Shown: piece after piece, positions 1 to 64,000 of the stretch
Layout of the letters: each line of letters opens with the position of its first letter
Position numbering within the stretch: the first letter of the stretch is position 1
Assembly (NCBI RefSeq): GCF_015751905.1
Contig: NZ_JADOUF010000001.1
Span: 248,001 to 312,000 of the forward strand
Source of the DNA: Longispora fulva
GTDB taxonomy: Bacteria; Actinomycetota; Actinomycetes; Mycobacteriales; Micromonosporaceae
DNA length: 64,000 nt
Direction of reading: 5' to 3'
The notes under the pieces: model-generated
What the model was told of the DNA's origin: nothing
Database searches by the model: none
What the model saw: the letters and a program-made list of their open reading frames with translations, nothing else
Translations under genes and position numbers: made by a program

Positions 1-2457
1 ACCACGGCGGACGGCGACACCGACCCCCTCGCGTCGACCGCGGTGCCCGACCCTGCCCGGCTGCCGTCCTGGTGGGGGCGGCCAACCGCGCCGCCGCCGT
101 GGGGACTCGCCGGGGACACCGCCCGCGTCCCGGCCGGCCCGCGTAGCGGCGAGGAGGTCCGGGAGACCCCCTACGACCCGGCCCTGGTCGTGGCCGCCAC
201 GGCACTGACCCTGTCCCGGTACGAGGGCAGCTCCTCGGCACGCCTCGCGGTCGTGTCCACTCCCGGTTCGGGCCCGTCGGGTTCCGCCGTGCGGGTCCTC
301 GTCGCGTCGACCGACGACTCCCTTCCGGTGGCCATGTTCCTGGAACAGGTGCGCGCCGACCTGGCCGTCCCGCGGCGGACCGAGGAGGAACAACCACCGC
401 CGGTCGGTGTCGTCCTGACCGAGGAACGGGCCGGCGAGTTCTACCTGCCGTCGTTCATGAGCCTGCTCCCGCTCACCACACACTGGCGACAGGGCCCCGA
501 GGGGCTGACCTACGACCGGCACACCGGTGACCCGCGCGCGGTGCACCCGGAGGTCGCCGCGCAGTTCGGCCGGCACGTCCGTCACCTCGCCCGGCAACTC
601 CGGACCAGCTCCGGTGACCAGGTGCTGGGCGATCTGGAGCTGTGTCCGGACCAGGACGTGACCCGGGTCCTCGCTCTGGGGCTGTCCCCTGGGCGCCGAT
701 CGGGCCGGGCGCTCGCCGTGCACGAAGCCGTCGCGGAGGTGGCCGGCATCCAGCCGGACGCTGTGGCGCTCTCCGATGAGAACCAGCGGCTGACCTACCG
801 CGAGTTGGACCAGCGGGCGACCGCCCGTGCCCACGCCCTGCGGTCCCACGGCGCGGCGCGCGGCGTCTTCGTCGGTGTGTGCCTGGATCGGACCGTCGAC
901 CTCGTGGTCACCTTGTTGGCGGTACTGAAGACGGGCGCGACGTACGTTCCGCTCGACGTGCAGCACCCGGTCGAGCGGCTGCGTTTCCTCACCGAGGACG
1001 CTGGTCTCGCGGTGGTCGTGACCACGCTGCCCGACTTCCCGGCCGGGGCCGGTGTCGCGGTGCTCACCCCCGAGGCGCTGGTGTCCGCCGACGTATCCGA
1101 ACGCCTTCCCACCGTGGACCCGGAGGACCCCGCGTACGTGATCTACACGTCGGGTACCACGGGTCGCCCGAAGGGCGTGGTCGTCCCGCACCGCAACGTC
1201 CTGGCCCTGCTGGACGCGACCAAGACTGACCTGAGCCTGGGTCCAGCCGACGTCTGGACCCTGTTCCACTCCGCAGCCTTCGACTTCTCGGTGTGGGAGA
1301 TCTGGTGCTGCCTCCTCACCGGCGGCCACCTGGTCGTCGTGCCCTACATGGTGACCCGGGCGCCGGAGGAGTTCCACGACCTGCTGCTCCGCGAACGGGT
1401 CACGCTCCTGAGTCAGACTCCGTCGGCGTTCGCCAACCTCCTCGAGGTCGACGGCCGAAGCGGAGCCGCACTGGCCCTGCGCCTGGTCGTTCTCGGCGGG
1501 GAGGCTCTGGATCCGCGCGTGCTGGTCGACTGGTTCCGCCGGCATCCCCACCCGGACTGCCGGTTGGTCAACATGTACGGCATCACGGAGACGACGGTGC
1601 ACGTGACCGCGCACACCGTGCTGCCGGGTGAGGCGCGCTCCGGGTCGAGGCGGGTCGGCAGACCGATCGCCGGCTGGTCAGTGAGCGTGCGCGACCCGAG
1701 CGGCCGAGTGCTCCCGCCCGGCGTGCCCGGCGAGATCTACGTCGGCGGAGCAGGGCTGGCCAGCCACTACCTCAACCAGGAACAGCTCACCGCCGAGCGG
1801 TTCCCGCAGGGGGGTCCGGGCGGAGAGCGGCTGTACCGCACCGGCGACCACGGTCGGCTCCGGCTCGACGGCGGACTGGACCACCTGGGTCGACTGGACG
1901 ACCAGGTGAAGATCCGCGGCTTCAGGATCGAGCTCGGGGAGGTGCGCACGGTGCTGCTGGCGGATCCGGCGGTCATCGAGGCGGCCGTGGTCCTCGACGG
2001 CGCGGAGGACCCGGCCCACGTCCGACTGGTCGGCTACGTGGTGCTGAAGGCCGGCGCCACCACGGCGGAGGTACGGCGGCGGGTAGCCGGGTTGCTGCCG
2101 GAGTACATGGTGCCGGGGGCGCTGGTCGACCTGCCGTACCTCCCCCTGACCATCAACGGCAAACTCGACACGGTTCGCCTGGCCGACCTGCTGACGGCCG
2201 CGGAGCCGGACCGGACCCCGCCCGCCCCGGACGACGAGGACGGCGACCTGGCGAGGGTCCTGCAGGTCTGGCGGCGGGTGCTCCAGATGGAGGTGGGCCC
2301 GGACGACGACTTCTTCGCACTGGGTGGCAACTCGCTGCTCGCGGTACGCCTCCTGACCGCGTTGCGTGATGCGGGCCTGCCACCGATCTCTGTGCGCGAC
2401 CTCTACGTCCACCGCACAGCCGCCCGGTTGGCGGACATGGCCATCAAAGCGATCTGA
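1..2457 (+). CDS. Nonribosomal peptide synthetase, C-terminal part (C partial - A - PCP), truncated by the window edge
   Basis: The frame is open to base 1, so the true start lies upstream; the GTG at 43 is probably internal. About the first 220 residues look like the C-terminal half of a condensation domain. An adenylation domain follows, with the A3 loop YTSGTTGRPKG, the A5 region NMYGITETT, the A7 motif LYRTGD and the A8 motif KIRGFRIELGEV. Reading pocket residues against GrsA by eye gives D-F-W-S-V-G-M-V-H-K, close to threonine-type codes, so Thr or a related residue is the likely substrate (inference). The end is a peptidyl-carrier domain with LGGNSL, the phosphopantetheine serine encoded at 2332-2334. 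No thioesterase, reductase or terminal condensation domain follows: the protein stops about 20 residues after the carrier domain. Release must therefore happen in trans or on another protein. The hydroxylase gene follows after 27 bp. Confidence 0.93.
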   Translation, partial: TTADGDTDPLASTAVPDPARLPSWWGRPTAPPPWGLAGDTARVPAGPRSGEEVRETPYDPALVVAATALTLSRYEGSSSARLAVVSTPGSGPSGSAVRVLVASTDDSLPVAMFLEQVRADLAVPRRTEEEQPPPVGVVLTEERAGEFYLPSFMSLLPLTTHWRQGPEGLTYDRHTGDPRAVHPEVAAQFGRHVRHLARQLRTSSGDQVLGDLELCPDQDVTRVLALGLSPGRRSGRALAVHEAVAEVAGIQPDAVALSDENQRLTYRELDQRATARAHALRSHGAARGVFVGVCLDRTVDLVVTLLAVLKTGATYVPLDVQHPVERLRFLTEDAGLAVVVTTLPDFPAGAGVAVLTPEALVSADVSERLPTVDPEDPAYVIYTSGTTGRPKGVVVPHRNVLALLDATKTDLSLGPADVWTLFHSAAFDFSVWEIWCCLLTGGHLVVVPYMVTRAPEEFHDLLLRERVTLLSQTPSAFANLLEVDGRSGAALALRLVVLGGEALDPRVLVDWFRRHPHPDCRLVNMYGITETTVHVTAHTVLPGEARSGSRRVGRPIAGWSVSVRDPSGRVLPPGVPGEIYVGGAGLASHYLNQEQLTAERFPQGGPGGERLYRTGDHGRLRLDGGLDHLGRLDDQVKIRGFRIELGEVRTVLLADPAVIEAAVVLDGAEDPAHVRLVGYVVLKAGATTAEVRRRVAGLLPEYMVPGALVDLPYLPLTINGKLDTVRLADLLTAAEPDRTPPAPDDEDGDLARVLQVWRRVLQMEVGPDDDFFALGGNSLLAVRLLTALRDAGLPPISVRDLYVHRTAARLADMAIKAI

Positions 2458-2484
2458 ACAGCGACACGACACAGGGGAGAGACA

Positions 2485-3465
2485 ATGGCAACGGTCACCG
2501 CGAACGCAGTGCGGCTGCTACCGGAGTTCGACGCCCGACAGCTCCAGGAGGAGTTGTTCTCGCTGGGCGGACAGCGGTTCAGCCCACAGGCGACCTACAG
2601 CGAAGGGGAGATCACCGAGAGCCTGACGGAAGGTTGGCGGGTACTCTCGCTCCGCAGCCCGGGCGGCGATCCGTCGCGTACCGACGCGGGTGGTCCCGGT
2701 CTGGTGGACTACGCGGACACGCCGTACCTGGAGGAGGCGCCCTACACCGCCTCGGTTCTGCGGGGACTGGGGGCCTCGCTCCGCGCGGTCCGGTTCATGT
2801 CGTTGGAGCCCGGGGCGGCGGTGGGCGAGCACACGGACCACCCGTACGGACTGCCCGTGGGGTGGGCGCGCCTGCACCTTCCGATCGTCACGAACGACCA
2901 GGCCGTGATCGTCATCGAGGGTGTCGAGCACAGGTGGCAGCCCGGAGAGCTGTGGTACGCCAACTTCGGCCGGCCGCACCACCTCTACAACCACGGGCCA
3001 CAGCCGAGGGTGCACCTGGTGATCGATGTCTATGTGACGCCCGGTCTGTTGGACCTGTTCCCGGCGGACGTCCGTGACGGCATCGACGAGTCCGTGGTGA
3101 TGTTCCAACGTCCCGAGGTGCGACTCTCCTCCGCGGAACTCGAGGGGTTGAGCGGAAGCATCCCGGTTCCGGAGAACTTCCTGCGGACGTATCCGGAGCC
3201 GCCGACCGTCACCGAGTTCGAGGAGGCGGCGGTGCCCGACTCGGTCGGAGACCTCCGGGCCGAGAACGGGCGTCTCGTCCTGCGGGTCGGGGACCGGTAC
3301 GAGACCGTGCTCGTCCACCTGGGCGGGCTGGAGTTCCGGCCGCTCTGCTGGACGGAGGAGCGGACCATGCGATTCACGGACACCGCGGGGACCTCGCGGA
3401 TCGTCTTCGGCTACCGGCACGGCGGTCACCGGGCGGAGACGGTTCGCCAGGGTTCGCCGTCGTGA
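2485..3465 (+). CDS. Aspartyl/asparaginyl beta-hydroxylase-like Fe(II)/2-oxoglutarate dioxygenase
   Basis: This 326-residue protein has the pattern of the AspH / cis-proline-4-hydroxylase branch of 2-oxoglutarate dioxygenases. There is a metal-binding HxD in GEHTDHPYG (about residues 112-120), a distal histidine in LYNHGP and a conserved arginine a few residues later in QPRVHLVIDVY. In NRPS clusters such enzymes hydroxylate a free or carrier-bound amino acid; here the natural target would be the residue activated by the adjacent module (inference). The last ~100 residues form a separate C-terminal region that I do not recognise. The ATG at 2485 follows the purine-rich GGGGAGAGA with good spacing. 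It lies 27 bp behind the NRPS gene and 39 bp before the ATP-grasp gene, so the three are probably one operon. Confidence 0.85.
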   Translation: MATVTANAVRLLPEFDARQLQEELFSLGGQRFSPQATYSEGEITESLTEGWRVLSLRSPGGDPSRTDAGGPGLVDYADTPYLEEAPYTASVLRGLGASLRAVRFMSLEPGAAVGEHTDHPYGLPVGWARLHLPIVTNDQAVIVIEGVEHRWQPGELWYANFGRPHHLYNHGPQPRVHLVIDVYVTPGLLDLFPADVRDGIDESVVMFQRPEVRLSSAELEGLSGSIPVPENFLRTYPEPPTVTEFEEAAVPDSVGDLRAENGRLVLRVGDRYETVLVHLGGLEFRPLCWTEERTMRFTDTAGTSRIVFGYRHGGHRAETVRQGSPS

Positions 3466-3504
3466 CCTGTCGCCGCCCAAGCCAGTTCGTACAGTGAGGA
3501 GTCA

Positions 3505-4869
3505 GTGACAGTGGCAGGACAGCGCGCCGGGTCCATCCTGAACATCGGGGTCGACAGATATGTGCTCCGGGCTTGTCAGAGGCACGCGGCCGAGACCGTG
3601 GCGCTCTGTGGACCTGAGCCGTGGGACTTCGGTCCGACCGTCCCGGACGAGCGGGTGCGGATTCTGCGGGTCGACGACACGAGCAGTCCGGAATCCGTGC
3701 TGGGTGGGCTGCACCGCGCGGGCCTGGCCGACCACGGCTTCGACGCGGTGCACACGGGAGAGGAGTGGTCGCTCGTGACCGCCGGCCTGGTGGCCCGGTC
3801 CCTGGGCTGCCGGGGCATCGACCCCACCGTCGCGCTGCACTTTCGGGACAAGTTCCTGCAGAAGCTCAAGGTCCGCGACGCGGGGATCGCGACGGCCACC
3901 TCGATCGTCGTTGACGACATCCACGACGTCGACCACCTGGCCGACCTGAAGTTCGAGCGGTCCGTGCTCAAACCTCTCTCCTACGGTGGTACCGGGTACA
4001 CCGGTGTCGTCAGCGACTTCCAAGAGTTGAGCGCGGCGAGCGCCAGGTGGCGGGCGCGGAACCTGCCGCAGCGGACCTTCGTTCTCGAAGGGTTCAGCAC
4101 GGGTGACGAGTGGGTCGCCGACGGTGTCGTCTTCGACGGGGAGGTGCTCTTCGTCGCGCTCGGGAAGTACGGCGAACCGTGCCTGACCTCGCTGTCGCAG
4201 CAGCGGGCGCTGTGGGTTCGCCGGCTCGACCCCGACACCGAGTCCTGGGCGTACGAGCTCGCCGGGCCCTTCGTCCAGGCAGCCATCTCCGCGTTGGGGC
4301 TCACCAATGGCATCTTCCACATGGAATTCTTCCATGATCCGGACACGGGCGAGTTGACCTTCGGGGAATGCGCCGCCCGGCGAGGCGGCGGGCTGACCCA
4401 GGAGGAGGTCCTGTACAAGTTCAACGTCGACCTTGCCGAATGCGGGGTGCTCAGCACACTCGGCATCCGGCCGACCCTGGACATCCGGGTCAGGCCGGAG
4501 ACGGTGGGCCACACCCACGTTCTGGGGCGGGCGGGCACCCTAATCGGCTATCCCTCGGTCTCCGAGATCCGTGACCTGCCCGACGTCGAGTACGCGCGGT
4601 TCGAGCATCCGTTCGGCACCCAGTTTCCCGAGGGTTTCGAGTTCATCGGACAGAGCCTGGGGCTGGTGCTGGTCTCGGCGGACTCGGAGGCGGCACTCGC
4701 GGCGAGGATCGGCCAGCTTCGGGCCTGGATCGATGAGAGGCTCGTCGTCGCCCGGCCCCACATGACGTTCCGTGAGCACCGGAACTGGCATGAATCGCAC
4801 TGGCCGGCTGAGGAGGTGCTCGGCGGACGGGTCTACACCCCGATCCAACCGAACGACGGCGGGTACTGA
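3505..4869 (+). CDS. ATP-grasp family carboxylate-amine ligase
   Basis: A 454-residue ATP-grasp enzyme. The N-terminal half resembles a pre-ATP-grasp Rossmann-like region; the lysine-containing segment around RSVLKPLSYGGTGYTG supplies the ATP-binding loop. The metal-ligand region is seen in IFHMEFFHDPDTGELTFGECAARRGG, here split by its usual acidic (E...D...E) positions. Family members ligate a carboxylate, activated as acyl phosphate, to an amine, so this enzyme could add an amino acid, cap the peptide or form an amide (inference). The start is uncertain: GAGGAG at 3496-3501 is only 3 bases before the GTG at 3505 but 9 bases before the in-frame GTG at 3511, so the latter may be used. It is the last gene of the NRPS operon and converges on the fucose operon. 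Confidence 0.85.
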   Translation: MTVAGQRAGSILNIGVDRYVLRACQRHAAETVALCGPEPWDFGPTVPDERVRILRVDDTSSPESVLGGLHRAGLADHGFDAVHTGEEWSLVTAGLVARSLGCRGIDPTVALHFRDKFLQKLKVRDAGIATATSIVVDDIHDVDHLADLKFERSVLKPLSYGGTGYTGVVSDFQELSAASARWRARNLPQRTFVLEGFSTGDEWVADGVVFDGEVLFVALGKYGEPCLTSLSQQRALWVRRLDPDTESWAYELAGPFVQAAISALGLTNGIFHMEFFHDPDTGELTFGECAARRGGGLTQEEVLYKFNVDLAECGVLSTLGIRPTLDIRVRPETVGHTHVLGRAGTLIGYPSVSEIRDLPDVEYARFEHPFGTQFPEGFEFIGQSLGLVLVSADSEAALAARIGQLRAWIDERLVVARPHMTFREHRNWHESHWPAEEVLGGRVYTPIQPNDGGY

Positions 4870-4913
4870 CCGGAGTTCCGTCGTCCGACGCTTCTCTCGG
4901 CCCGGGAACCGTA

Positions 4914-4943
4914 GGCGCCGGGCCGTCGAGGCGGCCCGGTGCC
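4914..4943. terminator. Bidirectional terminator-like hairpin between convergent operons
   Basis: An 11-bp stem (GGCGCCGGGCC with GGCCCGGTGCC, one mismatch) and an 8-base loop lie between the ATP-grasp gene and the convergent mutarotase gene. No U-run follows, as is common in actinobacteria. Confidence 0.55.
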
Positions 4944-4994
4944 GCGAGGCCTCCCGCCCGCCTGCGGATCCCGCGCCGCTGCCCGCCATGTGGC

Positions 4995-5336
4995 TCATGC
5001 CTGAACCCCGTCTCCTGTGCCGGAGCATGTCAGCTCCCAGACGAGCGGCATGCCGTGGTCGACGCCGGTGTAGTCGTCAGTGGACTCGAGGAGTTCGGCC
5101 ATCCGGGCCGCCCACGGAATGTTGGCGGGATGATCGTGCAGTTCGTGGCGCATCTTCTGGTAATCCTCGACGAGCACGATGTGGAACAGGTCCAGGCCGT
5201 CGCGCCAGATCCGCCACGAGTGCACGCCGGCGGCACGCAGCGCGGCGTCGAGCTCCATGGGCACAGACTGGTGGGCCTGGCCGTAGGCGTCCTCCGCGCC
5301 GGGCTTCAGCCGGGCGTGCAGAGCTATGCGTTGCAT
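4995..5336 (-). CDS. L-rhamnose mutarotase family protein (sugar anomer mutarotase)
   Basis: The 113-residue protein starts MQRIALHARL and contains the histidine- and tryptophan-rich pattern of the RhaM/DUF718 family, including WRIWRDG and the MPLVWE region. Members interconvert alpha and beta anomers of L-rhamnose or L-fucose. In this fucose operon it probably supplies the anomer used by a fucose dehydrogenase (inference). Its start overlaps the end of the SDR gene by 13 bp, which indicates translational coupling. It is the last gene of the minus-strand operon. Confidence 0.85.
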   Translation of the reverse strand: MQRIALHARLKPGAEDAYGQAHQSVPMELDAALRAAGVHSWRIWRDGLDLFHIVLVEDYQKMRHELHDHPANIPWAARMAELLESTDDYTGVDHGMPLVWELTCSGTGDGVQA

Positions 5337-5869
5337 GGGATGTCTCCTCGGCGCGCGGGCCGGATGCCGGCCATGCCGCCGTCGACGGCCAGGGCGGTGC
5401 CCGTGGTGCCGCCCGACAGTGGGCTGGGCAGGTGGGCGATGGCGGCGGCGACCTGGTCGGCGGTGACCAGCCGACCGGTGGGCTGGCGGGCGTTGAGCCG
5501 GGCGAGTTCGACATCCGGGTCGTCGGCGGCGACCAGGAGCCGCTGGACCCAGGGGGTGTCGACGGTGCCGGGGTTGACGCAGTTGACCCGGATCCCGTCG
5601 GTGGTGCCGTCGGCGGCCATCGCCAGGGTCAGCGCCGCCACGGCGCCCTTGGACGCGGAGTACAGGGCCCGGTTGGGCGGGCCGGCGGTGGCGGCGATGG
5701 AGCAGGTGTTGACGATCGCCGGGCACGCCGAGCGGCGCAGGTGGGGCAGGGCGGCCCGGGTGACGCGGACGACACCGAGGACGTTGACCTCGAACACGGC
5801 CCGCCACTCGTCGAGGGGGTTGGTCTGTATGGTGCCGCGTGCGCCGATGCCGGCGTTGTTGGCGGTCAC
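5324..5869 (-). pseudogene. Short-chain dehydrogenase/reductase lacking its N-terminal cofactor-binding half
   Basis: The frame encodes a clear SDR C-terminal half: NNAG immediately after the start, an active-site serine in NTCSIAAT, a YSASK catalytic Tyr-Lys pair and the PGTVDTPW segment. It begins at a GTG at 5869 just two residues before NNAG. Upstream the same frame lies inside the dehydratase gene and is plainly non-coding, so the TGxxxGxG dinucleotide loop and about 80 residues are missing. The GTG overlaps the dehydratase stop as GTGA, exactly like the other junctions in the operon. The product, 181 residues if made, should not bind NAD(P) normally. In intact pathways an SDR here oxidises L-fucose or 2-keto-3-deoxy-L-fuconate. 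A deletion is the simplest explanation; an unusual minimal SDR is possible. Confidence 0.75.
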
Positions 5870-7173
5870 GCCGGCACCGCCCACACGAGGCCATCGGGGT
5901 AGGCGTGCTCGGCCAACGACCGCGGGTGCATGGTGGCACCGAAGCCGGGGGTGGTGGGGGTGACGTAGCGGCCGTCGCGGATCACGACTGGGTCGATGAA
6001 GTGTTCGTGCAGGTGGTCGACGTACTCGATGACCCGGTCTTCCATGGTGCCGGACACGGCCACGTAGTCGAACATCGACAGGTGCTGCACCAGTTCGCAC
6101 AGGCCGACCCCGCCGGCGTGTGGGCATACGGGCACCCCGAACTTGGCGGCCAGCAGCAGGATGGCGATGTTCTCGTTGACGCCGGCGACGCGGGCGGCGT
6201 CGAGTTGCAGGAACGACAGGGCGCGGTTTTGGAGGAACTGCTTGAACATCACCCGGTTGTGCACGTGCTCGCCGGTGGCCACCCGGATCGGCGAGACGGC
6301 CCGGGCGATGGTGGCGTGTGCGCCGATGTCGTCGGGGCTGGTCGGCTCCTCAACCCACCAGGGGTCGAAGGGGGCCAGTTCGCGGATCCAGGCGATGGCG
6401 GTGGCCACATCCCAGCGCTGGTTGGCGTCGACGGCGATGCGCATGTCGGGGCCGCAGACCTCGCGGGCGACGCGCATCCGACGGATGTCGTCGGCCAGGT
6501 CCGCGCCGACCTTGAGTTTGATCTGCGTGAACCCGTCGGCGATGGCTTCCTTGCACAGCCGGCGCAGCTTGTCGTCGTCGTAGCCGAGCCAGCCGGGGGA
6601 GGTGGTGTAGGCGGGGTAGCCGTCGGCGAGGAGCCGGGCGGTCCGCTCCGCCTTTCCCGGTTCGGCGCGGCGCAGGATGGCCAGGGCCTCATCGGGGGTG
6701 AGGGCGTCGCTGAGATAGCGGAAGTCGACCAGGGCCACGACCTCCTCCGGTGACAGTTCCGCGAGTAGCCGCCACACCGGTTTGCCCTCGCGTTTGGCGC
6801 GTAGGTCCCACAGGGCGTTGACGACGGCGGAGATCGCCATGTGCATGACGCCCTTCTCCGGGCCCAGCCAGCGCAGCTGTGAGTCGTGCACGAGGGTGCG
6901 CCACAGGCCGCCGAGATCATCGAGTGTCGCTGGCACCGGCAGACCGACAAGATACGGGGCCAGGGCCCGGATCGCCGCGGCCTGGATGTCGTTGCCGCGC
7001 CCGATGGTGAACGCGAACCCGTGACCTTCGTGCCCACCGGGCTCGTCGGTGCGCACGATGACGTAGGCGGCCGAGTAGTCGGGGTCCGGGTTCATCGCAT
7101 CGGAGCCGTCGAGGTCACGCGAGGTCGGGAAGCGGATGTCGAGCGTGTCCAGGGCGGTGAATCGTGGCGTCAT
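5866..7173 (-). CDS. L-fuconate dehydratase (enolase superfamily)
   Basis: This 435-residue enolase-superfamily enzyme matches the L-fuconate dehydratase (FucD/ENOSF1) type. [11 protein letters not shown] carries the KxK catalytic lysines, [11 protein letters not shown] the first metal aspartate, [11 protein letters not shown] the second acid and [12 protein letters not shown] the third glutamate. The general-base histidine lies in [11 protein letters not shown]. It dehydrates L-fuconate to 2-keto-3-deoxy-L-fuconate. The ATG at 7173 overlaps the fucosidase stop as ATGA and was preferred to an upstream in-frame ATG inside the fucosidase gene. Length and C-terminus look complete. Confidence 0.88.
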
Positions 7174-8459
7174 GACTGTCCTGTCGCGGGTGCGAGGTCG
7201 ATAGCGATGACGCTGCACAGCGCGTCGAGGCGTTCGGGGGCGATGTCCACGACGAGTTCGCCGGTCGGGTCGGGGTTTTGGGCGTGCACGTCCTTGAGCT
7301 GTGAGGTGACCTTGAACGGCAGCGGTCCGCCGTCGCCGAGCAGCGTGACGGCGGTGATCCGGCGCACCGGCAGGCCACGCGCGACGATGTGCTCGTACGG
7401 GCGCATCACCAGGTGCAGGTACAGACGTTCACCGCCGTCGGCGTTGACCCGGCGGGTGCTGGGGCCGTGGAACTGCCACAGCTGCAACCCGGGCTCGACG
7501 TCACGAACACTTTCGGCGTGTGTGGCCATCCAGTCGGCGAAAGCGTCGAGGCGTTCCACAGCCTGCGCCGGGAGCTCTCCCCGGCCGGTGGGGCCGACGT
7601 TGAGGAGCAGGTTTCCGCCCATGGACGCGGCTTCGACGAAACTGTGCAACAGGGCGCGCGCCGATTTCCAGCTGTCGTCGTCGGGCACATACCCCCAGGT
7701 GCTGTTCATCGTCAGGCAGCATTCCCACGGCTTGGACGGCGCGGCGACGGGGAGTTGCTGTTCGGGGGTGACGAAGTCGCCGTGTCCGAGGCAGCGGTCG
7801 TTGACCATGCAGTCGGGTTGGCGGTCGCGGATGAACTGGCGGATCTCGTCGAAGCGCCACTCGGCCGGGGAGTACTCGAACTCGCCGTCCAGCCACAGGA
7901 TGTCGATTTGCCCGTAGCCGGTGAGGAGTTCGTTGAGCTGGCCGAGCATGAACTGGCGGTAGCGTTCGAACGCCTCCGGCGTGGCGCGCGGGTGCGAGCC
8001 GACGACGTAGGGCTTGGGTACGGTGGCGTCGGTGTAGCGGGGGTAGTCCTCGTGGTGCCAGTCGACGATGGAGAAGTACAGGCCGATGCGGAAACCCCGG
8101 GAACGGAACGCGTCGACGACCTCGCGGGTGAAGTCGTGGCCGGCGAGCTTGGCGCTGGTGTGGTCGGACAGGGCGCTGTCGAACATCGCGTACCCGTCGT
8201 GGTGTTTGGTGGTGAACACGACGTAGCGGGCGCCGGCGTTCCAGGCCCGCTCGGCCCAGTCGTCGGGGTCGAACAGGTCGGGCTGGAAGGTGGCGGCGTT
8301 GTCGAAGTACTCCTCGCAGCCCACCGCCGCCAGCGGCGGTTCCTGCAGGTGCACGCCGCCGGTCATCTGCCAGGACAGTTCCCAGCCCCGGGTGGCGGCG
8401 TGCCCCCAGTGCACGAACAGTCCCAGGCCCAGGCGGTTGAACCACGTCGTGTCGCTCAC
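7170..8459 (-). CDS. Alpha-L-fucosidase (GH29), cytoplasmic
   Basis: The 429-residue GH29 enzyme opens with the family N-terminal signature ([14 protein letters not shown]) and contains [10 protein letters not shown]. The nucleophile aspartate is expected in [10 protein letters not shown]. It has no signal peptide, so it probably hydrolyses fucosides imported by the adjacent ABC transporter. The start is GTG at 8459, overlapping the permease stop as GTGA. The C-terminal ~100 residues form a beta-rich domain. All neighbours in the operon deal with uptake or oxidation of the same sugar. Confidence 0.9.
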
Positions 8460-9295
8460 TCTTTCACTCCCCCTTGGGTGATGCCGGACGTGATGAACCG
8501 CAGCCCGGTGACCACCAGGACGAGTGCGGGGACGGCGAGCAGGACCAGTGCCGCGAAGTACTGCGAGGTCTGGGTGGGGCTGGGTCCGAAGCCGCTCTGG
8601 ATGGTCTGCACGGCCTGGGCTGCGGTGGTCAGCTCGGACTTCTTGAGGATGGTGGAAGGGAACAGGAAGTCCTGCAGGGACCACATCACCGACAGCGCCG
8701 CGAGGTTGACCAGGGCGGGGCGGGCCAGCGGCAGGAAGATCAGCTTGTAGACGCGGCCGTGACCGGCCCCGTCCATGCTGGCCGCCTCGATCAGCTCATT
8801 GGGGATGCCGTCGGCGTAGTTGCGCAGCAGCAGCACCGCGAACGGCAGGGTCAACGCGGCCTCGGGCAGGGCGACCCCGAGGTGGGTGTTGAACAGGGCC
8901 AGCTGCCCGGTGATCCAGTACACGGGCACGAGGATCGCCACCGCCGGCACGGCCAGGAAGATCAGGACGCCGTAGTAGAGGGTCTCGCGCCCCGGAAACC
9001 GGATCTTGGAGAAAGCGTAGCCGGCCAAGGATCCAACCGAGCACACGAGGAAGGCGTGCAGGGCGGCGACGAGGAAGCTGTTGAGGAAGGTGCGCGGCAG
9101 GCTGACGCCGTTGAATGTTCCGGTGAGCACGGTGAGGTAGTTGCCGACCCCGCCGTAGGCCACCGACGCCCGCACGGCGGTGATCATCGGGAACAGCCAC
9201 AGGACGGACCCGACCCCGAGGATCACGTACGTGGCCACGGTGTGCCTGCGGCGCTGCCGCAGCAGGCGCAGTGGACTGGTCGGTGTCGTCATCAC
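8456..9295 (-). CDS. Carbohydrate ABC transporter permease (MalG type)
   Basis: An inner-membrane permease of 279 residues with six predicted membrane helices. The EAA loop that contacts the ATPase is seen in ELIEAASMDGAGHGRVYKLI, followed by LPLARPAL. The first codon is GTG at 9295 (GTGA overlap with the previous gene) or the ATG at 9292 directly after it. It pairs with the MalF-type permease encoded upstream. As in many actinobacterial sugar importers, no ATPase is encoded here, so a shared MsiK-like ATPase elsewhere is expected (family knowledge). Confidence 0.9.
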   Translation of the reverse strand: MMTTPTSPLRLLRQRRRHTVATYVILGVGSVLWLFPMITAVRASVAYGGVGNYLTVLTGTFNGVSLPRTFLNSFLVAALHAFLVCSVGSLAGYAFSKIRFPGRETLYYGVLIFLAVPAVAILVPVYWITGQLALFNTHLGVALPEAALTLPFAVLLLRNYADGIPNELIEAASMDGAGHGRVYKLIFLPLARPALVNLAALSVMWSLQDFLFPSTILKKSELTTAAQAVQTIQSGFGPSPTQTSQYFAALVLLAVPALVLVVTGLRFITSGITQGGVKE

Positions 9296-10254
9296 CGCCC
9301 CCTTCGTTGGGCGAGCAGGTGGATGAGGGAGACGAGCAGGGCGATGACGAGCACGAGAACCGCCGCCGCCGAGGCGTAGCCGACCCGGCCCTCGCCGAGC
9401 ATCGCGTTGTACACGTAGGTGCCGGTGATGCCGGTGCGCCCGCCCGGGTCGCCCTTGGTCGAGAAGAACACGACGTCGAAGGCGCGGAAGCTGCCCAGCA
9501 GCACCGACAGGATCACCGTCTTGTGGGTGTTGCGCAGCAGCGGGAACAGGATCAGCCGGTACATCTGGCGGGTGTTCGCGCCGTCCAGCAGGGCCGACTC
9601 CAGGATGGTCGTGTTCGCCGTTGCCAGGTCGGACGTGTAGTACATGATCGGCAGGCCGATCAGGTAGACGAGGAGCACGAACAGCGCCGCGTACGCCGGG
9701 CCCTCCTCGCCGAGCCAGTCCTGGGCGAGGGAACCGAGACCCACCGTGCGCAGGGTGGCGTTGACGGCCCCGTCGCGGGTTTCGAGCATCCGGCCGAACA
9801 CCGTGGCGAACAGCGACAGCGGGATCAGCGACGGCAGCAGGAACACCGCGTAGAAGAACCGGCGCAGCCGCACCCCCGAGGACAGCACCACCGCGAGGAA
9901 GAACCCGAGGGTCAGTGCCACGGCGATGGACACGGCCGCGAACAGCAGGTTGTTGGCCACCGAGCGCCAGAACACCTCATCGGTGAGGACCAGGCGGAAG
10001 TTCTCCCAGCCCACATCAGTGGCGTCCCCGAACGACAGGGTGCTGCGCGTGGTGGACGTCTTGGCCAGGAAACCGAACGCGTAGAGGTAGTAGACCGCGT
10101 AGATCAGCAGCAGTGGTGCCAGGAACAATGCGGCCACGCCCACGAAGCTGCCCCGGCGACGGCGGCGCGGGCTGGTGGCGTGCCGGGCGCGCACCGGTCG
10201 CGCGCCGCCGACGGCGGCGGTGACCGGTGCGTTCCTGGAGTTCATCGAGGTCAC
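9292..10254 (-). CDS. Carbohydrate ABC transporter permease (MalF type)
   Basis: A 320-residue inner-membrane permease with a basic N-terminal tail, about six helices and an EAA-type loop (ILESALLDGANTRQMYRLI). The GTG at 10254 overlaps the binding-protein stop as GTGA, a junction repeated along the operon, and this start fits better than a more upstream in-frame codon. It forms the heterodimeric channel with the next permease. Confidence 0.9.
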   Translation of the reverse strand: MTSMNSRNAPVTAAVGGARPVRARHATSPRRRRRGSFVGVAALFLAPLLLIYAVYYLYAFGFLAKTSTTRSTLSFGDATDVGWENFRLVLTDEVFWRSVANNLLFAAVSIAVALTLGFFLAVVLSSGVRLRRFFYAVFLLPSLIPLSLFATVFGRMLETRDGAVNATLRTVGLGSLAQDWLGEEGPAYAALFVLLVYLIGLPIMYYTSDLATANTTILESALLDGANTRQMYRLILFPLLRNTHKTVILSVLLGSFRAFDVVFFSTKGDPGGRTGITGTYVYNAMLGEGRVGYASAAAVLVLVIALLVSLIHLLAQRRGR

Positions 10255-11603
10255 TTCGCGGTGTACCGGCCGGACGTCCACTCGGCCTGCAGCTTGTCGG
10301 CCGCTGCCTGCGGAGTGCTCTGCCCGCGCAGTACGTCGAGAATGGCGTTGCCCTCGACCTGGTTGAGGAAGCTCTGATTGCTGTCGCGGGCAGACCCGGC
10401 CGTGTTGATTACGGTGGTGATCGCCGCGTACCCGTCGCGGGCCGCCTTGGAGGTCAGCACGGAGCCGTCGGCGGTGTAGCTCTTGGCCGTGGGCACCAGG
10501 ACCAGGTCCTTGCCCCAGCTGTCGACGCCCTTGCCCATGGTCATGTACTCCACGAACTTCGCAGCCTGCGCGACATGCGTCGACTTCTTCGGAATGCCCA
10601 GTCCGCCCTCGGCGAACGCCCGCGCCGCCGGCTTGCCGCCCGCCACGACGGGGAACGCCGCCGCGCCGACGTCGGCGAGCTCGATCTTGTTGGCTTTGCG
10701 GTAGGACTCAGACAGCATCGAGGACTGCCAGGACCCGTCAACGTAGAACGCCGCCTTGCCGCCGGTGAACAGCTCGGCGGGCCGGCCGCCCTTGAGGCTG
10801 AGGACGTCGGTGCCGACGATGCCCTTGTCGAACAGCGACTTGTACTGGGTGAGCGCCATGACCATCTCGGGGGAGTTCCACGCCTTGCGCCCGGCGAACA
10901 CGTCATCGGACAGGGTCGGGCTGGACTGCCCGGCGATCGTGAACAGCATCTCCTCCTGCCAGTACGGCTCGCCGGAGAACACCACCGGGGTCACGTCCGG
11001 CTTGGCGGCGCGCACCTTCGCCGCCGCCGCGGCGAGCTCGTCGGCCGTCTTCGGCACCGCGATGCCCAGGTCGGCGAGCATCGCGGCGTTGTAGAGCATG
11101 ACCGCGCTGCCGAGGGAGCCCATCGGGATGGTGTAGAGCTTGCCGTCCTTGGCGGACGTCTCGGCCTGCTTGACCGGGCCGGCCGCGAGCTTGTCGTGCC
11201 AACCGGCCGGCAGGTTCTTCTCCCACTCCGACACCGGCCGCAGCTGCTCGCGGACACTGTTGGTCATCGCCGAGACCTGCACGCCGACGACGTCGAGGTT
11301 CTCGCCGCCGTTGAGGGCGAGGGGCAGCTGCTTCTGGTAGTCGGCCGCCTCGAAGATCCGCAGCTCGATCTTGATGGTGGGGTTGTCGCGTTCGAAGGCG
11401 GCGATCGTGGCGCGCAGGGTGGCCTCCGGCGGGAACCACGTCCAGTACCTGAGCGTGACCTTCTCGCCGTCCTTTGTGGTTGCCTGGTCGGCGTTCTTGC
11501 CGCCCCCGACCCCGCCGCTGTCCCCGCACGCGCCCAGGCCGCCGAGGCCGACGACCCCCGCGACCGTCAGGGCGAGGACTCGTAAGAGTCGAGATCTGTT
11601 CAT
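10251..11603 (-). CDS. Extracellular sugar-binding lipoprotein of an ABC transporter
   Basis: A 450-residue family-1 solute-binding protein. It has a lipoprotein signal peptide with lipobox LGAC (residues 23-26) followed by a Gly/Asn linker. The mature part begins VTLRYWTWFPP and shows the usual two-lobe binding-protein layout, including VDGSWQSSM. GGAG lies 8 bases before the ATG. It is the first gene of the seven-gene fucose operon. The ligand is inferred to be L-fucose or a fucosylated oligosaccharide from the GH29 and dehydratase neighbours. Confidence 0.9.
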   Translation of the reverse strand: MNRSRLLRVLALTVAGVVGLGGLGACGDSGGVGGGKNADQATTKDGEKVTLRYWTWFPPEATLRATIAAFERDNPTIKIELRIFEAADYQKQLPLALNGGENLDVVGVQVSAMTNSVREQLRPVSEWEKNLPAGWHDKLAAGPVKQAETSAKDGKLYTIPMGSLGSAVMLYNAAMLADLGIAVPKTADELAAAAAKVRAAKPDVTPVVFSGEPYWQEEMLFTIAGQSSPTLSDDVFAGRKAWNSPEMVMALTQYKSLFDKGIVGTDVLSLKGGRPAELFTGGKAAFYVDGSWQSSMLSESYRKANKIELADVGAAAFPVVAGGKPAARAFAEGGLGIPKKSTHVAQAAKFVEYMTMGKGVDSWGKDLVLVPTAKSYTADGSVLTSKAARDGYAAITTVINTAGSARDSNQSFLNQVEGNAILDVLRGQSTPQAAADKLQAEWTSGRYTAK

Positions 11604-11668
11604 GACACTCCTCCGGAGCTTGTTTCCAGATGACGCCTAGCTGGTGGAATCCAGATGACCACAATATC

Positions 11669-11683
11669 GTCGCCCAGGGCGAC
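11669..11683. promoter_or_regulatory. Perfect 15-bp palindrome, likely ROK regulator operator (operon side)
   Basis: GTCGCCC-A-GGGCGAC, followed by AAAAAT, sits 66 bp upstream of the binding-protein start and 73 bp upstream of the divergent ROK regulator gene. A near copy with the same 7-1-7 layout precedes the secreted fucosidase-like gene at 13090. Confidence 0.7.
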
Positions 11684-11755
11684 AAAAATCAAGAGGTTGG
11701 CGGGAACTTAACCGAACGGGCACGATGACATCAGCGAAGAGGCTGGGGGAAACGC

Positions 11756-13072
11756 ATGCCGACAGAGGCCGATGTCACACTTCGGGTGGTACTGCGCTAT
11801 CTGGCTGATTATGGACCAATCGCCCGACCTGAGTTGGTCGACGGGGTCGGCCTCGCCCGCGCGACGACCTCCTCCGTCGTCAACGAGCTGATGCGCCGGG
11901 GCCTGGTCAGCGAGATCGCATCGCCGGGCACCGGCCGCCGCGGGCGTCCTACCAACCTGCTCGACCTCGACGACGAACAGTTCGCCGTCGTGGGTCTGGA
12001 GATCGGACTCGACCGGGTTCTCGCCGGCGCGTTCTCCCTGCGGGGCCGCCACCTCATCCGCCTCGACGAACCCGTCGAAGTCTCCGCCAGCAACCCCCGC
12101 GCCCTGCTGCGGGTCGCGGCATCCGTGGCCTACCAGGTCATCGAACAGGTCACCGACGCCGGCCGCCGCTTGCTCGGCACGGGGGTCAGCGTCACCGGCC
12201 TCGTCGACGCCACCAGCGGCACGATCAAATACGTGCCCAGCCTGGGCTGGCGCGACGTCGCCGTGCGGGCAGGTGTGGAAAGTGCGCTGTCCGCAGCCTC
12301 CGCCGGCCCGCCCGCCCCGGTGATCGTCGACAGCGGCGCCAACTTCGGCGTCCTGGCCGAGCGCCGCGCCCGGCTACGCGGCGGGGGAGCGGTGCCGAGC
12401 CTGGTCTACCTCACCGGTACCTACGGCATCAGCGCCGGCATCATGGCCGGCGACCGGCTGTGGCGCGGCGCGCGCGGCCTGGCCGGCGAGGTCGGGCACC
12501 TCATCCTCGACCCCGGCGGCCAGCGCTGCGTATGCGGCCGACGCGGCTGCTTCGAGACCCGGGCCGGCGTGCACGCGATCCTTGCCGCGGCCGGCCTCGA
12601 ACAGCGCAGCCTCGTCGGGGACGGCCCCGCCGCGCCGACCCACCGCGACGTGCCCGCCTCGGCGGCCCCCTACCCGATCCCGGCCGCCACGGCACTGTCG
12701 GCGGCCGTCGACGAACTGGTCCGCAGGGCCGAAGCGGGCGACCCGCAGGTGCTCGCCGCGCTCGCCGAGGCCGGGCACTGGCTGGGGATCGGCGCCGCCG
12801 CCGTGTGCGCGATGCTCGACCCCCGTCTCGTCGTCCTCGGCGGGCACTACACCCGGCTCACCCCGTGGCTGCTGGAGCCCGCCCGGACCTCGTTCGTCGA
12901 GTCGCTGCTGGTCGCCGACCTCGACCCGCCGGACGTGGAGCCCTCCGTCCTGGGCTCGTGGGGGTCGGTCGAGGGCGCGGCACTAGCCGTCCTGGACCAG
13001 ATGCTGGACGGAATTCGCCCACTACCGGCCAACCACGATCAGACGCATCGACAGCCGGCGACGGCCGGCTGA
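11756..13072 (+). CDS. ROK family transcriptional regulator
   Basis: The 438-residue protein has an N-terminal winged helix-turn-helix (RPELVDGVGLARATTSSVVNELMRRGLV, here about residues 24-52) and a C-terminal ROK domain. The zinc motif is visible in RCVCGRRGCFE and the sugar-site histidine in EVGHL. The wing contains the basic GRRGRPT. ROK regulators usually repress sugar genes until an inducer binds. It is transcribed away from the fucose operon, and palindromes flank it on both sides, so it probably controls the operon, itself and the secreted enzyme. The ATG at 11756 follows GGGGGA. A Gly/Ala/Pro-rich insert near residue 290 is not typical of the family. Confidence 0.9.
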   Translation: MPTEADVTLRVVLRYLADYGPIARPELVDGVGLARATTSSVVNELMRRGLVSEIASPGTGRRGRPTNLLDLDDEQFAVVGLEIGLDRVLAGAFSLRGRHLIRLDEPVEVSASNPRALLRVAASVAYQVIEQVTDAGRRLLGTGVSVTGLVDATSGTIKYVPSLGWRDVAVRAGVESALSAASAGPPAPVIVDSGANFGVLAERRARLRGGGAVPSLVYLTGTYGISAGIMAGDRLWRGARGLAGEVGHLILDPGGQRCVCGRRGCFETRAGVHAILAAAGLEQRSLVGDGPAAPTHRDVPASAAPYPIPAATALSAAVDELVRRAEAGDPQVLAALAEAGHWLGIGAAAVCAMLDPRLVVLGGHYTRLTPWLLEPARTSFVESLLVADLDPPDVEPSVLGSWGSVEGAALAVLDQMLDGIRPLPANHDQTHRQPATAG

Positions 13073-13085
13073 CCGTTCGGCTGAT

Positions 13086-13108
13086 TTTTGACGCCTGAGG
13101 CGACAAAA
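13086..13108. promoter_or_regulatory. Second ROK-type operator palindrome
   Basis: The core GACGCCT-G-AGGCGAC at 13090-13104 has the same 7-1-7 geometry as the palindrome at 11669 and the same ACAAAA flank. Here the symmetry extends outward by a TTTT/AAAA pair on each side, giving a 23-bp palindrome with one mismatched pair. It lies between the ROK gene and the secreted fucosidase-like gene. Confidence 0.65.
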
Positions 13109-13229
13109 TGTTTCCGGGGTATTGCCGTGGCGTGTCCGGCGGGCTGACGATCCACCACAGGTGCCCCGATCCGGCACCGCGACCGCCGCCCCCACCGCTG
13201 TCGCCGCTCCTTCGCAAGGAGAGCCCCCG

Positions 13230-15473
13230 ATGCGTTCCCGTCTTCCCCGAGCACTCGCCATGGCGCTGTGCGCCGCCATCGCCGCCACGGTTGCCGCCGC
13301 CACCCCGGCAGCTGCGGACACGATCATCCCCCAGGCCGGCCCCAACCCGGTCGTCATCACCCCCGGCACCGGCTCCGACGACGTCGTCGCGCTCCCGGCG
13401 TCGGCGGCCGAACGCACCTCCGCCATCACCAACACCGGCGGCCAGGGCGACATCGCCAAGAACTTCCACGTCCAGCACTTCCTCACCACCGCCGACTACC
13501 TGGCCTGGACCGTGTCGGTGCCAGCCGCCGCGTCCTACCGGTTCGCGGTCCTGCTCAACGCCTCCTCGGGCCAGCAGTTCACCCTCACCGTGCGCGGCAC
13601 CGCCACCTCGGTGTCGTTCACGAGCTCCGGCGGCTGGCTGAAGATCGACGCCGGCACCCTCGCCCTGCCGGCGGGCTCGAGCACCGTCGAACTGCGGCGC
13701 GCCGGATCGCCCAGCGGCGACACCCAGGTCAAGTCGGTGGAACTGATCCGCGACTCCGACTACGCCGCCTACCAGCAGCGCGTCGCCACCGGCCGTGCGG
13801 CGGCCGACCTGACGTGGCTGCGGCAGGCCAAGTACGGCCTGATGTTCCAGTACGGCTCCTGGGGCTTCCCTGCCGGCGGTGGACCGGCCAAGACGCTCGA
13901 GCAGCAGGCCAACGACTTCAACGTCCCGGCCTTCGTCAACACGGTCAAGCAGACCGGGGCCGCCTACGTCATCTGGTCGTTCAGCTGGTGGGGCTACCGG
14001 CCCGACATGCCCAACACCGCACTGGACACCATCATGGCCAACGGCGGGGCGTCCACCTCGCAGCGTGACCTGATCGGCGAGGTCGCCGCCGCCCTGCACG
14101 CCGAGAACATCCGCTTCGCCCTCTACTACCACGAGGGCAAGGAAGAGGCGACGTTCTGGCAGAAGGAGAACTACCCCTCAAGCTTCCCCGCGACGGGTAC
14201 CGGAGACCGCAGCACGTTCTTCACCAACTGGAAGAACGTCGTCGGCGAGATCGGCCAGCGCCTCGGCACCAACCTCGACGGCTTCTTCTTCGACGACGCC
14301 ATGACCTACTACCCGGCGAAGTTCGAGGAACTGCACGCCGTCGCCCGCACCGGCAACCCGGCCCGCACCGTGACGTGGAACAACTGGGTGTACCCGCGCC
14401 TGACCGAGTTCCAGGACGTGTCGATGGGCGAGAACTACACCGGCGATGGCACCGTGGGTTCCCCGCCGGCCGGTGGCGACGGGATCTTCACCGCCGGCCC
14501 CGACAAGGGCCTGCTCGAACACGGCATGTTCATCATGGAGAACGACTGGGGCGTGCACCAGCAGGGCCAGCAGATCGGCGCCACGACGTTCGACGCCACT
14601 TGGGCGATCAGCCACGTCACCTCCGCCGCCGCACGGTCAGTGCCACTGACCTTCGACCTGATGATGTACGAGGACGGCACCATGTCCGCGCAGAGCCTGG
14701 CGGTCCTGCAACAGCTCAAGGCCGCCGTCCGGGGCACCACCGGCGTGACGACCGTCAACAACACCGACGCGGCCATCTCCTACACCGGGTCCTGGTCGGT
14801 GTCGGGCAACCGGGGAGCCGGTGACTACGCCGACGACGTCCGATACACGTCGGTCAACGGCGACTCAGTCGCCTACACGTTCACCGGCAGCGGGATCGAC
14901 CTGCTGACGGAGAAGTACTCCGATCAGGGCAACATCGACGTCTACATCGACAACGTGTTCCAGCAGACGGTGAACACGTCCAACTCGACCCGCCTCGTCC
15001 AGCAGGCCGTCTACTCCAAGACGTGGCCGACGTCGGGCAGCCACACGATCAAGGCCGTCAAGAAGGACGGCAGCTACATGCTGCTCGACGCGTTCCGCGT
15101 CCACCAGGACGTCACCGTCAACAACACAGACGCCTCGATCGCCTACACCGGAGCCTGGTCGGTGTCGAGCAACCGGGGCGTCGGTGACTACGCCGACGAC
15201 GTGCGGTACACGATGACCAACGGCGACGCGGTGTCCTACACCTTCACCGGCACCGGGATTGACCTGCTGACGGAGAAGTTCTCCGACCAGGGCAACGTCG
15301 ACATCTACATCGACAACGTGTTCCAGCAGACCGTGAACACGACGAACCCGACCCGCCTGGTGCAGCAGGCGGTCTACTCCAAGACGTGGCCGACATCGGG
15401 CAGCCACACGATCAAGGCCGTCAAGAAGGACGGCACGTACATGCTCCTCGACGCGTTCCGGGTGTACGCCTAG
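13230..15473 (+). CDS. Secreted alpha-L-fucosidase-like glycoside hydrolase with tandem C-terminal beta-sandwich domains
   Basis: The 747-residue protein starts with a clear Sec signal peptide (MRSRLPRALAMALCAAI, cleavage after AAAD or nearby). A beta-rich N-terminal module (about residues 30-175) precedes a GH29-like catalytic domain, with IWSFSWWGYRPDMPNT and the putative nucleophile region LDGFFFDDAM. Two ~120-residue repeats close the protein (from residues ~509 and ~630), each beginning VNNTDA and ending YMLLDAFRV. Such repeats are beta-sandwich, probably carbohydrate-binding, domains. AAGGAG precedes the ATG by 7 bases. The gene follows the ROK regulator and carries a copy of its operator, so it should release fucose outside the cell for the importer. 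The exact glycosidase family should be confirmed. Confidence 0.82.
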   Translation: MRSRLPRALAMALCAAIAATVAAATPAAADTIIPQAGPNPVVITPGTGSDDVVALPASAAERTSAITNTGGQGDIAKNFHVQHFLTTADYLAWTVSVPAAASYRFAVLLNASSGQQFTLTVRGTATSVSFTSSGGWLKIDAGTLALPAGSSTVELRRAGSPSGDTQVKSVELIRDSDYAAYQQRVATGRAAADLTWLRQAKYGLMFQYGSWGFPAGGGPAKTLEQQANDFNVPAFVNTVKQTGAAYVIWSFSWWGYRPDMPNTALDTIMANGGASTSQRDLIGEVAAALHAENIRFALYYHEGKEEATFWQKENYPSSFPATGTGDRSTFFTNWKNVVGEIGQRLGTNLDGFFFDDAMTYYPAKFEELHAVARTGNPARTVTWNNWVYPRLTEFQDVSMGENYTGDGTVGSPPAGGDGIFTAGPDKGLLEHGMFIMENDWGVHQQGQQIGATTFDATWAISHVTSAAARSVPLTFDLMMYEDGTMSAQSLAVLQQLKAAVRGTTGVTTVNNTDAAISYTGSWSVSGNRGAGDYADDVRYTSVNGDSVAYTFTGSGIDLLTEKYSDQGNIDVYIDNVFQQTVNTSNSTRLVQQAVYSKTWPTSGSHTIKAVKKDGSYMLLDAFRVHQDVTVNNTDASIAYTGAWSVSSNRGVGDYADDVRYTMTNGDAVSYTFTGTGIDLLTEKFSDQGNVDIYIDNVFQQTVNTTNPTRLVQQAVYSKTWPTSGSHTIKAVKKDGTYMLLDAFRVYA
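14754..15473 (+). repeat. Two tandem ~363-bp coding repeats
   Basis: The unit starts at 14754 and again at 15117, 363 bp (121 codons) later. Long stretches are nearly identical at DNA level, for example the segment encoding AVYSKTWPTSGSHTIKAVKK. This indicates a recent duplication or gene conversion of the beta-sandwich module. Confidence 0.85.
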
Positions 15474-15516
15474 AACAGGCCGCAGGCGACGAACGCCCGC
15501 TGACCGGATCGAAGCC

Positions 15517-15543
15517 GCGGGGCCATCCGAGGGGTGGCCCCGC
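15517..15543 (+). terminator. Terminator hairpin after the secreted fucosidase-like gene
   Basis: A 9-bp perfect stem, GCGGGGCCA with TGGCCCCGC, and a 9-base loop, 44 bp past the stop codon. Confidence 0.6.
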
Positions 15544-15860
15544 ACCCCCGTGGCTGGGAAGAAAGCCTGCCCCCTGCTCCTTGCATTCGTCCAAGCCGAA
15601 TGGACCAACTCCGCCGGCGCGTCCGGCCTATTCATGACGACATCAAGGCCCGCGTCGAAAGGCTCATCGTTCCTTGGATATCCCTCCGCGGGCCAGCCAA
15701 ACGCAGCCACAATTCATGCCCCCGAAAGGTCGGTGTCCAGGGCTATGGTGCGTTCGCTGTTGGTGGTCTCGGGTGGCTCGTATTCGACCCGGCGGAGGAG
15801 TTCGAGGAGCTGCCGGCTGATGATGCTGCCTGGTCTGGTCGAGGTTGGGCCGCTTCTCGG
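15544..15860. other. Gene-free stretch with a possible coding relic
   Basis: No intact gene was seen. On the minus strand between about 15690 and 15850 one frame reads as plausible protein (ISRQLLELLRRVEYEPPETT and beyond) but has no start and no recognised family. It may be the tail of a lost gene. Confidence 0.3.
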
Positions 15861-16772
15861 TCACCAGTCCAGTCGGATGCCGTACACCCCGGGGCGGGCG
15901 TCGGTGACCGCGATGCACACGCTGGGGGTGTCGTCGGGCAGCAGTTCGCGGAGTTCCTCCTCGGGGGCGGAGGCCGTGGCCTGGTGGAACGCCACGCACC
16001 GGGCCGGCACCGCTTGCGGGGCGAAGCTGATGTGCAGGGTGTACAAGGGCAGTAGTTGGAGCACGACCTGCCCCAACCGGGTCTCAGGCACCATGTCCGG
16101 CGGCGGCACCACGGTGTATTCGATCACCGTCGTCTCTCCCTCGGCCAGCGGCCGGCCGAACAGCAGTTCCGCGCTGAATTGGCCCGTTGCCGGGTCCCAT
16201 CGCACCCCGCCGCGTCGGCAGCCCGCCAGGTCCACGAGCCGGGGCGGTTCGGAAACCGGCTCCTCGGCGCACCACGCCATGACCTTCCGGGTCACCCCGT
16301 CGGCCAGGGACCGCAGCGTCAGGCGGACCCGTCCCTGCCGGATCGACCCGTTGGCGCCCATCGTGACGTGGTTGTCGATGCTCAACGGCCGCAGGACCGA
16401 CCGGACCGGCATCTCGAATTCCTCGACCACCTGGACGGCGGGCGGATACAGGCCCAGATCCATGTTCCGGCTCCTGCGGCCGCGGCTACGCACCCGGGCA
16501 GAGCGGAGCAGCCCGACCAGGGACCCGGCCGGCAGCGACAGCAGCTCCTCCAGGACGGCGACCCCGTGCAGCGACTCCGCCCGCTCGGGTTGGGACCGCC
16601 CGGTGCACCAGTAACTCAACGTGGCCGTGCTGATCTTGATGCCGCGCTCGGCGAGCCGACACTGGAGCCGGCTCAGGCCCAGGCCCCGGCGGCGCACGGC
16701 CAGCGACAACGCCAGGTGAAACGGGCCGTCCACCAGCGCCCGGTCCAGTTCGACCTCGAGATCAGATCCCAT
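15861..16772 (-). CDS. Putative HTH regulator of an uncharacterised actinobacterial family (paralogue A)
   Basis: A 303-residue protein. The N-terminal ~90 residues form an XRE-like helix-turn-helix with the motif GIKISTATLSYWCTGRSQPE and then a leucine-rich helix (LEELLSLPAGSLVGLL). The C-terminal ~190 residues are beta-rich with FSAELLFGRPLAEGET and end GVYGIRLDW. Two further genes in this window (50671-51612 and 52194-53054) share both halves, including LSYW, ELLF/L...GET and the terminal aromatic tail. Function is unknown; DNA binding is inferred from the first half only. The ATG at 16772 was chosen because homology to the paralogues begins shortly after it. It diverges from the sigma-factor gene. 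Confidence 0.72.
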   Translation of the reverse strand: MGSDLEVELDRALVDGPFHLALSLAVRRRGLGLSRLQCRLAERGIKISTATLSYWCTGRSQPERAESLHGVAVLEELLSLPAGSLVGLLRSARVRSRGRRSRNMDLGLYPPAVQVVEEFEMPVRSVLRPLSIDNHVTMGANGSIRQGRVRLTLRSLADGVTRKVMAWCAEEPVSEPPRLVDLAGCRRGGVRWDPATGQFSAELLFGRPLAEGETTVIEYTVVPPPDMVPETRLGQVVLQLLPLYTLHISFAPQAVPARCVAFHQATASAPEEELRELLPDDTPSVCIAVTDARPGVYGIRLDW

Positions 16773-17272
16773 GTCAACCCCCTGCGGGCCGTACGACTGG
16801 TGCACGGAGTGTATGCGCTGGACCCCGGCCAGGTAAACGGTGACCCAGTCGGACCACGAGGCGGGCGTGCCGTGCGAGGAGGCGTCCTTCCGAGGTACAC
16901 GGGGCTCCGTGGACAGCTGCCGTACACGCCTACACCAAACGACGGTCCGCATCCTCACGCGGCGCCAGCTAACAGGACATGAAAGATCCCTCAAGACACC
17001 CTCAAGCCGGTTAGCAGCGATTAACTGATAACGGGGGCGCCGCGTCGGCGGCGTGCCGGAAAGCCCGGTCCACCGCCGATCGTGCCGGCTGGGCCAGAGC
17101 CCCTTTTCTAGTTGTTTCGCCGATAGTGGTTAGGACGGGTTCGCGGCCCGCTGACGCATCCCCGAAGCGGCGTGGCACGGCGTGCGGTCGACAGATGTGC
17201 AGGAAATGCGGGGGTAGTTCGATGCAACCTGATTGGTCCGGCCGGCTCTCTCAGTGGTGAAGGAGGTAGCCC
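16773..17272. other. 500-bp divergent intergenic region
   Basis: Lies between the divergent HTH gene and the sigma-factor gene. Apart from the direct repeats at 16988-17006 and the ribosome-binding site GAAGGAGG just before 17273, I see no gene or structured element. A relatively AT-rich stretch spans about 16975-17030. Confidence 0.5.
16988..17006. promoter_or_regulatory. Direct repeats with 11-bp period, possible SARP/OmpR-type site
   Basis: CCCTCAAG occurs at 16988 and again at 16999, exactly 11 bp apart (one helical turn). SARP regulators typically bind heptameric direct repeats with this period. The repeats lie 216 bp upstream of the paralogue A start. Confidence 0.35.
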
Positions 17273-17794
17273 ATGGGCACCGATGAAGAGGCCGAGTTCC
17301 GGGCGTTCGTCGCCGGGCGTTCACTCGCGCTGTGGCGGCAGGCGTACGTGATGTGCGGGGACCGGCACCTGGCGGAGGACCTGGTGCAGATGACGCTGGC
17401 GAAGGTGTACTCGCGCTGGCGGCGGATCCGGCAACGGGGCGCGGTGGAGGCGTACACCCGCAAGGTCCTGACCCGGATGTGTCTCGGGCAGCTGCGGTCG
17501 CGGGGCCGGCGGCGCGAGGACGTCTCAGCGGATCCCCCCGACAGGGGCGCGGCCGGTGGGCCGCAGGTGGAGGAACGGATGGTGCTGATGGACGCGCTGC
17601 GCGCTCTGGCTCCCCGGCAGCGCGCGGTATTGGTGCTGCGGTTCTGGGAGGACCTGAGCGTGGAGGAGACCGCGGCGGTGATGGGCTGTGCCGCCGGCAC
17701 TGTCAAGAGCCAGTCGGCGCGGGGTCTGGTGAGGCTGCGCGAGGTGTTGGGCGCGACTGAGGAACTGCTACTGGTGGGGAAGGGAACACGATGA
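17273..17794 (+). CDS. SigE-family ECF RNA polymerase sigma factor
   Basis: The 173-residue protein has region 2 (AYVMCGDRHLAEDLVQMTLAKVYSRW, residues ~24-49) and region 4 (LAPRQRAVLVLRFWEDLSVEETA and GTVKSQSARGLVRLR, ~110-157). This is the pattern of the actinobacterial SigE-type ECF group. GAAGGAGG precedes the ATG with good spacing. The stop overlaps the start of the next gene as ATGA, so the downstream membrane protein is probably its co-expressed partner or anti-sigma factor. Confidence 0.9.
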   Translation: MGTDEEAEFRAFVAGRSLALWRQAYVMCGDRHLAEDLVQMTLAKVYSRWRRIRQRGAVEAYTRKVLTRMCLGQLRSRGRRREDVSADPPDRGAAGGPQVEERMVLMDALRALAPRQRAVLVLRFWEDLSVEETAAVMGCAAGTVKSQSARGLVRLREVLGATEELLLVGKGTR

Positions 17795-18507
17795 CCGTTC
17801 ACGACGAGGAGTTCGCGGGAGCCGTTCTCGGCCGGGTCCTCGAGGGGGAGGCACCCGCCCGGTCGTTCGCCGACGCGGCTGTTCGCGAGGGCGCCCGGCT
17901 GCGGTCGCGCCGACGGGCGGGAGCGCTCGGGGCGGGTGCCGTCGCGGTGGTGGCCGTCGTGGCCATGGGTGCGGTGTACGCCCCCACCTGGGGTTCCGCC
18001 CCGGTCCGGCCGGGATCGGCGCCGGCCACCGTCGCGCTGGCCACCCCGACCCCGACCCAGACCCAGACGTCGGCCGTAGCGACGGCGACCAGGGAGAACA
18101 TCACCGCACTGCTCCTGGCCCTGCTGCCGGGCAGCACGGACGCCCACATCGGCGCACGCGACAACCCGGTGGGCATGGTCGCGATCAACGGCGAGGGCGG
18201 GCCGGCGGAGGTGGCGGTGACGGTCGCCCTGAGCCGCAAGACGAACACCTTCAGCATCGACGCGGTCTGCCCCGGCTGCACCAAGATCGACCTGGGTGAC
18301 GGCCGGTGGCTCGTGATCGCGAACTCCTACACCGACAAGACGTCGCACCGGCTGTGGTCCGCCACCCAGGTGTACTGGCCCAACGGGGACTGCGTCAGCG
18401 TCGGCGGGGCATACGTCCAGGCGGCTCCCGACCTGCCGCTGACCATCGAGGAGGCGCGCCGGATCGTCACCGACCCGGGATGGGCAGGCCTGCTCGCCCG
18501 AGGCTGA
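17791..18507 (+). CDS. Single-span membrane protein, probable anti-sigma partner
   Basis: A 238-residue protein with a ~45-residue cytoplasmic N-terminus, one membrane helix (GAGAVAVVAVVAMGAVYAP, ~45-65), a Pro/Thr linker and an extracytoplasmic domain with CPGC. The layout matches the small membrane proteins coded with SigE-type sigma factors in actinobacteria. I see no zinc-type anti-sigma HxxxCxxC motif. The ATGA overlap with the sigma gene supports a functional pairing (inference). Confidence 0.7.
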   Translation: MTVHDEEFAGAVLGRVLEGEAPARSFADAAVREGARLRSRRRAGALGAGAVAVVAVVAMGAVYAPTWGSAPVRPGSAPATVALATPTPTQTQTSAVATATRENITALLLALLPGSTDAHIGARDNPVGMVAINGEGGPAEVAVTVALSRKTNTFSIDAVCPGCTKIDLGDGRWLVIANSYTDKTSHRLWSATQVYWPNGDCVSVGGAYVQAAPDLPLTIEEARRIVTDPGWAGLLARG

Positions 18508-18514
18508 CCGCACC

Positions 18515-18544
18515 GGCCAGGCGGCGCGACCCCGTCGCCTGGCC
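18515..18544 (+). terminator. Terminator hairpin after the sigma/anti-sigma pair
   Basis: A perfect 9-bp stem, GGCCAGGCG with CGCCTGGCC, and a 12-base loop, 8 bp after the stop codon. Confidence 0.6.
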
Positions 18545-18731
18545 AGTACCGCGCGCGCGAAGGTGCCCCAGCGGACATTGTGCGCGGGTTCGTGAGGCCG
18601 AGGCTCCACGTAGTCGCGGGCCGTCGGTGCTCGACCCCCCACGAGCGCGGAGTTGGCGCTTTGCAGGCTCGGAGGCCCGGTGGTCGCCGGGCTCGGCGCC
18701 CCGCGCCGGCCGGCCAGCTGGGCACGCCCGC

Positions 18732-18944
18732 ATCCACATGTTCCACACCGTGCACACGTTGGTTGACCGGGCCCGCGAACACGGCGCGGTGCGAGCCGAC
18801 GTCACCGGCGAGGGCATCGTCCTGCTGACGTGCGCGCCGAACTGCGTCGCCAACGTCGTGACGGACGCCCCGCCCGATCTGTGGCGGCGATACCTCGACA
18901 TCGTCTCGACGGACTCTGCGCGCCGGCCACCGATGGCCTCCTGA
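18732..18944 (+). pseudogene. C-terminal fragment of a TetR-type regulator
   Basis: About 70 codons read as the ligand-domain end of a TetR-family regulator (VDRAREHGAVRADVTGEGI and DLWRRYLDIV). No HTH or start codon is found upstream; bases 18545-18731 are non-coding in this frame. The fragment ends one base before the left inverted repeat of the IS5-family element, so the locus has been rearranged. Confidence 0.5.
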
Positions 18945-19044
18945 GAGGGCGGTTTGTGAGATTATAGCGGTTTGTCATGGACCGAATCGGTAGTGTTCGG
19001 GCCGTTGGCGATATCTGGTGGGGTTGTGTCGCGTTGGGCAGGTC

Positions 19045-19876
19045 GTGAGTGGACGTTCCGCGTATCCGAGCGATCTCAGCGATGAGCAGTGGGCGGTGGT
19101 CGGGCCGTTTCTGGCTGCGTGGAAGGCTAGGCATCCGTCGGTGTCGGGTCATCAGGGCCGCTACGGGTTGCCGGAGATCGTGAATGCGATCTTCTATCAG
19201 ATCCGGACCGGTTGTCAGTGGGCGTATCTGCCGCACGACCTGCCGCCGAAGTCGGCGACGTACTACTACTTCGCGCTGTGGCGTGACGACTGCACCGACC
19301 AGGTGATTCACGATCTGCTGCGCTGTCAAGCCCGGGAGCGGGCCGGCCGGGCGGAGGATCCGACCGCAGTCGTCCTGGATACCCAGTCGATCCGGGCAGC
19401 CAACCACGTGCCGGCGTCAGCGACCGGCAAGGACGCTGGGAAGAAGGTACCGGGCCGCAAGCGGGGGCTGGCTGTGGATGTGCTCGGCCTGATCATCGCG
19501 GTGGTGGTAGTGGCCGCGTCGGCCACCGACAACACGATCGGCGTGAGACTCCTCGACCAGGTCGTGAAGCACACGCCGACGGTGACCAAAGCGTGGGTGG
19601 ACTCCGGGTTCAAGGACGACGTCGCCATCCACGGCGCTCTGCACGGTATCGACGTCGAGGTCGTCAAGAGACGTGACCAGCAACCCGGGTTCGTTCCAGT
19701 GAAGCGGCGGTGGGTGGTGGAACAGATCAACGGCACCGGAGATGCTGCACCGGCGCCTCGTCCGCGAGTACGAGAGCAACCCGGCCTCGTCGGTGTCACG
19801 GACCTTCTGGGCGTCGACGGCCAACCTGATCCGCCGGCTGACCGGCACGAACACGCCGTCTTGGCGCGACATCTAG
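19045..19876 (+). pseudogene. IS5-family transposase, frameshifted
   Basis: The first frame starts at GTG 19045 and encodes an IS5-type transposase: N-terminal LSDEQWAVVGPFL, then DDE residues in VVLDTQSIRAA, AWVDSGFKDD and VVEQINGT. Right after the catalytic glutamate segment, near 19738-19742, an extra base shifts the frame; the conserved tail (MLHRRLVREYESNP to SWRDI) continues in another frame to a TAG at 19874. All three acidic residues precede the break. I see no slippery heptamer, so decay is more likely than programmed frameshifting. Confidence 0.8.
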
Positions 19877-19892
19877 ACGATGGAGCGCTACG

Positions 19893-20303
19893 TTGCCGTC
19901 TGTGCTGGACCTGATGGCCGAACGCGAGACCGCCGCGACCACGGCAGCCGAAGAACTGCGCGAGCAGATCGCCAAGCTGTCCGTCGAACTCGCCCTCGCC
20001 GAGACCGAACTGGTCGACCTCGCGATCACCCGCAAGACGCTCATGAGACTGACCGGCCAGGCCGAAGCGACCACACCCGCCGACGCGACCATCGCCAGCA
20101 CCCCCTACCAGCAGATCCCCGCCGCCTTCGCCACCACCGTCGGCGGCATGCGCGCCAAGGACGTCTGCCGCGCGCTCGACGTCGGCGTCACGCCCAAGGA
20201 CACCGAGGGTATGCGCGCCAAGCTCAAACGCCTCGTCGCCCGCCAGATCCTCGTCGAGACCGAGCCTGGCCTGTTCACGATCACTGCGACGACATCCGCA
20301 TAG
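19893..20303 (+). CDS. IS passenger ORF: coiled-coil plus winged-helix-like protein
   Basis: A 136-residue protein encoded inside the IS element, 16 bp after the transposase tail. The start is probably TTG at 19893, 7 bases after GGAG. The N-terminal half is a charged heptad-like helix (LREQIAKLSVELALAETEL). The C-terminal half (MRAKDVCRALDVG to ILVETEPGLFTI) looks like a small winged helix. Such genes recur beside actinobacterial IS5-type transposases, and a piece of a second copy occurs at 20940-20966, so it travels with the element. Its role is unknown; a transposition regulator is a guess. Confidence 0.65.
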   Translation: MPSVLDLMAERETAATTAAEELREQIAKLSVELALAETELVDLAITRKTLMRLTGQAEATTPADATIASTPYQQIPAAFATTVGGMRAKDVCRALDVGVTPKDTEGMRAKLKRLVARQILVETEPGLFTITATTSA

Positions 20304-20388
20304 TCCGACAAACAGGACTCCTGCGTCGGCCCGACATCCGAAGTGGACTTCAACCTCACGAACCGCCCCCGAGGCCGCCGGCTTCGCG

Positions 20389-20832
20389 TCACGCGACGCA
20401 GAACTCGTTGCCCTCCGGATCGGCCAACGTCACGCCATACTGGCCGTCCGTGTCGCCGTCATGCTTGGACAGCACCGTGGCGCCGAGCCGCACCAGCCGC
20501 TCCACCTCGGCGTCGACCCGCTGGCGGCGCACCGCCACCCCGACCGACCGGCCACCACCCACCAACACGTCAAGATGCAGGCGGTTCTTGAGCGTCTTGC
20601 GCTCCGGCACGATCTGGAACCAGATGGCCGGCCCGGCACCGGCCGGATCGACGATCCGGTCGGCGCAGTCACCATCACCAAGCTCCTCGGCGGGCACCCC
20701 CACGCTCACGTAGAAATCCCGCCAGGTGACATGCCCCTCGGGCGGATCCTGCGCCCGATAGCCCAGCGTGGCCGCCCAGAAACTGACCAGCCGGTCCGGA
20801 TCGGCGCAATCGATGGTGAGTTGAAATCCCAT
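20389..20832 (-). CDS. Glyoxalase/VOC-fold protein
   Basis: A 147-residue protein of the VOC superfamily with two beta-alpha-beta-beta-beta halves. The first has LTIDCADPDRLVSFWAATLGY and the second ends DPEGNEFCVA, with HLDV as a metal-ligand position. The size fits the Glyoxalase_6-like group common in actinobacteria. The substrate cannot be deduced. The gene lies 18 bp outside the right end of the IS element. Confidence 0.8.
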   Translation of the reverse strand: MGFQLTIDCADPDRLVSFWAATLGYRAQDPPEGHVTWRDFYVSVGVPAEELGDGDCADRIVDPAGAGPAIWFQIVPERKTLKNRLHLDVLVGGGRSVGVAVRRQRVDAEVERLVRLGATVLSKHDGDTDGQYGVTLADPEGNEFCVA

Positions 20833-20939
20833 GCCGGAGATACTGCCCCAAGGGTCCGACAGTTTCAGACCAGCGAGCGGAATGGACTTGTCGTGCCGGT
20901 AGGCTCACCTTCCGTGACTGCCGTGGTGGGGTCGATGAA

Positions 20940-21060
20940 CGTCGAGACCGGGCCGGGCCTGTTCACACTCGCCCCAGCGCCGCCGGCCCCAAAGCCCTCC
21001 GAGCAGGACACCTATCCAATAGCCAAACCCTAAAAGGACATAGCATCACGGACCGCCCTC
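20940..21060 (+). mobile_element. Right-end relic of a second, related IS copy
   Basis: Bases 20940-20966 match the passenger-gene end at 20252-20278 of the intact element in 25 of 27 positions. Bases 21045-21060 (ATCACGGACCGCCCTC) match the right inverted repeat in 13 of 16. The distance from the end of the coding match to the IS end is 94 bp here and 92 bp in the intact element. No transposase remains. The rest of 20833-21333 shows no gene. Confidence 0.6.
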
Positions 21061-21333
21061 TGACGCACACAACAGGCCAGCGATGACGGCACCTAGGCAA
21101 GTCGGGTCCGCCCAACCCGCGGTCGACGTCCGCCTGGCGTCCCGAGTCCCGATACGGTCAGGGGTACCAGACCGAACCTTGCGGGCGATCCGTCACGCAT
21201 GCCGTGGGCAACTGACCTGACGCCCAAACATCTCGGCCATCCCACCGCCACCGCATAGCGGTTTGTACGTGCCTCGCGGTGCCGCCAGCGTCCCGCCAGC
21301 GTTCTGACAGCGGGTCCGGGAAGTCTGGCAGCC

Positions 21334-24300
21334 GTGATCCCTCTGCCCGCACACCGGCTGCGCTCCGCCGGTATCTCCACCGTGTTTCGTCGCTGGGGCA
21401 CCGCCTCGGCGGCCGCGGTCCTGCTCGCCGGCGTCGTCCTCGTGACCGCGCCGGCCGCGGACGCCGCCCCCGTGAACTGTCTGGACAGTCAGCCGACCGC
21501 ACCGGCGGCGGTGGCAATGGCCGCAGCCTGCGGGCGGCGGGTGGAGGTCGCCGGCGAGCGTTCGGAGTCCGAGCAGACGTACGCCCGGCCCGGGGGCGGC
21601 TACACGACCGAGCAGTCCGCTCAGCCGCGCTGGGCCCGGAGGCCCGATGGTTCGTGGGCCGCGATCGACACCGCGCTGGTGGCTCGCGGCGATGGGACCG
21701 TGGGGCCGGCTGCAGCCGTGCTGCCGATCAGCTTCTCCGGGGGCGGGGCGGGTCCGCTCGCCCGGCTCCGTGACGGGGACAAGGAGGTCGCGGTCTCCTG
21801 GCCGGGCGGTCCTCTGCCCGCGCCCGTTTTGACCGGTGACACCGCCACCTACCGGGACGTCCTGGCGGACGTGGACCTGCGGGTGACCGCCTCGGCGCTC
21901 GGCTTCTCCGAGGTGCTGGTGGTGAAGTCCGCAGCGGCCGCGGCGAACCCCGCGCTGGCGGAGGTCAGTTTCGGACTCGCCACCACGGGTGTCAGCGCCG
22001 CGGCCACGAAGGCCGGCGGGCTCGAGGCGCTGGACGCCGCGGGGCGGTCGGTGTTCACCTCGCCGACCCCGATGATGTGGGACTCGGCGGACGCCCCGCC
22101 GGCCGCGACGGCCCAGGCGAAGGTCGCGGGTGGCCGGCGGGAGGCGCGTCGGGCCGCGATGGCGGTGCGGGTGGCCGGCGGCCGGCTGTCGGTGGTGCCT
22201 GACAGGGCCATGATGACCGATCCGCAGGTCAGCTATCCGCTGTTCATCGACCCGAGCTGGACCGGGCACGTCAAGGACAACGCGTGGACGACGGTGTGGA
22301 GCAGGTCGGGGTTGCAGGGCACCTCGTTCTGGCAGGACAACTCCGCCGCCAACCACGCCGACGTGCTCGGTGGCGCGCCGGCGGGCCGGACCTGCGACGA
22401 CAGTGACTCCAACGGCAACTGCGTCAGCGCGCAGTACGTCGTGCGGTCGCTGTTCCGGATGGATCTGTCCAGAGTGGAAGGCAAGAAGGTCACCGGCGCG
22501 TCGTTCCGGGTGCGGCAGAAGTGGGCGTGGACGTGCGGGACCAGGACGAACGCCAAACTCTGGGCGACTGGCGCGATCTCCCAGGACACCACGTGGACCA
22601 ATCAGCCCGCCTGGGACGCGGCGCACACCGCGCAGGCGCCCGGCAACCACCGGGTCGACAGCAACTTCGGCTGTGACGGCGCCGGTGATGTGGAGTTCGA
22701 CGCGACCGGCCTGGTCCAGTACGCGCTGACGACGCCCGGTGCGGACATCACCCTGGGTCTGCGGGCCGTCGACGAGGGCACCGTCACTCAGTGGAAGCGG
22801 TTCGACGCGACGACGCCGGTGCTCGCGATCGACTACAACAGCCCGCCGAACATCCCGGACACGTTGACGGTGGACAACAAGGCGTGTGCCACCGGCGGCG
22901 GGCGGCCGTTCGTGTCGACGGCGACGCCGACGCTGCGCGGCCACTTCACGGACCCCGACGGCGACCCCATGCAGACCTGGCTGGCCGCAGTGAAGTGGAA
23001 CGGCACCGCGTTCGACGAGTCCACGGCGGTGTCGGGCTCACAGACCAACGTGGCCAGCGGCGGGACGGGGGCGTGGACCACGTCACCGCTGGCGGACAAC
23101 GGAATCTACGCCTACCGGGCCCAGTCCGCCGACTACGGCAGAGGCGGCGTCAGTCCCGTCACGGCGATGCCGGGCAACTGCGAGTTCCAGGTCGACCTGG
23201 TCGATCCGGTGGTGCCGACGGTGACCTCGGCGCAGTACCCGGAGAACTCGGTCGGTTGTCCTGCCGACGGGTGCGGCGCGGTCGGGATGGTGGGGACGTT
23301 CACGTTCACCAGTTCCCCGGACGTGGTGCGCTACCACTGGACGCTCGGACCGAGAAGCGGTGATGTCACCCCGGCGAAGACAGGCGGGCCCGGATCCCTG
23401 AGCTGGGCGCCGAAGGACGGCGAGATCGCGCAGAAGACCCTCGTCGTGCAGGCGTTCGACCGGGCGGGGCGGACGAGCACGAAGACCTACCAGTTCACGG
23501 TACGCAACCCGCAGGCGGCGATCGGCCGGTGGCCGCTGAACGAGCCCGCCGGTACCACCACGTTGCCGGACACCACCGACGGTCACCACGACGCGGTGCT
23601 GGCCGGCGGCGCGCCCGGGGTGCCGGGGCGCATCGTCGGCGGGGACACCGCTGTCCGGTTCGACGGCACGGTGGGCGACTACGCGAGTGTGCCGCACCTG
23701 GTCGACACGGGCCAGAGCTACTCGGTGGCCGCGTGGGTCCGGCTCTCCGACATCACCGCGGCCCGCACGGTGCTGAGCCAGGACGGGGCACACTCGGCCG
23801 GGTTCCAGCTGCAGTACGCGACGGGCTGCGCCTGCTGGCAGTTCGCCGTCCCGGCCACCGATGCCGCCAACCCCGCCCTGGTCAAGGTCACCTCGGGCGG
23901 GGCGACGGCGGAGCTCGGGGTGTGGACGCACCTGGCGGGCAGCTACGACGCCGGTACCCACACCATCGCTCTGTACGTCAACGGCGCCAAGGTGCAGGAG
24001 GCGGCAGCCCCCGCCGCCCCCTGGAACGCGACCGGCGCACTGACCATCGGGCGTGGCAGGTGGAACGACCAGCCGGCTGACCCGTGGTCCGGGGACGTCG
24101 CCGACGTACGGCTGTGGGACCGGCCGATCTCGCAGTTCGACGCGACCTCGGCCGCGGACCCGCAGCTCACCGGCCGGGTGGGCGAGTGGCACTTCGGCGA
24201 GGTGGGCGACGGGCCGGCCACGGACTCCTCGCAGTACGCCCACGATCTGACGTTCCACCCGGTGGCCACCGTGCCCGCCGAGGGTTCGGGGAAGGTCGGC

Positions 24301-25218
24301 ACGGGACTGCGCACCGACGGCACCGGCTGGGCCGGCACCGACGGGCCGGTCCTCAACACCGATCAGTCGTTCACCGTCTCGGCCTGGGCCCGGCTCGACG
24401 GCACCGCGCTGCCGACGGGCAACATGACGGCGGTCAGTCAGGACGGTGCGCGGCAGAGCGCGTTCTACCTCGGCTACCGGCTCTGGGGCACCGAGGCGCA
24501 CTGGTCGTTCACGTGCGCCACCGGGGACGTCGACGCGTCGGGATTCGCCCACGCGCGCGGCACGGCGGTGCTCGGGACCGGTGACCTGAACAAGTGGGTA
24601 CACCTCGTCGGGGTCTACGACGCGACGGCCGGCCAGCTGAGGCTCTACGTCAACGACGTGTTCCAGCAGTCCACGCCGTGCACGACGTGGAACGCCCACG
24701 GTGGGCTGGCCGTCGCGCGCGCCCGGTACCGGGGCGACATGGTGGACCTGTGGAAGGGCGACATCGACGAGGTCCGGGCGTTCGCCGGGCTGGTCGTGCC
24801 GGCCAATGTGCTCACCGTCGACGGCCAGCGCACCGGCCCGGTCACCTGGGCCGCCAACAGCCGGTGCGTGGACATCCCGAACGGGGCCAGCGCCCCGCTG
24901 CTGACCCAGCTGCAGAGCTACACCTGCAACGGCACCCCGGCACAGGAGTGGACCTACGACCCGGTCGACCACTCGGTGCACGCCCTCGGCCGGTGCCTGG
25001 ACGTGTACAACTCGGGCACGGCCAACGGCACGGTGGTGGACGTCTACACGTGCAACCAGTCATACGCCCAGACCTGGACGTATGACCCGACCACCCAGGC
25101 GCTGCAGGCCATGGGCAAGTGCCTGGACGTGACGAACGCCAGCACGGCCAACGGCGCGAAGCTCCAGCTCTACCAGTGCAACGCCACCGCGGCCCAGAAA
25201 TGGAGCTTCGCGCAGTAG
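21334..25218 (+). CDS. Large secreted LamG-like / ricin-B lectin protein
   Basis: A 1294-residue exported protein with a signal peptide (hydrophobic AAAVLLAGVVLVTAPAADA after a basic ~25-residue start). A long N-terminal beta region (~50-290) is followed by a DNRLRE-like segment (~300-490, with LFRMDLSRVEG). An Ig/fibronectin-like part precedes two concanavalin-like LamG domains (~720-930 and ~935-1150, each with an SVAAWVRL or TVSAWARL strand and a GDVADVRLWDR or GDIDEVRAF end). The C-terminus is a ricin-type beta-trefoil (~1160-1294, QxW-like QEWTYDP, QTWTYDP and QKWSF). It probably binds surface glycans. It lies directly upstream of the RHS toxin gene, an arrangement common in actinobacteria. 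The start is GTG at 21334. Confidence 0.82.
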   Translation: MIPLPAHRLRSAGISTVFRRWGTASAAAVLLAGVVLVTAPAADAAPVNCLDSQPTAPAAVAMAAACGRRVEVAGERSESEQTYARPGGGYTTEQSAQPRWARRPDGSWAAIDTALVARGDGTVGPAAAVLPISFSGGGAGPLARLRDGDKEVAVSWPGGPLPAPVLTGDTATYRDVLADVDLRVTASALGFSEVLVVKSAAAAANPALAEVSFGLATTGVSAAATKAGGLEALDAAGRSVFTSPTPMMWDSADAPPAATAQAKVAGGRREARRAAMAVRVAGGRLSVVPDRAMMTDPQVSYPLFIDPSWTGHVKDNAWTTVWSRSGLQGTSFWQDNSAANHADVLGGAPAGRTCDDSDSNGNCVSAQYVVRSLFRMDLSRVEGKKVTGASFRVRQKWAWTCGTRTNAKLWATGAISQDTTWTNQPAWDAAHTAQAPGNHRVDSNFGCDGAGDVEFDATGLVQYALTTPGADITLGLRAVDEGTVTQWKRFDATTPVLAIDYNSPPNIPDTLTVDNKACATGGGRPFVSTATPTLRGHFTDPDGDPMQTWLAAVKWNGTAFDESTAVSGSQTNVASGGTGAWTTSPLADNGIYAYRAQSADYGRGGVSPVTAMPGNCEFQVDLVDPVVPTVTSAQYPENSVGCPADGCGAVGMVGTFTFTSSPDVVRYHWTLGPRSGDVTPAKTGGPGSLSWAPKDGEIAQKTLVVQAFDRAGRTSTKTYQFTVRNPQAAIGRWPLNEPAGTTTLPDTTDGHHDAVLAGGAPGVPGRIVGGDTAVRFDGTVGDYASVPHLVDTGQSYSVAAWVRLSDITAARTVLSQDGAHSAGFQLQYATGCACWQFAVPATDAANPALVKVTSGGATAELGVWTHLAGSYDAGTHTIALYVNGAKVQEAAAPAAPWNATGALTIGRGRWNDQPADPWSGDVADVRLWDRPISQFDATSAADPQLTGRVGEWHFGEVGDGPATDSSQYAHDLTFHPVATVPAEGSGKVGTGLRTDGTGWAGTDGPVLNTDQSFTVSAWARLDGTALPTGNMTAVSQDGARQSAFYLGYRLWGTEAHWSFTCATGDVDASGFAHARGTAVLGTGDLNKWVHLVGVYDATAGQLRLYVNDVFQQSTPCTTWNAHGGLAVARARYRGDMVDLWKGDIDEVRAFAGLVVPANVLTVDGQRTGPVTWAANSRCVDIPNGASAPLLTQLQSYTCNGTPAQEWTYDPVDHSVHALGRCLDVYNSGTANGTVVDVYTCNQSYAQTWTYDPTTQALQAMGKCLDVTNASTANGAKLQLYQCNATAAQKWSFAQ

Positions 25219-25225
25219 TCCGTTC

Positions 25226-25253
25226 CGGGCCCGGGGTGCGAACCCCGGGCCCG
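25226..25253 (+). terminator. Hairpin between the lectin and RHS genes
   Basis: A perfect 11-bp GC stem, CGGGCCCGGGG with CCCCGGGCCCG, around a 6-base loop. It may terminate or attenuate transcription before the RHS gene. Confidence 0.6.
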
Positions 25254-25272
25254 ACCTCTCGAAAGGCATGCC

Positions 25273-28200
25273 GTGTTCGCACCACCACGCCCTCGCCGCG
25301 GTTGGCTGTCCGCCGCCGTGGCCGTCGGTCTCGCCGCCTCACTGCTCAGCGCCGCCCCGGCACTGGCAGCCCCCTACCACCCCGGTCACGCCCAGAAGGA
25401 AACCCCGGTCGCGGGGCGGTCCGTCAAGCCGGGCCCGGCCTCCGCCCCGCCGATCGCACCACCATTCCGGGGTACCGCCCCGGTGTGGCCCCCGGCCACC
25501 TCCGTCGACGTGGACCTCGCCGCGGCGTCCGGGGTCCGCGGTCTCGGGGCCGGACAGCGCGCCTCCGCCGTCCGGGCCGCCGGCACCCCGGTCTGGCTGG
25601 CGACGGCCGGGCGTCCAACGGCCACGGCCGTCGCGCGGAAGGAAACCGTGCGGACCCTCGATCACGCCGCCAGTGCCGCGGCCGGCGTCGACGGGCTCGT
25701 GTTCGCCGTGTCCGGCGACAGCGGGCCCCTCGACATCGCCGTCGACTACAGCGGCTTCCGCTGGGCCGGCGGCGCGGACTGGGCGCAGCGGCTGCGCCTG
25801 GTCGAGCTCCCCGACTGCGCGCTGACGACCCCGACGGCCGATGGTTGCCACGGCCGGCCGGTGCCATCCCGCACCGACACCGCCGCCGCGACCGTCAGCA
25901 CGACCGTCACCGGCTCCAGGCTGCTGGGCCTCACCACCGGGACAGGCAGCGGCGCGGGCAACTACGCGGCCACCCCGCTGTCGCCGTCGGCGCTTTGGTC
26001 GGCGGGCTCCAACACCGGCGGGTTCTCCTGGGCGTACCCGATGCGCACCCCGCCGTCGCTCGGCGGCCCCGCGCCGCAGCTCAAGCTCGCCTACTCCTCC
26101 GCGGCGGTCGACGGCAAGATGGCCGCGTCCAACAACCAGCCCGGCTGGGTCGGTGAGGGCTTCGACCTGGATCCCGGCTTCATCGAGCGCCGGTACCGGC
26201 CGTGTGTCGAGGACCGGGGCGCCGGCGCCAACAACCCGGACACCGGCGGCGACCAGTGCTGGGCCACGGACAACGCGACCCTGTCCTTCGGCGGCCACGG
26301 GGGTGAACTGATCAAGGACCCGACCGTCGCCGACCGGTGGCGGACCCGCGCCGACGACGGCACGCTCGTCGAACACCGGACCGGGGCGGCCAACGGCGCG
26401 CGGAACGGCGAGTACTGGGTGGTCACCACCACGGACGGCACCCAGTACTGGTTCGGCCAGTCCGCGGGCGCCACGCTGACGATGCCCGTGGCCGGCAACC
26501 ACGCCGACGAGCCGTGCCACGCGACCGCGTTCGCCGACTCGTTCTGCGTCCAGGCCTGGCAGTGGCACCTCGACCATGTCGTCGACACGCACGGCAACAC
26601 GATGAGCTACGTCTACGCCAAGGAGACCAACAAGTACGCGAAGAACAACAAGACCACCGACCTCGTCAGCTACGACCGGGCCGGCTACCTGACCCGGATC
26701 GACTACGGCACCCGCACCGACCGCACCGAGGCCGCACCGATGCAGGTGGTCTTCGATACCGCCGACCGGTGCCTGTCGGCGTGCGCGACCCACGACGCCG
26801 GACACTGGCCCGACGTGCCGTGGGACACCGAGTGCGTCACGAGCCCGTGCACGATGCTGAGCCCGACGTTCTGGAGCACGAAGCGGCTGGTCAAGGTCAC
26901 CACCCGGGTGGCGGGCAGCCCGGTCGAGGAATGGACCCTCACCCAGTCCTTCCCCGACCCCGGTGACGGCACCCGGGCCGGTCTGTGGCTGGAACGCATC
27001 TCCCACAAAGGGCTCGTGCGGGGTACCGCGCCGATGCCCGACGTCGTCTTCGAGGGCGTGCAGCTGTCCAACCGGGTGGACACCTACAACGACCAGTACG
27101 CCGCGATGAAGTGGTGGCGGCTGCGCACGATCACCCTCGAGACCGGTGGCAAGATCTCCGTCACCTACTCCGCCGCCGACTGCGTGCCCGGCACCCGGAT
27201 GCCCGACCCCGCCGCGCTGCAGGACAACACACTGCGCTGCTATCCGGTGCGCTGGAAGCCTGAGGGCAACGACGACGCGATCGTGGACTTCTTCCACAAG
27301 TACGTCGTCACCGACATCACCGAGACCGACCTGCCCGCCAGCGGCGGCGCCCCGCGCACCCTGACCCACTACGACTACGTCGGCGACCCGGCCTGGCACT
27401 ACACCGACGACGACGGCCTGATCAAGGCGGAGAACAAGACCTGGTCGGTGTGGCGCGGCTACGGGGCCGTGCGCACCGTCAAGGGCGACCCGGGCGAGCG
27501 GACGGTCACCGAGGCCCGGTACTTCCGTGGCATGGACGGCGACCATCTGCCGACCGGCACCAGAGACGTCTCCCTGCCGGCGATCGCCGTCGGCGGCGTA
27601 CCGAAGGCCACCGACGAGGACGCCTTCGCCGGCATGACCCGCGAGACGCTCGTGTGGAACGGCGCCGCCGAGGTGTCGGCGACGGTGTCGGAACCCTGGC
27701 AGTCGCCACCGACGGCGACCCGGACCATCAACAACTCCACCGTGTACGCCCGGCACACCCAGGTCGCCGTCGCCCACACCCGCACGGCCCTGGACGGCGG
27801 TCGCGGCTACCGCACCACCCGGACCGCCAGCACCTACGAGAACACGTACGGCACGGTCACCCAGGCCGAGGACTCCGGCGACGAGAAGGTCGCCGGCGAT
27901 GAGACCTGCACCGTGACCAGCTACGCCCGCAACACCGGCGCCTGGCTGGTCGCCGCGCCCAACCGGATCGAGAAGTACGGGGTGACCTGCGCGAAGGTCA
28001 CCGCGGGCACCTACACGGCCACGGACGTTATCGGCGACAACCGGATGAGCTTCGACCAGCAGGCGTTCGGCGCCGCGCCGACCCGGGGCGAGGTGACCCG
28101 CAACGAGGAGCTGACCTCCGTTGCCGGCGCGCGCGGCTACGTGACCACCGCCCGCAGCGACTTCGACGCCAACGGCCGGGTGGTCGCCAACTACGACGCG

Positions 28201-31200
28201 CACGACCAGAAGACCACCACCGGGTACACGCCGGCCGCCGGTGGGCCGGTGACCGGCACGACGACCACCACCCCGCTGCTGTGGAAGTCCACGACCACCC
28301 TCGACCCCGCGTGGGGCGTCACGGTGGCGACGGTCGACACCAACGGACGCCGTTCGGACCTGACCTATGACCCGCTCGGTCGGCTGACCGCGGTCTGGGG
28401 ACCCGGCCGGGACAAACTGAGCCAGTCCGCGAACGCCACCTACACGTACCTGACCCGCAACGACGGCCCGAGCGTCGTCACGTCCGCCGCGCTGACCCCC
28501 AACGGCGGCTACAAGCGGTCCTACGCCCTCTACGACGGGCTGGGCCGTCCCCGCCAGTCGCAGACCGCCGACGAGTCCGGCGGGCCCAACGCGGTGGTCG
28601 CCGACACCCTCTACGACACCGCCGGCCGGGCGGCCCGGACCAACCGGGGCTATCTGTCCACCGTGGCCGCCGGCCCGAACCTGTTCCAGCCCACCGGTGT
28701 GATCCCGGTGCAGAACGTGACCGTCTTCGACGGCGCGAACCGGATCACCGCCGACATCGTCAGCACCAGCGCGCCGTCCGGCGGCAGCCCCGGCGCCACG
28801 GAGAAGTGGCGCACCTCCACCTCGTACGGCGGGGACCGTACCGACCGTACGCCGCCTGCCGGCGGGGTGGTCACCTCCGCACTCACCGACGCCGCCGGGC
28901 ACACCGTCGAGCTGCGCCAGTACCACCAGGGAGTGGCCGCGGGCACCGCCGACCCGGCGACCTTCGACCGGACCACCTACACGTTCGACAACCGCGACCT
29001 GCTGCGCCGGGTGACCGACTCCGCAGGCCGGCACTGGGACACCACCTACGACCTGCGCGGCCGGCCCGTGCACGCGACCGACCCGGACTCCGGGGCCACC
29101 GACACCGCCTACGCCGACACGGGCGAGGTCCTCACCGAGACCGACGCGCACGGCACCCTGGCGTTCACCTACGACCCGATAGGACGCAAGCGCACCGAGC
29201 GCGTCGGCACGGCCACCGGCACCGTGCTCGCCGAATGGTCCTACGACACGCTGGCCAGCGGTTCGGTGGTGCGCGGCCAGCTGGCGAAGACCACCAGGTA
29301 CTCGGGCGGCCGGGCCTACTCCACCGAGGTCACCGGCTACACCGTCGACTACCAGCCCACCGGTAACAAGATCACCATCCCGGACGAGGAGACCGGACTG
29401 GGCGGCAACTACACCTACGCCTACACCTACAAGCAGGACGGCAGCCCTGCGACCACCCGACTGCCGGCGACCGGGGACCTGAAACTGGAGACCCTGACCT
29501 ACGGATACGACCTGCTCGGGCACCAGGCCACGGTCCGCGACGGCTACGGCACCAGCCCGGAGACGGATCTGGTCACGGGTACCGGATTCACGGCCTTCGG
29601 TGAGGTCGGCAGCTTCCAGCTGGCCAACAACGCTGGCAGGACCGTGGACGTGACCCGCACCTACGACACCGACACCCGCCGGCTGGCCCAGATCTGGACG
29701 TCGCGTCAGACCGGTCCCACCACGATCAGCGACATCCGGTTCAGCTACGACCCGGCCGGCAACACCACCCGGATCGCGGACCTGACCTCCGGCGACACGC
29801 AGTGTTTCCGCACCGACCACCTGCGCCGGCTCGCTGAGGCGTGGACCCCGGGCGGCGCCGACTGCGCGCCGGATCCCGCAGTCGGCGGCGGGCCCGCACC
29901 GTACTGGCAGTCCTACCGCTACGACACCGCCGGCAACCGCACGACCCTCGTCGAGCACGCCACCTCCGCCGGTGACCGCACGACCACCTCCGCCGTGGAT
30001 CCCGGCAGGCACCTGGTCACCGGCACCTCCACCACCGACGCCGCCGGAACCCGGACGGCCGGCTACACCTACACCGACGCGGGGGACACCTGGACCCGAC
30101 CGACAGCGGCGGCCGGCACCCAGACCCTGACCTGGGACCCGGAAGGACACCTGTCCACCGCGAAGGACACCACGGGCACGACCAGCTACGTCTACGACGG
30201 TGACGGCAAGCGGCTGATCCGCACCGACCCGACGGGCAAGACCCTGTACCTGCCCGGACAGGAACTGCGCTTCACCACCGCCGGCTCGACCACGGCAGCC
30301 GTCCGCTACTACCGACACGCCGACGGCACTGTGGCGATGCGCACCGGCGCGGGGATCACCTGGCTGTCCGCCGACGAACACGGCACGGCCTCCGTCTCCG
30401 TCAACGCCGTCAGCCAGGCCGTCGCGGTGCGCCGCCAGACCCCGTTCGGGGTGCCGCGCGGCACGACGGGCACGTGGGTCCCGCAGTACGACAAGGGGTT
30501 CCTGGGCGGCACCAATGACAACACCGGGCTGACGAACCTGGGTGCCCGGGAGTACGACCCAGGGACCGGGAGGTTCATCAGCCGCGACAAGGTACTGCGC
30601 AACGACGACCCGCAACAGGTCAACGGGTACGCCTACGCCAACAACAACCCGGTCACCTTCACCGACCCGACCGGGCTGGACTGGCTGGACTCGCTGTCGG
30701 ACGCCGCGAGTGACTTCGTCGACACGGCCACCGACGTGATCGATCGCACCGACGCCCCGATGTTCGCCCTCGGACTGGGGATGACCCTGCTCGGCGGCAT
30801 GACCGACACCCTCGGCGGCGCGCTGTGCGCCACCGGGGTGGGCGCCCCGCTGGGCGCGGTGGTCCTCGCCGGCGGGATCTACGTCACCAGCGCGGGCGTG
30901 GCCATCGCCGTCACGGCCGTCGCCGCGCCGAACATCGCCTACGCCGTGCAGAACAACGACTCCGGTGGCGGAGGGGGTGAGTCAGACGACCCGGACTCGG
31001 CGGCGACCCCGCGCGAGTACGAGGAGGAGATCCGGATGCTGATGAAGGACCACGACAACAAGGGTGGCGGCGCACTCACCGAGGAGAACGCGATCGAGTC
31101 CCTCCAGGGCCCGCCCGGCACCAAGCCCAACGTCACCGAGGACGGCCTCAAGGGCGGCGCGGACATCGAGTTCACCGACGCGGATGGCAACGTCGTCCTG

Positions 31201-31542
31201 CGCCGCGAGGTGAAGACCACCGGCAACGTCGACGGCTACAGCAGTTTCAACAGCCACATCAAAGAGGCCAACTTGCAGTTCGACAAGGACGGCGAGATCT
31301 TCTACCAGGTCAAGGACGGCGCCGACGTCGAGAACTGGATTCAGCGCTGGCAGGGATCCCGGCGGGGTGTGGACAGCTACACCAAGGTCAAGGTCCGGTT
31401 CCGCACCGAGAGCGGCAAGGACCTCGGCACCTACAATCTGGGCATCAAGGGCAAGGCTGGCTACACCCCGCCCAAGCCGCAGCCGAGGCCAGAGCCGCCC
31501 CGCCAGCAGGGTGGCTGCCGGCGATACCCCGGGGAGTGCTGA
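25273..31542 (+). CDS. Secreted RHS-repeat polymorphic toxin with a nuclease-like C-terminal domain
   Basis: A 2089-residue protein with a Sec signal peptide (WLSAAVAVGLAASLLSAAPA). A beta-propeller-like N-terminal region is followed by many YD/RHS repeats (for example YDTAGNRTTL). The RHS-associated core ends at about residue 1800 with YDPGTGRFISRD and the NPVTFTDPTGL junction. After it come a hydrophobic segment (~1835-1895), a Gly/Asp/Ser linker and a ~170-residue tip. The tip has D1964-x-E1966 (ADIEF) and, 13 residues later, E1979-V-K1981 (RREVKTT), the spacing of a PD-(D/E)XK nuclease site. I did not recognise a named toxin family. GTG 25273 follows GAAAGG. The TGA overlaps the next ATG by one base (TGATG), typical of toxin-immunity coupling. 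Confidence 0.88.
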   Translation: MFAPPRPRRGWLSAAVAVGLAASLLSAAPALAAPYHPGHAQKETPVAGRSVKPGPASAPPIAPPFRGTAPVWPPATSVDVDLAAASGVRGLGAGQRASAVRAAGTPVWLATAGRPTATAVARKETVRTLDHAASAAAGVDGLVFAVSGDSGPLDIAVDYSGFRWAGGADWAQRLRLVELPDCALTTPTADGCHGRPVPSRTDTAAATVSTTVTGSRLLGLTTGTGSGAGNYAATPLSPSALWSAGSNTGGFSWAYPMRTPPSLGGPAPQLKLAYSSAAVDGKMAASNNQPGWVGEGFDLDPGFIERRYRPCVEDRGAGANNPDTGGDQCWATDNATLSFGGHGGELIKDPTVADRWRTRADDGTLVEHRTGAANGARNGEYWVVTTTDGTQYWFGQSAGATLTMPVAGNHADEPCHATAFADSFCVQAWQWHLDHVVDTHGNTMSYVYAKETNKYAKNNKTTDLVSYDRAGYLTRIDYGTRTDRTEAAPMQVVFDTADRCLSACATHDAGHWPDVPWDTECVTSPCTMLSPTFWSTKRLVKVTTRVAGSPVEEWTLTQSFPDPGDGTRAGLWLERISHKGLVRGTAPMPDVVFEGVQLSNRVDTYNDQYAAMKWWRLRTITLETGGKISVTYSAADCVPGTRMPDPAALQDNTLRCYPVRWKPEGNDDAIVDFFHKYVVTDITETDLPASGGAPRTLTHYDYVGDPAWHYTDDDGLIKAENKTWSVWRGYGAVRTVKGDPGERTVTEARYFRGMDGDHLPTGTRDVSLPAIAVGGVPKATDEDAFAGMTRETLVWNGAAEVSATVSEPWQSPPTATRTINNSTVYARHTQVAVAHTRTALDGGRGYRTTRTASTYENTYGTVTQAEDSGDEKVAGDETCTVTSYARNTGAWLVAAPNRIEKYGVTCAKVTAGTYTATDVIGDNRMSFDQQAFGAAPTRGEVTRNEELTSVAGARGYVTTARSDFDANGRVVANYDAHDQKTTTGYTPAAGGPVTGTTTTTPLLWKSTTTLDPAWGVTVATVDTNGRRSDLTYDPLGRLTAVWGPGRDKLSQSANATYTYLTRNDGPSVVTSAALTPNGGYKRSYALYDGLGRPRQSQTADESGGPNAVVADTLYDTAGRAARTNRGYLSTVAAGPNLFQPTGVIPVQNVTVFDGANRITADIVSTSAPSGGSPGATEKWRTSTSYGGDRTDRTPPAGGVVTSALTDAAGHTVELRQYHQGVAAGTADPATFDRTTYTFDNRDLLRRVTDSAGRHWDTTYDLRGRPVHATDPDSGATDTAYADTGEVLTETDAHGTLAFTYDPIGRKRTERVGTATGTVLAEWSYDTLASGSVVRGQLAKTTRYSGGRAYSTEVTGYTVDYQPTGNKITIPDEETGLGGNYTYAYTYKQDGSPATTRLPATGDLKLETLTYGYDLLGHQATVRDGYGTSPETDLVTGTGFTAFGEVGSFQLANNAGRTVDVTRTYDTDTRRLAQIWTSRQTGPTTISDIRFSYDPAGNTTRIADLTSGDTQCFRTDHLRRLAEAWTPGGADCAPDPAVGGGPAPYWQSYRYDTAGNRTTLVEHATSAGDRTTTSAVDPGRHLVTGTSTTDAAGTRTAGYTYTDAGDTWTRPTAAAGTQTLTWDPEGHLSTAKDTTGTTSYVYDGDGKRLIRTDPTGKTLYLPGQELRFTTAGSTTAAVRYYRHADGTVAMRTGAGITWLSADEHGTASVSVNAVSQAVAVRRQTPFGVPRGTTGTWVPQYDKGFLGGTNDNTGLTNLGAREYDPGTGRFISRDKVLRNDDPQQVNGYAYANNNPVTFTDPTGLDWLDSLSDAASDFVDTATDVIDRTDAPMFALGLGMTLLGGMTDTLGGALCATGVGAPLGAVVLAGGIYVTSAGVAIAVTAVAAPNIAYAVQNNDSGGGGGESDDPDSAATPREYEEEIRMLMKDHDNKGGGALTEENAIESLQGPPGTKPNVTEDGLKGGADIEFTDADGNVVLRREVKTTGNVDGYSSFNSHIKEANLQFDKDGEIFYQVKDGADVENWIQRWQGSRRGVDSYTKVKVRFRTESGKDLGTYNLGIKGKAGYTPPKPQPRPEPPRQQGGCRRYPGEC

Positions 31543-31850
31543 TGAGCGAAGGAACGTGGCTGGCCTGCGTGGACTGCAAGGTCATGCTGCCACTGGGCCG
31601 GGCGGTGAAGGATCCGGCGACCCGCGACATCGTCTTCATCGCCGAGTACCGCTCGGGGCGTCCGGCCCGGCTCGACGAGCGGCTCGACCGGGTGCTGTGG
31701 AAGATGCTCGCCGAGCACCCCGGCCACCGGCTGGAGGTGGTCCGGGAGAACAGCACCCAACTCGACGACCTGGGCGAAATGCTCACCCTGGGGGAGGACG
31801 AGATCGGCTCACCCACCCTGGAGGAGTACCTGGCCGGCTGGCCCGGATAG
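31542..31850 (+). CDS. Candidate immunity protein for the RHS toxin
   Basis: A 102-residue, acidic, signal-less protein starting MSEGTWLACVDCKVMLPLGR. Its ATG shares one base with the toxin stop and GGGGAG lies 5 bases upstream, inside the toxin's last codons. Apart from one CxxC pair there are no recognised motifs. Small acidic proteins directly after the C-terminus of an RHS toxin are typically the cognate cytoplasmic immunity protein. That role is inferred from position, size and coupling only. A strong terminator follows 7 bp downstream, so toxin and immunity gene end the transcript together. Confidence 0.65.
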   Translation: MSEGTWLACVDCKVMLPLGRAVKDPATRDIVFIAEYRSGRPARLDERLDRVLWKMLAEHPGHRLEVVRENSTQLDDLGEMLTLGEDEIGSPTLEEYLAGWPG

Positions 31851-31856
31851 CGCGAC

Positions 31857-31887
31857 CGGCCCGGCGTCCACCCAGGACGCCGGGCCG
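31857..31887 (+). terminator. Strong terminator after the toxin-immunity pair
   Basis: A perfect 13-bp stem, CGGCCCGGCGTCC with GGACGCCGGGCCG, and a 5-base loop. Confidence 0.8.
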
Positions 31888-31977
31888 CACGTGCCACCAC
31901 ACCCGTCTTCGGGTACCTTCGACCGGGCCGGCTGTCGCGAACCTGACACCGGCGCCGCTCGGTACCAGGAGGCCGGC

Positions 31978-34900
31978 ATGGAGTTCCGCCTGCTCGGCCC
32001 GCTGGAGGTACGCGACGGCGAGCAGGTGATCCCTGTGACGTCGTCCCGACAACGGGCCATGCTCGCAGCCCTGGCGCTGCGGGCCGGCTCCGTGGTTCCC
32101 GTCGACGACCTCGTCGCCGTCATCTGGGGCGAGTCCCCGCCGCCCTCCGCCCGCAGTGTGCTGCAGAGTCTGGCTCTCCGGCTCCGCAAGCTGCTCGGCC
32201 CGCACGCCCACGTGCTCGTGACCCGGTCACCCGGCTACCTCCTCGACGTCGACCCCGACACCGTCGACACCGCCGCCGCCCGCCGACTGCGTGCCGAGGC
32301 CGAGCGGGCCGCAGCTGCCGGTGACCTGGCCACCGAGGCCGACCGGCTACGGTCGACACTGGCACTGTGGCGGGGCCGGGCCCTCGTCGACGTCGACTCC
32401 GACCTGCTCCGCAGGGAGGACGCGGCTTGGTGGGCCGAGTGGCACCTCGACACCCTCGAGCGCAGGATCGTCGTCGACCTCGCCCTCGGCCGGGGTGGTC
32501 AGGCCATCGGCGAGCTGCGCGAACTCACCGCCGCGCACCCGTTCCGCGAACAGTTCCGGGTCCTGCTCGTCACTGCCCTGCACCAGGCGGGCAGGCGGGC
32601 CGAGGCGCTCGCCGAGTACCAGGCCGCCCGCACCATCCTCATCGACGAGCTCGGCGTGGAGCCGGGCGCCAACCTGCGCCGCGCGCACCGCGAAGCCCTC
32701 GGGGCCGAACCCGAGCCGCCCGCCGAGCGGCCGGCCCCAGCCGCCCCGTCCGCACCCGTCCCCGCCCAGTTGCCGCACGAGGCGTCGGGCTTCACCGGAC
32801 GGGTCGCCGAACTGGCCGCGCTCGACGAGCTGGCGGCCGGACGTACCCCCGGAGTGGTCATCGTCGCCGTGACCGGGCCCGCCGGCGTCGGCAAGACCGC
32901 GTTCGTCGTGCACTGGGCGCACCGGAACCGGACGGCGTTCGCCGACGGCCAGCTCTACGCCGACCTGCGCGGCTTCGACGCCCGGCACCCGCCGGTGCCC
33001 CCGACGGAGATCCTGCGGCAGTTTCTCCGCGCGCTCGGCGTGCCCCCGGCTGGCATGCCGGACAGCGCCGACGAACTCACCCAGCTGTATCGATCCATAG
33101 TGGCCGGTCGCCGCCTGCTCGTGGTGCTGGACAACGCGGCGACCCCCGACCAGGTGCGGCCCCTGCTGCCGGGCGGCGACGGCTGTGTCGTCGTGGTCAC
33201 CAGCCGCCGCCGACTCGGCGGACTCACCGCCAGGGACGGAGCCCGGACAGTCGCCCTGAGCATGCTGTCGGCCGCAGAGTCCCACGAACTGCTCGCCGCC
33301 ATCGCCGGACGCGACCGGCTGCTCGCCGACCCGGACGCCGCCACCGAACTCGCCGCGCTCTGCGGTCACCTGCCACTGGCCCTGCGGATCGTCGCGGCCA
33401 ACCTGGCCGCCACCCGGCTCGGCATCCGAGAGGTGGCCACCGAACTCGGCCGGGGCGACCGGCTGGCCGCACTGTCCTTCGCGGACGATCCCGAAACAGC
33501 CGTCGGGGCCGCGTTCGCCCTTTCCTACGCCGCACTGGAGCCGACCGAGCAGGCCATGTTCCGCCGGCTGTCGCTGTGCACCGGCCCGGACACGACCGCG
33601 GACATCGCCGCCGCGCTCGTGGACGGCGATCACGCCGACCCGACCACCTTGCTGGGCGCCCTCGCGTCGGCACACCTCGTGGAGGAGTACCGCCCGCGCC
33701 GCTACCGGCTGCATGACCTGCTGCGGCTGTACGCGACCGACCGCGCCGCCGCCGAGGACCCGCCCGGGACACTCGCGGCCACCCGGCACCGGCTGCTGTC
33801 GACGTACCTGTCGACCACCGACGCGGCGTGCACCCTGCTGTTCCCCCATGCGCTCCGGGTGGCCATGCCGGCGCTGGCCGGCCCACCCGTTGCCTTCGCC
33901 GACCAGCAGGCCGCGCTCGACTGGCTGGACCGCGAGCACGTCAACGTGCTGTTCGCCGTGGCCGACGCGGTCGGCGGTGGCGAGGCGAGGCTCGGCTGGT
34001 GCCTGACCGACGCGCTCCGCGGGTACTTCCTGTACAACAACGGCGGCACGCTCTGGCTGGACACGCTCACCCTGACCGCCGACGCGGCCCGCGAGCACGC
34101 CGAGACCGGCGTCGAGGGCCTGATCACCCAGGCCATGGGCACCTACCACGACCAGCGGGGCGCCGCGGCCGCCGCGACAGCCCACTACCTGCGCGCCGTC
34201 GAACTGCACCGGCTCTCCGGCAACATCCGCGCAGAGGCCAACACCCTCAACAATCTCTCCGCGACCGACTTCGCCGCAGGGCGACTCGGCGAGGCGATCG
34301 AGCGCCTCCAGCGGGTGATCACGCTGTTCGGCCAGCTGCACAACCAGCACGGCGAGACACTCGCCCGACACAATCTTGGCCGGATCCTGCTCGCGGTGGG
34401 CCGGTTCCACGAGGCCATCGGGCACGCGACCGCCGCGCTGGAGCTCACCAGGCAGCGGCAGTCCCGGTCAGAGGAGGGGCTCGCCCTGCACCTGCTGGGC
34501 TTGGTGCACGACCGGCTCGGCCACACCGAGGAGGCTCTCGCGGCACTGCACGCCGCCGCCGACATCCATCAGGAGCTGGGCACCAGAATCGAGCTGGCCA
34601 GCGTCCACGCGGAGCTCGCCCTGACCTACCTCAGCAGCGGCGACCAGACCGAAGCGGCCCGGCACGCCGAACTCGGCGTGCACCTGGCCCGGGAGAACGG
34701 CGGCACGTCGCGCGAACCGAGTACCCTGCACGCCCGCGCGATGGTGCACTACGAGAAGGGCGACACCGCAGCCGCCCGCCGCGACCTGGACACAGCCCAG
34801 ACACTCACCGCCGGTATCCAACGTCCGGTAGAGACGGACATCGCAACGGCGCTGGCCCTGGTCGTCCTGCGGGAGGGCGACGCCACCGGCGCCCTCGGAC

Positions 34901-35130
34901 ACGCCTACCGGGCGTTGACGCTCTCCCGGCACTCGGGGAGCACCGCGCAAGAAGGCGACGCGCTGATCGCGGCCGCCGCAGCGCACCTGGCCCTCGGCGA
35001 GGCCCGGCAAGCCGCGACGACAGCCGGACGAGCTGCCGCGATCCACCACGACAGCGGCTACCGGCGGGGGGAGCACCGAGCCCGGCAGGCACTCGCCAGG
35101 GCCACAGCCCACGAAGGGACCACCGCCTGA
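31978..35130 (+). CDS. AfsR-like SARP transcriptional regulator (DNA-binding, BTAD, NB-ARC, TPR)
   Basis: A 1050-residue regulator. Residues 1-90 form an OmpR-type DNA-binding domain (MEFRLLGPLEVRDG to LLDVDPDTVD) and ~95-240 the bacterial transcriptional activation domain. An NB-ARC ATPase follows (Walker A GPAGVGKTA at ~302-310, RRLLVVLDNA as Walker B, PLALRI). The C-terminal ~350 residues are TPR-like repeats. Such proteins activate secondary-metabolism genes. AGGAGG lies 5 bases before the ATG at 31978, preferred over an in-frame upstream ATG. No obvious cluster adjoins it; the NRPS genes are 27 kb away. It converges on the ECF41 gene. Confidence 0.9.
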   Translation: MEFRLLGPLEVRDGEQVIPVTSSRQRAMLAALALRAGSVVPVDDLVAVIWGESPPPSARSVLQSLALRLRKLLGPHAHVLVTRSPGYLLDVDPDTVDTAAARRLRAEAERAAAAGDLATEADRLRSTLALWRGRALVDVDSDLLRREDAAWWAEWHLDTLERRIVVDLALGRGGQAIGELRELTAAHPFREQFRVLLVTALHQAGRRAEALAEYQAARTILIDELGVEPGANLRRAHREALGAEPEPPAERPAPAAPSAPVPAQLPHEASGFTGRVAELAALDELAAGRTPGVVIVAVTGPAGVGKTAFVVHWAHRNRTAFADGQLYADLRGFDARHPPVPPTEILRQFLRALGVPPAGMPDSADELTQLYRSIVAGRRLLVVLDNAATPDQVRPLLPGGDGCVVVVTSRRRLGGLTARDGARTVALSMLSAAESHELLAAIAGRDRLLADPDAATELAALCGHLPLALRIVAANLAATRLGIREVATELGRGDRLAALSFADDPETAVGAAFALSYAALEPTEQAMFRRLSLCTGPDTTADIAAALVDGDHADPTTLLGALASAHLVEEYRPRRYRLHDLLRLYATDRAAAEDPPGTLAATRHRLLSTYLSTTDAACTLLFPHALRVAMPALAGPPVAFADQQAALDWLDREHVNVLFAVADAVGGGEARLGWCLTDALRGYFLYNNGGTLWLDTLTLTADAAREHAETGVEGLITQAMGTYHDQRGAAAAATAHYLRAVELHRLSGNIRAEANTLNNLSATDFAAGRLGEAIERLQRVITLFGQLHNQHGETLARHNLGRILLAVGRFHEAIGHATAALELTRQRQSRSEEGLALHLLGLVHDRLGHTEEALAALHAAADIHQELGTRIELASVHAELALTYLSSGDQTEAARHAELGVHLARENGGTSREPSTLHARAMVHYEKGDTAAARRDLDTAQTLTAGIQRPVETDIATALALVVLREGDATGALGHAYRALTLSRHSGSTAQEGDALIAAAAAHLALGEARQAATTAGRAAAIHHDSGYRRGEHRARQALARATAHEGTTA

Positions 35131-35248
35131 CCCGGAGCCCGGTGCGACGGCCGGGGACAGGGGGAGGCGAATCGCGTCGAACTCCGCGACCCGCAATCGC
35201 CGCTCCGTACAGCCGAGCCTCCTGACTCGCTGTCGCAGCCAGGGTCTC

Positions 35249-36178
35249 TTACTCTGCCAGGCGCGCCATGTCGGACACCAGGCCGAGGTGGCTGAGTTTG
35301 TCGGGGTTGGACACGGAGTGGATCGCGCGGATCGCGCCGTCTGCGATGTGGAGCTCGACGACGCTGACCACCCGGCCGTCGGGGTCGTAGGTGACGGCGC
35401 CCGGGCGGCCGTTGACCCAGGCTGGGCGTAGCGTGGCGCCGAGCAGTCGGACGCGGCGGATCCCGCCGACGAACAGTTGTCCGACGCGGTGCGGCTCGGC
35501 CACCGGGTGTCTGGTCGCCCGCGCCTTGCCGCCGCCGTCGCCGGTGAACACCACGTCAGGGGCGAGCATGGCGAGTAGGCCGTCCAGGTCGCCGCCGTCG
35601 GCGGCTTCGAAGAACCTGCGGGCGAGTTCCGCGCCCTCCGCCCGCCGCGCCGGGGCTGGCGCGCTGTCGGTGCCCCTGCCGTCGGCGGCGATGCGCCGTC
35701 TGGCCCGGGCGAAGATCTGCCGGCAGTTGGCCTCGGATTTGCCGGTGGCCTGGGCCAGGTCCGGGTAGTCGTACGCGAACACCTCGCGGAGCACGAACAC
35801 CGCCCGCTCGATCGGGGACAGCGCCTCCAGGAGCACGAGGAACGCCATCGACAGCGAGTCGGCCAGCTCGGCGTGCTCGGCCGGCCCCGGTCGGTCGGTG
35901 GTCACGACGACCGGCTCGGGCAGCCAGCTGCCCACGTAGGTCTCGCGCCGGACCCGTGCCGAGGTCAGGTGGTTGATGCCGAGTCTGGTCACCGCCGTGG
36001 CGAGGTACGCCTTCGGGGCGGCGATCGTGGTACCCGCCTGGTGCGCCCGGGTCAGGCCGAGGAACGCGTCCTGCACGATGTCCTCGGCGTCGCCCACCGA
36101 TCCGGTCACCCCGTAGGCGATGGAGAACAGCAGCGGCCGGTAGCCCGCCGCGTCCGTCACGTCCGCTGATCCCGGCAC
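35249..36178 (-). CDS. ECF41-type RNA polymerase sigma factor with fused NTF2-like domain
   Basis: A 309-residue ECF sigma factor. Region 2 (VGDAEDIVQDAFLGLTRA, ~26-44) and region 4 (LSPIERAVFVLREVFAYDY and EANCRQIFARARRRI) are followed by a ~120-residue SnoaL/NTF2-like extension (~185-300) with the NPDKL motif typical of ECF41. The YVGSWLPEP linker is also characteristic. Members usually have no anti-sigma factor; the extension controls activity. GTG 36178 follows GGGAGGT. Divergent from it are an AhpD-like gene and a DoxX-like gene, a known ECF41 neighbourhood and the likely regulon. Confidence 0.9.
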   Translation of the reverse strand: MPGSADVTDAAGYRPLLFSIAYGVTGSVGDAEDIVQDAFLGLTRAHQAGTTIAAPKAYLATAVTRLGINHLTSARVRRETYVGSWLPEPVVVTTDRPGPAEHAELADSLSMAFLVLLEALSPIERAVFVLREVFAYDYPDLAQATGKSEANCRQIFARARRRIAADGRGTDSAPAPARRAEGAELARRFFEAADGGDLDGLLAMLAPDVVFTGDGGGKARATRHPVAEPHRVGQLFVGGIRRVRLLGATLRPAWVNGRPGAVTYDPDGRVVSVVELHIADGAIRAIHSVSNPDKLSHLGLVSDMARLAE

Positions 36179-36317
36179 GGCACCTCCCCGCTCGCCTACC
36201 GCGGCACCCGGTCGGGTTCACGGCCTCAGCATGATCACCCGAAGATCCACGCGGCGTCCAGCGGGTGGCCGGTCGGACTGCGGTCGCCTGAGCCTGGGGG
36301 AGACGCACGCCACACTT

Positions 36318-36344
36318 CGTCACAGCTCGCCGGGGGGCCCTGTC
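36318..36344 (+). promoter_or_regulatory. Candidate ECF41 promoter of the AhpD-like operon
   Basis: CGTCACA (36318-36324), 16 bp, then TGTC (36341-36344). The published ECF41 consensus is close to TGTCACA with a CGTC -10 element, so each half differs at one base. It lies 40 bp upstream of the AhpD-like start. Confidence 0.5.
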
Positions 36345-36383
36345 TTAAGAGGGCAACAGCGAACAACGATCCAGGAGTACCCG

Positions 36384-36854
36384 ATGAACGCTCGTCTGAA
36401 CGTCATGGCCAGCCCGGTCGCCGCCAAGGCCATGAAGCACATCATCGCCGCGCACCGGGCGCTGGCGGACTCGACGGTGCCGGCCTCGACGCGGGAACTG
36501 GTGATGCTGCGCGCGAGCCAGATCAACGGCTGCGCCGGGTGCGTCGACATGCACACCAAGGACGCCACAGCGGCCGGGGAGTCCCAGGTGCGCCTTCACC
36601 TGGTCGCGGTCTGGCGGGAGGCCACCGTGTTCACCGAGGCCGAACGCGCCGCACTGGAGCTGACCGAGCAGGGCACCCGGATCGCCGACGCGGCCGGCGG
36701 TGTCCCGGACGAGGTCTGGGCGAACGCCGCCCGGCACTACGACGACGACCAGCTCGCCGACCTGGTGACCCAGATCGCGCTCATCAACGCCTTCAACCGG
36801 GGAAACGTCATCATCAGGCAGCCCGCCGGCGGCTACCAGCCCGGCCAGCACTGA
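36384..36854 (+). CDS. Carboxymuconolactone decarboxylase / AhpD-like alkylhydroperoxidase
   Basis: A 156-residue all-alpha protein with the AhpD-type redox motif CAGCVDMH (CxxC followed by His, ~residues 50-57), usually a thiol-dependent peroxidase. AGGAG precedes the ATG by 6 bases. It is the first gene of a two-gene unit divergent from the ECF41 sigma gene, the most common partner of that sigma group. Peroxide or organic radical defence is likely (family knowledge). Confidence 0.87.
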   Translation: MNARLNVMASPVAAKAMKHIIAAHRALADSTVPASTRELVMLRASQINGCAGCVDMHTKDATAAGESQVRLHLVAVWREATVFTEAERAALELTEQGTRIADAAGGVPDEVWANAARHYDDDQLADLVTQIALINAFNRGNVIIRQPAGGYQPGQH

Positions 36855-36895
36855 CACACCCTGATCGCCACCCTCGATTACGTAAGGACAGTACC

Positions 36896-37282
36896 GTGAA
36901 CATCGCTCTGTGGATCGTCACCGGACTCCTCGCCGCCGCCTACCTGCTCGGCGGTGGCTTCAAGCTGATCATGCCGAAGGAGAAGATCGCCGCCAGCGGG
37001 GCCAGCGCCAGATGGGTCGAACACTTCAGCGCCGCCGGGGTGAAGGCCATCGGAGCCCTTGAGGTCGCGGCCGCGGTCGGCCTGGTCCTGCCGGCGCTCC
37101 TCGACATCGCGCCGATCCTGGTGCCGCTCGCCGCCCTCGGCCTGGTGCTGATGATGACCGGTGCGGCGATCACCCGCGCCCGGCGGCACGAGACCAAGCT
37201 CATGATGGTGGACCTGGCCTACCTCGCCCTGGCGGCCTTCGTGGCCTGGGGCCGCTTCGGCCCCGAATCCTTCCTCACCTGA
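36896..37282 (+). CDS. DoxX-like integral membrane protein
   Basis: A 128-residue protein with four predicted membrane helices (starts NIALWIVTGLLAAAYLLGG; ends AYLALAAFVAWGRFGPESF). The layout fits the DoxX-like family. The start is GTG 36896 after TAAGGA. It lies 41 bp behind the AhpD-like gene and is probably co-transcribed with it. Confidence 0.8.
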   Translation: MNIALWIVTGLLAAAYLLGGGFKLIMPKEKIAASGASARWVEHFSAAGVKAIGALEVAAAVGLVLPALLDIAPILVPLAALGLVLMMTGAAITRARRHETKLMMVDLAYLALAAFVAWGRFGPESFLT

Positions 37283-37375
37283 CCCGGGAGCGGCGGCGCC
37301 GGTCTAGCGGAGCCAGAACCCGCATCGCGCCACCACCGCCCACCGCTCATCGGCCCGCCGACCCCGTCCGAGGTA

Positions 37376-37843
37376 TTACGGTTGGAAGTACGCCGACATC
37401 AGGCGGCTGACCCATTCCGGCTGCTGGACGTTTTCTGGCAGGAACTCCGCCATCACTGGCTTCAGGTCGATGACCGGGGTGCCGGAGACCGCGTCGAGGC
37501 CTACCACCGTCAGTTCGCGGCCGTGGACGGATTCGATGGCACAGGACGTCACCCCGATGCGGTTGGGTCGTCGAGGGCCGCGTCCGGCGAACACGCCGAC
37601 GGGTGGGAGGTCGGGGCGCCCGCGGTTGGGACGGGGCTCGCGGTAGTCCCCGTGGTCGGGGAACTGGTCGAAAACGAAGAGGATCTCCACGTGAGAGAAG
37701 CCCTCCAGACCTTGGAGGCACGCTTCACCGAAGCGCTCGTCAACGGTGATCGTGCTGCGGACGGCGCCCCAGTTGTCCGTGCGCTGAATGTCCGTCCTCG
37801 CGTTCTGGACGGTACCTATCGGGGTGATGTCGAAGCTGAGCAT
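37376..37843 (-). CDS. TrmO/TsaA-like SAM-dependent methyltransferase (YaeB family)
   Basis: A 155-residue TsaA-type beta-barrel protein with SFDITPIGTVQNART at the start, FSHVEILFVFDQF and GVFAGRGPRRPNRIGVTS, the family core. E. coli TrmO N6-methylates t6A37 in threonine tRNA using SAM; whether this shorter actinobacterial member does the same is unknown. The start could be ATG 37843 or in-frame ATGs at 37855 or upstream; no ribosome-binding site decides it. Confidence 0.75.
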   Translation of the reverse strand: MLSFDITPIGTVQNARTDIQRTDNWGAVRSTITVDERFGEACLQGLEGFSHVEILFVFDQFPDHGDYREPRPNRGRPDLPPVGVFAGRGPRRPNRIGVTSCAIESVHGRELTVVGLDAVSGTPVIDLKPVMAEFLPENVQQPEWVSRLMSAYFQP

Positions 37844-37935
37844 GATTCCATCCATGTCTTGGGGGTGTTGAACCATCGTCGCCGTCCCCGACCACGCTGT
37901 GACCGGCACGGGAGGGCTGTACTGCCGGCAATTGG

Positions 37936-38313
37936 CTATCCGGCGAACAGGAGCGCGCTGATCACCAGCATCACCAGGGCGGTGGCAGCGTGCACGCCGT
38001 AGGCGGTCGCCTTGGGTCCGTCGCTGCGCAATACGATCAGTGCGTCGCCGACGGGAATGACGGCGGCGGCCAGCATGCCCGAGCCGAGTAGGTGGGGTGT
38101 TCCTCCCGCCAGCAGGACGAGGATGAGGAGTCCTGCGGCGATGTCGCGGACGGCCTTGACTGCCAGCCAGGCCTGGAAGGTGCGGTCTGCGGTCGGCGTG
38201 TCGGGGATGCCGAAGCCGGCTGCGGCCTGCGGTGCCCGGAGGGCGTTCGCGCCCATGAGGATGACGGCTACGCCGATCAGTCCGGCGAGTACGTTGGCGA
38301 CGGTGATGAGCAT
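37936..38313 (-). CDS. Four-helix membrane protein, DUF4267-like
   Basis: A 125-residue hydrophobic protein (MLITVANVLAGLIGVAVILMG at the start and ATALVMLVISALLFAG at the end) with four membrane helices and a central GIPDTPTADRTFQAWLAVKA loop. This is the pattern of DUF4267 proteins. No function is established. It sits between the TrmO-like gene and the oxidoreductase gene on the same strand. Confidence 0.7.
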   Translation of the reverse strand: MLITVANVLAGLIGVAVILMGANALRAPQAAAGFGIPDTPTADRTFQAWLAVKAVRDIAAGLLILVLLAGGTPHLLGSGMLAAAVIPVGDALIVLRSDGPKATAYGVHAATALVMLVISALLFAG

Positions 38314-38427
38314 GGTTGTCCCTGAAGAAGCGAAGCGGATGTGGTGAGGAAGAGCTGGTGGCTACTGGCACCGTTCCTTGTCCACGGCACGTGACCGCGT
38401 CGTGGGGCGGTGATCCGGTGCGGCGGG

Positions 38428-39342
38428 CTAGGGAACGATCACGACGCCTCCGCGCACTCCGCCTTGGGCCAGCAGGTTGTGGGCCGCTGTAGCGTCGGTG
38501 AAGGGGTAGACACCGGCGACCCGCAGTGGGATGACTCCGCTTTCCACCAACGTCACCAGTTCGCCCAGCCGGGTGCTGTCGGGCAGCACGTTCAGTGCGA
38601 ACGTGCGGATTCCCCTCGTCGGCTCCGGGCGCAGCGGGGGTGAGGCGGCCACGTAGCCACCGCCGTCCCTGACCAGGTCCATCAGCGAAGGGCCGATCAC
38701 CGCGAGGTCGACGACCGCGTCGAAGCTGGCCGCCGCCGCTAGCGGATCGTCCGAGCGTGGCACGAACGTCGCGCCCTGCGACTCGACGAAATCGCGGTCG
38801 CCGACCCCCGCTACTCCTGTGGCGTGCAGTCCGGCGTGCCGGGCCAGTGCGAGGGTGAACCCGCCGACCTGTCCAGCGGCACCGGTGACGAGCACGGATG
38901 ACCCTTCTGGGAGCGCGAGCAGGTCGAGGGCCTGGGCTGCGGCGAGGCCATTGGTCGGCAGGGTCGCGGCCTCGCTGGCGGAGACGCCGACGGGCGCGGC
39001 GGTCAGCCACGCGGCATCGAGGACGACAAACTCCGCGTGGGCGCCGACCGTGGTGCGCAGCCAGGGTGAGAAGCCGATGACGTCGTCATCCACCGTGAGA
39101 TCTCCGACGGACGCACCCACGGCGTCGACCGTGCCGACCACGTCCCAACCGGGAACGTACGGCAGCCCGGTCGGCAGTGGCGCCGGGAACCGACCGGCGC
39201 GAACCATGAGATCCACCGGGTGTACGACGGACGCGGCGACCCGTACCCGCACCTGACCCGGTCCCGGCTGGGGCACCGGCAGGTCCGTCACCACCCGCAG
39301 AACCTCCGGCCCACCGAACCGTGCATAGCTGACTGCGCGCAT
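38428..39342 (-). CDS. NADPH-dependent quinone oxidoreductase-like MDR protein
   Basis: A 304-residue medium-chain dehydrogenase/reductase without zinc ligands. It has a GroES-like N-terminus (MRAVSYARFGGPEVLRV) and a Rossmann domain with VLVTGAAGQVGG at ~150-161. It likely reduces quinones or electrophilic alkenals. An ACAGGAGGG ribosome-binding site precedes the ATG. The gene is divergent from an HxlR regulator with two inverted repeats in between, a common arrangement in which the regulator responds to electrophiles or disulphide stress. Confidence 0.88.
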   Translation of the reverse strand: MRAVSYARFGGPEVLRVVTDLPVPQPGPGQVRVRVAASVVHPVDLMVRAGRFPAPLPTGLPYVPGWDVVGTVDAVGASVGDLTVDDDVIGFSPWLRTTVGAHAEFVVLDAAWLTAAPVGVSASEAATLPTNGLAAAQALDLLALPEGSSVLVTGAAGQVGGFTLALARHAGLHATGVAGVGDRDFVESQGATFVPRSDDPLAAAASFDAVVDLAVIGPSLMDLVRDGGGYVAASPPLRPEPTRGIRTFALNVLPDSTRLGELVTLVESGVIPLRVAGVYPFTDATAAHNLLAQGGVRGGVVIVP

Positions 39343-39359
39343 CGCCGTACCCTCCTGTG

Positions 39360-39382
39360 AACGTCAAGATCACCATGACGTT
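39360..39382. promoter_or_regulatory. Inverted repeat near the oxidoreductase start
   Basis: AACGTC, 11 bases, GACGTT (39360-39365 and 39377-39382). It overlaps the expected promoter of the oxidoreductase gene. Confidence 0.4.
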
Positions 39383-39408
39383 AGGCAGCCTCGGGCACTG
39401 TGAGAAAG

Positions 39409-39428
39409 TAGGCACCTCGAAGTGCCTA
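39409..39428. promoter_or_regulatory. Probable HxlR operator
   Basis: TAGGCAC-CTCGAA-GTGCCTA, a perfect 7-bp inverted repeat with a 6-base spacer, 22 bp upstream of the HxlR-type gene. Confidence 0.6.
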
Positions 39429-39450
39429 TGGCACCGGCAAGGGGGTAGAC

Positions 39451-39849
39451 ATGGCGACGACGACCGCCGGACAGCGACGTGAGCAGGCCAAACGCGACTA
39501 TGACGCGTTTCTGGCTGGCTGCCCGACCCGGGAACTGCTGAGCACGCTCACCGACAAGTGGGTGGCGCTGCTGATCCCGGCGCTCGCCGGCGGCCCGCAG
39601 CGACACAGCGAACTCGCCCGCCGCATCGCCGGCGTCAGCCAGAAGATGCTCACCCAGACCCTGCGCACAATGGAACGCGATGGTCTGCTCACCCGCACCG
39701 TGACCACGTCAGTACCCGCACGCGTCGACTACCAGCTCACCCCGCTCGGCCACGACCTGTTCCCGGTCATGGTCGCGATCAAGACCTGGGCGGAGACACA
39801 CATGGACCGCGTCTTTCAGGCCCGGACCCAGTTCGACACGCGAACATGA
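39451..39849 (+). CDS. HxlR family winged-helix regulator
   Basis: A 132-residue protein with the HxlR signature: N-terminal cysteine in CPTRELLSTLTDKWVALLI, the helix-turn-helix in ELARRIAGVSQKMLTQTLR, then MERDGLLTR and the wing PARVDYQLTPLG. The single cysteine at ~24 is often the redox or electrophile sensor. It probably represses the divergent oxidoreductase gene and itself (inference from operator and divergence). Confidence 0.9.
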   Translation: MATTTAGQRREQAKRDYDAFLAGCPTRELLSTLTDKWVALLIPALAGGPQRHSELARRIAGVSQKMLTQTLRTMERDGLLTRTVTTSVPARVDYQLTPLGHDLFPVMVAIKTWAETHMDRVFQARTQFDTRT

Positions 39850-39960
39850 AATCCAGCGGGTCTTGACCACCCGCTCCGGCACACCTGTTGGAACGCAAGC
39901 CCGGCGACCGGAAGGACGCCGCCACCGCCCGGCCCGACCAGGTCGTGTGGCGGCCGTCGG

Positions 39961-40266
39961 TCAGCGCATCTTCTTCAAGTAGGCGGCGACGCGTTTGTCG
40001 ATCCGGCGGTTGTCGCGTCCACGCCGGACCTTGATCGCGACGATCAGCAGGGCGACAGCCGCACCGGCGGCGGCGCGGACGCGGTTGTCGGCGGCCACCG
40101 CGCGTGCCTGCGGAGCCCACGCTCGCAGCCGGTCGGCCACCGCCACGGTGACATGCTTGGCCGCGCTGGTGGCATCGGCGGTGTCGGCGTTGGGGTCGGC
40201 GGCCTGAGCCGGCGCCGTCAACGGATCCATCGGTGTGACTGTGATCGAGGCCTGAGCGTCGCGCAT
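39961..40266 (-). CDS. Small single-span membrane protein of unknown function
   Basis: A 101-residue protein with a Thr/Ala-rich N-terminus, one hydrophobic segment (RAAAGAAVALLIVAIKV, ~64-80) and a strongly basic tail (RRGRDNRRIDKRVAAYLKKMR). GGGAG lies 5 bases before the ATG at 40266. No family was recognised. It lies downstream of the GlsB-like gene on the same strand. Confidence 0.6.
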   Translation of the reverse strand: MRDAQASITVTPMDPLTAPAQAADPNADTADATSAAKHVTVAVADRLRAWAPQARAVAADNRVRAAAGAAVALLIVAIKVRRGRDNRRIDKRVAAYLKKMR

Positions 40267-40372
40267 GACTTCTCCCTCATCGAGGTGCCCTTTCCGGGCA
40301 GGGTGACTGCGATGGCGCACGGTACGCCGGCGAAGGTTGGCGGACCGTTGTGCGAGTGGCCGGGCGCTTCGG

Positions 40373-40645
40373 CTATCGCAGGGCTCGCCGTCCGCTGACG
40401 CCGGCGGCGATGGCGACGCCGACGGCCGCGAGGGCGACCTGGATGGCGATCTCGATCCAGTCGACCCCGGGCGTGGTGGCCACGCCCAGGCCGCGGGCGA
40501 TCGCGGTGCCGATGAGGGCGGCGAGGATTCCGACGATGATGGTGACCCAGATCGGAATGTTCTGTTTCCCGGGCAGGACGAGGCGGCCCAGGGCACCGAT
40601 GATCAGACCGACGATGAGTGCGGAGATGATGCCGGCAACAGTCAC
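40373..40645 (-). CDS. GlsB/YeaQ/YmgE transglycosylase-associated membrane protein
   Basis: A 90-residue, three-helix membrane protein (VAGIISALIVGLIIGALGRL with LPGKQNIPIW) of the YeaQ/GlsB family, often general-stress induced. AAGGAG precedes the GTG at 40645. The family's function is unclear. Confidence 0.82.
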   Translation of the reverse strand: MTVAGIISALIVGLIIGALGRLVLPGKQNIPIWVTIIVGILAALIGTAIARGLGVATTPGVDWIEIAIQVALAAVGVAIAAGVSGRRALR

Positions 40646-40847
40646 GTGGATCTCCTTGGTAGTCGATTCGGACGTCTGCTGCCGCACGGGCGCTGACGTG
40701 TCGTGCTGTGACAGGTCGATACCCGCCGGACGGGACCGCAAACGTCTGTGAGGACAGGACACGCCTCGCGTCCATGACTCGGTGGCCGGTGTGGCGACCG
40801 GCGGTTGCGGGTAAGCGGTGGTGGAACCCGACCGAGAGGAGAACGTC

Positions 40848-41297
40848 GTGAGTGTCGTGACCGAGACGATCGAGGTCGACGCGCCCGTGCGGGCCGTGTA
40901 CAACCAGTGGACGCAGTTCGAGGATTTCCCCCAGTTCATGGAGGGCGTCGACTCCATCGTCCAGCAGGCCGACGATCGTACCCACTGGAAGATCAACATC
41001 GGTGGTGTGGAGCGGGAGTTCGACGCCATGATCATCGAGCAGGTCCCCGACGAGCGGGTGGCGTGGGCCTCCGTCAGCGGTCCCCGCCACGCGGGTCTGA
41101 TCACCTTCGAGCCGCAGAGCGCCGACCGCACCAGTGTGACGGCGCGCATCAACATGGAACCCGAGGGGATCACGGAGAAGGTCGGCGACGCGCTCGGACT
41201 GATCACCCGGCGGGTGCGCGGGGACCTCGAGCGGTTCAAGGAGTTCCTGGAGGCACGTGGCTCAGAGTCCGGCGGCTGGCGCGGAAAGATCAGCTAG
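40848..41297 (+). CDS. SRPBCC / START-fold protein (cyclase-dehydrase-like)
   Basis: A 149-residue protein with the helix-grip pattern of the SRPBCC superfamily: ETIEVDAPVRAVYNQWTQFE, FPQFMEGV, the central WKINIGGVEREFDA strands and a long C-terminal helix. These short stress-type members bind unknown hydrophobic ligands. The start is GTG 40848, 6 bases after GAGAGGAG; an upstream in-frame codon would overlap that site. Confidence 0.82.
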   Translation: MSVVTETIEVDAPVRAVYNQWTQFEDFPQFMEGVDSIVQQADDRTHWKINIGGVEREFDAMIIEQVPDERVAWASVSGPRHAGLITFEPQSADRTSVTARINMEPEGITEKVGDALGLITRRVRGDLERFKEFLEARGSESGGWRGKIS

Positions 41298-41365
41298 CCG
41301 GGTGTCGCCCCGTCGCCGGGCGGGTACACCGGTGATCAACCGATAGACGTCGACAAGGGAGAATC

Positions 41366-41737
41366 ATGACGAGCATGAGTCCGAACTCCGGCTTCGACGC
41401 GTGGAACTACGGCCCGGATTCCGGGTACACGGGTACCAACGATCTGACGGGTTTTCACGTCGAGGCCATCGACGGCGGCATCGGCAAGATCGACGAGGCG
41501 ACGCACGCTGTCGACGGCAGTTACGTGGTCGTGGACACCGGCCCGTGGATTTTCGGCTCGAAGGTGCTGCTGCCCGCCGGTGTGATCCAGCGCGTGGACA
41601 CCGCGGGGGAGACGGTGTACGTCCTTCGGACCAGGGAGCAGATCAAGAGCGCCCCGGCGTATGACCCGGCCGGCCGGGATAGTGTCGCCTACCGCGACGA
41701 CCTGGGCGGCTACTACGGCGGCATGCCGCCGATGTAG
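41366..41737 (+). CDS. PRC-barrel-like small protein
   Basis: A 123-residue protein with a disordered Ser/Gly/Tyr start and a PRC-barrel-like core (LTGFHVEAIDGGIGKIDEAT, then SYVVVDTGPWIFGSKVLLPAG). The C-terminus is Tyr/Gly-rich (GGYYGGMPPM). AAGGGA lies 5 bases before the ATG. It is probably co-expressed with the SRPBCC gene upstream. Confidence 0.7.
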   Translation: MTSMSPNSGFDAWNYGPDSGYTGTNDLTGFHVEAIDGGIGKIDEATHAVDGSYVVVDTGPWIFGSKVLLPAGVIQRVDTAGETVYVLRTREQIKSAPAYDPAGRDSVAYRDDLGGYYGGMPPM

Positions 41738-41754
41738 GTCATGTCAATGCCATT

Positions 41755-41783
41755 GGAGCCCGCCCGATACTCGGGTGGGCTCC
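41755..41783 (+). terminator. Terminator hairpin after the PRC-barrel gene
   Basis: A 13-bp stem with one G-T pair, GGAGCCCGCCCGA with TCGGGTGGGCTCC, and a 3-base loop. The following stretch to 42026 (243 bp) shows no convincing gene. Confidence 0.65.
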
Positions 41784-42026
41784 GCTGGCATCGAGCCATC
41801 GACCGCCGGGATGGTTCACGGGGCGTCGTCGCGAGGAAAGTGTCCTGGGATTGCAGCCAGCCGTCGTATCGGGTCGAGCCCGGGAAGTCACGGTCGCGTC
41901 CAATGCCACCGTCTGCACCTGCCAATCGACCCCTGGGCGGCTGTATTCGGACAGGTACCAGGTCACCGGCCTCCGGGTCCAATCGCTGGTCGTTTCGCTC
42001 GTCTCGGTGCTGGGTATCGATCTGTC

Positions 42027-42251
42027 ATGGGTATTGGAGCTGGCATTTTCCTTATCGCGGTGGGCGCGATTCTCGCGTTCGCCGTGGACTTCCAGGTTGT
42101 CGGGATCGACATCCGGGTCATCGGCTGGATTCTGATGGCCGCGGGAGCGGCGGGATTGATCTTCTTCTTCGCGTTCTGGAGCCGCCGCCGCACGACCGCC
42201 GTCGTCACGGAGCGCCGCGACTACGACGACCCGGCGGGGCCGCCGCTGTAG
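42027..42251 (+). CDS. Two-helix membrane protein, DUF6458-like
   Basis: A 74-residue protein starting MGIGAGIFLIAVGAILAFAV with a second helix (GWILMAAGAAGLIFFFAF) and a basic RRR stop-transfer, then an acidic tail. The pattern is that of a common actinobacterial two-helix family of unknown function. The ATG at 42027 was chosen because the family motif starts there. Confidence 0.72.
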   Translation: MGIGAGIFLIAVGAILAFAVDFQVVGIDIRVIGWILMAAGAAGLIFFFAFWSRRRTTAVVTERRDYDDPAGPPL

Positions 42252-42293
42252 GCGTGTTCGAACGCGAGACGCCGATGACGTGGGGAGGGCACT

Positions 42294-42476
42294 ATGACGG
42301 TGCCGAGTAGTACAGGGACGGCTCCTGAGCCGTCAGAAACCGACCCGCTGGGGGTGGAACCCGAGCCGGCCGATGAGACCGAGGCCGCCCGGGACGAGCA
42401 GGACCGCCGTGACGGCCAGATGCGCCGCGATGACAGCCAGCCGCCGATCGTCGGCGACGGCGGACCTGAGTCCTGA
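42294..42476 (+). CDS. Small acidic disordered protein
   Basis: A 60-residue Pro/Glu/Asp-rich protein with no recognised domain. GGGGAGGG ends 4 bases before the ATG and a strong hairpin starts at its stop codon, which supports a real gene. Function is unknown. Confidence 0.5.
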   Translation: MTVPSSTGTAPEPSETDPLGVEPEPADETEAARDEQDRRDGQMRRDDSQPPIVGDGGPES

Positions 42477-42518
42477 CCCGCACCTGACCGCCGCCGTAAC
42501 CGGCGGTCAGGTGCGGGT
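42476..42518 (+). terminator. Very strong terminator hairpin
   Basis: A perfect 18-bp stem, ACCCGCACCTGACCGCCG with its complement, around a 7-base loop (CCGTAAC), directly at the stop of the small acidic gene. Confidence 0.85.
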
Positions 42519-42577
42519 ACTTCTCCGTCCGGGGTGGGTCAGCCCTCGGCTGATGAGCCGGTGGCCTGCCGACCGCG

Positions 42578-42868
42578 TTACTCCCCAGCTGTGGTTCTCC
42601 TGGACCTGGTCGTAGCCGCCGCACGATCCGTCGCACGTCGTACCAGGGAGTCCGGCGGGGTCTTCTCGTCGTCGGGTTGGTCGTCGACGTCCAGGAGGTG
42701 TGCGCGGTCGCGGTGGTCGTCGTAGACGACCTTGTCCGCGGCTGCGACCGGTACCGCCATCAGTACCCCGACGAGGCCGAGGAGCGCGCCGCCGGTCAGT
42801 CCGACGAGCAGCCTGTCCGGGCGCGACCATGCAGATGACGCCGAGCACACCCGGTCCGGTATGGACAC
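42578..42868 (-). pseudogene. C-terminal remnant of an AI-2E family transporter
   Basis: The frame encodes LVGLTGGALLGLVGVLMAVP and then a long hydrophilic tail (VVYDDHRDRAHLLDVDDQ...), which is the last membrane segment and cytoplasmic end of an AI-2E/PerM-type exporter. The other ~300 residues are absent: upstream bases do not continue the family. A 15-of-16 direct repeat flanks it (42508-42523 and 42948-42963). Confidence 0.5.
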
Positions 42869-42965
42869 CGTCGATTACGATCCCACTTGGGCGGGCCTTC
42901 ACGCCCGTGCGGGCCCGCTCGCCGTGAGGCGGCCGTTTTCCCGAGGCCAGGTGCGGGTATTTCGA

Positions 42966-43397
42966 ATGCATGACCAGTCAGCCGCCCCGTCCAGCGTGGG
43001 CTCCCACCCGGCCCACATGCCTTCCGACGTCACCCCGCAAGTCGGGGTGTTCGACCGGTTCGCCACCAAAGCCGCCACCTTCGCGTCCAAGGCGTGGTTC
43101 TTCGTCATCTGTGTCCTGCTCGTGCTGATCTGGGCGCCGTCATACTTCCTGATCGGCACCCTCGACACCTGGCAGCTGATCATCAACACGGCCACCACGA
43201 TCATCACGTTCCTGCTGGTCGCGCTGCTGCAGAACACCCAGTCGCGCTCCGATCGGGCCGTGCAGGACAAACTCAACGCCATCGCCGACGCCCTGGCCGA
43301 CCTGATGGCGTCCCAGGCCCACACCGCCCCGCAGTTGCAGCACGACCTCGAAGAGCTCCGCGACGCCGTCGGGCTGGAAGACAAAGAAAGCGCATGA
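42966..43397 (+). CDS. Low-affinity iron permease-like membrane protein
   Basis: A 143-residue protein with two membrane helices (AWFFVICVLLVLIWAPSYFL and INTATTIITFLLVALLQNT) followed by a long charged helix (SDRAVQDKLNAIADALADLM). This is the pattern of bacterial proteins in the low-affinity iron permease family. Transport activity is not established for these short forms. The ATG at 42966 fits the family start. Confidence 0.78.
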   Translation: MHDQSAAPSSVGSHPAHMPSDVTPQVGVFDRFATKAATFASKAWFFVICVLLVLIWAPSYFLIGTLDTWQLIINTATTIITFLLVALLQNTQSRSDRAVQDKLNAIADALADLMASQAHTAPQLQHDLEELRDAVGLEDKESA

Positions 43398-43607
43398 CCG
43401 GGCGCGACCGGCCCGGCGGCAGGACCAGGGCGCGTAGCCGATTGTCGGTGATAGCCCAGGGGCTGGTGGACGCGGCGGGGTCGACGATCACGGCGGCGGT
43501 GGTCGTCGCGACTGGGGGAGTCGTGAGACGTAGCGTCAGCGATCCGCTGTATGAGGGAGGTGGCAGGGCGCTCGCGCCGGGCAGCGGCCGTGACGCCTCG
43601 GTCGGTG

Positions 43608-43931
43608 TCAGCGCAGTTCGGGTGGCAGCGACGCTCCGACGCCGCGCACGGAGCGGAGTTCCATCTGTTCCGGCATGCCGGCGAGCAGTGGTACCGTCCG
43701 GTCGATGAACGGGCGCAGCTCGGGCCGGTTCAGGAACGCCTCGTGCTCCTCGCGGCCGATCCACAGGTCCTGTACCCAGATCACCTCGGGCTCGGCGACG
43801 GAGGCGGACACCAGGTACAGCAGGCACGCCGGGTTGTCGCGCAGCAGCCTGCCCGACGCGACGAGCAGTTCCAGCACCTCGTCGCGGTGCCCAGGCTTGG
43901 CGGTCAGCTTGTTCAACAGCGCGTACATCAT
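43608..43931 (-). CDS. Antibiotic biosynthesis monooxygenase (ABM) domain protein
   Basis: A 107-residue ferredoxin-like protein: MYALLNKLTAKPGHRDEVLE, then CLLYLVSASVAEPEVIWVQDLW and the HEAFL/RPFI helices, the pattern of a stand-alone ABM/quinol-monooxygenase-like fold. The substrate is unknown. Start at ATG 43931 or the next ATG. The flanking bases 43398-43607 and 43932-44139 show no gene. Confidence 0.8.
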   Translation of the reverse strand: MMYALLNKLTAKPGHRDEVLELLVASGRLLRDNPACLLYLVSASVAEPEVIWVQDLWIGREEHEAFLNRPELRPFIDRTVPLLAGMPEQMELRSVRGVGASLPPELR

Positions 43932-44139
43932 GCCTTCGACGCTACGCCCGGACTGCGGCGCCGATCCGGCGTTTTCACAAGTGGTCGGCGCCGGCGGTCG
44001 ATGACGATGGCCAACGAACCAGGGCTGCATTCGCATCCGGCCGCATCCTGGGACGGATCCCATATGTACCCACAGGTGGCCGTTCCGTGGGCTCTCTCGC
44101 TGTGACGGGGTCGCTGACGACACCCGCGCGCATGAAACT

Positions 44140-44173
44140 CTGGCCCGGCCCCCGGGTAGCGGGGCCGGGCCAG
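44140..44173 (-). terminator. Terminator of the first trypsin-like protease gene
   Basis: A perfect 13-bp stem, CTGGCCCGGCCCC with GGGGCCGGGCCAG, and an 8-base loop, 17 bp past the stop. Confidence 0.75.
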
Positions 44174-44189
44174 ATGGGAGCACGAGGAG

Positions 44190-45989
44190 TTACAGGGTCA
44201 GCGACCAGTAGTCAAGGGTGCCCTGGTCGCCGGGGCCGTAATCGGTGACCCGCAGCTGCCAGGTCCCGGAAGCGGCCGAGGCGACCCCGGTGGCGGTGAA
44301 CGTCCGCTCCCCGTTCCACGGCGTGCACGGGTAGTTGCCGCTGCCGGAGAACTTCACGGTGTACACCTGCCCGCCCGGCGCGACGAGGGAGATGCCCAGG
44401 TCCTCCGAGCAGGTGTGGCTGAGCCCGATCCGCAGGCTGACCGAGGTCGCGGCCTGTCCGGTGGCCGTGGAGGTCACCGGGCTGAAGAGGCGCTGGTTGT
44501 CGCGGATCGGGTAGTCGGTGTCGCTGCGGAAGGTGCGGGCCGGGGCTCCGCCGGTGACGGTAAGGGTGTACTCGACGGCGTGGGTCAACGCCGGGTCGCT
44601 GGCAGCCGTGCCGAGGACGGTGATCGGGTAGGTGCCGGCCGGCGTGGTCGAGGAGGCCGAGACGGTCATCGTCGACGAGGCCCCCGACTGCACGGAGTTC
44701 GGGTTGAGGGTGACGGTGATCCCCACTGGCGCGGCGGCCCCCATGCTGGCGGTGAGGTTCACAGTCCGCGCGCTTCCGACGGTGGTGGCCGTGTTCACCG
44801 TGGTGGTCGTGGAGGCTCCGGCGGCGACGGTGCCCGAGGCCGGGCTGAGGCCGATCGAGAAGTCGCCGGCCGGATCGGATCCGGTGACCCGCAGCGTGTA
44901 GGTGGCGGTGTGCGTTGCTGATCCCGTGCCGGTGACCGTGATCGGATAGGTCCCCGGCGGGGTGTTCGCGCTGGTCGCGAGTGTGAGAGTCGACGAGGAG
45001 CCGGACTGCACCGAGGTGGGGGAGAACGAGGCGGTGACGCCACTGGGCAGGCCCGATGCGCTCAGGGCGACGGACTGGGCGGCTCCGGAGGTCGTGGCCG
45101 TGTTCACGGTGACGCTCGCGGCCTGGCCCGGCCCGACGTCGCCGCTGGTCGGGCTGGTCGACACCGAGAAGTCATTCGCGGGGGTACCGGTGCCCAGGTG
45201 CCGCCAGCCCGACTGGTCCCCGTGCCCGTCGATGATTTTCTGGATGTTGGCGGCCTGGTCGACCACCCGCATGCCCATCTGCGGGCCGTTGCAGTTGGAG
45301 TCGCCCCCGGAGTGCACGGCGATCAGCTTTGCGCCGACGACATACCCGGCTCCGCTGTCACCCACGCAGGTGCCGACGTCGCCGTTCACGGGGCCGAAGC
45401 ACAGGATCTTGCCGGTCTTGAAGTCGTAGCCCTTGTCCTTGCAGGTCTGCTCGGTCGTGACGGGGAAGGTGGCCTTGCGGGCGATCGTGGAGTTGGTGCC
45501 GCCGCCGATCTGGCCCCAGCTGATCATCGTGGAGTTGGTGCCGACCGCCTCGTCGGCGGCGGTGCCGATCTGGACGTAGGAGGTGCCGACGGGTTTGGCC
45601 AGGACCCAGATGCCGATGTCGCCGCACTGCAGTCCCTCGTTGCAGTTCGGGTAGTCAGGGTGCAGCCACGCGTCGACCGGCTTCACCTCGATCCCCTCGG
45701 TAGTGGCCATGTCGGTGCGCCCGACGATCACGGTGCGCACGTCCCAGGTCTCCACCTTCATCGTGCAGTGCCCGGCCGTCATGAACAGCGTCGGCGACAG
45801 CAGCACCCCGCTACACGACTCGCGGTACGGGTGCGCGCTGCCCGGCCGGGTGCTCACCGCCGCCCAGGGATAGTCCGCGACGGATACCGGGGTGCCGCCC
45901 CGGATCGCCTCGGCCGTACCCGGCAGGGTCAGGACCGCGAGCACGGCGACGGCCAGCGCGGCGAGTGTCCTCATAGTCAGTTTTCGCAT
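44190..45989 (-). CDS. Secreted trypsin-like serine protease (S1) with two Ig-like repeats and a P domain
   Basis: A 599-residue exported protease. A signal peptide ([23 protein letters not shown]) leads into an S1 domain beginning IRGGTPV. The triad is His in FMTAGHC, Asp in CGDIGIWVL and Ser in [10 protein letters not shown]; the usual GDSGG is GDSGA. Two ~90-residue Ig-like repeats follow (DFSVSTSP and DFSIGLSP), each ending TYPITV and YTLTV-like strands. The last ~125 residues are a proprotein-convertase P domain ([14 protein letters not shown] to LDYWSLTL). These modules recur in the other proteases of this island. The start is ATG 45989 or ATG 45974; neither has a good ribosome-binding site, so a leaderless message is possible. 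The conserved CAAGGG box lies 32 bp upstream. Confidence 0.9.
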
Positions 45990-46020
45990 GAAGTCATGCT
46001 CGTGAACGCACCCGTCCGGG

Positions 46021-46039
46021 GAATCCGGGGAATCCCTTG
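46021..46039 (-). promoter_or_regulatory. CAAGGG box 1 (upstream of the 44190-45989 protease)
   Basis: On the minus strand the site reads CAAGGGATTCCCCGGATTC. It is one half of a divergent pair with box 2, 54 bp away. No clear TANCGT element occurs at the usual offset. Confidence 0.65.
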
Positions 46040-46092
46040 TCGTGGGCATGTCACTCGACGGCTGTGCCTGCGTGCGTCCGCCGAGGTGAAGA

Positions 46093-46137
46093 CAAGGGAT
46101 TGTTCTGTATAAATGTACGGAGGTCAGACCGTAGCTT
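46093..46137 (+). promoter_or_regulatory. CAAGGG box 2 with TAGCTT element (subtilisin gene promoter)
   Basis: CAAGGGATTGTTCTGTATA at 46093-46111, with TAGCTT at 46132-46137, exactly 39 bp from the box start. TATAAA at 46108-46113 is an alternative -10. If TAGCTT is used, the message would begin at or near the ATG at 46144. Confidence 0.65.
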
Positions 46138-46143
46138 GTGGCC

Positions 46144-48348
46144 ATGAAACCTCTTATCAGGGCAATCCCCCTCGCAATGGTGATCGGCCTGTTCGGCGCC
46201 GCGCCGGCTCTGGCCGCGACGGATGCGGTCGAGCCGGCCCCGCTGCTGAGCGCGGGACAGTCGGTGGTCGGCGAGTACATCGTGGTGCTGAAGGACAACG
46301 CCGGCCTGGTGCCCGACAACCCGCTGCCGACCTTCGGGCTCACGGCGAGCGAGGCGCGGGTCAAGTACACCTACAACGTCGCACTACGGGGCTTCGCGGC
46401 CTCGCTCACCGACGAGGCGCTGGCGAAGGTCCGGCGCAATCCCGCTGTGAAGTACGTGTCCACGAACGGGATCAACCACATGGCCTCGGCGGCCCCGGTC
46501 ACCCAGGACAACCCGCCGAACTGGGGGCTGGACCGGGTCGACCAGGCGAACCTGCCGCTGGACAAGAAGTACACCTACAACGCCGACGGATCCGGGGTGC
46601 GGATCTATGTCGTGGACGGCGGGATCCGCTCCACGCACACCGACTTCGGCGGCCGGGTCGCGGTCAGCGAGGGCCATTCGATCTTCGACGACGGCAACGG
46701 CACCGAGGACTGTCCCTCCAACGGGCACGGCACCCACGTCGCGAGCACGGCCGGCGGCACCCTCTACGGGGTAGCGAAGAAGGCAACCCTGGTGCCGGTG
46801 CGCCAGTTCCAGGGCTGCAACACGTCCAACACGGACGCCGACGTCGTCAAGGCCACCGACTGGGTGACAGCCAACGCGAAGAAGCCTGCCGTGGCGAACT
46901 TCAGCACCGGCGACCCGGACCTGACCCACCCGACCGTCGACGACGCGATCGAACGGCTCAGCGACTCCGGGGTGACCGTGGTGGTCGCTGCGGGCAACAA
47001 CTCCAAGGACGCGTGCCAGACCTCGCCGTCGAACCGGAAGAAGCTGATCTCGATCGGCGCGATCGACAACACCGACTCCTTCGATGTCGGCACCGACTGG
47101 GGCACGTGCGTCGACCTGTTCGCGCCCGGAGTGAACATCGTCGCCGCCAACGCCGCAGCCGACACCGGCTCGACCACGAAGTCCGGCACGTCGATGGCGT
47201 GCCCGCACGCGGCCGGCGCCGCAGCCCTCTACCTGCAGGGCAACCCGACCGCGACGCCCGCGCAGGTCGAGGCCGCCCTGGTCAACGCCGCCTCGAACGT
47301 CACCATCAAGAACGTGCCCGGCACCGGTTCGCCGAGCAAGGTGCTCAACATCAGCTCCTTCGGCGGCGGCACCACGACGAACGACTACTCCCTGGCCGTC
47401 AGCCCCGGCTCCGGGACCGTCAATGCCGGCTCCTCGGTGACCGCGACCGTGTCCACCTCGGTCGTGGCGGGCACCCCGACCGCGATCACCCTGACGGCCA
47501 CGGGCCTGCCGTCCGGGGCCACGGCGTCGTTCAGCGCGAGCACGGTGACGCCCGGCGCCTCGTCTACCCTGACCGTCGCCACCTCGGCCACCACCCCGCC
47601 GGGCACCTACCCGGTGACCGTCACCGGCACCGGCTCGGCGACCCACACCGCCACCTACAGCCTCACCGTGACCGGAACCGGGCCGACGACGAACGACTTC
47701 TCGGTGTCGCTGAACCCGTCGTCCGGGTCCGTGCCGGCCGGCGGCACGGGCACGTTCTCGGTATCCACGGCCGTCGTGTCCGGCAGCCCTGAGACGGTCG
47801 CGCTGACCGCGAGCATGGGCGGCGTCGGCCCGGTCGGGATCGGGGTCGCCTTCAACCCGGCCAGCGTCCAGACCGGCGGGTCGTCCACAGCCACCGTGAC
47901 CGTCGGCGCCTCCGTGCCGGCCGGGACGTACGCCCTCACCGTGGTGGCGTCCGGATCGGTGACCCGCACCGCCGAGTACCAGCTGACGGTGTCCACCTCC
48001 AGCGGACGCACCTTCCGCAGCGACACCGACTACCCGATCCGGGACAACACCCGGATCTTCAGCCCCGTGTCGTCGACCGCGACCGGCCAGGCCGCCAACC
48101 CGGTGACGGTGAAACTCGCCATCACCCACCCGTGCTCCGAGGACCTGGGCGTCACGCTCGTGGCCCCGGGCGGGCAGCTCTACACCCTGAAGTACAGCGG
48201 GGGCTGGGACTGCACCGCGTGGACCGGGGAGCGGTCCTTCACCGTGCCGAACGTCAGCTCGCCCGCGACGGGTACCTGGCAGCTGCGGGTGACCGACTAC
48301 GGCTACGGCGACGAGGGCACCCTCGACTGGTGGTCGGTGACCCTCTAG
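46144..48348 (+). CDS. Secreted subtilisin-like protease (S8) with I9 propeptide, two Ig-like repeats and a P domain
   Basis: A 734-residue exported protease. After the signal peptide ([20 protein letters not shown]) comes an inhibitor-I9-type propeptide ([12 protein letters not shown] to AVKYVSTNG). The S8 catalytic domain has Asp in IYVVDGGI, His in NGHGTHVAS and Ser in [12 protein letters not shown]. Two Ig-like repeats (starting DYSLAVSP and DFSVSLNP) and a P domain ([14 protein letters not shown] to DWWSVTL) complete it, nearly the same order as in the divergent S1 protease. The ATG at 46144 is preceded by GTGGCC; the nearest GGAGG is about 20 bases upstream, so the message may be leaderless. 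Confidence 0.92.
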
Positions 48349-48363
48349 CCCGCCCGACAGCGT

Positions 48364-48392
48364 GGGGCCGTGGTCCCGGACGCCACGGCCCC
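48364..48392 (+). terminator. Terminator of the subtilisin gene
   Basis: A perfect 10-bp stem, GGGGCCGTGG with CCACGGCCCC, and a 9-base loop, 15 bp past the stop. Confidence 0.75.
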
Positions 48393-48479
48393 GCGATCGG
48401 CGGTCCGGCCCCATGCTGTCCGCGCGCGCCTCGACGACCCGGCCTCTCGAACAGCGCCCCCGGCCGCTGAACTGCGGAG

Positions 48480-48524
48480 CAAGGGTTTTCTCCGTTTCAG
48501 GAGCACGCGCGCGCTGCCTACCGT
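48480..48524 (+). promoter_or_regulatory. CAAGGG box 3 with TACCGT element
   Basis: CAAGGGTTTTCTCCGTTTC at 48480-48498; TACCGT begins at 48519, exactly 39 bp from the box start. It lies about 65 bp upstream of the first streptogrisin-like gene. Confidence 0.75.
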
Positions 48525-48588
48525 TCACCAGTGCCAGTGATCCACGTCACCGGCACGCAACACATCCGCGCAACCAAGGAGTCACACA

Positions 48589-50191
48589 GTGGCGTTCACA
48601 CACAAGAAGCGGGCTGCGGGGGGCGCTTTCGGTGCGCTCGCGTTCGCGGTGCTCGGCGTCGGGGCGATCATGCCCGCCTTCGCCGGTACCCCCCGCGCCC
48701 ACCGACGCGGCGTCGCCGGAACTGGTCGCGTCGCTGTCGCGCGATCTGGGCATCACCCCGCAGCAGGCCCTCACCCGGCTCGCCCAGCAGGACGCGGCAC
48801 ACGCGGTCGCCGGCAGGCTCGGTGTGGAGTTCACCTCCGCGTCGTGGTTTGACCCCGCCACCGGGAAGCTGAACGTCGCGGTCACCGACGCCGCCGGCGC
48901 CGACCGGGTACGGGCGGCCGGGGCCGTACCGAAGATCGTCACCCGCTCACAGGGCGAGCTGGCCGGGCTGGCGGGCAACATCGGCAACCTCGCCGCCGGG
49001 GTGCCCGGGGTCAACGGCTGGGCGGTGGATCCGCGCACGAACACCGTGACGGTCACCGTCAACAGAAACGCCCGCACGGAACGCACCGAGGCGTTCGTCA
49101 GCCGGCTCAAGGCCCTCGGCGACGTGATCCGGGTCGTGGATACCACCTCCGCCCAGCACCAGCAGTCCGGGGTGGTCACCAACGGCGACCCATGGTGGCC
49201 GGGCACCGAGACGAACTGCTCGATCGGATTCGCGGCCGCCGACTCCTCCGGTGGCCAGCACTTCCTCACCGCCGGGCACTGCACGAACGACGTCAACCAG
49301 GCCGCCTACGGCAAGAACTCGTCTGGCTCGAAGGGGGAGCAGCTCGGCACCTCCAACACGGGCGGCAGCCGCAGCGTCAACGGCAACGAGGGCGACATGG
49401 GAGTCGTCGCCGTCAACCAGAACGGCTGGACGCTGAGCAACGCCGTCAACACGTGGGGCGCGGCGCCGGTCAGCGTCAACGGCAGTGCCGACGCGGTCGT
49501 CGGAGACGCGATCTGTCACTCCGGCAACACCACGCACCTGCGGTGCGGCACGGTCACCGAGGTCAACAAGTCCATCCAGTACGTCGACGCCAACGGCAAC
49601 CCGACCGTGCGCGTCGACGGGCTCACCCAGACCAACGCGTGCTCCAACGCCGGTGACTCCGGCGGCGCGTACTACATGGGCTCGGGCAGCACGGCCAAGG
49701 CCGTCGGCCTGCACTCCGGCGGCGGCAACCCCTGCGGACAAAGTGACCCGGACACCACCTTCCAGCCGCTCAACGAGGCGCTGCAGAAGTGGAACCTGAC
49801 CCTGTACACGGGCGGCGCGCAGCCGACCAGCTCGCCCACGGTCAAGCCCACCGCGTCCCCGACCGTTTCCCCGACCGTGCGGCCCACCGCCTCGCCGACC
49901 GCCAGCCCGACCGGTGCGCCGGGCGCGACGGTCACCGTCACCAACCCGGGCAACCAGTGGAGCTTCGCCGGCTGGCAGGCCTTCGCCGTCCAGATCCGGG
50001 CCACCGACAGCAAGGGCCTGCCGCTGACCTACACGGCCACCGGCCTGCCGGCGGGGCTGGCCATCAGTTCCTCCGGTCAGATCACCGGGACCCCGACCAG
50101 CGTCGGCACCTCCACGGTGAAGGTGACGGCGACCGACTCGGGCGGCGCGTCGGGGAGCACCACGTTCAGCTGGCAGGTCACCGGCTGGTAG
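48589..50191 (+). CDS. Secreted streptogrisin-like serine protease with a frameshift between signal peptide and propeptide
   Basis: AAGGAG and GTG 48589 start a perfect signal peptide (GAFGALAFAVLGVGAIMPAFAG). The rest of the protein lies in another frame: removing one C from the six-C run at 48689-48694 joins the signal directly to a propeptide (APTDAASPELVASLSRDLGI). The mature S1E-type protease has His in FLTAGHC, Asp in NEGDMGVVAV and Ser in AGDSGGAYY. A Pro/Thr/Ser linker and a putative Ig (He_PIG-like) domain follow. Apart from that base the gene is intact and closely resembles the gene at 60669. As written no exported product would form. Sequencing error, recent mutation or slipped-strand switching are all possible. 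Confidence 0.87.
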
Positions 50192-50306
50192 TCGCCGCCG
50201 GCCGGGAGCTCTGTCTGCTCGGACTCCCGGCCCGCGGTCCACGACCGCTACGCCGCCCACACCGAGAAGGTCGCTCGGGAACAAAGACCTCCTGTGAGGG
50301 GAGAGG

Positions 50307-50347
50307 AAGGGCCGGTTCCGGGACGTCGCTCCCCGGAGCCGGCCCTT
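50307..50347 (+). terminator. Terminator, duplicated copy 1
   Basis: A 16-bp stem, AAGGGCCGGTTCCGGG with CCCGGAGCCGGCCCTT (one mismatch), followed by T residues. A close copy, with similar flanks, occurs at 60531-60572. Confidence 0.8.
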
Positions 50348-50383
50348 TCCCCGCAGTCCCCGGTGATGGGAAAGCGGTCAGGA

Positions 50384-50402
50384 CAAGGGTTTCCTCTGCT
50401 TC
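50384..50402 (+). promoter_or_regulatory. CAAGGG box 4
   Basis: CAAGGGTTTCCTCTGCTTC. The region 39 bp on is only GAGGCT, a poor match. It precedes the small relic gene and the HTH paralogue B. Confidence 0.55.
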
Positions 50403-50486
50403 GCCGGGCGGGGCCGAGGGGTGAGGCTGGGTCTCCCATCCCATGAGCTGCCCCGGTCGGGTGCGGTCTCCTTCTAAGGATCTGCC

Positions 50487-50663
50487 ATGGCACGAACCCC
50501 CCTCGGTACCCGCACCTGTCCGCTGACCGGGGTCACGCTGCTGGCCGGCGCGGCGACGTCGGCGTTTCAGCCCAACGGCACCTACCGCCGGTCGACGGTC
50601 TCCGGAACGCACAAGGCCGACAGCGGCGCGGGTGGCTACACCCTCGCGGTCACCAGACCGTGA
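50487..50663 (+). CDS. Small exported-peptide-like gene, probably a remnant of a secreted hydrolase
   Basis: A 58-residue ORF with ribosome-binding site AAGGA 6 bases before the ATG. The N-terminus looks like a weak signal peptide (CPLTGVTLLAGAATSAF). The end (TYRRSTVSGTHKAD, then GGYTLAVTRP) looks like pieces of the pre-peptidase C-terminal domain of secreted proteases. A large internal deletion of a protease gene that kept the promoter box and both ends would produce this. It ends 7 bp before the HTH paralogue B gene, so the two should be co-transcribed. Confidence 0.45.
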   Translation: MARTPLGTRTCPLTGVTLLAGAATSAFQPNGTYRRSTVSGTHKADSGAGGYTLAVTRP

Positions 50664-50670
50664 CCAGCCG

Positions 50671-51612
50671 ATGACCGCCAACGGCCCTGGCCGGAACCCG
50701 TCCTCGGACGGCTCCGCCGAAGTGGCACAGACGTTCGCCGACGCGTTGCGAACAGCGGTGGGCGCCACCGACCTGAGCCTGCAACGGATGCGTCACCGCC
50801 TGGACCTGCTCGGCATCAGCATCAGCGTCGCGACCCTCAGCTACTGGCAGTCGGGTCAGCGACTGCCGTCCCGACGCCATACCCGGGCCGTGCTACCGGC
50901 CCTGGAGTCCGTCCTGGCCCTGCCACCGGGCACATTGTCGAGCCTGGTTCGTCATCCTGGACCTCGGACACGGTCCGATGCGCCCAGTATCCTGGCGGAG
51001 GGCGGACTGTGGCCGGATCCCGCCAGGGTGTCGTCGCTGCTGGGGCAGGTGGACACCCGGTGGGACCACCGCCTGACCCGAATCAGCCAGCACGACCGGG
51101 TCCTGGTGAACGCCGATCGCACGGAGCACTCCCTGTGGTCCATGCAGGTGCTGCGCGCCATCGTCGACGGCCCCGACCGGTGGGTCGCCGTCGTACACCG
51201 CGTCGATGAACCTGCATGCCCACCGCCGGTTGTCACGGGTCTGCGCAACTGTCACCTGGGCCGCCTGGTGCATGATCGAGAGTCCGGTCTTCTCGCGACG
51301 GAGCTGTTGTTCGACCGACCGCTGATGCGCGGCGAGACGTTGATCACCGAACACCTCCTCACCTTCGGCCGTCCGGCGCCGCTGGCGTTCCACTACGAAC
51401 GCAAACTGCCCTACCGGGTACGGATGTACACCCAGGAGGTGTGCTTCGCCTCTTCCGCACGGCCCCGGCGGATCCGGAGCCTGTCGCGTCCCGCCGACGG
51501 GATCAGCTGGAACCTCGTGCGGGATCTGCACCTCAACGCCTCGTCGCGGGCGCATCTGGTCCTCCTCGACGCGGATCCCGGCGTCTATGGCACGGAATGG
51601 GACTGGGGTTAG
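50671..51612 (+). CDS. Putative HTH regulator of the uncharacterised family (paralogue B)
   Basis: A 313-residue protein with the family's N-terminal helix-turn-helix (MRHRLDLLGISISVATLSYW, then QSGQRLPS) and a helix LESVLALPPGTLSSLV. The C-terminal beta-rich half has ATELLFDRPLMRGETLITEH and ends GVYGTEWDWG. It aligns along its length with the genes at 15861-16772 and 52194-53054. It lies 7 bp after the small relic gene and downstream of box 4, inside the protease island, so it may respond to or control this regulon (inference). It has no strong ribosome-binding site of its own; translation is perhaps coupled. Its stop overlaps the convergent gene by 4 bp. Confidence 0.72.
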   Translation: MTANGPGRNPSSDGSAEVAQTFADALRTAVGATDLSLQRMRHRLDLLGISISVATLSYWQSGQRLPSRRHTRAVLPALESVLALPPGTLSSLVRHPGPRTRSDAPSILAEGGLWPDPARVSSLLGQVDTRWDHRLTRISQHDRVLVNADRTEHSLWSMQVLRAIVDGPDRWVAVVHRVDEPACPPPVVTGLRNCHLGRLVHDRESGLLATELLFDRPLMRGETLITEHLLTFGRPAPLAFHYERKLPYRVRMYTQEVCFASSARPRRIRSLSRPADGISWNLVRDLHLNASSRAHLVLLDADPGVYGTEWDWG

Positions 51613-51947
51613 TCCGCCGAGGGTTCGTCCGCCCGGTCGGGCCGCTCGTCCTCAGCGTCGGGCCCAGTTGGTGGCGACGGGTCAACAGGGTCGTGGCACC
51701 GGCGTGACCGGTCGGCGCGGAACCGTGCGTGTGACGGGTACTCCAGATGCAGTCCCCCGCGCAGCCATGCCTCCGCCCACTGGCGCATCCCGAACGGCCA
51801 CAGGTGCAGGCATGTCGGACGTGAATCCGATACGGCGGGATCACCGACATCGAGGTCGAACTGTTCGAGGGACATGGCGGCCGGTCCGTCGACCGCCTCC
51901 GTCGGGTTGCACTCGGGCGCACCGTCCCCAGCGGCCTGCTCGACCAC
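51609..51947 (-). CDS. Hypothetical protein with strong ribosome-binding site
   Basis: A 112-residue protein. AAAGGAG lies 6 bases before GTG 51947. The middle (RPTCLHLWPFGMRQWAEAWL and HLEYPSHARF) is well-behaved coding sequence; the end is Pro/Asp-rich and disordered. No family was recognised. It is on the same strand as paralogue C upstream. Between them (51948-52193) is a short AT-richer segment and a possible minus-strand relic near 52105-52200. Confidence 0.5.
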   Translation of the reverse strand: MVEQAAGDGAPECNPTEAVDGPAAMSLEQFDLDVGDPAVSDSRPTCLHLWPFGMRQWAEAWLRGGLHLEYPSHARFRADRSRRCHDPVDPSPPTGPDAEDERPDRADEPSAD

Positions 51948-52193
51948 GGGCAGCTCCTTTCCTCGCGTCGCAGAAGACTCATGTGGAGTGTGGAGGGACC
52001 ACCATCGCCGGTCAATAAGCAATGAAAAAGGTGAATTGTCAACAATGCGAGTCCTGCGCCGCCCCCCGGTGTCAGGCGGCCGGCGCAGGTCACCCGGTCG
52101 GTCAGCCGGCCACGGCGTCGGCGTGCTCCCACTCCAGATCGCGGGTGTACGGCGACCGGCACCCGATCCAGTGCCGGTACATCCGCACCCTGT

Positions 52194-53054
52194 TCACCAT
52201 TCCCAACGAACTCCGGTCGCCCCTCTGGGACAGTCGCGGGTCAGGGACACCGCGACCGTGTCGGCGTCGAGAGTCAGTGGTCGCGTGCGTACCACTCCGC
52301 CCGCAGGAGCCACGAACTCCCAACACCGGGCCGGACGCAGGGCAGGGTCGAAGTGGACCTCGGTCACCTGCTGGGGGACGGGATTCTGGTGGAAGTGCGT
52401 CATCGCGGACTCCACCCGGGGCGGGTCGCACACGACCTCGTACTCGACCATGACAGTTTCGCCCCGTGACAGGGCCCCGTCGAGCAGCAGCTCGGTGAGC
52501 CGGCGGCGCGCGCCAAATGGCTGCGTGCGGCCCACGGCGCAGTTGCGCAGTGGCGTGATGTGCGGAGCCCGGTTTCCCTTGTCCGTCATCGTGAGCACCA
52601 TCAGGCGGTCCGGACCGTCGGCTGCGGCGCGGAGCGTCTGCTGGTGGGTCAGCCGTTGGATGGTGCGGTCCGGGCCGACATGGCAATGACCGTGTCCGTT
52701 CACGCTCACCAGTGGGAAGTTCCATCCGGAGCAGAACTTCCTGATGGTGGAAGCGAGTCCGGGAATCGTCGGAAGCCCGGCTGCCGCGTCCTCGCGGAGC
52801 GACTCCAGCATTCCTCGGGTGAGTGCGCCGGTGGGAAGTTCCAGCAGATCCTCGAGGCACACCAGGATGACGGCTGACCGCGGGCTCCTGGGTATGCGGC
52901 GGCCGTCCCTCCAGTAGCTCAATGTTGGTCCGGTGGTGGAGATCCCTCGCCGGCGTAGGTGCGCGACGATGGAGAGCAGGCTCAGGCCACGTGCGGCAAT
53001 TGCCTCACTGAGTACGTGGGCGAGAGAGTCCGGCCGGGGCTCAGGATCAGCCAT
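52194..53054 (-). CDS. Putative HTH regulator of the uncharacterised family (paralogue C)
   Basis: A 286-residue protein. The N-terminal helix-turn-helix region (LLSIVAHLRRRGISTTGPTL, then SYWRDGRRIP) and the helix LEDLLELPTGALTRGM match the other two paralogues. The C-terminal half shows LTELLLDGALSRGETVMVEY and ends GATGVRWEW. It is encoded on the minus strand, 582 bp from the end of paralogue B. A recognisable though weaker CAAGGG box lies 60 bp upstream of its ATG, at promoter distance. Function is unknown; a regulator of the protease genes is a hypothesis. Confidence 0.72.
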   Translation of the reverse strand: MADPEPRPDSLAHVLSEAIAARGLSLLSIVAHLRRRGISTTGPTLSYWRDGRRIPRSPRSAVILVCLEDLLELPTGALTRGMLESLREDAAAGLPTIPGLASTIRKFCSGWNFPLVSVNGHGHCHVGPDRTIQRLTHQQTLRAAADGPDRLMVLTMTDKGNRAPHITPLRNCAVGRTQPFGARRRLTELLLDGALSRGETVMVEYEVVCDPPRVESAMTHFHQNPVPQQVTEVHFDPALRPARCWEFVAPAGGVVRTRPLTLDADTVAVSLTRDCPRGATGVRWEW

Positions 53055-53113
53055 GTTCGTTGTGCAGTCGGCGGTGAAGCATCACTTCATGCTCTACACC
53101 GACGGAGCACAAG

Positions 53114-53132
53114 GATGCGGAGTTCTCCCTTG
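53114..53132 (-). promoter_or_regulatory. CAAGGG box 10 (upstream of HTH paralogue C), degenerate
   Basis: Minus strand CAAGGGAGAACTCCGCATC keeps CAAGGG, CTCCG and the final TC. A TAGAGC element starts 36 bp from the box start, at 53096. Confidence 0.4.
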
Positions 53133-53249
53133 CAAACCCACAAAGCGCAATTGTTAACGACATCGGGGTGGGCACGACGAACTCGTTGCTACTCGGGGGT
53201 ATGCAGAGGCGGCCTACGCGAGGCTTCCCGCTGCGCCGGTTCGTCGAGG

Positions 53250-53393
53250 TCAGGCCGGGTGTTGTACCTGGGCGCCGGGAGTGGTCGGGCCGGGCTTCGG
53301 GGTCGACGGACCCGCTGGTGTCGCGTCAGGGCCGCACGCGGCGATGACGACGAGGACCATGGCGATCAAGGGCAGAACTAGGAGTCGACGCAT
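53250..53393 (-). CDS. Small lipoprotein
   Basis: A 47-residue protein: basic start, hydrophobic core and lipobox IAAC (MRRLLVLPLIAMVLVVIAAC), then a short Pro/Thr/Gly-rich tail. It should be a membrane-anchored lipopeptide of about 28 residues. Box 6 with a perfect TAGCGT element ends 8 bp before its ATG, implying a leaderless transcript under the same control as the proteases. Function is unknown. Confidence 0.55.
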   Translation of the reverse strand: MRRLLVLPLIAMVLVVIAACGPDATPAGPSTPKPGPTTPGAQVQHPA

Positions 53394-53400
53394 CCTGTGG

Positions 53401-53445
53401 ACGCTAGCCACCCGCGATGACTCCAGGAATGGGGGAAACCCCTTG
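53401..53445 (-). promoter_or_regulatory. CAAGGG box 6 with TAGCGT element
   Basis: Minus strand CAAGGGGTTTCCCCCATTC at 53427-53445, with TAGCGT at 53401-53406, again 39 bp from the box start. It forms a divergent pair with box 5. Confidence 0.7.
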
Positions 53446-53532
53446 ACCAGTACCTGCGGGGTGCGTCGGGGCCTGCTTCTGAACGGACCCTCACCGTGCC
53501 ATTTCCCGAGGTGCGCTTCTGACACCTGTGAG

Positions 53533-53576
53533 CAAGGGGATTCTCCGTTTCGGCGGTCCATCGATGTTCATAACGT
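53533..53576 (+). promoter_or_regulatory. CAAGGG box 5 with TAACGT element
   Basis: CAAGGGGATTCTCCGTTTC at 53533-53551; TAACGT at 53571-53576, 38 bp from the box start. Confidence 0.72.
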
Positions 53577-53612
53577 GGCGGACGTTCCCACCCACCACGC
53601 CAAGGGGCCCTC

Positions 53613-55052
53613 ATGCGAAGAATCATCCTCATCCTGCTCGCCGGCCTGGCCGCGGCGCTGCTGCCCGCGGCCGGCGCCCAGGCGGTCAAGGGCGGCACCG
53701 ACACCACGACGGCCGAGTACCCGTGGACGGTGGTCATCACCCGGCCCGGTAGCCCGCATCCGCAGCATGTGTCCTGCGGCGGCGCGCTGGTCCGACCGAA
53801 CAAGGTCCTCACCGCCGCGCACTGCCTGGACGCCACCCTGGGCGACGTCAAGGACAAGACGGTGATGTACGGCCGCGACGACCTGACCACCACGGCCGGC
53901 GTCGAGGCGAAGATCTCCAGCTACTGGGTGCACCCGGACTACGTCTCGGGCAAGCTCGATGGCGACGACATCGCGATCCTCACCCTGGACAAGAACGTCG
54001 GCGCCTCGGTCGTGCAGGTGGCCACTGACCCGGCCACCAACGCCGTGGGGACCAACCTGACGTTGAGCACCTACGGCTTCACGTCCTCGACGCCCACATT
54101 CACCTCGCACATCCAGAAGGCGACACTTCCCATCGTCGAGAACGCCAAGTGCACCGACCTGGGATGGAAGTTCAACGCCGACAAGCAGCTGTGTCTCGGC
54201 CCGACGAAGAACGACACCCTTGGCGTGTGCAAGGGCGACAGCGGCGGCGGGGTGGTCGCCGGCACCCCGGCCACCGGGTACAAGCTCGTGGGCCTGATCG
54301 AGTCCGGTGACACCAACTGCGCCGGCCCGCAGGTCACCTCCCAGCTCACCCACTACGCCGAGATCATCCGACAGCAACTCGACGGCGCGCCCACCCGCGA
54401 CTTCTCCCTGGCGATGAGCCCGGCCGCCGGCACGGTGGCTCCCGGTTCGTCGGCCACGACGACCGTGGCCACCACCACCGTGTCCGGGGAGCCACAGACC
54501 GTCGCGTTGTCGGCCTCGGGCGCGCCGGCTGGGGTGACCGTCACCTTCAACCCGGCCTCGGTAACCACGGGCCAGAACGCGACGGCGACGATCAGCGTTG
54601 CGGCCACCGCGGCCGGCGGCACCTACCCGATCACGGTCTCTGCTTCTGGTACGACCAGCCACACGGCCACCTACACGCTCACCGTCGAGGGCGGCGGCAA
54701 CCCGCCGGGCACCCACACGTTCACCAGCACGAGGACGTACTTCGTCCCCGACCCCGGCAGTGTCGACAGCCCGATCACGGCCACCGGCACCGGATCGGCC
54801 GCCAGTACGGTGACCGTCACGGTGAAGGCCAGCCACTGGTGCGGCGCGGAACTGGCGATCGTGCTCGTCGCACCCGACGGCCGCCAGTACCCCGTGAAGT
54901 CCGCCTCGACCGGCGCGTGCGCCAGCTTCAGCGGCGGCACCTACCAGGTGCCCGGAGTGTCCGCGCCGATCGCGGGGACCTGGACGTTGCGCGTCACCGA
55001 CACGAAGGCCTGGAACTTCGGCGCCCTCAACGGCTGGACGCTCACCGCGTGA
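53613..55052 (+). CDS. Secreted trypsin-like serine protease (S1) with one Ig-like repeat and a P domain
   Basis: A 479-residue exported protease. The signal peptide (MRRIILILLAGLAAALLPAAGA) is followed by an S1 domain starting VKGGTDT, with triad His in TAAHC, Asp in DDIAILTL and Ser in CKGDSGGGVV. One Ig-like repeat (DFSLAMSPAAG to HTATYTLTV) and a shortened P domain (HTFTSTRTYFV to GALNGWTLTA) follow. The S1 domain is clearly different in sequence from that at 44190, so the shared part is the C-terminal architecture. The promoter is box 5; the ATG is at 53613 with only a weak ribosome-binding site. Confidence 0.92.
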   Translation: MRRIILILLAGLAAALLPAAGAQAVKGGTDTTTAEYPWTVVITRPGSPHPQHVSCGGALVRPNKVLTAAHCLDATLGDVKDKTVMYGRDDLTTTAGVEAKISSYWVHPDYVSGKLDGDDIAILTLDKNVGASVVQVATDPATNAVGTNLTLSTYGFTSSTPTFTSHIQKATLPIVENAKCTDLGWKFNADKQLCLGPTKNDTLGVCKGDSGGGVVAGTPATGYKLVGLIESGDTNCAGPQVTSQLTHYAEIIRQQLDGAPTRDFSLAMSPAAGTVAPGSSATTTVATTTVSGEPQTVALSASGAPAGVTVTFNPASVTTGQNATATISVAATAAGGTYPITVSASGTTSHTATYTLTVEGGGNPPGTHTFTSTRTYFVPDPGSVDSPITATGTGSAASTVTVTVKASHWCGAELAIVLVAPDGRQYPVKSASTGACASFSGGTYQVPGVSAPIAGTWTLRVTDTKAWNFGALNGWTLTA

Positions 55053-55061
55053 CCCCACGAC

Positions 55062-55099
55062 GCACCGGCGCCCCCCGAGTCAGCGGGCGGCGCCGGTGC
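55062..55099. terminator. Bidirectional terminator between convergent genes
   Basis: A perfect 11-bp stem, GCACCGGCGCC with GGCGCCGGTGC, and a 16-base loop, between the protease stop (55052) and the MFS stop (55105). Confidence 0.7.
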
Positions 55100-55104
55100 G
55101 GCGG

Positions 55105-56571
55105 TCAATGCTCCTGCGGGTGGCCGTGTCGGGGGAGGAACCAGGAGGCCAGCAGGGTCGCGGCGAGCAGGGCGACCTCGACCCACAGCGTGACCTCCAT
55201 CGGGCCTGTGAAGGCCCCGGGCGTTCCCGGCGCGAGGTGGTCCGCCCCGCCGAGGGATCCGAAGAGCACGGTGCCGAGGACCGCGACGCCCAGGGCCGCG
55301 CCGAGCTGCTGGACGGCGGTCAGGGTGCCCGATGCGGAGCCGGACTCGTGCGGGTCGACGGCGGACAGCACGGTGCCGAAGAACGGGCCCATGATGAGTC
55401 CCATTCCCAGGCCGGTGAGGACCAGCGCCGGGGCGAGCCGCCAGCCGGTGGGGTCGGCATCCAGGGTGGCGATGAACGCCGCGATGCCGGCGGCCATCAC
55501 CACGGTGCCGGACTGGATCACCGCGCGCCCAGGCTCGGTGCGCTTCTCCGCGAAATGGAGGGCCACGAAGCCGAGGATCAGCCCCGCCGACCAGGGCAGG
55601 CTCGCCAGGCCGGCCTGAACCGGGGAGTAGGCGAGGCCGAGTTGCAGGTACAGGCTCAGGACCAGGGAGAAGCCGGCGACGGCGGCGAAGAAGACCGTGC
55701 CCATCGCCAGGCCGCCGGCGAACGCCCGTTTGCGGAACAGGCTCGGCACGACCAGCGGGTCGCCGCCGGCTTTCGCCACGCGCGACTCGTACCAGCCGAA
55801 GAGTGCGAACGTGGCGATCCCGGCACCGAGGCAGCCGAAGGTCCAGGCGGGCCAGCCCAGTTCGCGGCCCTGGACGAGCGGGTAGACGACCAGCAGGGCC
55901 GCCAGCGACGCCAGCGCGACGCCGACCAGGTCGAGGCGGGGCCGGTCGGGGCTGCGCGACTCGGGCAGGAACCGCCACCCGCCGAGCAGGGCGCACACGC
56001 CCAGCGGCAGGTTGATCAGGAAGATCGTACGCCAGCCGGCGCCGAGCGGGTCGAGCTGGATCAGCCAGCCGGCGAATACCGGGCCGCCCACATAGGCCAG
56101 ACCCATCACCGGGCCGAACATGCCGAACGCCTGGCCGAGTTCGCGGCCGTGGAACATCTCCTTGATGATGCCCAGCCCCTGCGGGATCATGATGGCGCCG
56201 AACAGGCCCTGCAGGCCCCGGGCCCCGATCAGCATGCCGGGGGAGTCGGCGACCGCGCATGCCAGGGACGCCGCGGTGAACCCGGTGGCGCCGATCAGGA
56301 ACATGCGTCTGCGGCCGGCGATGTCGCCCAGTCGCCCGCCGGTGATGAGCCCGACCGCCATGGCCAGGGCGTAGGCGGCCCCGAGCCACTGCATCGTGCT
56401 CGCGCCACCGCCCAGGTCGGCGCGGATGGCCGGTGAGGCGATGGTGGCGATCAGCGCGTCGAGCATGTCCATCGCCTCGGCGACGAGCAGCACGGCCAGG
56501 GCGGGCCAGCGCCACCGGTACACAGAGAATTGTTCGAGGGTGGCAACGCCACGGGGGTGAATGTCAGTCAT
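55105..56571 (-). CDS. MFS transporter, 14-helix DHA2 drug exporter type
   Basis: A 488-residue membrane protein of the DHA2 drug:proton antiporter group. Motif A is seen as GGRLGDIAGRRRMFLIG, and motif C-like GPVMGLAYVGGPVFAGWLI occurs in helix 5; about 14 helices are predicted. The ATG at 56571 was chosen; an upstream in-frame codon would add a non-conserved tail. A 7-bp inverted repeat ~100 bp upstream looks like a repressor operator, but no regulator gene is adjacent. Its place inside the protease island may be incidental. Confidence 0.9.
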   Translation of the reverse strand: MTDIHPRGVATLEQFSVYRWRWPALAVLLVAEAMDMLDALIATIASPAIRADLGGGASTMQWLGAAYALAMAVGLITGGRLGDIAGRRRMFLIGATGFTAASLACAVADSPGMLIGARGLQGLFGAIMIPQGLGIIKEMFHGRELGQAFGMFGPVMGLAYVGGPVFAGWLIQLDPLGAGWRTIFLINLPLGVCALLGGWRFLPESRSPDRPRLDLVGVALASLAALLVVYPLVQGRELGWPAWTFGCLGAGIATFALFGWYESRVAKAGGDPLVVPSLFRKRAFAGGLAMGTVFFAAVAGFSLVLSLYLQLGLAYSPVQAGLASLPWSAGLILGFVALHFAEKRTEPGRAVIQSGTVVMAAGIAAFIATLDADPTGWRLAPALVLTGLGMGLIMGPFFGTVLSAVDPHESGSASGTLTAVQQLGAALGVAVLGTVLFGSLGGADHLAPGTPGAFTGPMEVTLWVEVALLAATLLASWFLPRHGHPQEH

Positions 56572-56672
56572 TGCCGTCCCAGTCTCGTGATGAGAGAGGG
56601 ACGCACCGGGCACGACCACCAGGGTGTGCTGAGGGCTCCAAGGCCCCGCCCGGACTAACCACTACCGGGAAC

Positions 56673-56697
56673 CGTATTTTCGCGCGTCCGAAATACG
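56673..56697. promoter_or_regulatory. Inverted repeat upstream of the MFS gene, possible TetR/MarR-type operator
   Basis: CGTATTT, 11 bases, AAATACG: a perfect 7-bp inverted repeat in an AT-richer patch, about 100 bp before the MFS start. Confidence 0.5.
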
Positions 56698-56813
56698 TAG
56701 ATCACCGTAGCAGACACCCGGACCAGTGATCGGCGGGCCGGCAGGGTGTCATCCGTCACGATGCCGGCAAGCTGAGGCGCTGGCCGGGACCTGCGGCTCG
56801 GCCCCATCCCCCG

Positions 56814-56832
56814 GATACCGGGAAAGCCCTTG
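56814..56832 (-). promoter_or_regulatory. CAAGGG box 7 (no clear target gene)
   Basis: Minus strand CAAGGGCTTTCCCGGTATC. At the 39-bp offset there is only CAGGTC. It faces the MFS gene 240 bp away and pairs divergently with box 8. Confidence 0.45.
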
Positions 56833-56895
56833 ACCTGGTCGGATCTCGACACCTGGGGCAGCTCGGACCTCAAGGGGGCCTTAACAATGCCGCGT

Positions 56896-56940
56896 CAAGG
56901 GTTTCCTCCGTTTCCGTGGGCGTCGATCTCTTGTTAGCTG
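56896..56940 (+). promoter_or_regulatory. CAAGGG box 8 with TAGCTG element
   Basis: CAAGGGTTTCCTCCGTTTC at 56896-56914; TAGCTG at 56935-56940, 39 bp from the box start. Confidence 0.72.
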
Positions 56941-56991
56941 CCCGTTATCCGCGCCATCGGTGTGCGCGGATGGAGTCGAAGGAGTGCGCAC

Positions 56992-59900
56992 ATGAGGCGT
57001 AGAGCCGGGTTACCGGTCGCAGCGGCCGGGATCGCCCTCGCGGTGGTCGCCGGCACGGCGGCGGCGTTGTCGTGGTCGGCGGCGCAGTCGCCGTCCGCAC
57101 AGGCGTCCGATCCCGTCGGGTTGGCGGTCGCCGCCGCCGACCGGGCGGCCCTGAGCGGGCTGGACGCGCTGGGCAAGGGCCCCAGCGAGCAGTTCGACCG
57201 CCGAGCGGTGTACCGGGGCGGCGACCCGGGTCAGCGGGACCTGTACTACGTGTCCTACGACCGCACCTACAAGGGACTTCCGGTAGTGGGTGGCGATGCT
57301 GTCGTGGCCACCGACGCCGCCGGGCACGTGCTGACCACAGCCTCGGCGTCGCACACGGCGATCTCGGTGCCGATCGCCGCGACCGTCACCGCCGAGCAGG
57401 CCGCCGTCGCGTCGCGGGCGAAGCTGACCCGGGTCGACACCGTGGGCACGTCCCGTCTCGTGGTGCTGGTCCGTGACGAGCACCCGCGGCTGGCGTGGGA
57501 GACCCTGGTGACGGGCCGCAAGGGTTCCGAGCCCAGCGAGCAGACCGTGTACGTCGACGCGCACAGCGGCCAGGTGGCCGACGCGGTCGAGGGCGTGCAC
57601 GCCGACACCGTCAACGGGTACTACGACGGGACCGTCGACATCGACGCCTCCGCCTCGGGGAGCAACCGCACCCTGGTCGACACCGGCCGCCCGGGCCTGA
57701 AGTGCGGCGACTACAGCACGAAGAGCGTCTACACGAACACTTCTACCAGTTGGGGCAACGGTTCCGGCACGGATCTGAAGACCGCCTGCGCCGAGGCGTT
57801 CTACGCCGTCGGCCGCGAGTGGGACATGCTGAAGAACTGGCTGGGCCGCAACGGGATCGACGGCAACGGCAACGCGGTGCCGATCTACGTCAACGAGGGC
57901 GACGTCAACGCGCACTGGTACAACGGCCAGGGCTACGCCGCCTTCGGGCACAACCAGCCCAACGACCGCCAGCTCGTGGCCCTCGACGTGGTCGGGCACG
58001 AGATGGGGCACGGGCTCGACGAGTACACCCCGGGTGGCACCTCTTCCGAGGCGGGGCTGGGCGAGGGCACCGGGGACATCTTCGGCTCCCTGACCGAGGC
58101 GTACGCGAACAACCCCAAGGACAGGCCCGACTTCGAGGTCGGCGAGGTCGTCAGCCTCCAGGGCGACGGCAAGCCGCTGCGGTACATGTACGACCCGTCC
58201 AAGGACGGCCGCAGCCCCAACTGTTACTCGTCGAGCATCCCGAACACCGAGGTGCACGACGCTGCGGGGCCCCTGAACCACTGGTTCTACCTGCTGGCCG
58301 AGGGCACCGCCCCGACGGACGGGCAGCCGACGAGCCCGACCTGCAACAGCAGCACGCTGACCGGGGTCGGGATCCAGAGCGCCGGCAAGGTGTTCTACAA
58401 CGCGATGCTGCTCAAGACGTCGGGGATGACGTACAAGAAGTACCGCATCGCCACCCTGCAGGCCGCAAAGAGCCTCGACTCCACGTGTGCTCTGTTCACC
58501 AAGACCAAGGCCGCGTGGGACGCGGTGACCCTGCCGGCGCAGTCCGGTGAGGCGACGTGCACCGGCACCCCTGGCAATGATTTCTCGGTCTCGTTGAGCC
58601 CGGCGAGTGGCAGCGTCCAGCCGGGCGCCTCGACCACCGTCACCGTGGGCACGACGACGACGAGCGGCACCGCGCAGACCGTGAACCTCAGCGCGTCCGG
58701 GCAGCCGTCCGGGGTCACGGTGTCGTTCAGCCCCGCGTCGGTGCAGAGCGGCGCGAACGCCACGATGACCGTCGCCGCCTCGACCTCCGCGACCGCAGGC
58801 ACCTACACCGTCACGGTGACCGGGACCGGATCGGCGACGCACACGGCGACCTACGCCCTGACCGTCGGCGGCGGGAACCCGAACCCCGGCGGCGCGCCGG
58901 ACATCGACGTGGCCAAGGTGCAGGCGCACCTGGCCCAGTTGGGCACGATCGCCTCGCAGAACGGCGGCACCCGCCGGGCCGGATCGGCCGGGCACACCCA
59001 GTCCGTGGCGTACATCAAGGGCAAGTTGCAGGCGGCCGGCTTCACGGTCACCGAGCAGAACTGCACCAGCTGCACCTACGTCTCCAACAACCTGATCGCC
59101 GACTGGCCGGGCGGCGACACCAACAACACCGTCATGTTCGGCGCGCATCTCGACAGCGTCAGCGCGGGGCCGGGCATCAACGACAACGGCTCCGGGTCGG
59201 CGTCGATCCTGGAGGCGGCCCTCGCCCTGGCGCAGGCCAACCCGACGATGACCAAGCACGTGCGGTTCGGCTGGTGGACGGACGAGGAGCAGGGCCTCAA
59301 CGGCTCCAAGTTCTACGTCAACTCCCTCACCGCCGCGCAGAAGAGCGCGATCAAGGGGTACTACAACTTCGATATGGTCGCCTCGCCCAACGGCGGGTAC
59401 TTCATCAACAACCTGACCACCGCGACGTCGGCGCCGATGAAGGCGTACTGGGACTCGCTGAACCTGGCGCCCCAGGAGAACGTCGAGGGCCAGGGCCGCT
59501 CCGACGACGCGTCGTTCCAGAACGGCGGCGTCCCCACCTCCGGGTACGCGACCGGGGCCAACGCCACCAAGTCGCCGGCGGAGGCCACCAAGTGGGGCGG
59601 CACGGCCGGGCAGGCGTATGACTCCTGCTACCACCAGTCGTGTGACACCACCTCCAACATCAACGCGACCGCGCTCAACCGCAGCGCGGACGGCATCGCG
59701 TACACCATCTGGAATCTGGCCGTGGGGACCAGCACCGTCAACGACTTCTCGGTGACGGTCAGTCCGAGCTCGGGCACCGCGAACCTGGGCCAGTCGTTGA
59801 CGACGACGGTTAACACGGCCACCACCTCGGGCGCGGCCCAGTCGGTGGCCCTGACGGCGAGCAACGTGCCGGCCGGGGTGAAAGTGACCTTCAGCCCGTC

Positions 59901-60426
59901 GTCGGTGACGTCGGGGTCCAGCGCCACGGCGAACATCTCGGTGGCCACCAACGCGACCCCGGGCACCTACACGATCACCGTGACGGGTACGGGCTCTGCC
60001 ACCCACACCAGCACCTACACCCTGACCGTCACCGACGGGGGCTCCAGCCCGTCGCCGAACCCGACCACGCCTCCGCCGACCGGGCGGACGTTCACCAACG
60101 ACACGGACTTCCCGATCAACGACAACCGGATCACCAGCTCGGTGAACTCCACCGCGACCGGGCAGGCGACCACGCCGGTCACCTTGTCGGTCACGATCAA
60201 CCACACCTGCGCCGAGGACCTCGGGATCAGCCTGATCGCCCCCAACGGCCAGGTGTACGCGGTCAAGTACTCCGGCACCGGCAACTACCCCTGCACCCCG
60301 TTCGGCGGCCAGAAGTCCTACAGCGTGCCGGCGAACTCGGCCGCCTCGGGAACCTGGCAGCTGCGGGTCACCGACTACGGGCCCGGCGACACCGGCGTGC
60401 TCGACACCTGGTCGGTCACCCTGTGA
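56992..60426 (+). CDS. Secreted double metallopeptidase: M4 thermolysin-like fused to M28 aminopeptidase, with Ig-like repeats and a P domain
   Basis: A 1144-residue exported protein. After the signal peptide ([19 protein letters not shown]) come an FTP/PepSY-type propeptide (~45-205) and an M4 domain with [10 protein letters not shown] (zinc site HExxH) and a downstream EGTGDIFG glutamate; the M4 histidine is in LNHWFYLL. An Ig-like repeat ([11 protein letters not shown]) separates it from an M28 aminopeptidase: [41 protein letters not shown] and the late histidine in CYHQSCDT. A second Ig-like repeat and a P domain ([13 protein letters not shown] to LDTWSVTL) end it. One polypeptide thus carries an endo- and an exopeptidase. 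GAAGGAG precedes the ATG by 7 bases. Confidence 0.9.
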
Positions 60427-60448
60427 CCTCCCACTGAGGGGAGAGGAA

Positions 60449-60486
60449 GGGGCCGGCCCCGGCAAGGCGTCCGCGGGGCCGGCCCC
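60449..60486 (+). terminator. Terminator of the M4-M28 gene
   Basis: A perfect 13-bp stem, GGGGCCGGCCCCG with CGGGGCCGGCCCC, and a 12-base loop. Confidence 0.8.
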
Positions 60487-60530
60487 GACCTGAAAGACCG
60501 CACCACCCATGACCTCCTGAGGGGGAGACG

Positions 60531-60572
60531 AAGGGCCGACTCCGGGATCTGGCTTCCCCGGAGCCGGCCCTT
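60531..60572 (+). terminator. Terminator, duplicated copy 2
   Basis: AAGGGCCGACTCCGGG pairs with CCCGGAGCCGGCCCTT (one mismatch), followed by T residues. Stem and leader closely match 50307-50347, and both copies lie just before a CAAGGG box. Confidence 0.75.
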
Positions 60573-60589
60573 TGCCGGTCACGGCCGCT

Positions 60590-60634
60590 CAAGGGATTCC
60601 CCTGTTTCGGGGAGGCGTCCGGCGTCCCTACCGT
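60590..60634 (+). promoter_or_regulatory. CAAGGG box 9 with TACCGT element
   Basis: CAAGGGATTCCCCTGTTTC at 60590-60608; TACCGT at 60629-60634, 39 bp from the box start. Confidence 0.75.
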
Positions 60635-60668
60635 CATGACATTGACGGCTTTCGATTGGAGTCCCGCC

Positions 60669-63047
60669 ATGCGGTCCACACTTCGAAATCTTGTCGCGGC
60701 GCTCGCCCTGACCGCCGCGCTCCTACCGGTCACGGCGTCCGCCGCCGACCCCGTCCCGGACGGCATGGTCGCCGGCCTACAAAGCGATCTCGGACTGACG
60801 GCAGCCCAGGCCCGCACCCGCCTCGCCCAACAGGACACGGCCGACCGGATCGCCGCCGCGCTGGGCAGGGACCTGGCCGCCAGCGCCTGGTTCGACGCCA
60901 CCAGCGGCAAACTCACCGTGGCCGTCACGGACAAGACCACCGCCGATCGGGTACGCGCCGCCGGCGCCGTGCCGCAGACCGTCGCCCGCAGCGCCGCCGA
61001 ACTGACCGGCCTGGCCCGCCAGATCGGGGCACTGGCCGGGCGCGGAGTCGCCGGGGTCAGCGGCTGGGGCGTGGACGCCCGCACCAACAGCGTCGTCATC
61101 ACCGTGCACGACCGGGGCGCGGCGGCCGGCTTCCTCGACACCGCCACAGCGCTCAGCCCGGCGGTCCGGGTCGTCGACGGCAGCCCGCAGCGCCAGCAGT
61201 CCGGGGTCGTGCAGGCCGGCGATCCCTGGTGGCCGGGCACGGAGTCCAACTGCTCGATCGGCTTCGCGGCCGTCGACTCCACCGGAGGAAAGCACCTTGT
61301 CACCGCCGGGCACTGCACCAACGACGCCAACCAGGCCGCTTACGGCAAGAACACGTCCGGCACGAAGGGCGAGCAGCTCGGCACGAGCAACGTCGGCGGC
61401 TCCCGCAGCATCAACGCCAACGAGGGCGACTTCGGCGTGGTGGCCGTCAACCACGCCAACAACTGGTCCCTGAGCAACACGGTCAACACCTGGGGCAACG
61501 GCGCGGTCAGCGTGAACGGCACCGCCGAGGCCGTGGTCGGCGACGCGGTCTGCCACTCCGGGAACACCACCCAGTGGCGGTGCGGGAAGGTCACGGCCGT
61601 CAACCAGACCGTCGTGTACCAGGGCGGCCCCACCATCGAAGGGCTGACCTACACCGACGCCTGCTCCAACTCCGGGGACTCCGGCGGCGGCTACGTCATG
61701 GGCTCCGGCAGTACCGCCAAGGCCGTCGGTCTGCACTCCGGTGGCGGCAACCCCTGCGGGCAGAGCAGCCCCAACACCGTCTTCCAGCCGGTCAACGAGG
61801 CCCTGCAGAAGTGGAACCTGACCCTCTACACCTCCGACGTGCCACCCGAGTTCTCCCTGACCCTGAGCGCCACCTCCGGCAGCGTGCGCGCGGGATCGGC
61901 GACCACCACGACGGTGAACACCGCGACCGTCTCCGGCAGCGCACAGAACATCACCCTGGCGGCCACCGGAGCCCCCGCCGGAGTCTCGGTCACCTTCAAC
62001 CCCGGCTCGGTGCAGTCCGGCGGCTCCTCGACGGCCACCATCGCCACGACAACGGCCGCAGCGGCCGGCACCTACCCGATCACGGTCACCGGCACCGGTA
62101 CCACCAACGGCCACAGCGCCAGCTACACCCTGACCGTCACCACCGACCCAGGCCCCTCCGGCAGCATCGTCAACGGGGACTTCGAAACCGGCGACCTGAC
62201 CGGCTGGACGAAGGCGGGCACGGCGTCGAATGTGACCAGCCCCGTGCACGGCGGCACGAAGGCGGCGCTCGTCGGGTCGACCACGGCGACGGTGGAGTCG
62301 ACGCTGAGCCAGACCTTCACCGCGCCGACCGGGGCGGGCCAGCTGTCCTTCTGGTACAAGATGACCTGCCCCGACACGGTGTACTACGACTGGGCCACCG
62401 CCGCGCTGAAGGACAACGCCGCCGGCACCACGACCACGGTCCTCGCCCGCACCTGCTCCACCGACACCGCCTACAAGCAGGTCACCGCCCCCGTCAACGC
62501 CGGGGTGAGCTACACATTGACCCTGGTCAACCACGCCGACGGCAACCCCTACGACATCTCGTACACCGCCTTCGACGACGTCACGGTCAGCGGCGGCACC
62601 CCGCCCGCCGGCGGGGTCGTCAACGGCGACTACGAGACCGGCGACCTGGGCGGCTGGACGTCGGCCGGCGCCACCGGCAACATCGCGACCCCGGTACACG
62701 GCGGAACCCGCGCCGCCCGGATCGGGGCGGTCACCCCGAGCACGGACTCGACCCTGAGCCAGACGTTCACCGCGCCGGCCGGAGCCACCCAGCTGTCGTT
62801 CTGGTACAAGATGTCGTGCCCCGACACGGTCGCGTACGCCTGGTTCACCGCGACCCTCAAGGACAACACGACCGGGGCGACGAGCACCCCGCAGGACAAG
62901 ATCTGCACCCAGGCGAAGTCCTTCCAGCAGGTCACGGTCCCCGTCACCGCGGGACACTCCTACACCCTCACGTTCACCAACCACGACGACAACTACGCCG
63001 ACGATCCTGTGTACTCGGTCGTCGACGACGTGACAACGACGAGCTAG
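60669..63047 (+). CDS. Secreted streptogrisin-like serine protease with an Ig-like repeat and two tandem carbohydrate-binding-like domains
   Basis: A 792-residue exported protease. The signal peptide (LRNLVAALALTAALLPVTASA) is followed by a streptogrisin-type propeptide (~25-170) and an S1E protease with His in LVTAGHC, Asp in NEGDFGVVAV and Ser in SGDSGGGYV. One Ig-like repeat (FSLTLSATSG to ASYTLTVTT) follows, then two ~140-residue beta-sandwich domains, each starting VNGDFETGDLTGW or VNGDYETGDLGGW. No P domain is present, unlike most of its neighbours. Pro and protease domains closely match the frameshifted gene at 48589. TGGAG lies 7 bases before the ATG. Confidence 0.92.
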   Translation: MRSTLRNLVAALALTAALLPVTASAADPVPDGMVAGLQSDLGLTAAQARTRLAQQDTADRIAAALGRDLAASAWFDATSGKLTVAVTDKTTADRVRAAGAVPQTVARSAAELTGLARQIGALAGRGVAGVSGWGVDARTNSVVITVHDRGAAAGFLDTATALSPAVRVVDGSPQRQQSGVVQAGDPWWPGTESNCSIGFAAVDSTGGKHLVTAGHCTNDANQAAYGKNTSGTKGEQLGTSNVGGSRSINANEGDFGVVAVNHANNWSLSNTVNTWGNGAVSVNGTAEAVVGDAVCHSGNTTQWRCGKVTAVNQTVVYQGGPTIEGLTYTDACSNSGDSGGGYVMGSGSTAKAVGLHSGGGNPCGQSSPNTVFQPVNEALQKWNLTLYTSDVPPEFSLTLSATSGSVRAGSATTTTVNTATVSGSAQNITLAATGAPAGVSVTFNPGSVQSGGSSTATIATTTAAAAGTYPITVTGTGTTNGHSASYTLTVTTDPGPSGSIVNGDFETGDLTGWTKAGTASNVTSPVHGGTKAALVGSTTATVESTLSQTFTAPTGAGQLSFWYKMTCPDTVYYDWATAALKDNAAGTTTTVLARTCSTDTAYKQVTAPVNAGVSYTLTLVNHADGNPYDISYTAFDDVTVSGGTPPAGGVVNGDYETGDLGGWTSAGATGNIATPVHGGTRAARIGAVTPSTDSTLSQTFTAPAGATQLSFWYKMSCPDTVAYAWFTATLKDNTTGATSTPQDKICTQAKSFQQVTVPVTAGHSYTLTFTNHDDNYADDPVYSVVDDVTTTS

Positions 63048-63061
63048 ACCTCGTGAGCTCG

Positions 63062-63096
63062 GAGACCCACGGTGCGGGACACGCACTGTGGGTCTC
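63062..63096. terminator. Terminator between protease and threonine synthase genes
   Basis: A perfect 9-bp stem, GAGACCCAC with GTGGGTCTC, and a 17-base loop between convergent genes. Confidence 0.65.
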
Positions 63097-63135
63097 TCCT
63101 CGCTGGATCCGCGGCCGTCGCCGTCCTAGCTGCTG

Positions 63136-64000
63136 TCAGGAGTCCCATCCGAGCGTCCTGGCGACGTCGGCGGTCGCCGCGGACGCCTCCGTCGGCTGGT
63201 AGCCGTCGCGCAGGGACGCCTCGGTGTCCTTGAGGCCGTTGCCGCTGAGCGTGATCACCACGGTCTGGCCCGCCGCGAGCCGCCCGGTGGCGTGCTCCCG
63301 GAGCAGACCGGCGATCCCGGCGGCCGAGGCCGGCTCGGCGAACACCCCGTCGCGGCGCGCCACGGCCCGGTACGCGTCGAAGATCTCCTCATCGGTGACC
63401 GCCCCGATCATTCCTCCGGACTCGTCGCGGGCGGCGATGGCCCCGTCCCAGGTCGCGGGGTTGCCGACCCGGATCGCCGTGGCCTCGGTCGTCGGGTCCG
63501 CGACCGGGACCCCGTGCACCAGCGGCGCGGCTCCGGCGGCCTGGAAGCCCCAGATCCGGGGAAGGGTCGACGCCAGCCCCTCCCGCGCGTAGGTGCGGTA
63601 GCCGCCCCAGGTGGCGGTGATGTTCCCTCCGTTGCCGACGGGCAGGCAGTGGATGTCGGGGGCGCGGCCCAGGGCGTCGACGATCTCGTAGGAGACGGTG
63701 CGTTGTCCGGCGAGCCGCAGTTCGTTGCCGACCGAGTTGACGAGCGCCGCCGGGTGGTGCGCGGCGAGCTCGCGGGCCACGCGCAGGCAGTCGTCGAACG
63801 TGCCCCCGATCTCGACGATCCGGGCGCCGTAGCGGATGGCCTGGGCCAGCTTCCCCAGCGCGATCCGGCCCCGGGGCACGAGCACGACGGCCGCCAGGCC
63901 CGCGCGGGCGGCGTACGCGGCCGCCGAGGCGCTGGTGTTGCCGGTCGAGGCGCAGAGGACGGCCCGCACCCCGGCTGCGGCGGCCGTGCTGACGGCGATC
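63136..64000 (-). CDS. thrC: Threonine synthase, C-terminal part, truncated by the window edge
   Basis: The minus-strand frame is open to base 64000, so the gene's 5' end lies outside. About 288 residues of a fold-type II PLP enzyme are present: LCASTGNTSASAAAYAARAG (phosphate-binding region of threonine synthase), CLPVGNGGNIT (PLP phosphate loop) and AEPASAAGIAGL near the end. The PLP lysine region is upstream, outside the window. The enzyme converts O-phosphohomoserine to threonine. The ATG at 63969 is internal. It is convergent to the last protease gene and marks the end of the protease island. Confidence 0.9.
   Translation of the reverse strand, partial: IAVSTAAAAGVRAVLCASTGNTSASAAAYAARAGLAAVVLVPRGRIALGKLAQAIRYGARIVEIGGTFDDCLRVARELAAHHPAALVNSVGNELRLAGQRTVSYEIVDALGRAPDIHCLPVGNGGNITATWGGYRTYAREGLASTLPRIWGFQAAGAAPLVHGVPVADPTTEATAIRVGNPATWDGAIAARDESGGMIGAVTDEEIFDAYRAVARRDGVFAEPASAAGIAGLLREHATGRLAAGQTVVITLSGNGLKDTEASLRDGYQPTEASAATADVARTLGWDS

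Follow-up and report, generated by a model that had tools for sequence, protein, structure and literature searches.

Is there a common regulatory signal in front of the secreted protease genes of this 64-kb stretch of Longispora fulva DNA (hereafter the window), and which protein would read it? A matrix scan of the window detects nine copies of a 19-bp box above 12 bits (46093+, 46039−, 48480+, 50384+, 53445−, 53533+, 56832−, 56896+ and 60590+), and an additional box lies approximately 3.2 kb past the window end (genome 315205−). An earlier note had counted nine clear copies and a degenerate tenth; nine are present, the tenth is absent at >12 bits, and the seven box sequences quoted there agree with the DNA in coordinates and strand. 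Box CAAGGGATTCCCCGGATTC (46021..46039, −) is ahead of a secreted S1A trypsin with a P domain (44190..45989, −; Pfam, ORF), has no clear −10, and is followed by in-frame ATGs at offsets 50 and 65. Box CAAGGGATTGTTCTGTATA (46093..46111, +) precedes a secreted S8 subtilase with an inhibitor I9 domain and a P domain (46144..48348, +; Pfam), with a −10-like TAGCTT at offset 39 (46132..46137, +) and the gene's ATG at offset 51, a leaderless-type spacing. Box CAAGGGTTTTCTCCGTTTC (48480..48498, +) carries TACCGT at offset 39 (48519..48524, +) ahead of an S1E alpha-lytic-type protease gene (48589..50191, +; Pfam), whose prodomain and signal peptide fall in different reading frames. A short protease remnant (ATG 50487) follows box CAAGGGTTTCCTCTGCTTC (50384..50402, +), which has no −10. 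On the opposite strand, CAAGGGGTTTCCCCCATTC (53427..53445, −) has TAGCGT at offset 39 (53401..53406, −), and a 47-aa lipoprotein-like ORF (53250..53393, −) lies 3′ of it with its ATG at offset 52; the ATGs at offsets 51 and 52 of these two genes with a −10 are compatible with transcription starting there. Box CAAGGGGATTCTCCGTTTC (53533..53551, +), with TAACGT at offset 38 (53571..53576, +), precedes a second secreted S1A trypsin with a P domain (53613..55052, +; Pfam), and CAAGGGCTTTCCCGGTATC (56814..56832, −) lacks a −10, with an MFS gene approximately 200 bases ahead of it. Finally, CAAGGGTTTCCTCCGTTTC (56896..56914, +; TAGCTG at offset 39, 56935..56940, +) is followed by a secreted M4 thermolysin-type and M28 peptidase with a P domain (56992..60426, +; Pfam), which has a boxed relative in the genus mate, and CAAGGGATTCCCCTGTTTC (60590..60608, +; TACCGT at offset 39, 60629..60634, +) by a secreted S1E alpha-lytic-type protease (60669..63047, +; Pfam) with its ATG at offset 79 from the box.

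The spacing reported in the earlier note is reproduced: in five copies (46093, 48480, 53445−, 56896 and 60590) a TANCGT or TAGCTN element begins at offset 39 from the first base of the box, in one (53533) at offset 38, and three window boxes (46039−, 50384 and 56832−) have no −10-like element. It had further claimed that six proteases of four unrelated types are all boxed. A box does precede all six (by Pfam, two S1A trypsins, one S8, two S1E and the M4+M28 protein), and "four unrelated" is slightly generous because S1A and S1E share a common fold.

Genome-wide, the box is more frequent than chance. A scan of the 8.68-Mb genome yields 12 convincing sites, ten within 21 kb and two distant, one of these ahead of an S1E protease and the other upstream of a glutaminase gene. 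These 12 sites have E values of at most 0.054, and the following match already stands at 0.95. With a degenerate pattern, 14 genome matches are obtained at up to two mismatches versus 1 for the reversed pattern, and 26 versus 11 at up to three; 1.54 Mb of reversed control sequence contains one matrix match above 20 bits. The earlier note would have been refuted by a box equally common inside genes or before unrelated genes, and the scan does not refute it. On ORF inspection the 12 sites (E <0.06) are all intergenic, 11 of them point at a protease, a protease remnant, the lipoprotein-like ORF or the glutaminase, and in-gene matches occur only among the weaker pattern matches. Outside the window, six pattern matches at up to two mismatches comprise three intergenic sites, 4380843− (element at 39), 7907275+ (element at 38) and 315205− (none), and three in genes (L011–L013), all without a −10-like element. 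The genus mate has four such matches: the two intergenic ones each have the element at 39, and the two in genes lack it. The in-gene matches (L011–L013, L043 and L044) were rejected as chance, as were matches in transporter genes of two further genomes (G295 and G318).

The promoter layout is similarly constrained. Among 35 distinct boxes, 24 have TANNNT at offset 38 or 39, and a single further occurrence falls elsewhere between offsets 30 and 46. The box reads CAAGGG-N4-CYCNGTWTC, and across 33 distinct boxes its halves are complementary mostly in three core pairs only (1.0, 0.67 and 0.97); a clean long palindrome was thus rejected. The GGG-N4-CYC core is centered approximately 43 bases upstream of the expected start, the final bases of the box coincide with the position that a weak −35 would occupy, the promoters lack a good −35, and the −10 reads mostly as an ordinary TANNNT. 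This is the layout of class II activator-dependent promoters, with a site near −42 overlapping the −35 and a fixed −10 distance, as judged from 24/35 boxes and predicted starts. Against the activator reading given below stand the three window boxes that have no −10 and the glutaminase start, which lies 391 bases from its box here, 154 in genome G001 and 193 in G099.

Absent from the earlier note were two boxed genes, that for glutaminase and the distant S1E gene, as well as the regulator described below and the spread of the box through actinomycetes. The genus mate retains both the M4-protease site and the glutaminase site, and in other genomes the box is found ahead of M4, S8, S1E and S53 peptidases. 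In one genus code it precedes a conserved stretch of approximately 205 nt that is non-coding in appearance. Rfam gave no match in this stretch or in the window, its consensus fold has zero compensatory changes in 59 pairs, and a DNA search with it matched 57/150 genomes, only five at 290 bits or more, the others (at most 47 bits) being taken as noise. Box models were built from hand-picked sites, nine for R1, which recovers its own input sites, and 16 for the broader R2; scans of more than 40 genomes used stricter filters, with weak matches lost. In 150 genomes of the family, own included, R1 identifies 23 with a box and R2 identifies 35, and a scan of 394 genomes of the class also identifies 35, where approximately eight chance matches are expected at E 0.02.

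Many of these box genomes have a gene for a protein of approximately 910 residues of the LAL type, comprising an AAA ATPase, probably of the STAND kind, predicted repeats and a LuxR helix-turn-helix, which adjoins many boxed genes and is our candidate regulator. At 400 bits (HMMER; this cut-off, the 379 bits used with BLAST and the 20 bits used for boxes were set after the data were seen), a LAL is found in 39/150 family genomes. All R1 box genomes (23/23) belong to these, and no R1 box occurs in the 111 genomes lacking such a match (Fisher p ~5e-17, for genomes that are mutually related). Under R2, 31/35 box genomes have a close LAL, the four others being G014, G017, G032 and G145. Conversely, 16/39 LAL genomes have no box under R1, and 8/39 under R2. 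The class scan yields 30 LAL genomes, including 20 of its 35 box genomes (genus code g70: 18/20); eight of the 15 box genomes without a close LAL belong to family code f2.

Linkage was assessed in 93 LAL genes, named loci included, with flanks from part of the LAL matches. The box lies as little as 10, 12 and 15 bases from the end of the LAL match in G118, G066 and G097, and 120 and 139 bases in G000 and G294. A box within 3.5 kb accompanies 38/64 close LALs, 14 of these 64 loci having been selected for a box, and in 35/38 a protease or glutaminase is present too; none of 29 distant LALs has a nearby box. Of the 26 close LALs without a nearby box above 20 bits, four are beside S1A trypsins, and two (L190 and L270) have weaker boxes with the −10 at 38. 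Unboxed distant LALs also adjoin peptidase-like genes (14/29 with a loose cut-off, 9/28 in a stricter count), so adjacency of LAL and protease is by itself no proof of operator use. The recognition helix follows the same division: KT[VI]E is found by script in 62/64 close LALs, the remaining two being KTVE on inspection, and KA[VI]E in 24/29 distant LALs, which are mostly KAVE.

The own genome contains one close LAL (7904422–7907154), adjoining the boxed S1E protease and separated from the protease cluster of the window by at least approximately 1 Mb. Pfam assigns AAA_16 to LAL residues 12–163 (1e-16) and GerE to residues 853–905 of 911 (1.4e-12), TPR_12 falls slightly under the cut-off, and no PAS domain is detected. 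The structural model (pLDDT 91) has an all-helical middle; its best PDB match is the STAND-TPR protein 6mfv (E 8.4e-10), but with TM-scores of 0.23 and 0.31. The protein scores 26.1 bits against the NCBIfam MalT equivalog, versus a cut-off of 537.

The earlier note had offered two readings, an activator whose site overlaps the −35 region and a promoter specific to one sigma factor. For the latter, in which the box itself would be the −35, one may cite the fixed spacing, the CGT within many −10 elements, reminiscent of ECF-type −10 motifs, and ORFs that by eye resemble ECF sigma genes near a LAL (L154) and near the glutaminase (L125). However, the box start lies 41–42 bases from CGT, compared with an ECF spacer of approximately 16–17 bases, and variant −10 elements (TAAGGT, TACTGT and TACGCT, for example) retain TANNNT rather than CGT. 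Since the box lies farther from the −10 than a −35/−10 pair allows and the −10 is mostly ordinary, we rejected this very improbable reading on spacing; the activator is supported by the core near −43, the box end at the expected place of a weak −35 and the co-occurring activator-type LuxR/LAL gene. That the boxes are non-functional leftovers of duplicated protease promoters could be argued from ten boxes in 21 kb beside paralogous genes, but conservation of the box already contradicts it: the sequence separating box and −10 shows no conservation, and other genera and families carry the box before unrelated peptidases and glutaminase, leaving duplication scarcely credible.

A different regulator could also occupy the box, with the LAL merely a frequent neighbor. 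Two helix-turn-helix-like paralogs (50632–51612+ and 52194–53054−) sit within the protease cluster, a NarL-type response regulator gene lies by the S1E gene at 315 kb, close to 315205, and GGG-N4-CCC-like cores also fit other LuxR-type domains, such as PAS-LuxR. We nevertheless regard this as unlikely, as homologs of one window paralog (E ≤1e-15) are missing in 17/23 R1 box genomes, on which the in-cluster paralogs were rejected, and its best match elsewhere is 37% identical, whereas the LAL is present in 23/23. Nor would a repressor, the LAL or another protein, covering the −35 be out of place, since that location is equally suitable for repression; the LAL SCO6993 has been reported to regulate negatively (PMC9628970), and PteF may do so for some genes (PMC9774167). 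We judge repression to be distinctly unlikely, because promoters without a good −35 fit an activator, MalT is described as an ATP-dependent activator (PMC6389857), and most PAS-LuxR proteins whose sites lie at the −35 region activate transcription (PMC9774167).

The box is thus quite probably the operator, near −43, of a MalT-like LAL activator that induces extracellular proteolysis. The computed box, spacing, gene set, conservation, LAL linkage and co-occurrence suggest that the box and its travelling LAL gene form a shared, so far undescribed switch for protein feeding; we found no description of the box, or of LAL/LuxR control of proteases, in the open-licence literature of PubMed Central. 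Binding, activation, oligomeric state, start sites and inducer are what we infer: the LAL would sense a signal, probably a protein breakdown product, and then, as a dimer or oligomer, bind the GGG-N4-CYC core and touch RNA polymerase where the −35 is poor and the −10 resembles TANNNT. Secreted proteases would thereby be switched on, joined by glutaminase in several lineages. More tentatively, and with somewhat more doubt than confidence, this may be a class-wide "MalT for protein": a single STAND/LAL clade with a near-fixed recognition helix, sensing oligopeptides that protein digestion releases, whose portable 19-bp box captured at least five peptidase families (M4/M28, S8, S1E, S1A and S53), along with glutaminase and, in a single genus, a regulatory RNA; partners would have changed often while box and spacing stayed. 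LALs are common in actinomycetes, but in the literature found an operator or a function beyond antibiotic clusters is known for few of them; for one clade we now predict the operator and describe a fixed promoter architecture and a coherent set of genes. If correct, this would explain how proteases of unrelated ancestry and glutaminase are coordinated in soil actinomycetes, by a regulatory module held constant while the target enzyme is swapped, and would offer inducible promoters for making protease and a basis for an inducer hunt, plausibly for a peptide.

Among known systems, PAS-LuxR regulators such as PimM recognize CTVGGGAWWTCCCBAG, with a GGG-N4-CCC core in the −35 region (PMC9774167). 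Core, location and LuxR-type DNA-binding domain resemble those described here; the outer bases (CAA...NGTWTC) differ, such that CAAGGG-N4-CYCNGTWTC does not conform to the 16-bp PimM-type palindrome. Moreover, PAS-LuxR proteins span 152–243 residues, contain a PAS domain and have been described from antibiotic clusters, whereas the LAL has approximately 910 residues and no PAS domain. Streptomyces LALs such as NysRI, PikD and SanG belong to the same LAL family and serve antibiotic pathways. AdpA, an AraC-type protein, controls secreted Streptomyces proteases, as proposed for our regulator, through a site unrelated to this box. A further parallel is MalT of Escherichia coli, the founding LAL/STAND activator, which is activated by maltotriose and controls the maltose regulon. 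Both proteins comprise an AAA-type ATPase and a C-terminal LuxR helix-turn-helix in approximately 900 residues, with a STAND-type, repeat-rich sensor arrangement predicted for the LAL as well, and both are linked to genes for polymer use. MalT boxes are short GGA[TG]GA motifs (PMC9628970), in contrast to the GGG-N4-CYC core found here, whose targets are proteases and glutaminase.

The box, a 19-bp CAAGGG site with the core GGG-N4-CYC, occurs nine times above 12 bits across the 64 kb when the window is scanned with a matrix of 17 box sequences, and the seven sequences quoted in an earlier note on this DNA are all at their given positions. The spacing to the -10-like element (TANCGT or TAGCTN) that the note reported, counted from the box start, is exact: 39 at 46093, 48480, 53445-, 56896 and 60590, and 38 at 53533. 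Boxes 46039-, 50384 and 56832- are without the element. Pfam places six secreted proteases in the interval, and a box precedes every one of them, as had been claimed. They comprise a pair of S1A trypsins, an S8 enzyme, a pair of S1E enzymes with an alpha-lytic prodomain and a single M4+M28 enzyme, and four of them have a P domain. Box 50384 lies upstream of a short protease remnant (58 codons, 50487-50663) in which, by eye, a signal-like start is fused with the final part of a protease C-terminal domain, the box being kept; box 53445- precedes a 47-aa lipoprotein-like ORF, and 56832- points toward an MFS gene some 200 bases off. In one S1E gene the signal peptide and prodomain occupy different reading frames near a C run (48589-48700); the gene may be broken, the sequence may contain an error, or frameshifting may occur. 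The interval also holds two paralogous helix-turn-helix-like regulators (50632-51612+ and 52194-53054-), which reach the cut-off of no Pfam family. Nine matches occur in their own genome, and 46 of 150 family genomes have matches as well.

The box is present beyond chance in the whole 8.68-Mb genome. A degenerate pattern allowing up to two mismatches gave 14 matches vs 1 for the reversed pattern, and R1, a model from nine hand-picked sites, gave 12 matches at E up to 0.054, the next appearing only at 0.95. The window accounts for nine of these 12, and another lies about 3.2 kb past it (contig position 315205-), upstream of a further S1E gene. The remaining two, 7907275+ and 4380843-, are new. 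Both were picked by box alone and inspected for a -10 only afterwards: the former has TAGCGT at 38 and lies upstream of a distant S1E protease, the latter has TACCGT at 39 and lies upstream of a glutaminase gene (Pfam, NCBIfam). Three two-mismatch pattern matches (L011-L013) are in-gene, lack the element and are not among the R1 matches. The original observation is correct, and more general than its author knew.

Conservation extends to other genomes. In G001, the sole other genome from the genus, good boxes precede two genes, the counterparts of the M4 protease (61.6% identity; TAGCTC) and of the glutaminase (79.7%; TAGGTT), both elements at 39; a third, weaker site (16 bits, TAGCGT at 38) lies between LAL (see below) and S1E genes, and two further pattern matches are inside genes without the element. 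From box to likely glutaminase start there are 391 bases in Longispora fulva vs 154 in G001 and 193 in G099, so the Longispora fulva gene would require a long leader or a different start. Among 84,980 species genomes the pattern gave 56 matches, in Actinoplanes and kin, Streptomyces, Kutzneria, Actinomadura and mycobacteria. By BLAST against reference proteases the downstream genes are M4 in 28 cases, S8 in 17 and S1E in one; inspection by eye added two S53 (Kutzneria) and one further M4 (L083). One match (L073) is a non-coding case, and in the remaining six (L097 and mycobacterial L079, L080, L110, L113 and L118) no protease was seen downstream. L110, L113, L118 and L244, from Mycolicibacter and a like genome, have a box and TANCGT before proteins with secretion-like starts, and no close LAL was found in the L244 genome (G469); these sites may have arisen by chance or belong to a related system. 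In Streptomyces loci L093 and L104, the boxed S8 gene is, by eye, divergent from a chitin/cellulose lytic monooxygenase-like gene.

The non-coding stretch, of about 205 nt, follows a box and TAACGT in five genomes of one genus (L055:1547-1765+, L062, L057, L063 and L168). Mean identity per alignment column is 92%, indels break the reading frame, a strong 3' hairpin is followed by T-rich sequence, and the fold z-score is -2.6; compensatory changes and Rfam matches were not found. It is probably a regulatory RNA belonging to the box regulon.

One gene type recurs in the flanks of boxed genes: a large ATP-binding LuxR (LAL) regulator of about 910 aa. It adjoins M4 genes, S1E in Actinomadura and Longispora fulva, and S53 in Kutzneria, and L138 holds a LAL-S1E-box-glutaminase block; it is absent from the 19-kb flanks of both boxed G001 genes and the Longispora fulva glutaminase (L125-L127). 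Of 150 family genomes, 39 have a LAL match of at least 400 bits by protein search, and all 23 genomes positive for the R1 box are within those 39 (0 of the 111 others). With R2, a broader model from 16 sites, 31 of 35 positive family genomes at E 0.05 have the LAL, the exceptions being G014, G017, G032 and G145. In a class scan of 394 genomes, 20 of 35 box genomes fall within the 30 LAL genomes, at a threshold where about eight chance matches are expected. In genus g70 the figure is 18 of 20, and family f2 supplies eight of the exceptions. Model E-values are approximate, and because of the expected chance matches and the relatedness of the genomes, co-occurrence p-values are a rough guide.

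We examined 93 LAL genes, 64 close (at least 379 BLAST bits) and 29 distant. A box above 20 bits lies within 3.5 kb of 38 of the 64 close LALs, and 35 of these 38 also have a protease or glutaminase; 14 of the 64 close loci had been selected for their box; none of the 29 distant LALs has a box nearby. Among the 79 chosen by LAL only, such a partner accompanies 35 of the 50 close genes and 14 of the 29 distant ones, in a comparison of these two groups at a loose cut-off; the values were 27 of 43 and 9 of 28 in an earlier count that was stricter and covered fewer loci. Since distant, box-less LALs also have partners, adjacency to peptidases is a wider habit than the box. A FastTree phylogeny of the 93 requires at least 12 changes of partner family and 14 of box state. 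Close LALs mostly carry the recognition helix SVKTVEAxLTRxYRK; the distant set has KA[VI]E in 24 of its 29 members. Four g70 loci (L277, L278, L280 and L281) have KTVE LALs beside S1A trypsins and no recognisable box. Distant paralogs L188 (G000:C1:8533180), L213, L214, L222 and L224 have peptidase-like genes within about 300 bases and no box; their helix reads KAVE, or KTVE in L224, and they perhaps form a sister regulon with a different operator.

The earlier note offered two readings of the box, an activator site overlapping the -35 region or a sigma-factor-specific promoter, and genome comparison supports the activator reading well. The co-occurring LAL is the candidate activator, predicted to bind the box and activate the boxed genes. 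Among the distinct boxes close to LAL genes, 35 in all, TANNNT stands at 38 or 39 in 24 and at any other offset from 30 to 46 in one; this set includes many orthologs and some boxes found by models containing the -10. Two window genes with a -10 have ATGs at offsets 51 and 52, and a third, without one, has an ATG at 50 and another in frame at 65. These positions are consistent with leaderless transcripts starting there, which would place the core near -43, a position suited to an activator that contacts polymerase at the -35 region; PMC9774167 describes the same kind of position for PAS-LuxR proteins. The core is a three-pair dyad, and the asymmetric outer bases of the box fit its constant orientation toward the gene. 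In the LAL structure model (pLDDT 91) an ATPase and a GerE domain are joined by a long helical repeat. A STAND-TPR protein matches it best in the PDB, at low TM-score; Avs3 and the peptide-binding Rap proteins rank further down. The well-studied LAL MalT responds to an inducer and ATP (PMC6389857), and by analogy the inducer here would derive from protein breakdown. The Rap matches do no more than hint at this, since proteins of many kinds match TPR folds.

Neither the box nor LAL control of secreted proteases turned up as described in searches of open-licence PubMed Central. Proteins of the LAL type and operators close to -35 have both been described before. We rejected a MalT identity for the protein, which is classed as a LAL, and a PimM box identity for the site, which, with its three-pair core dyad and asymmetric outer bases, is classed as a putative new operator.
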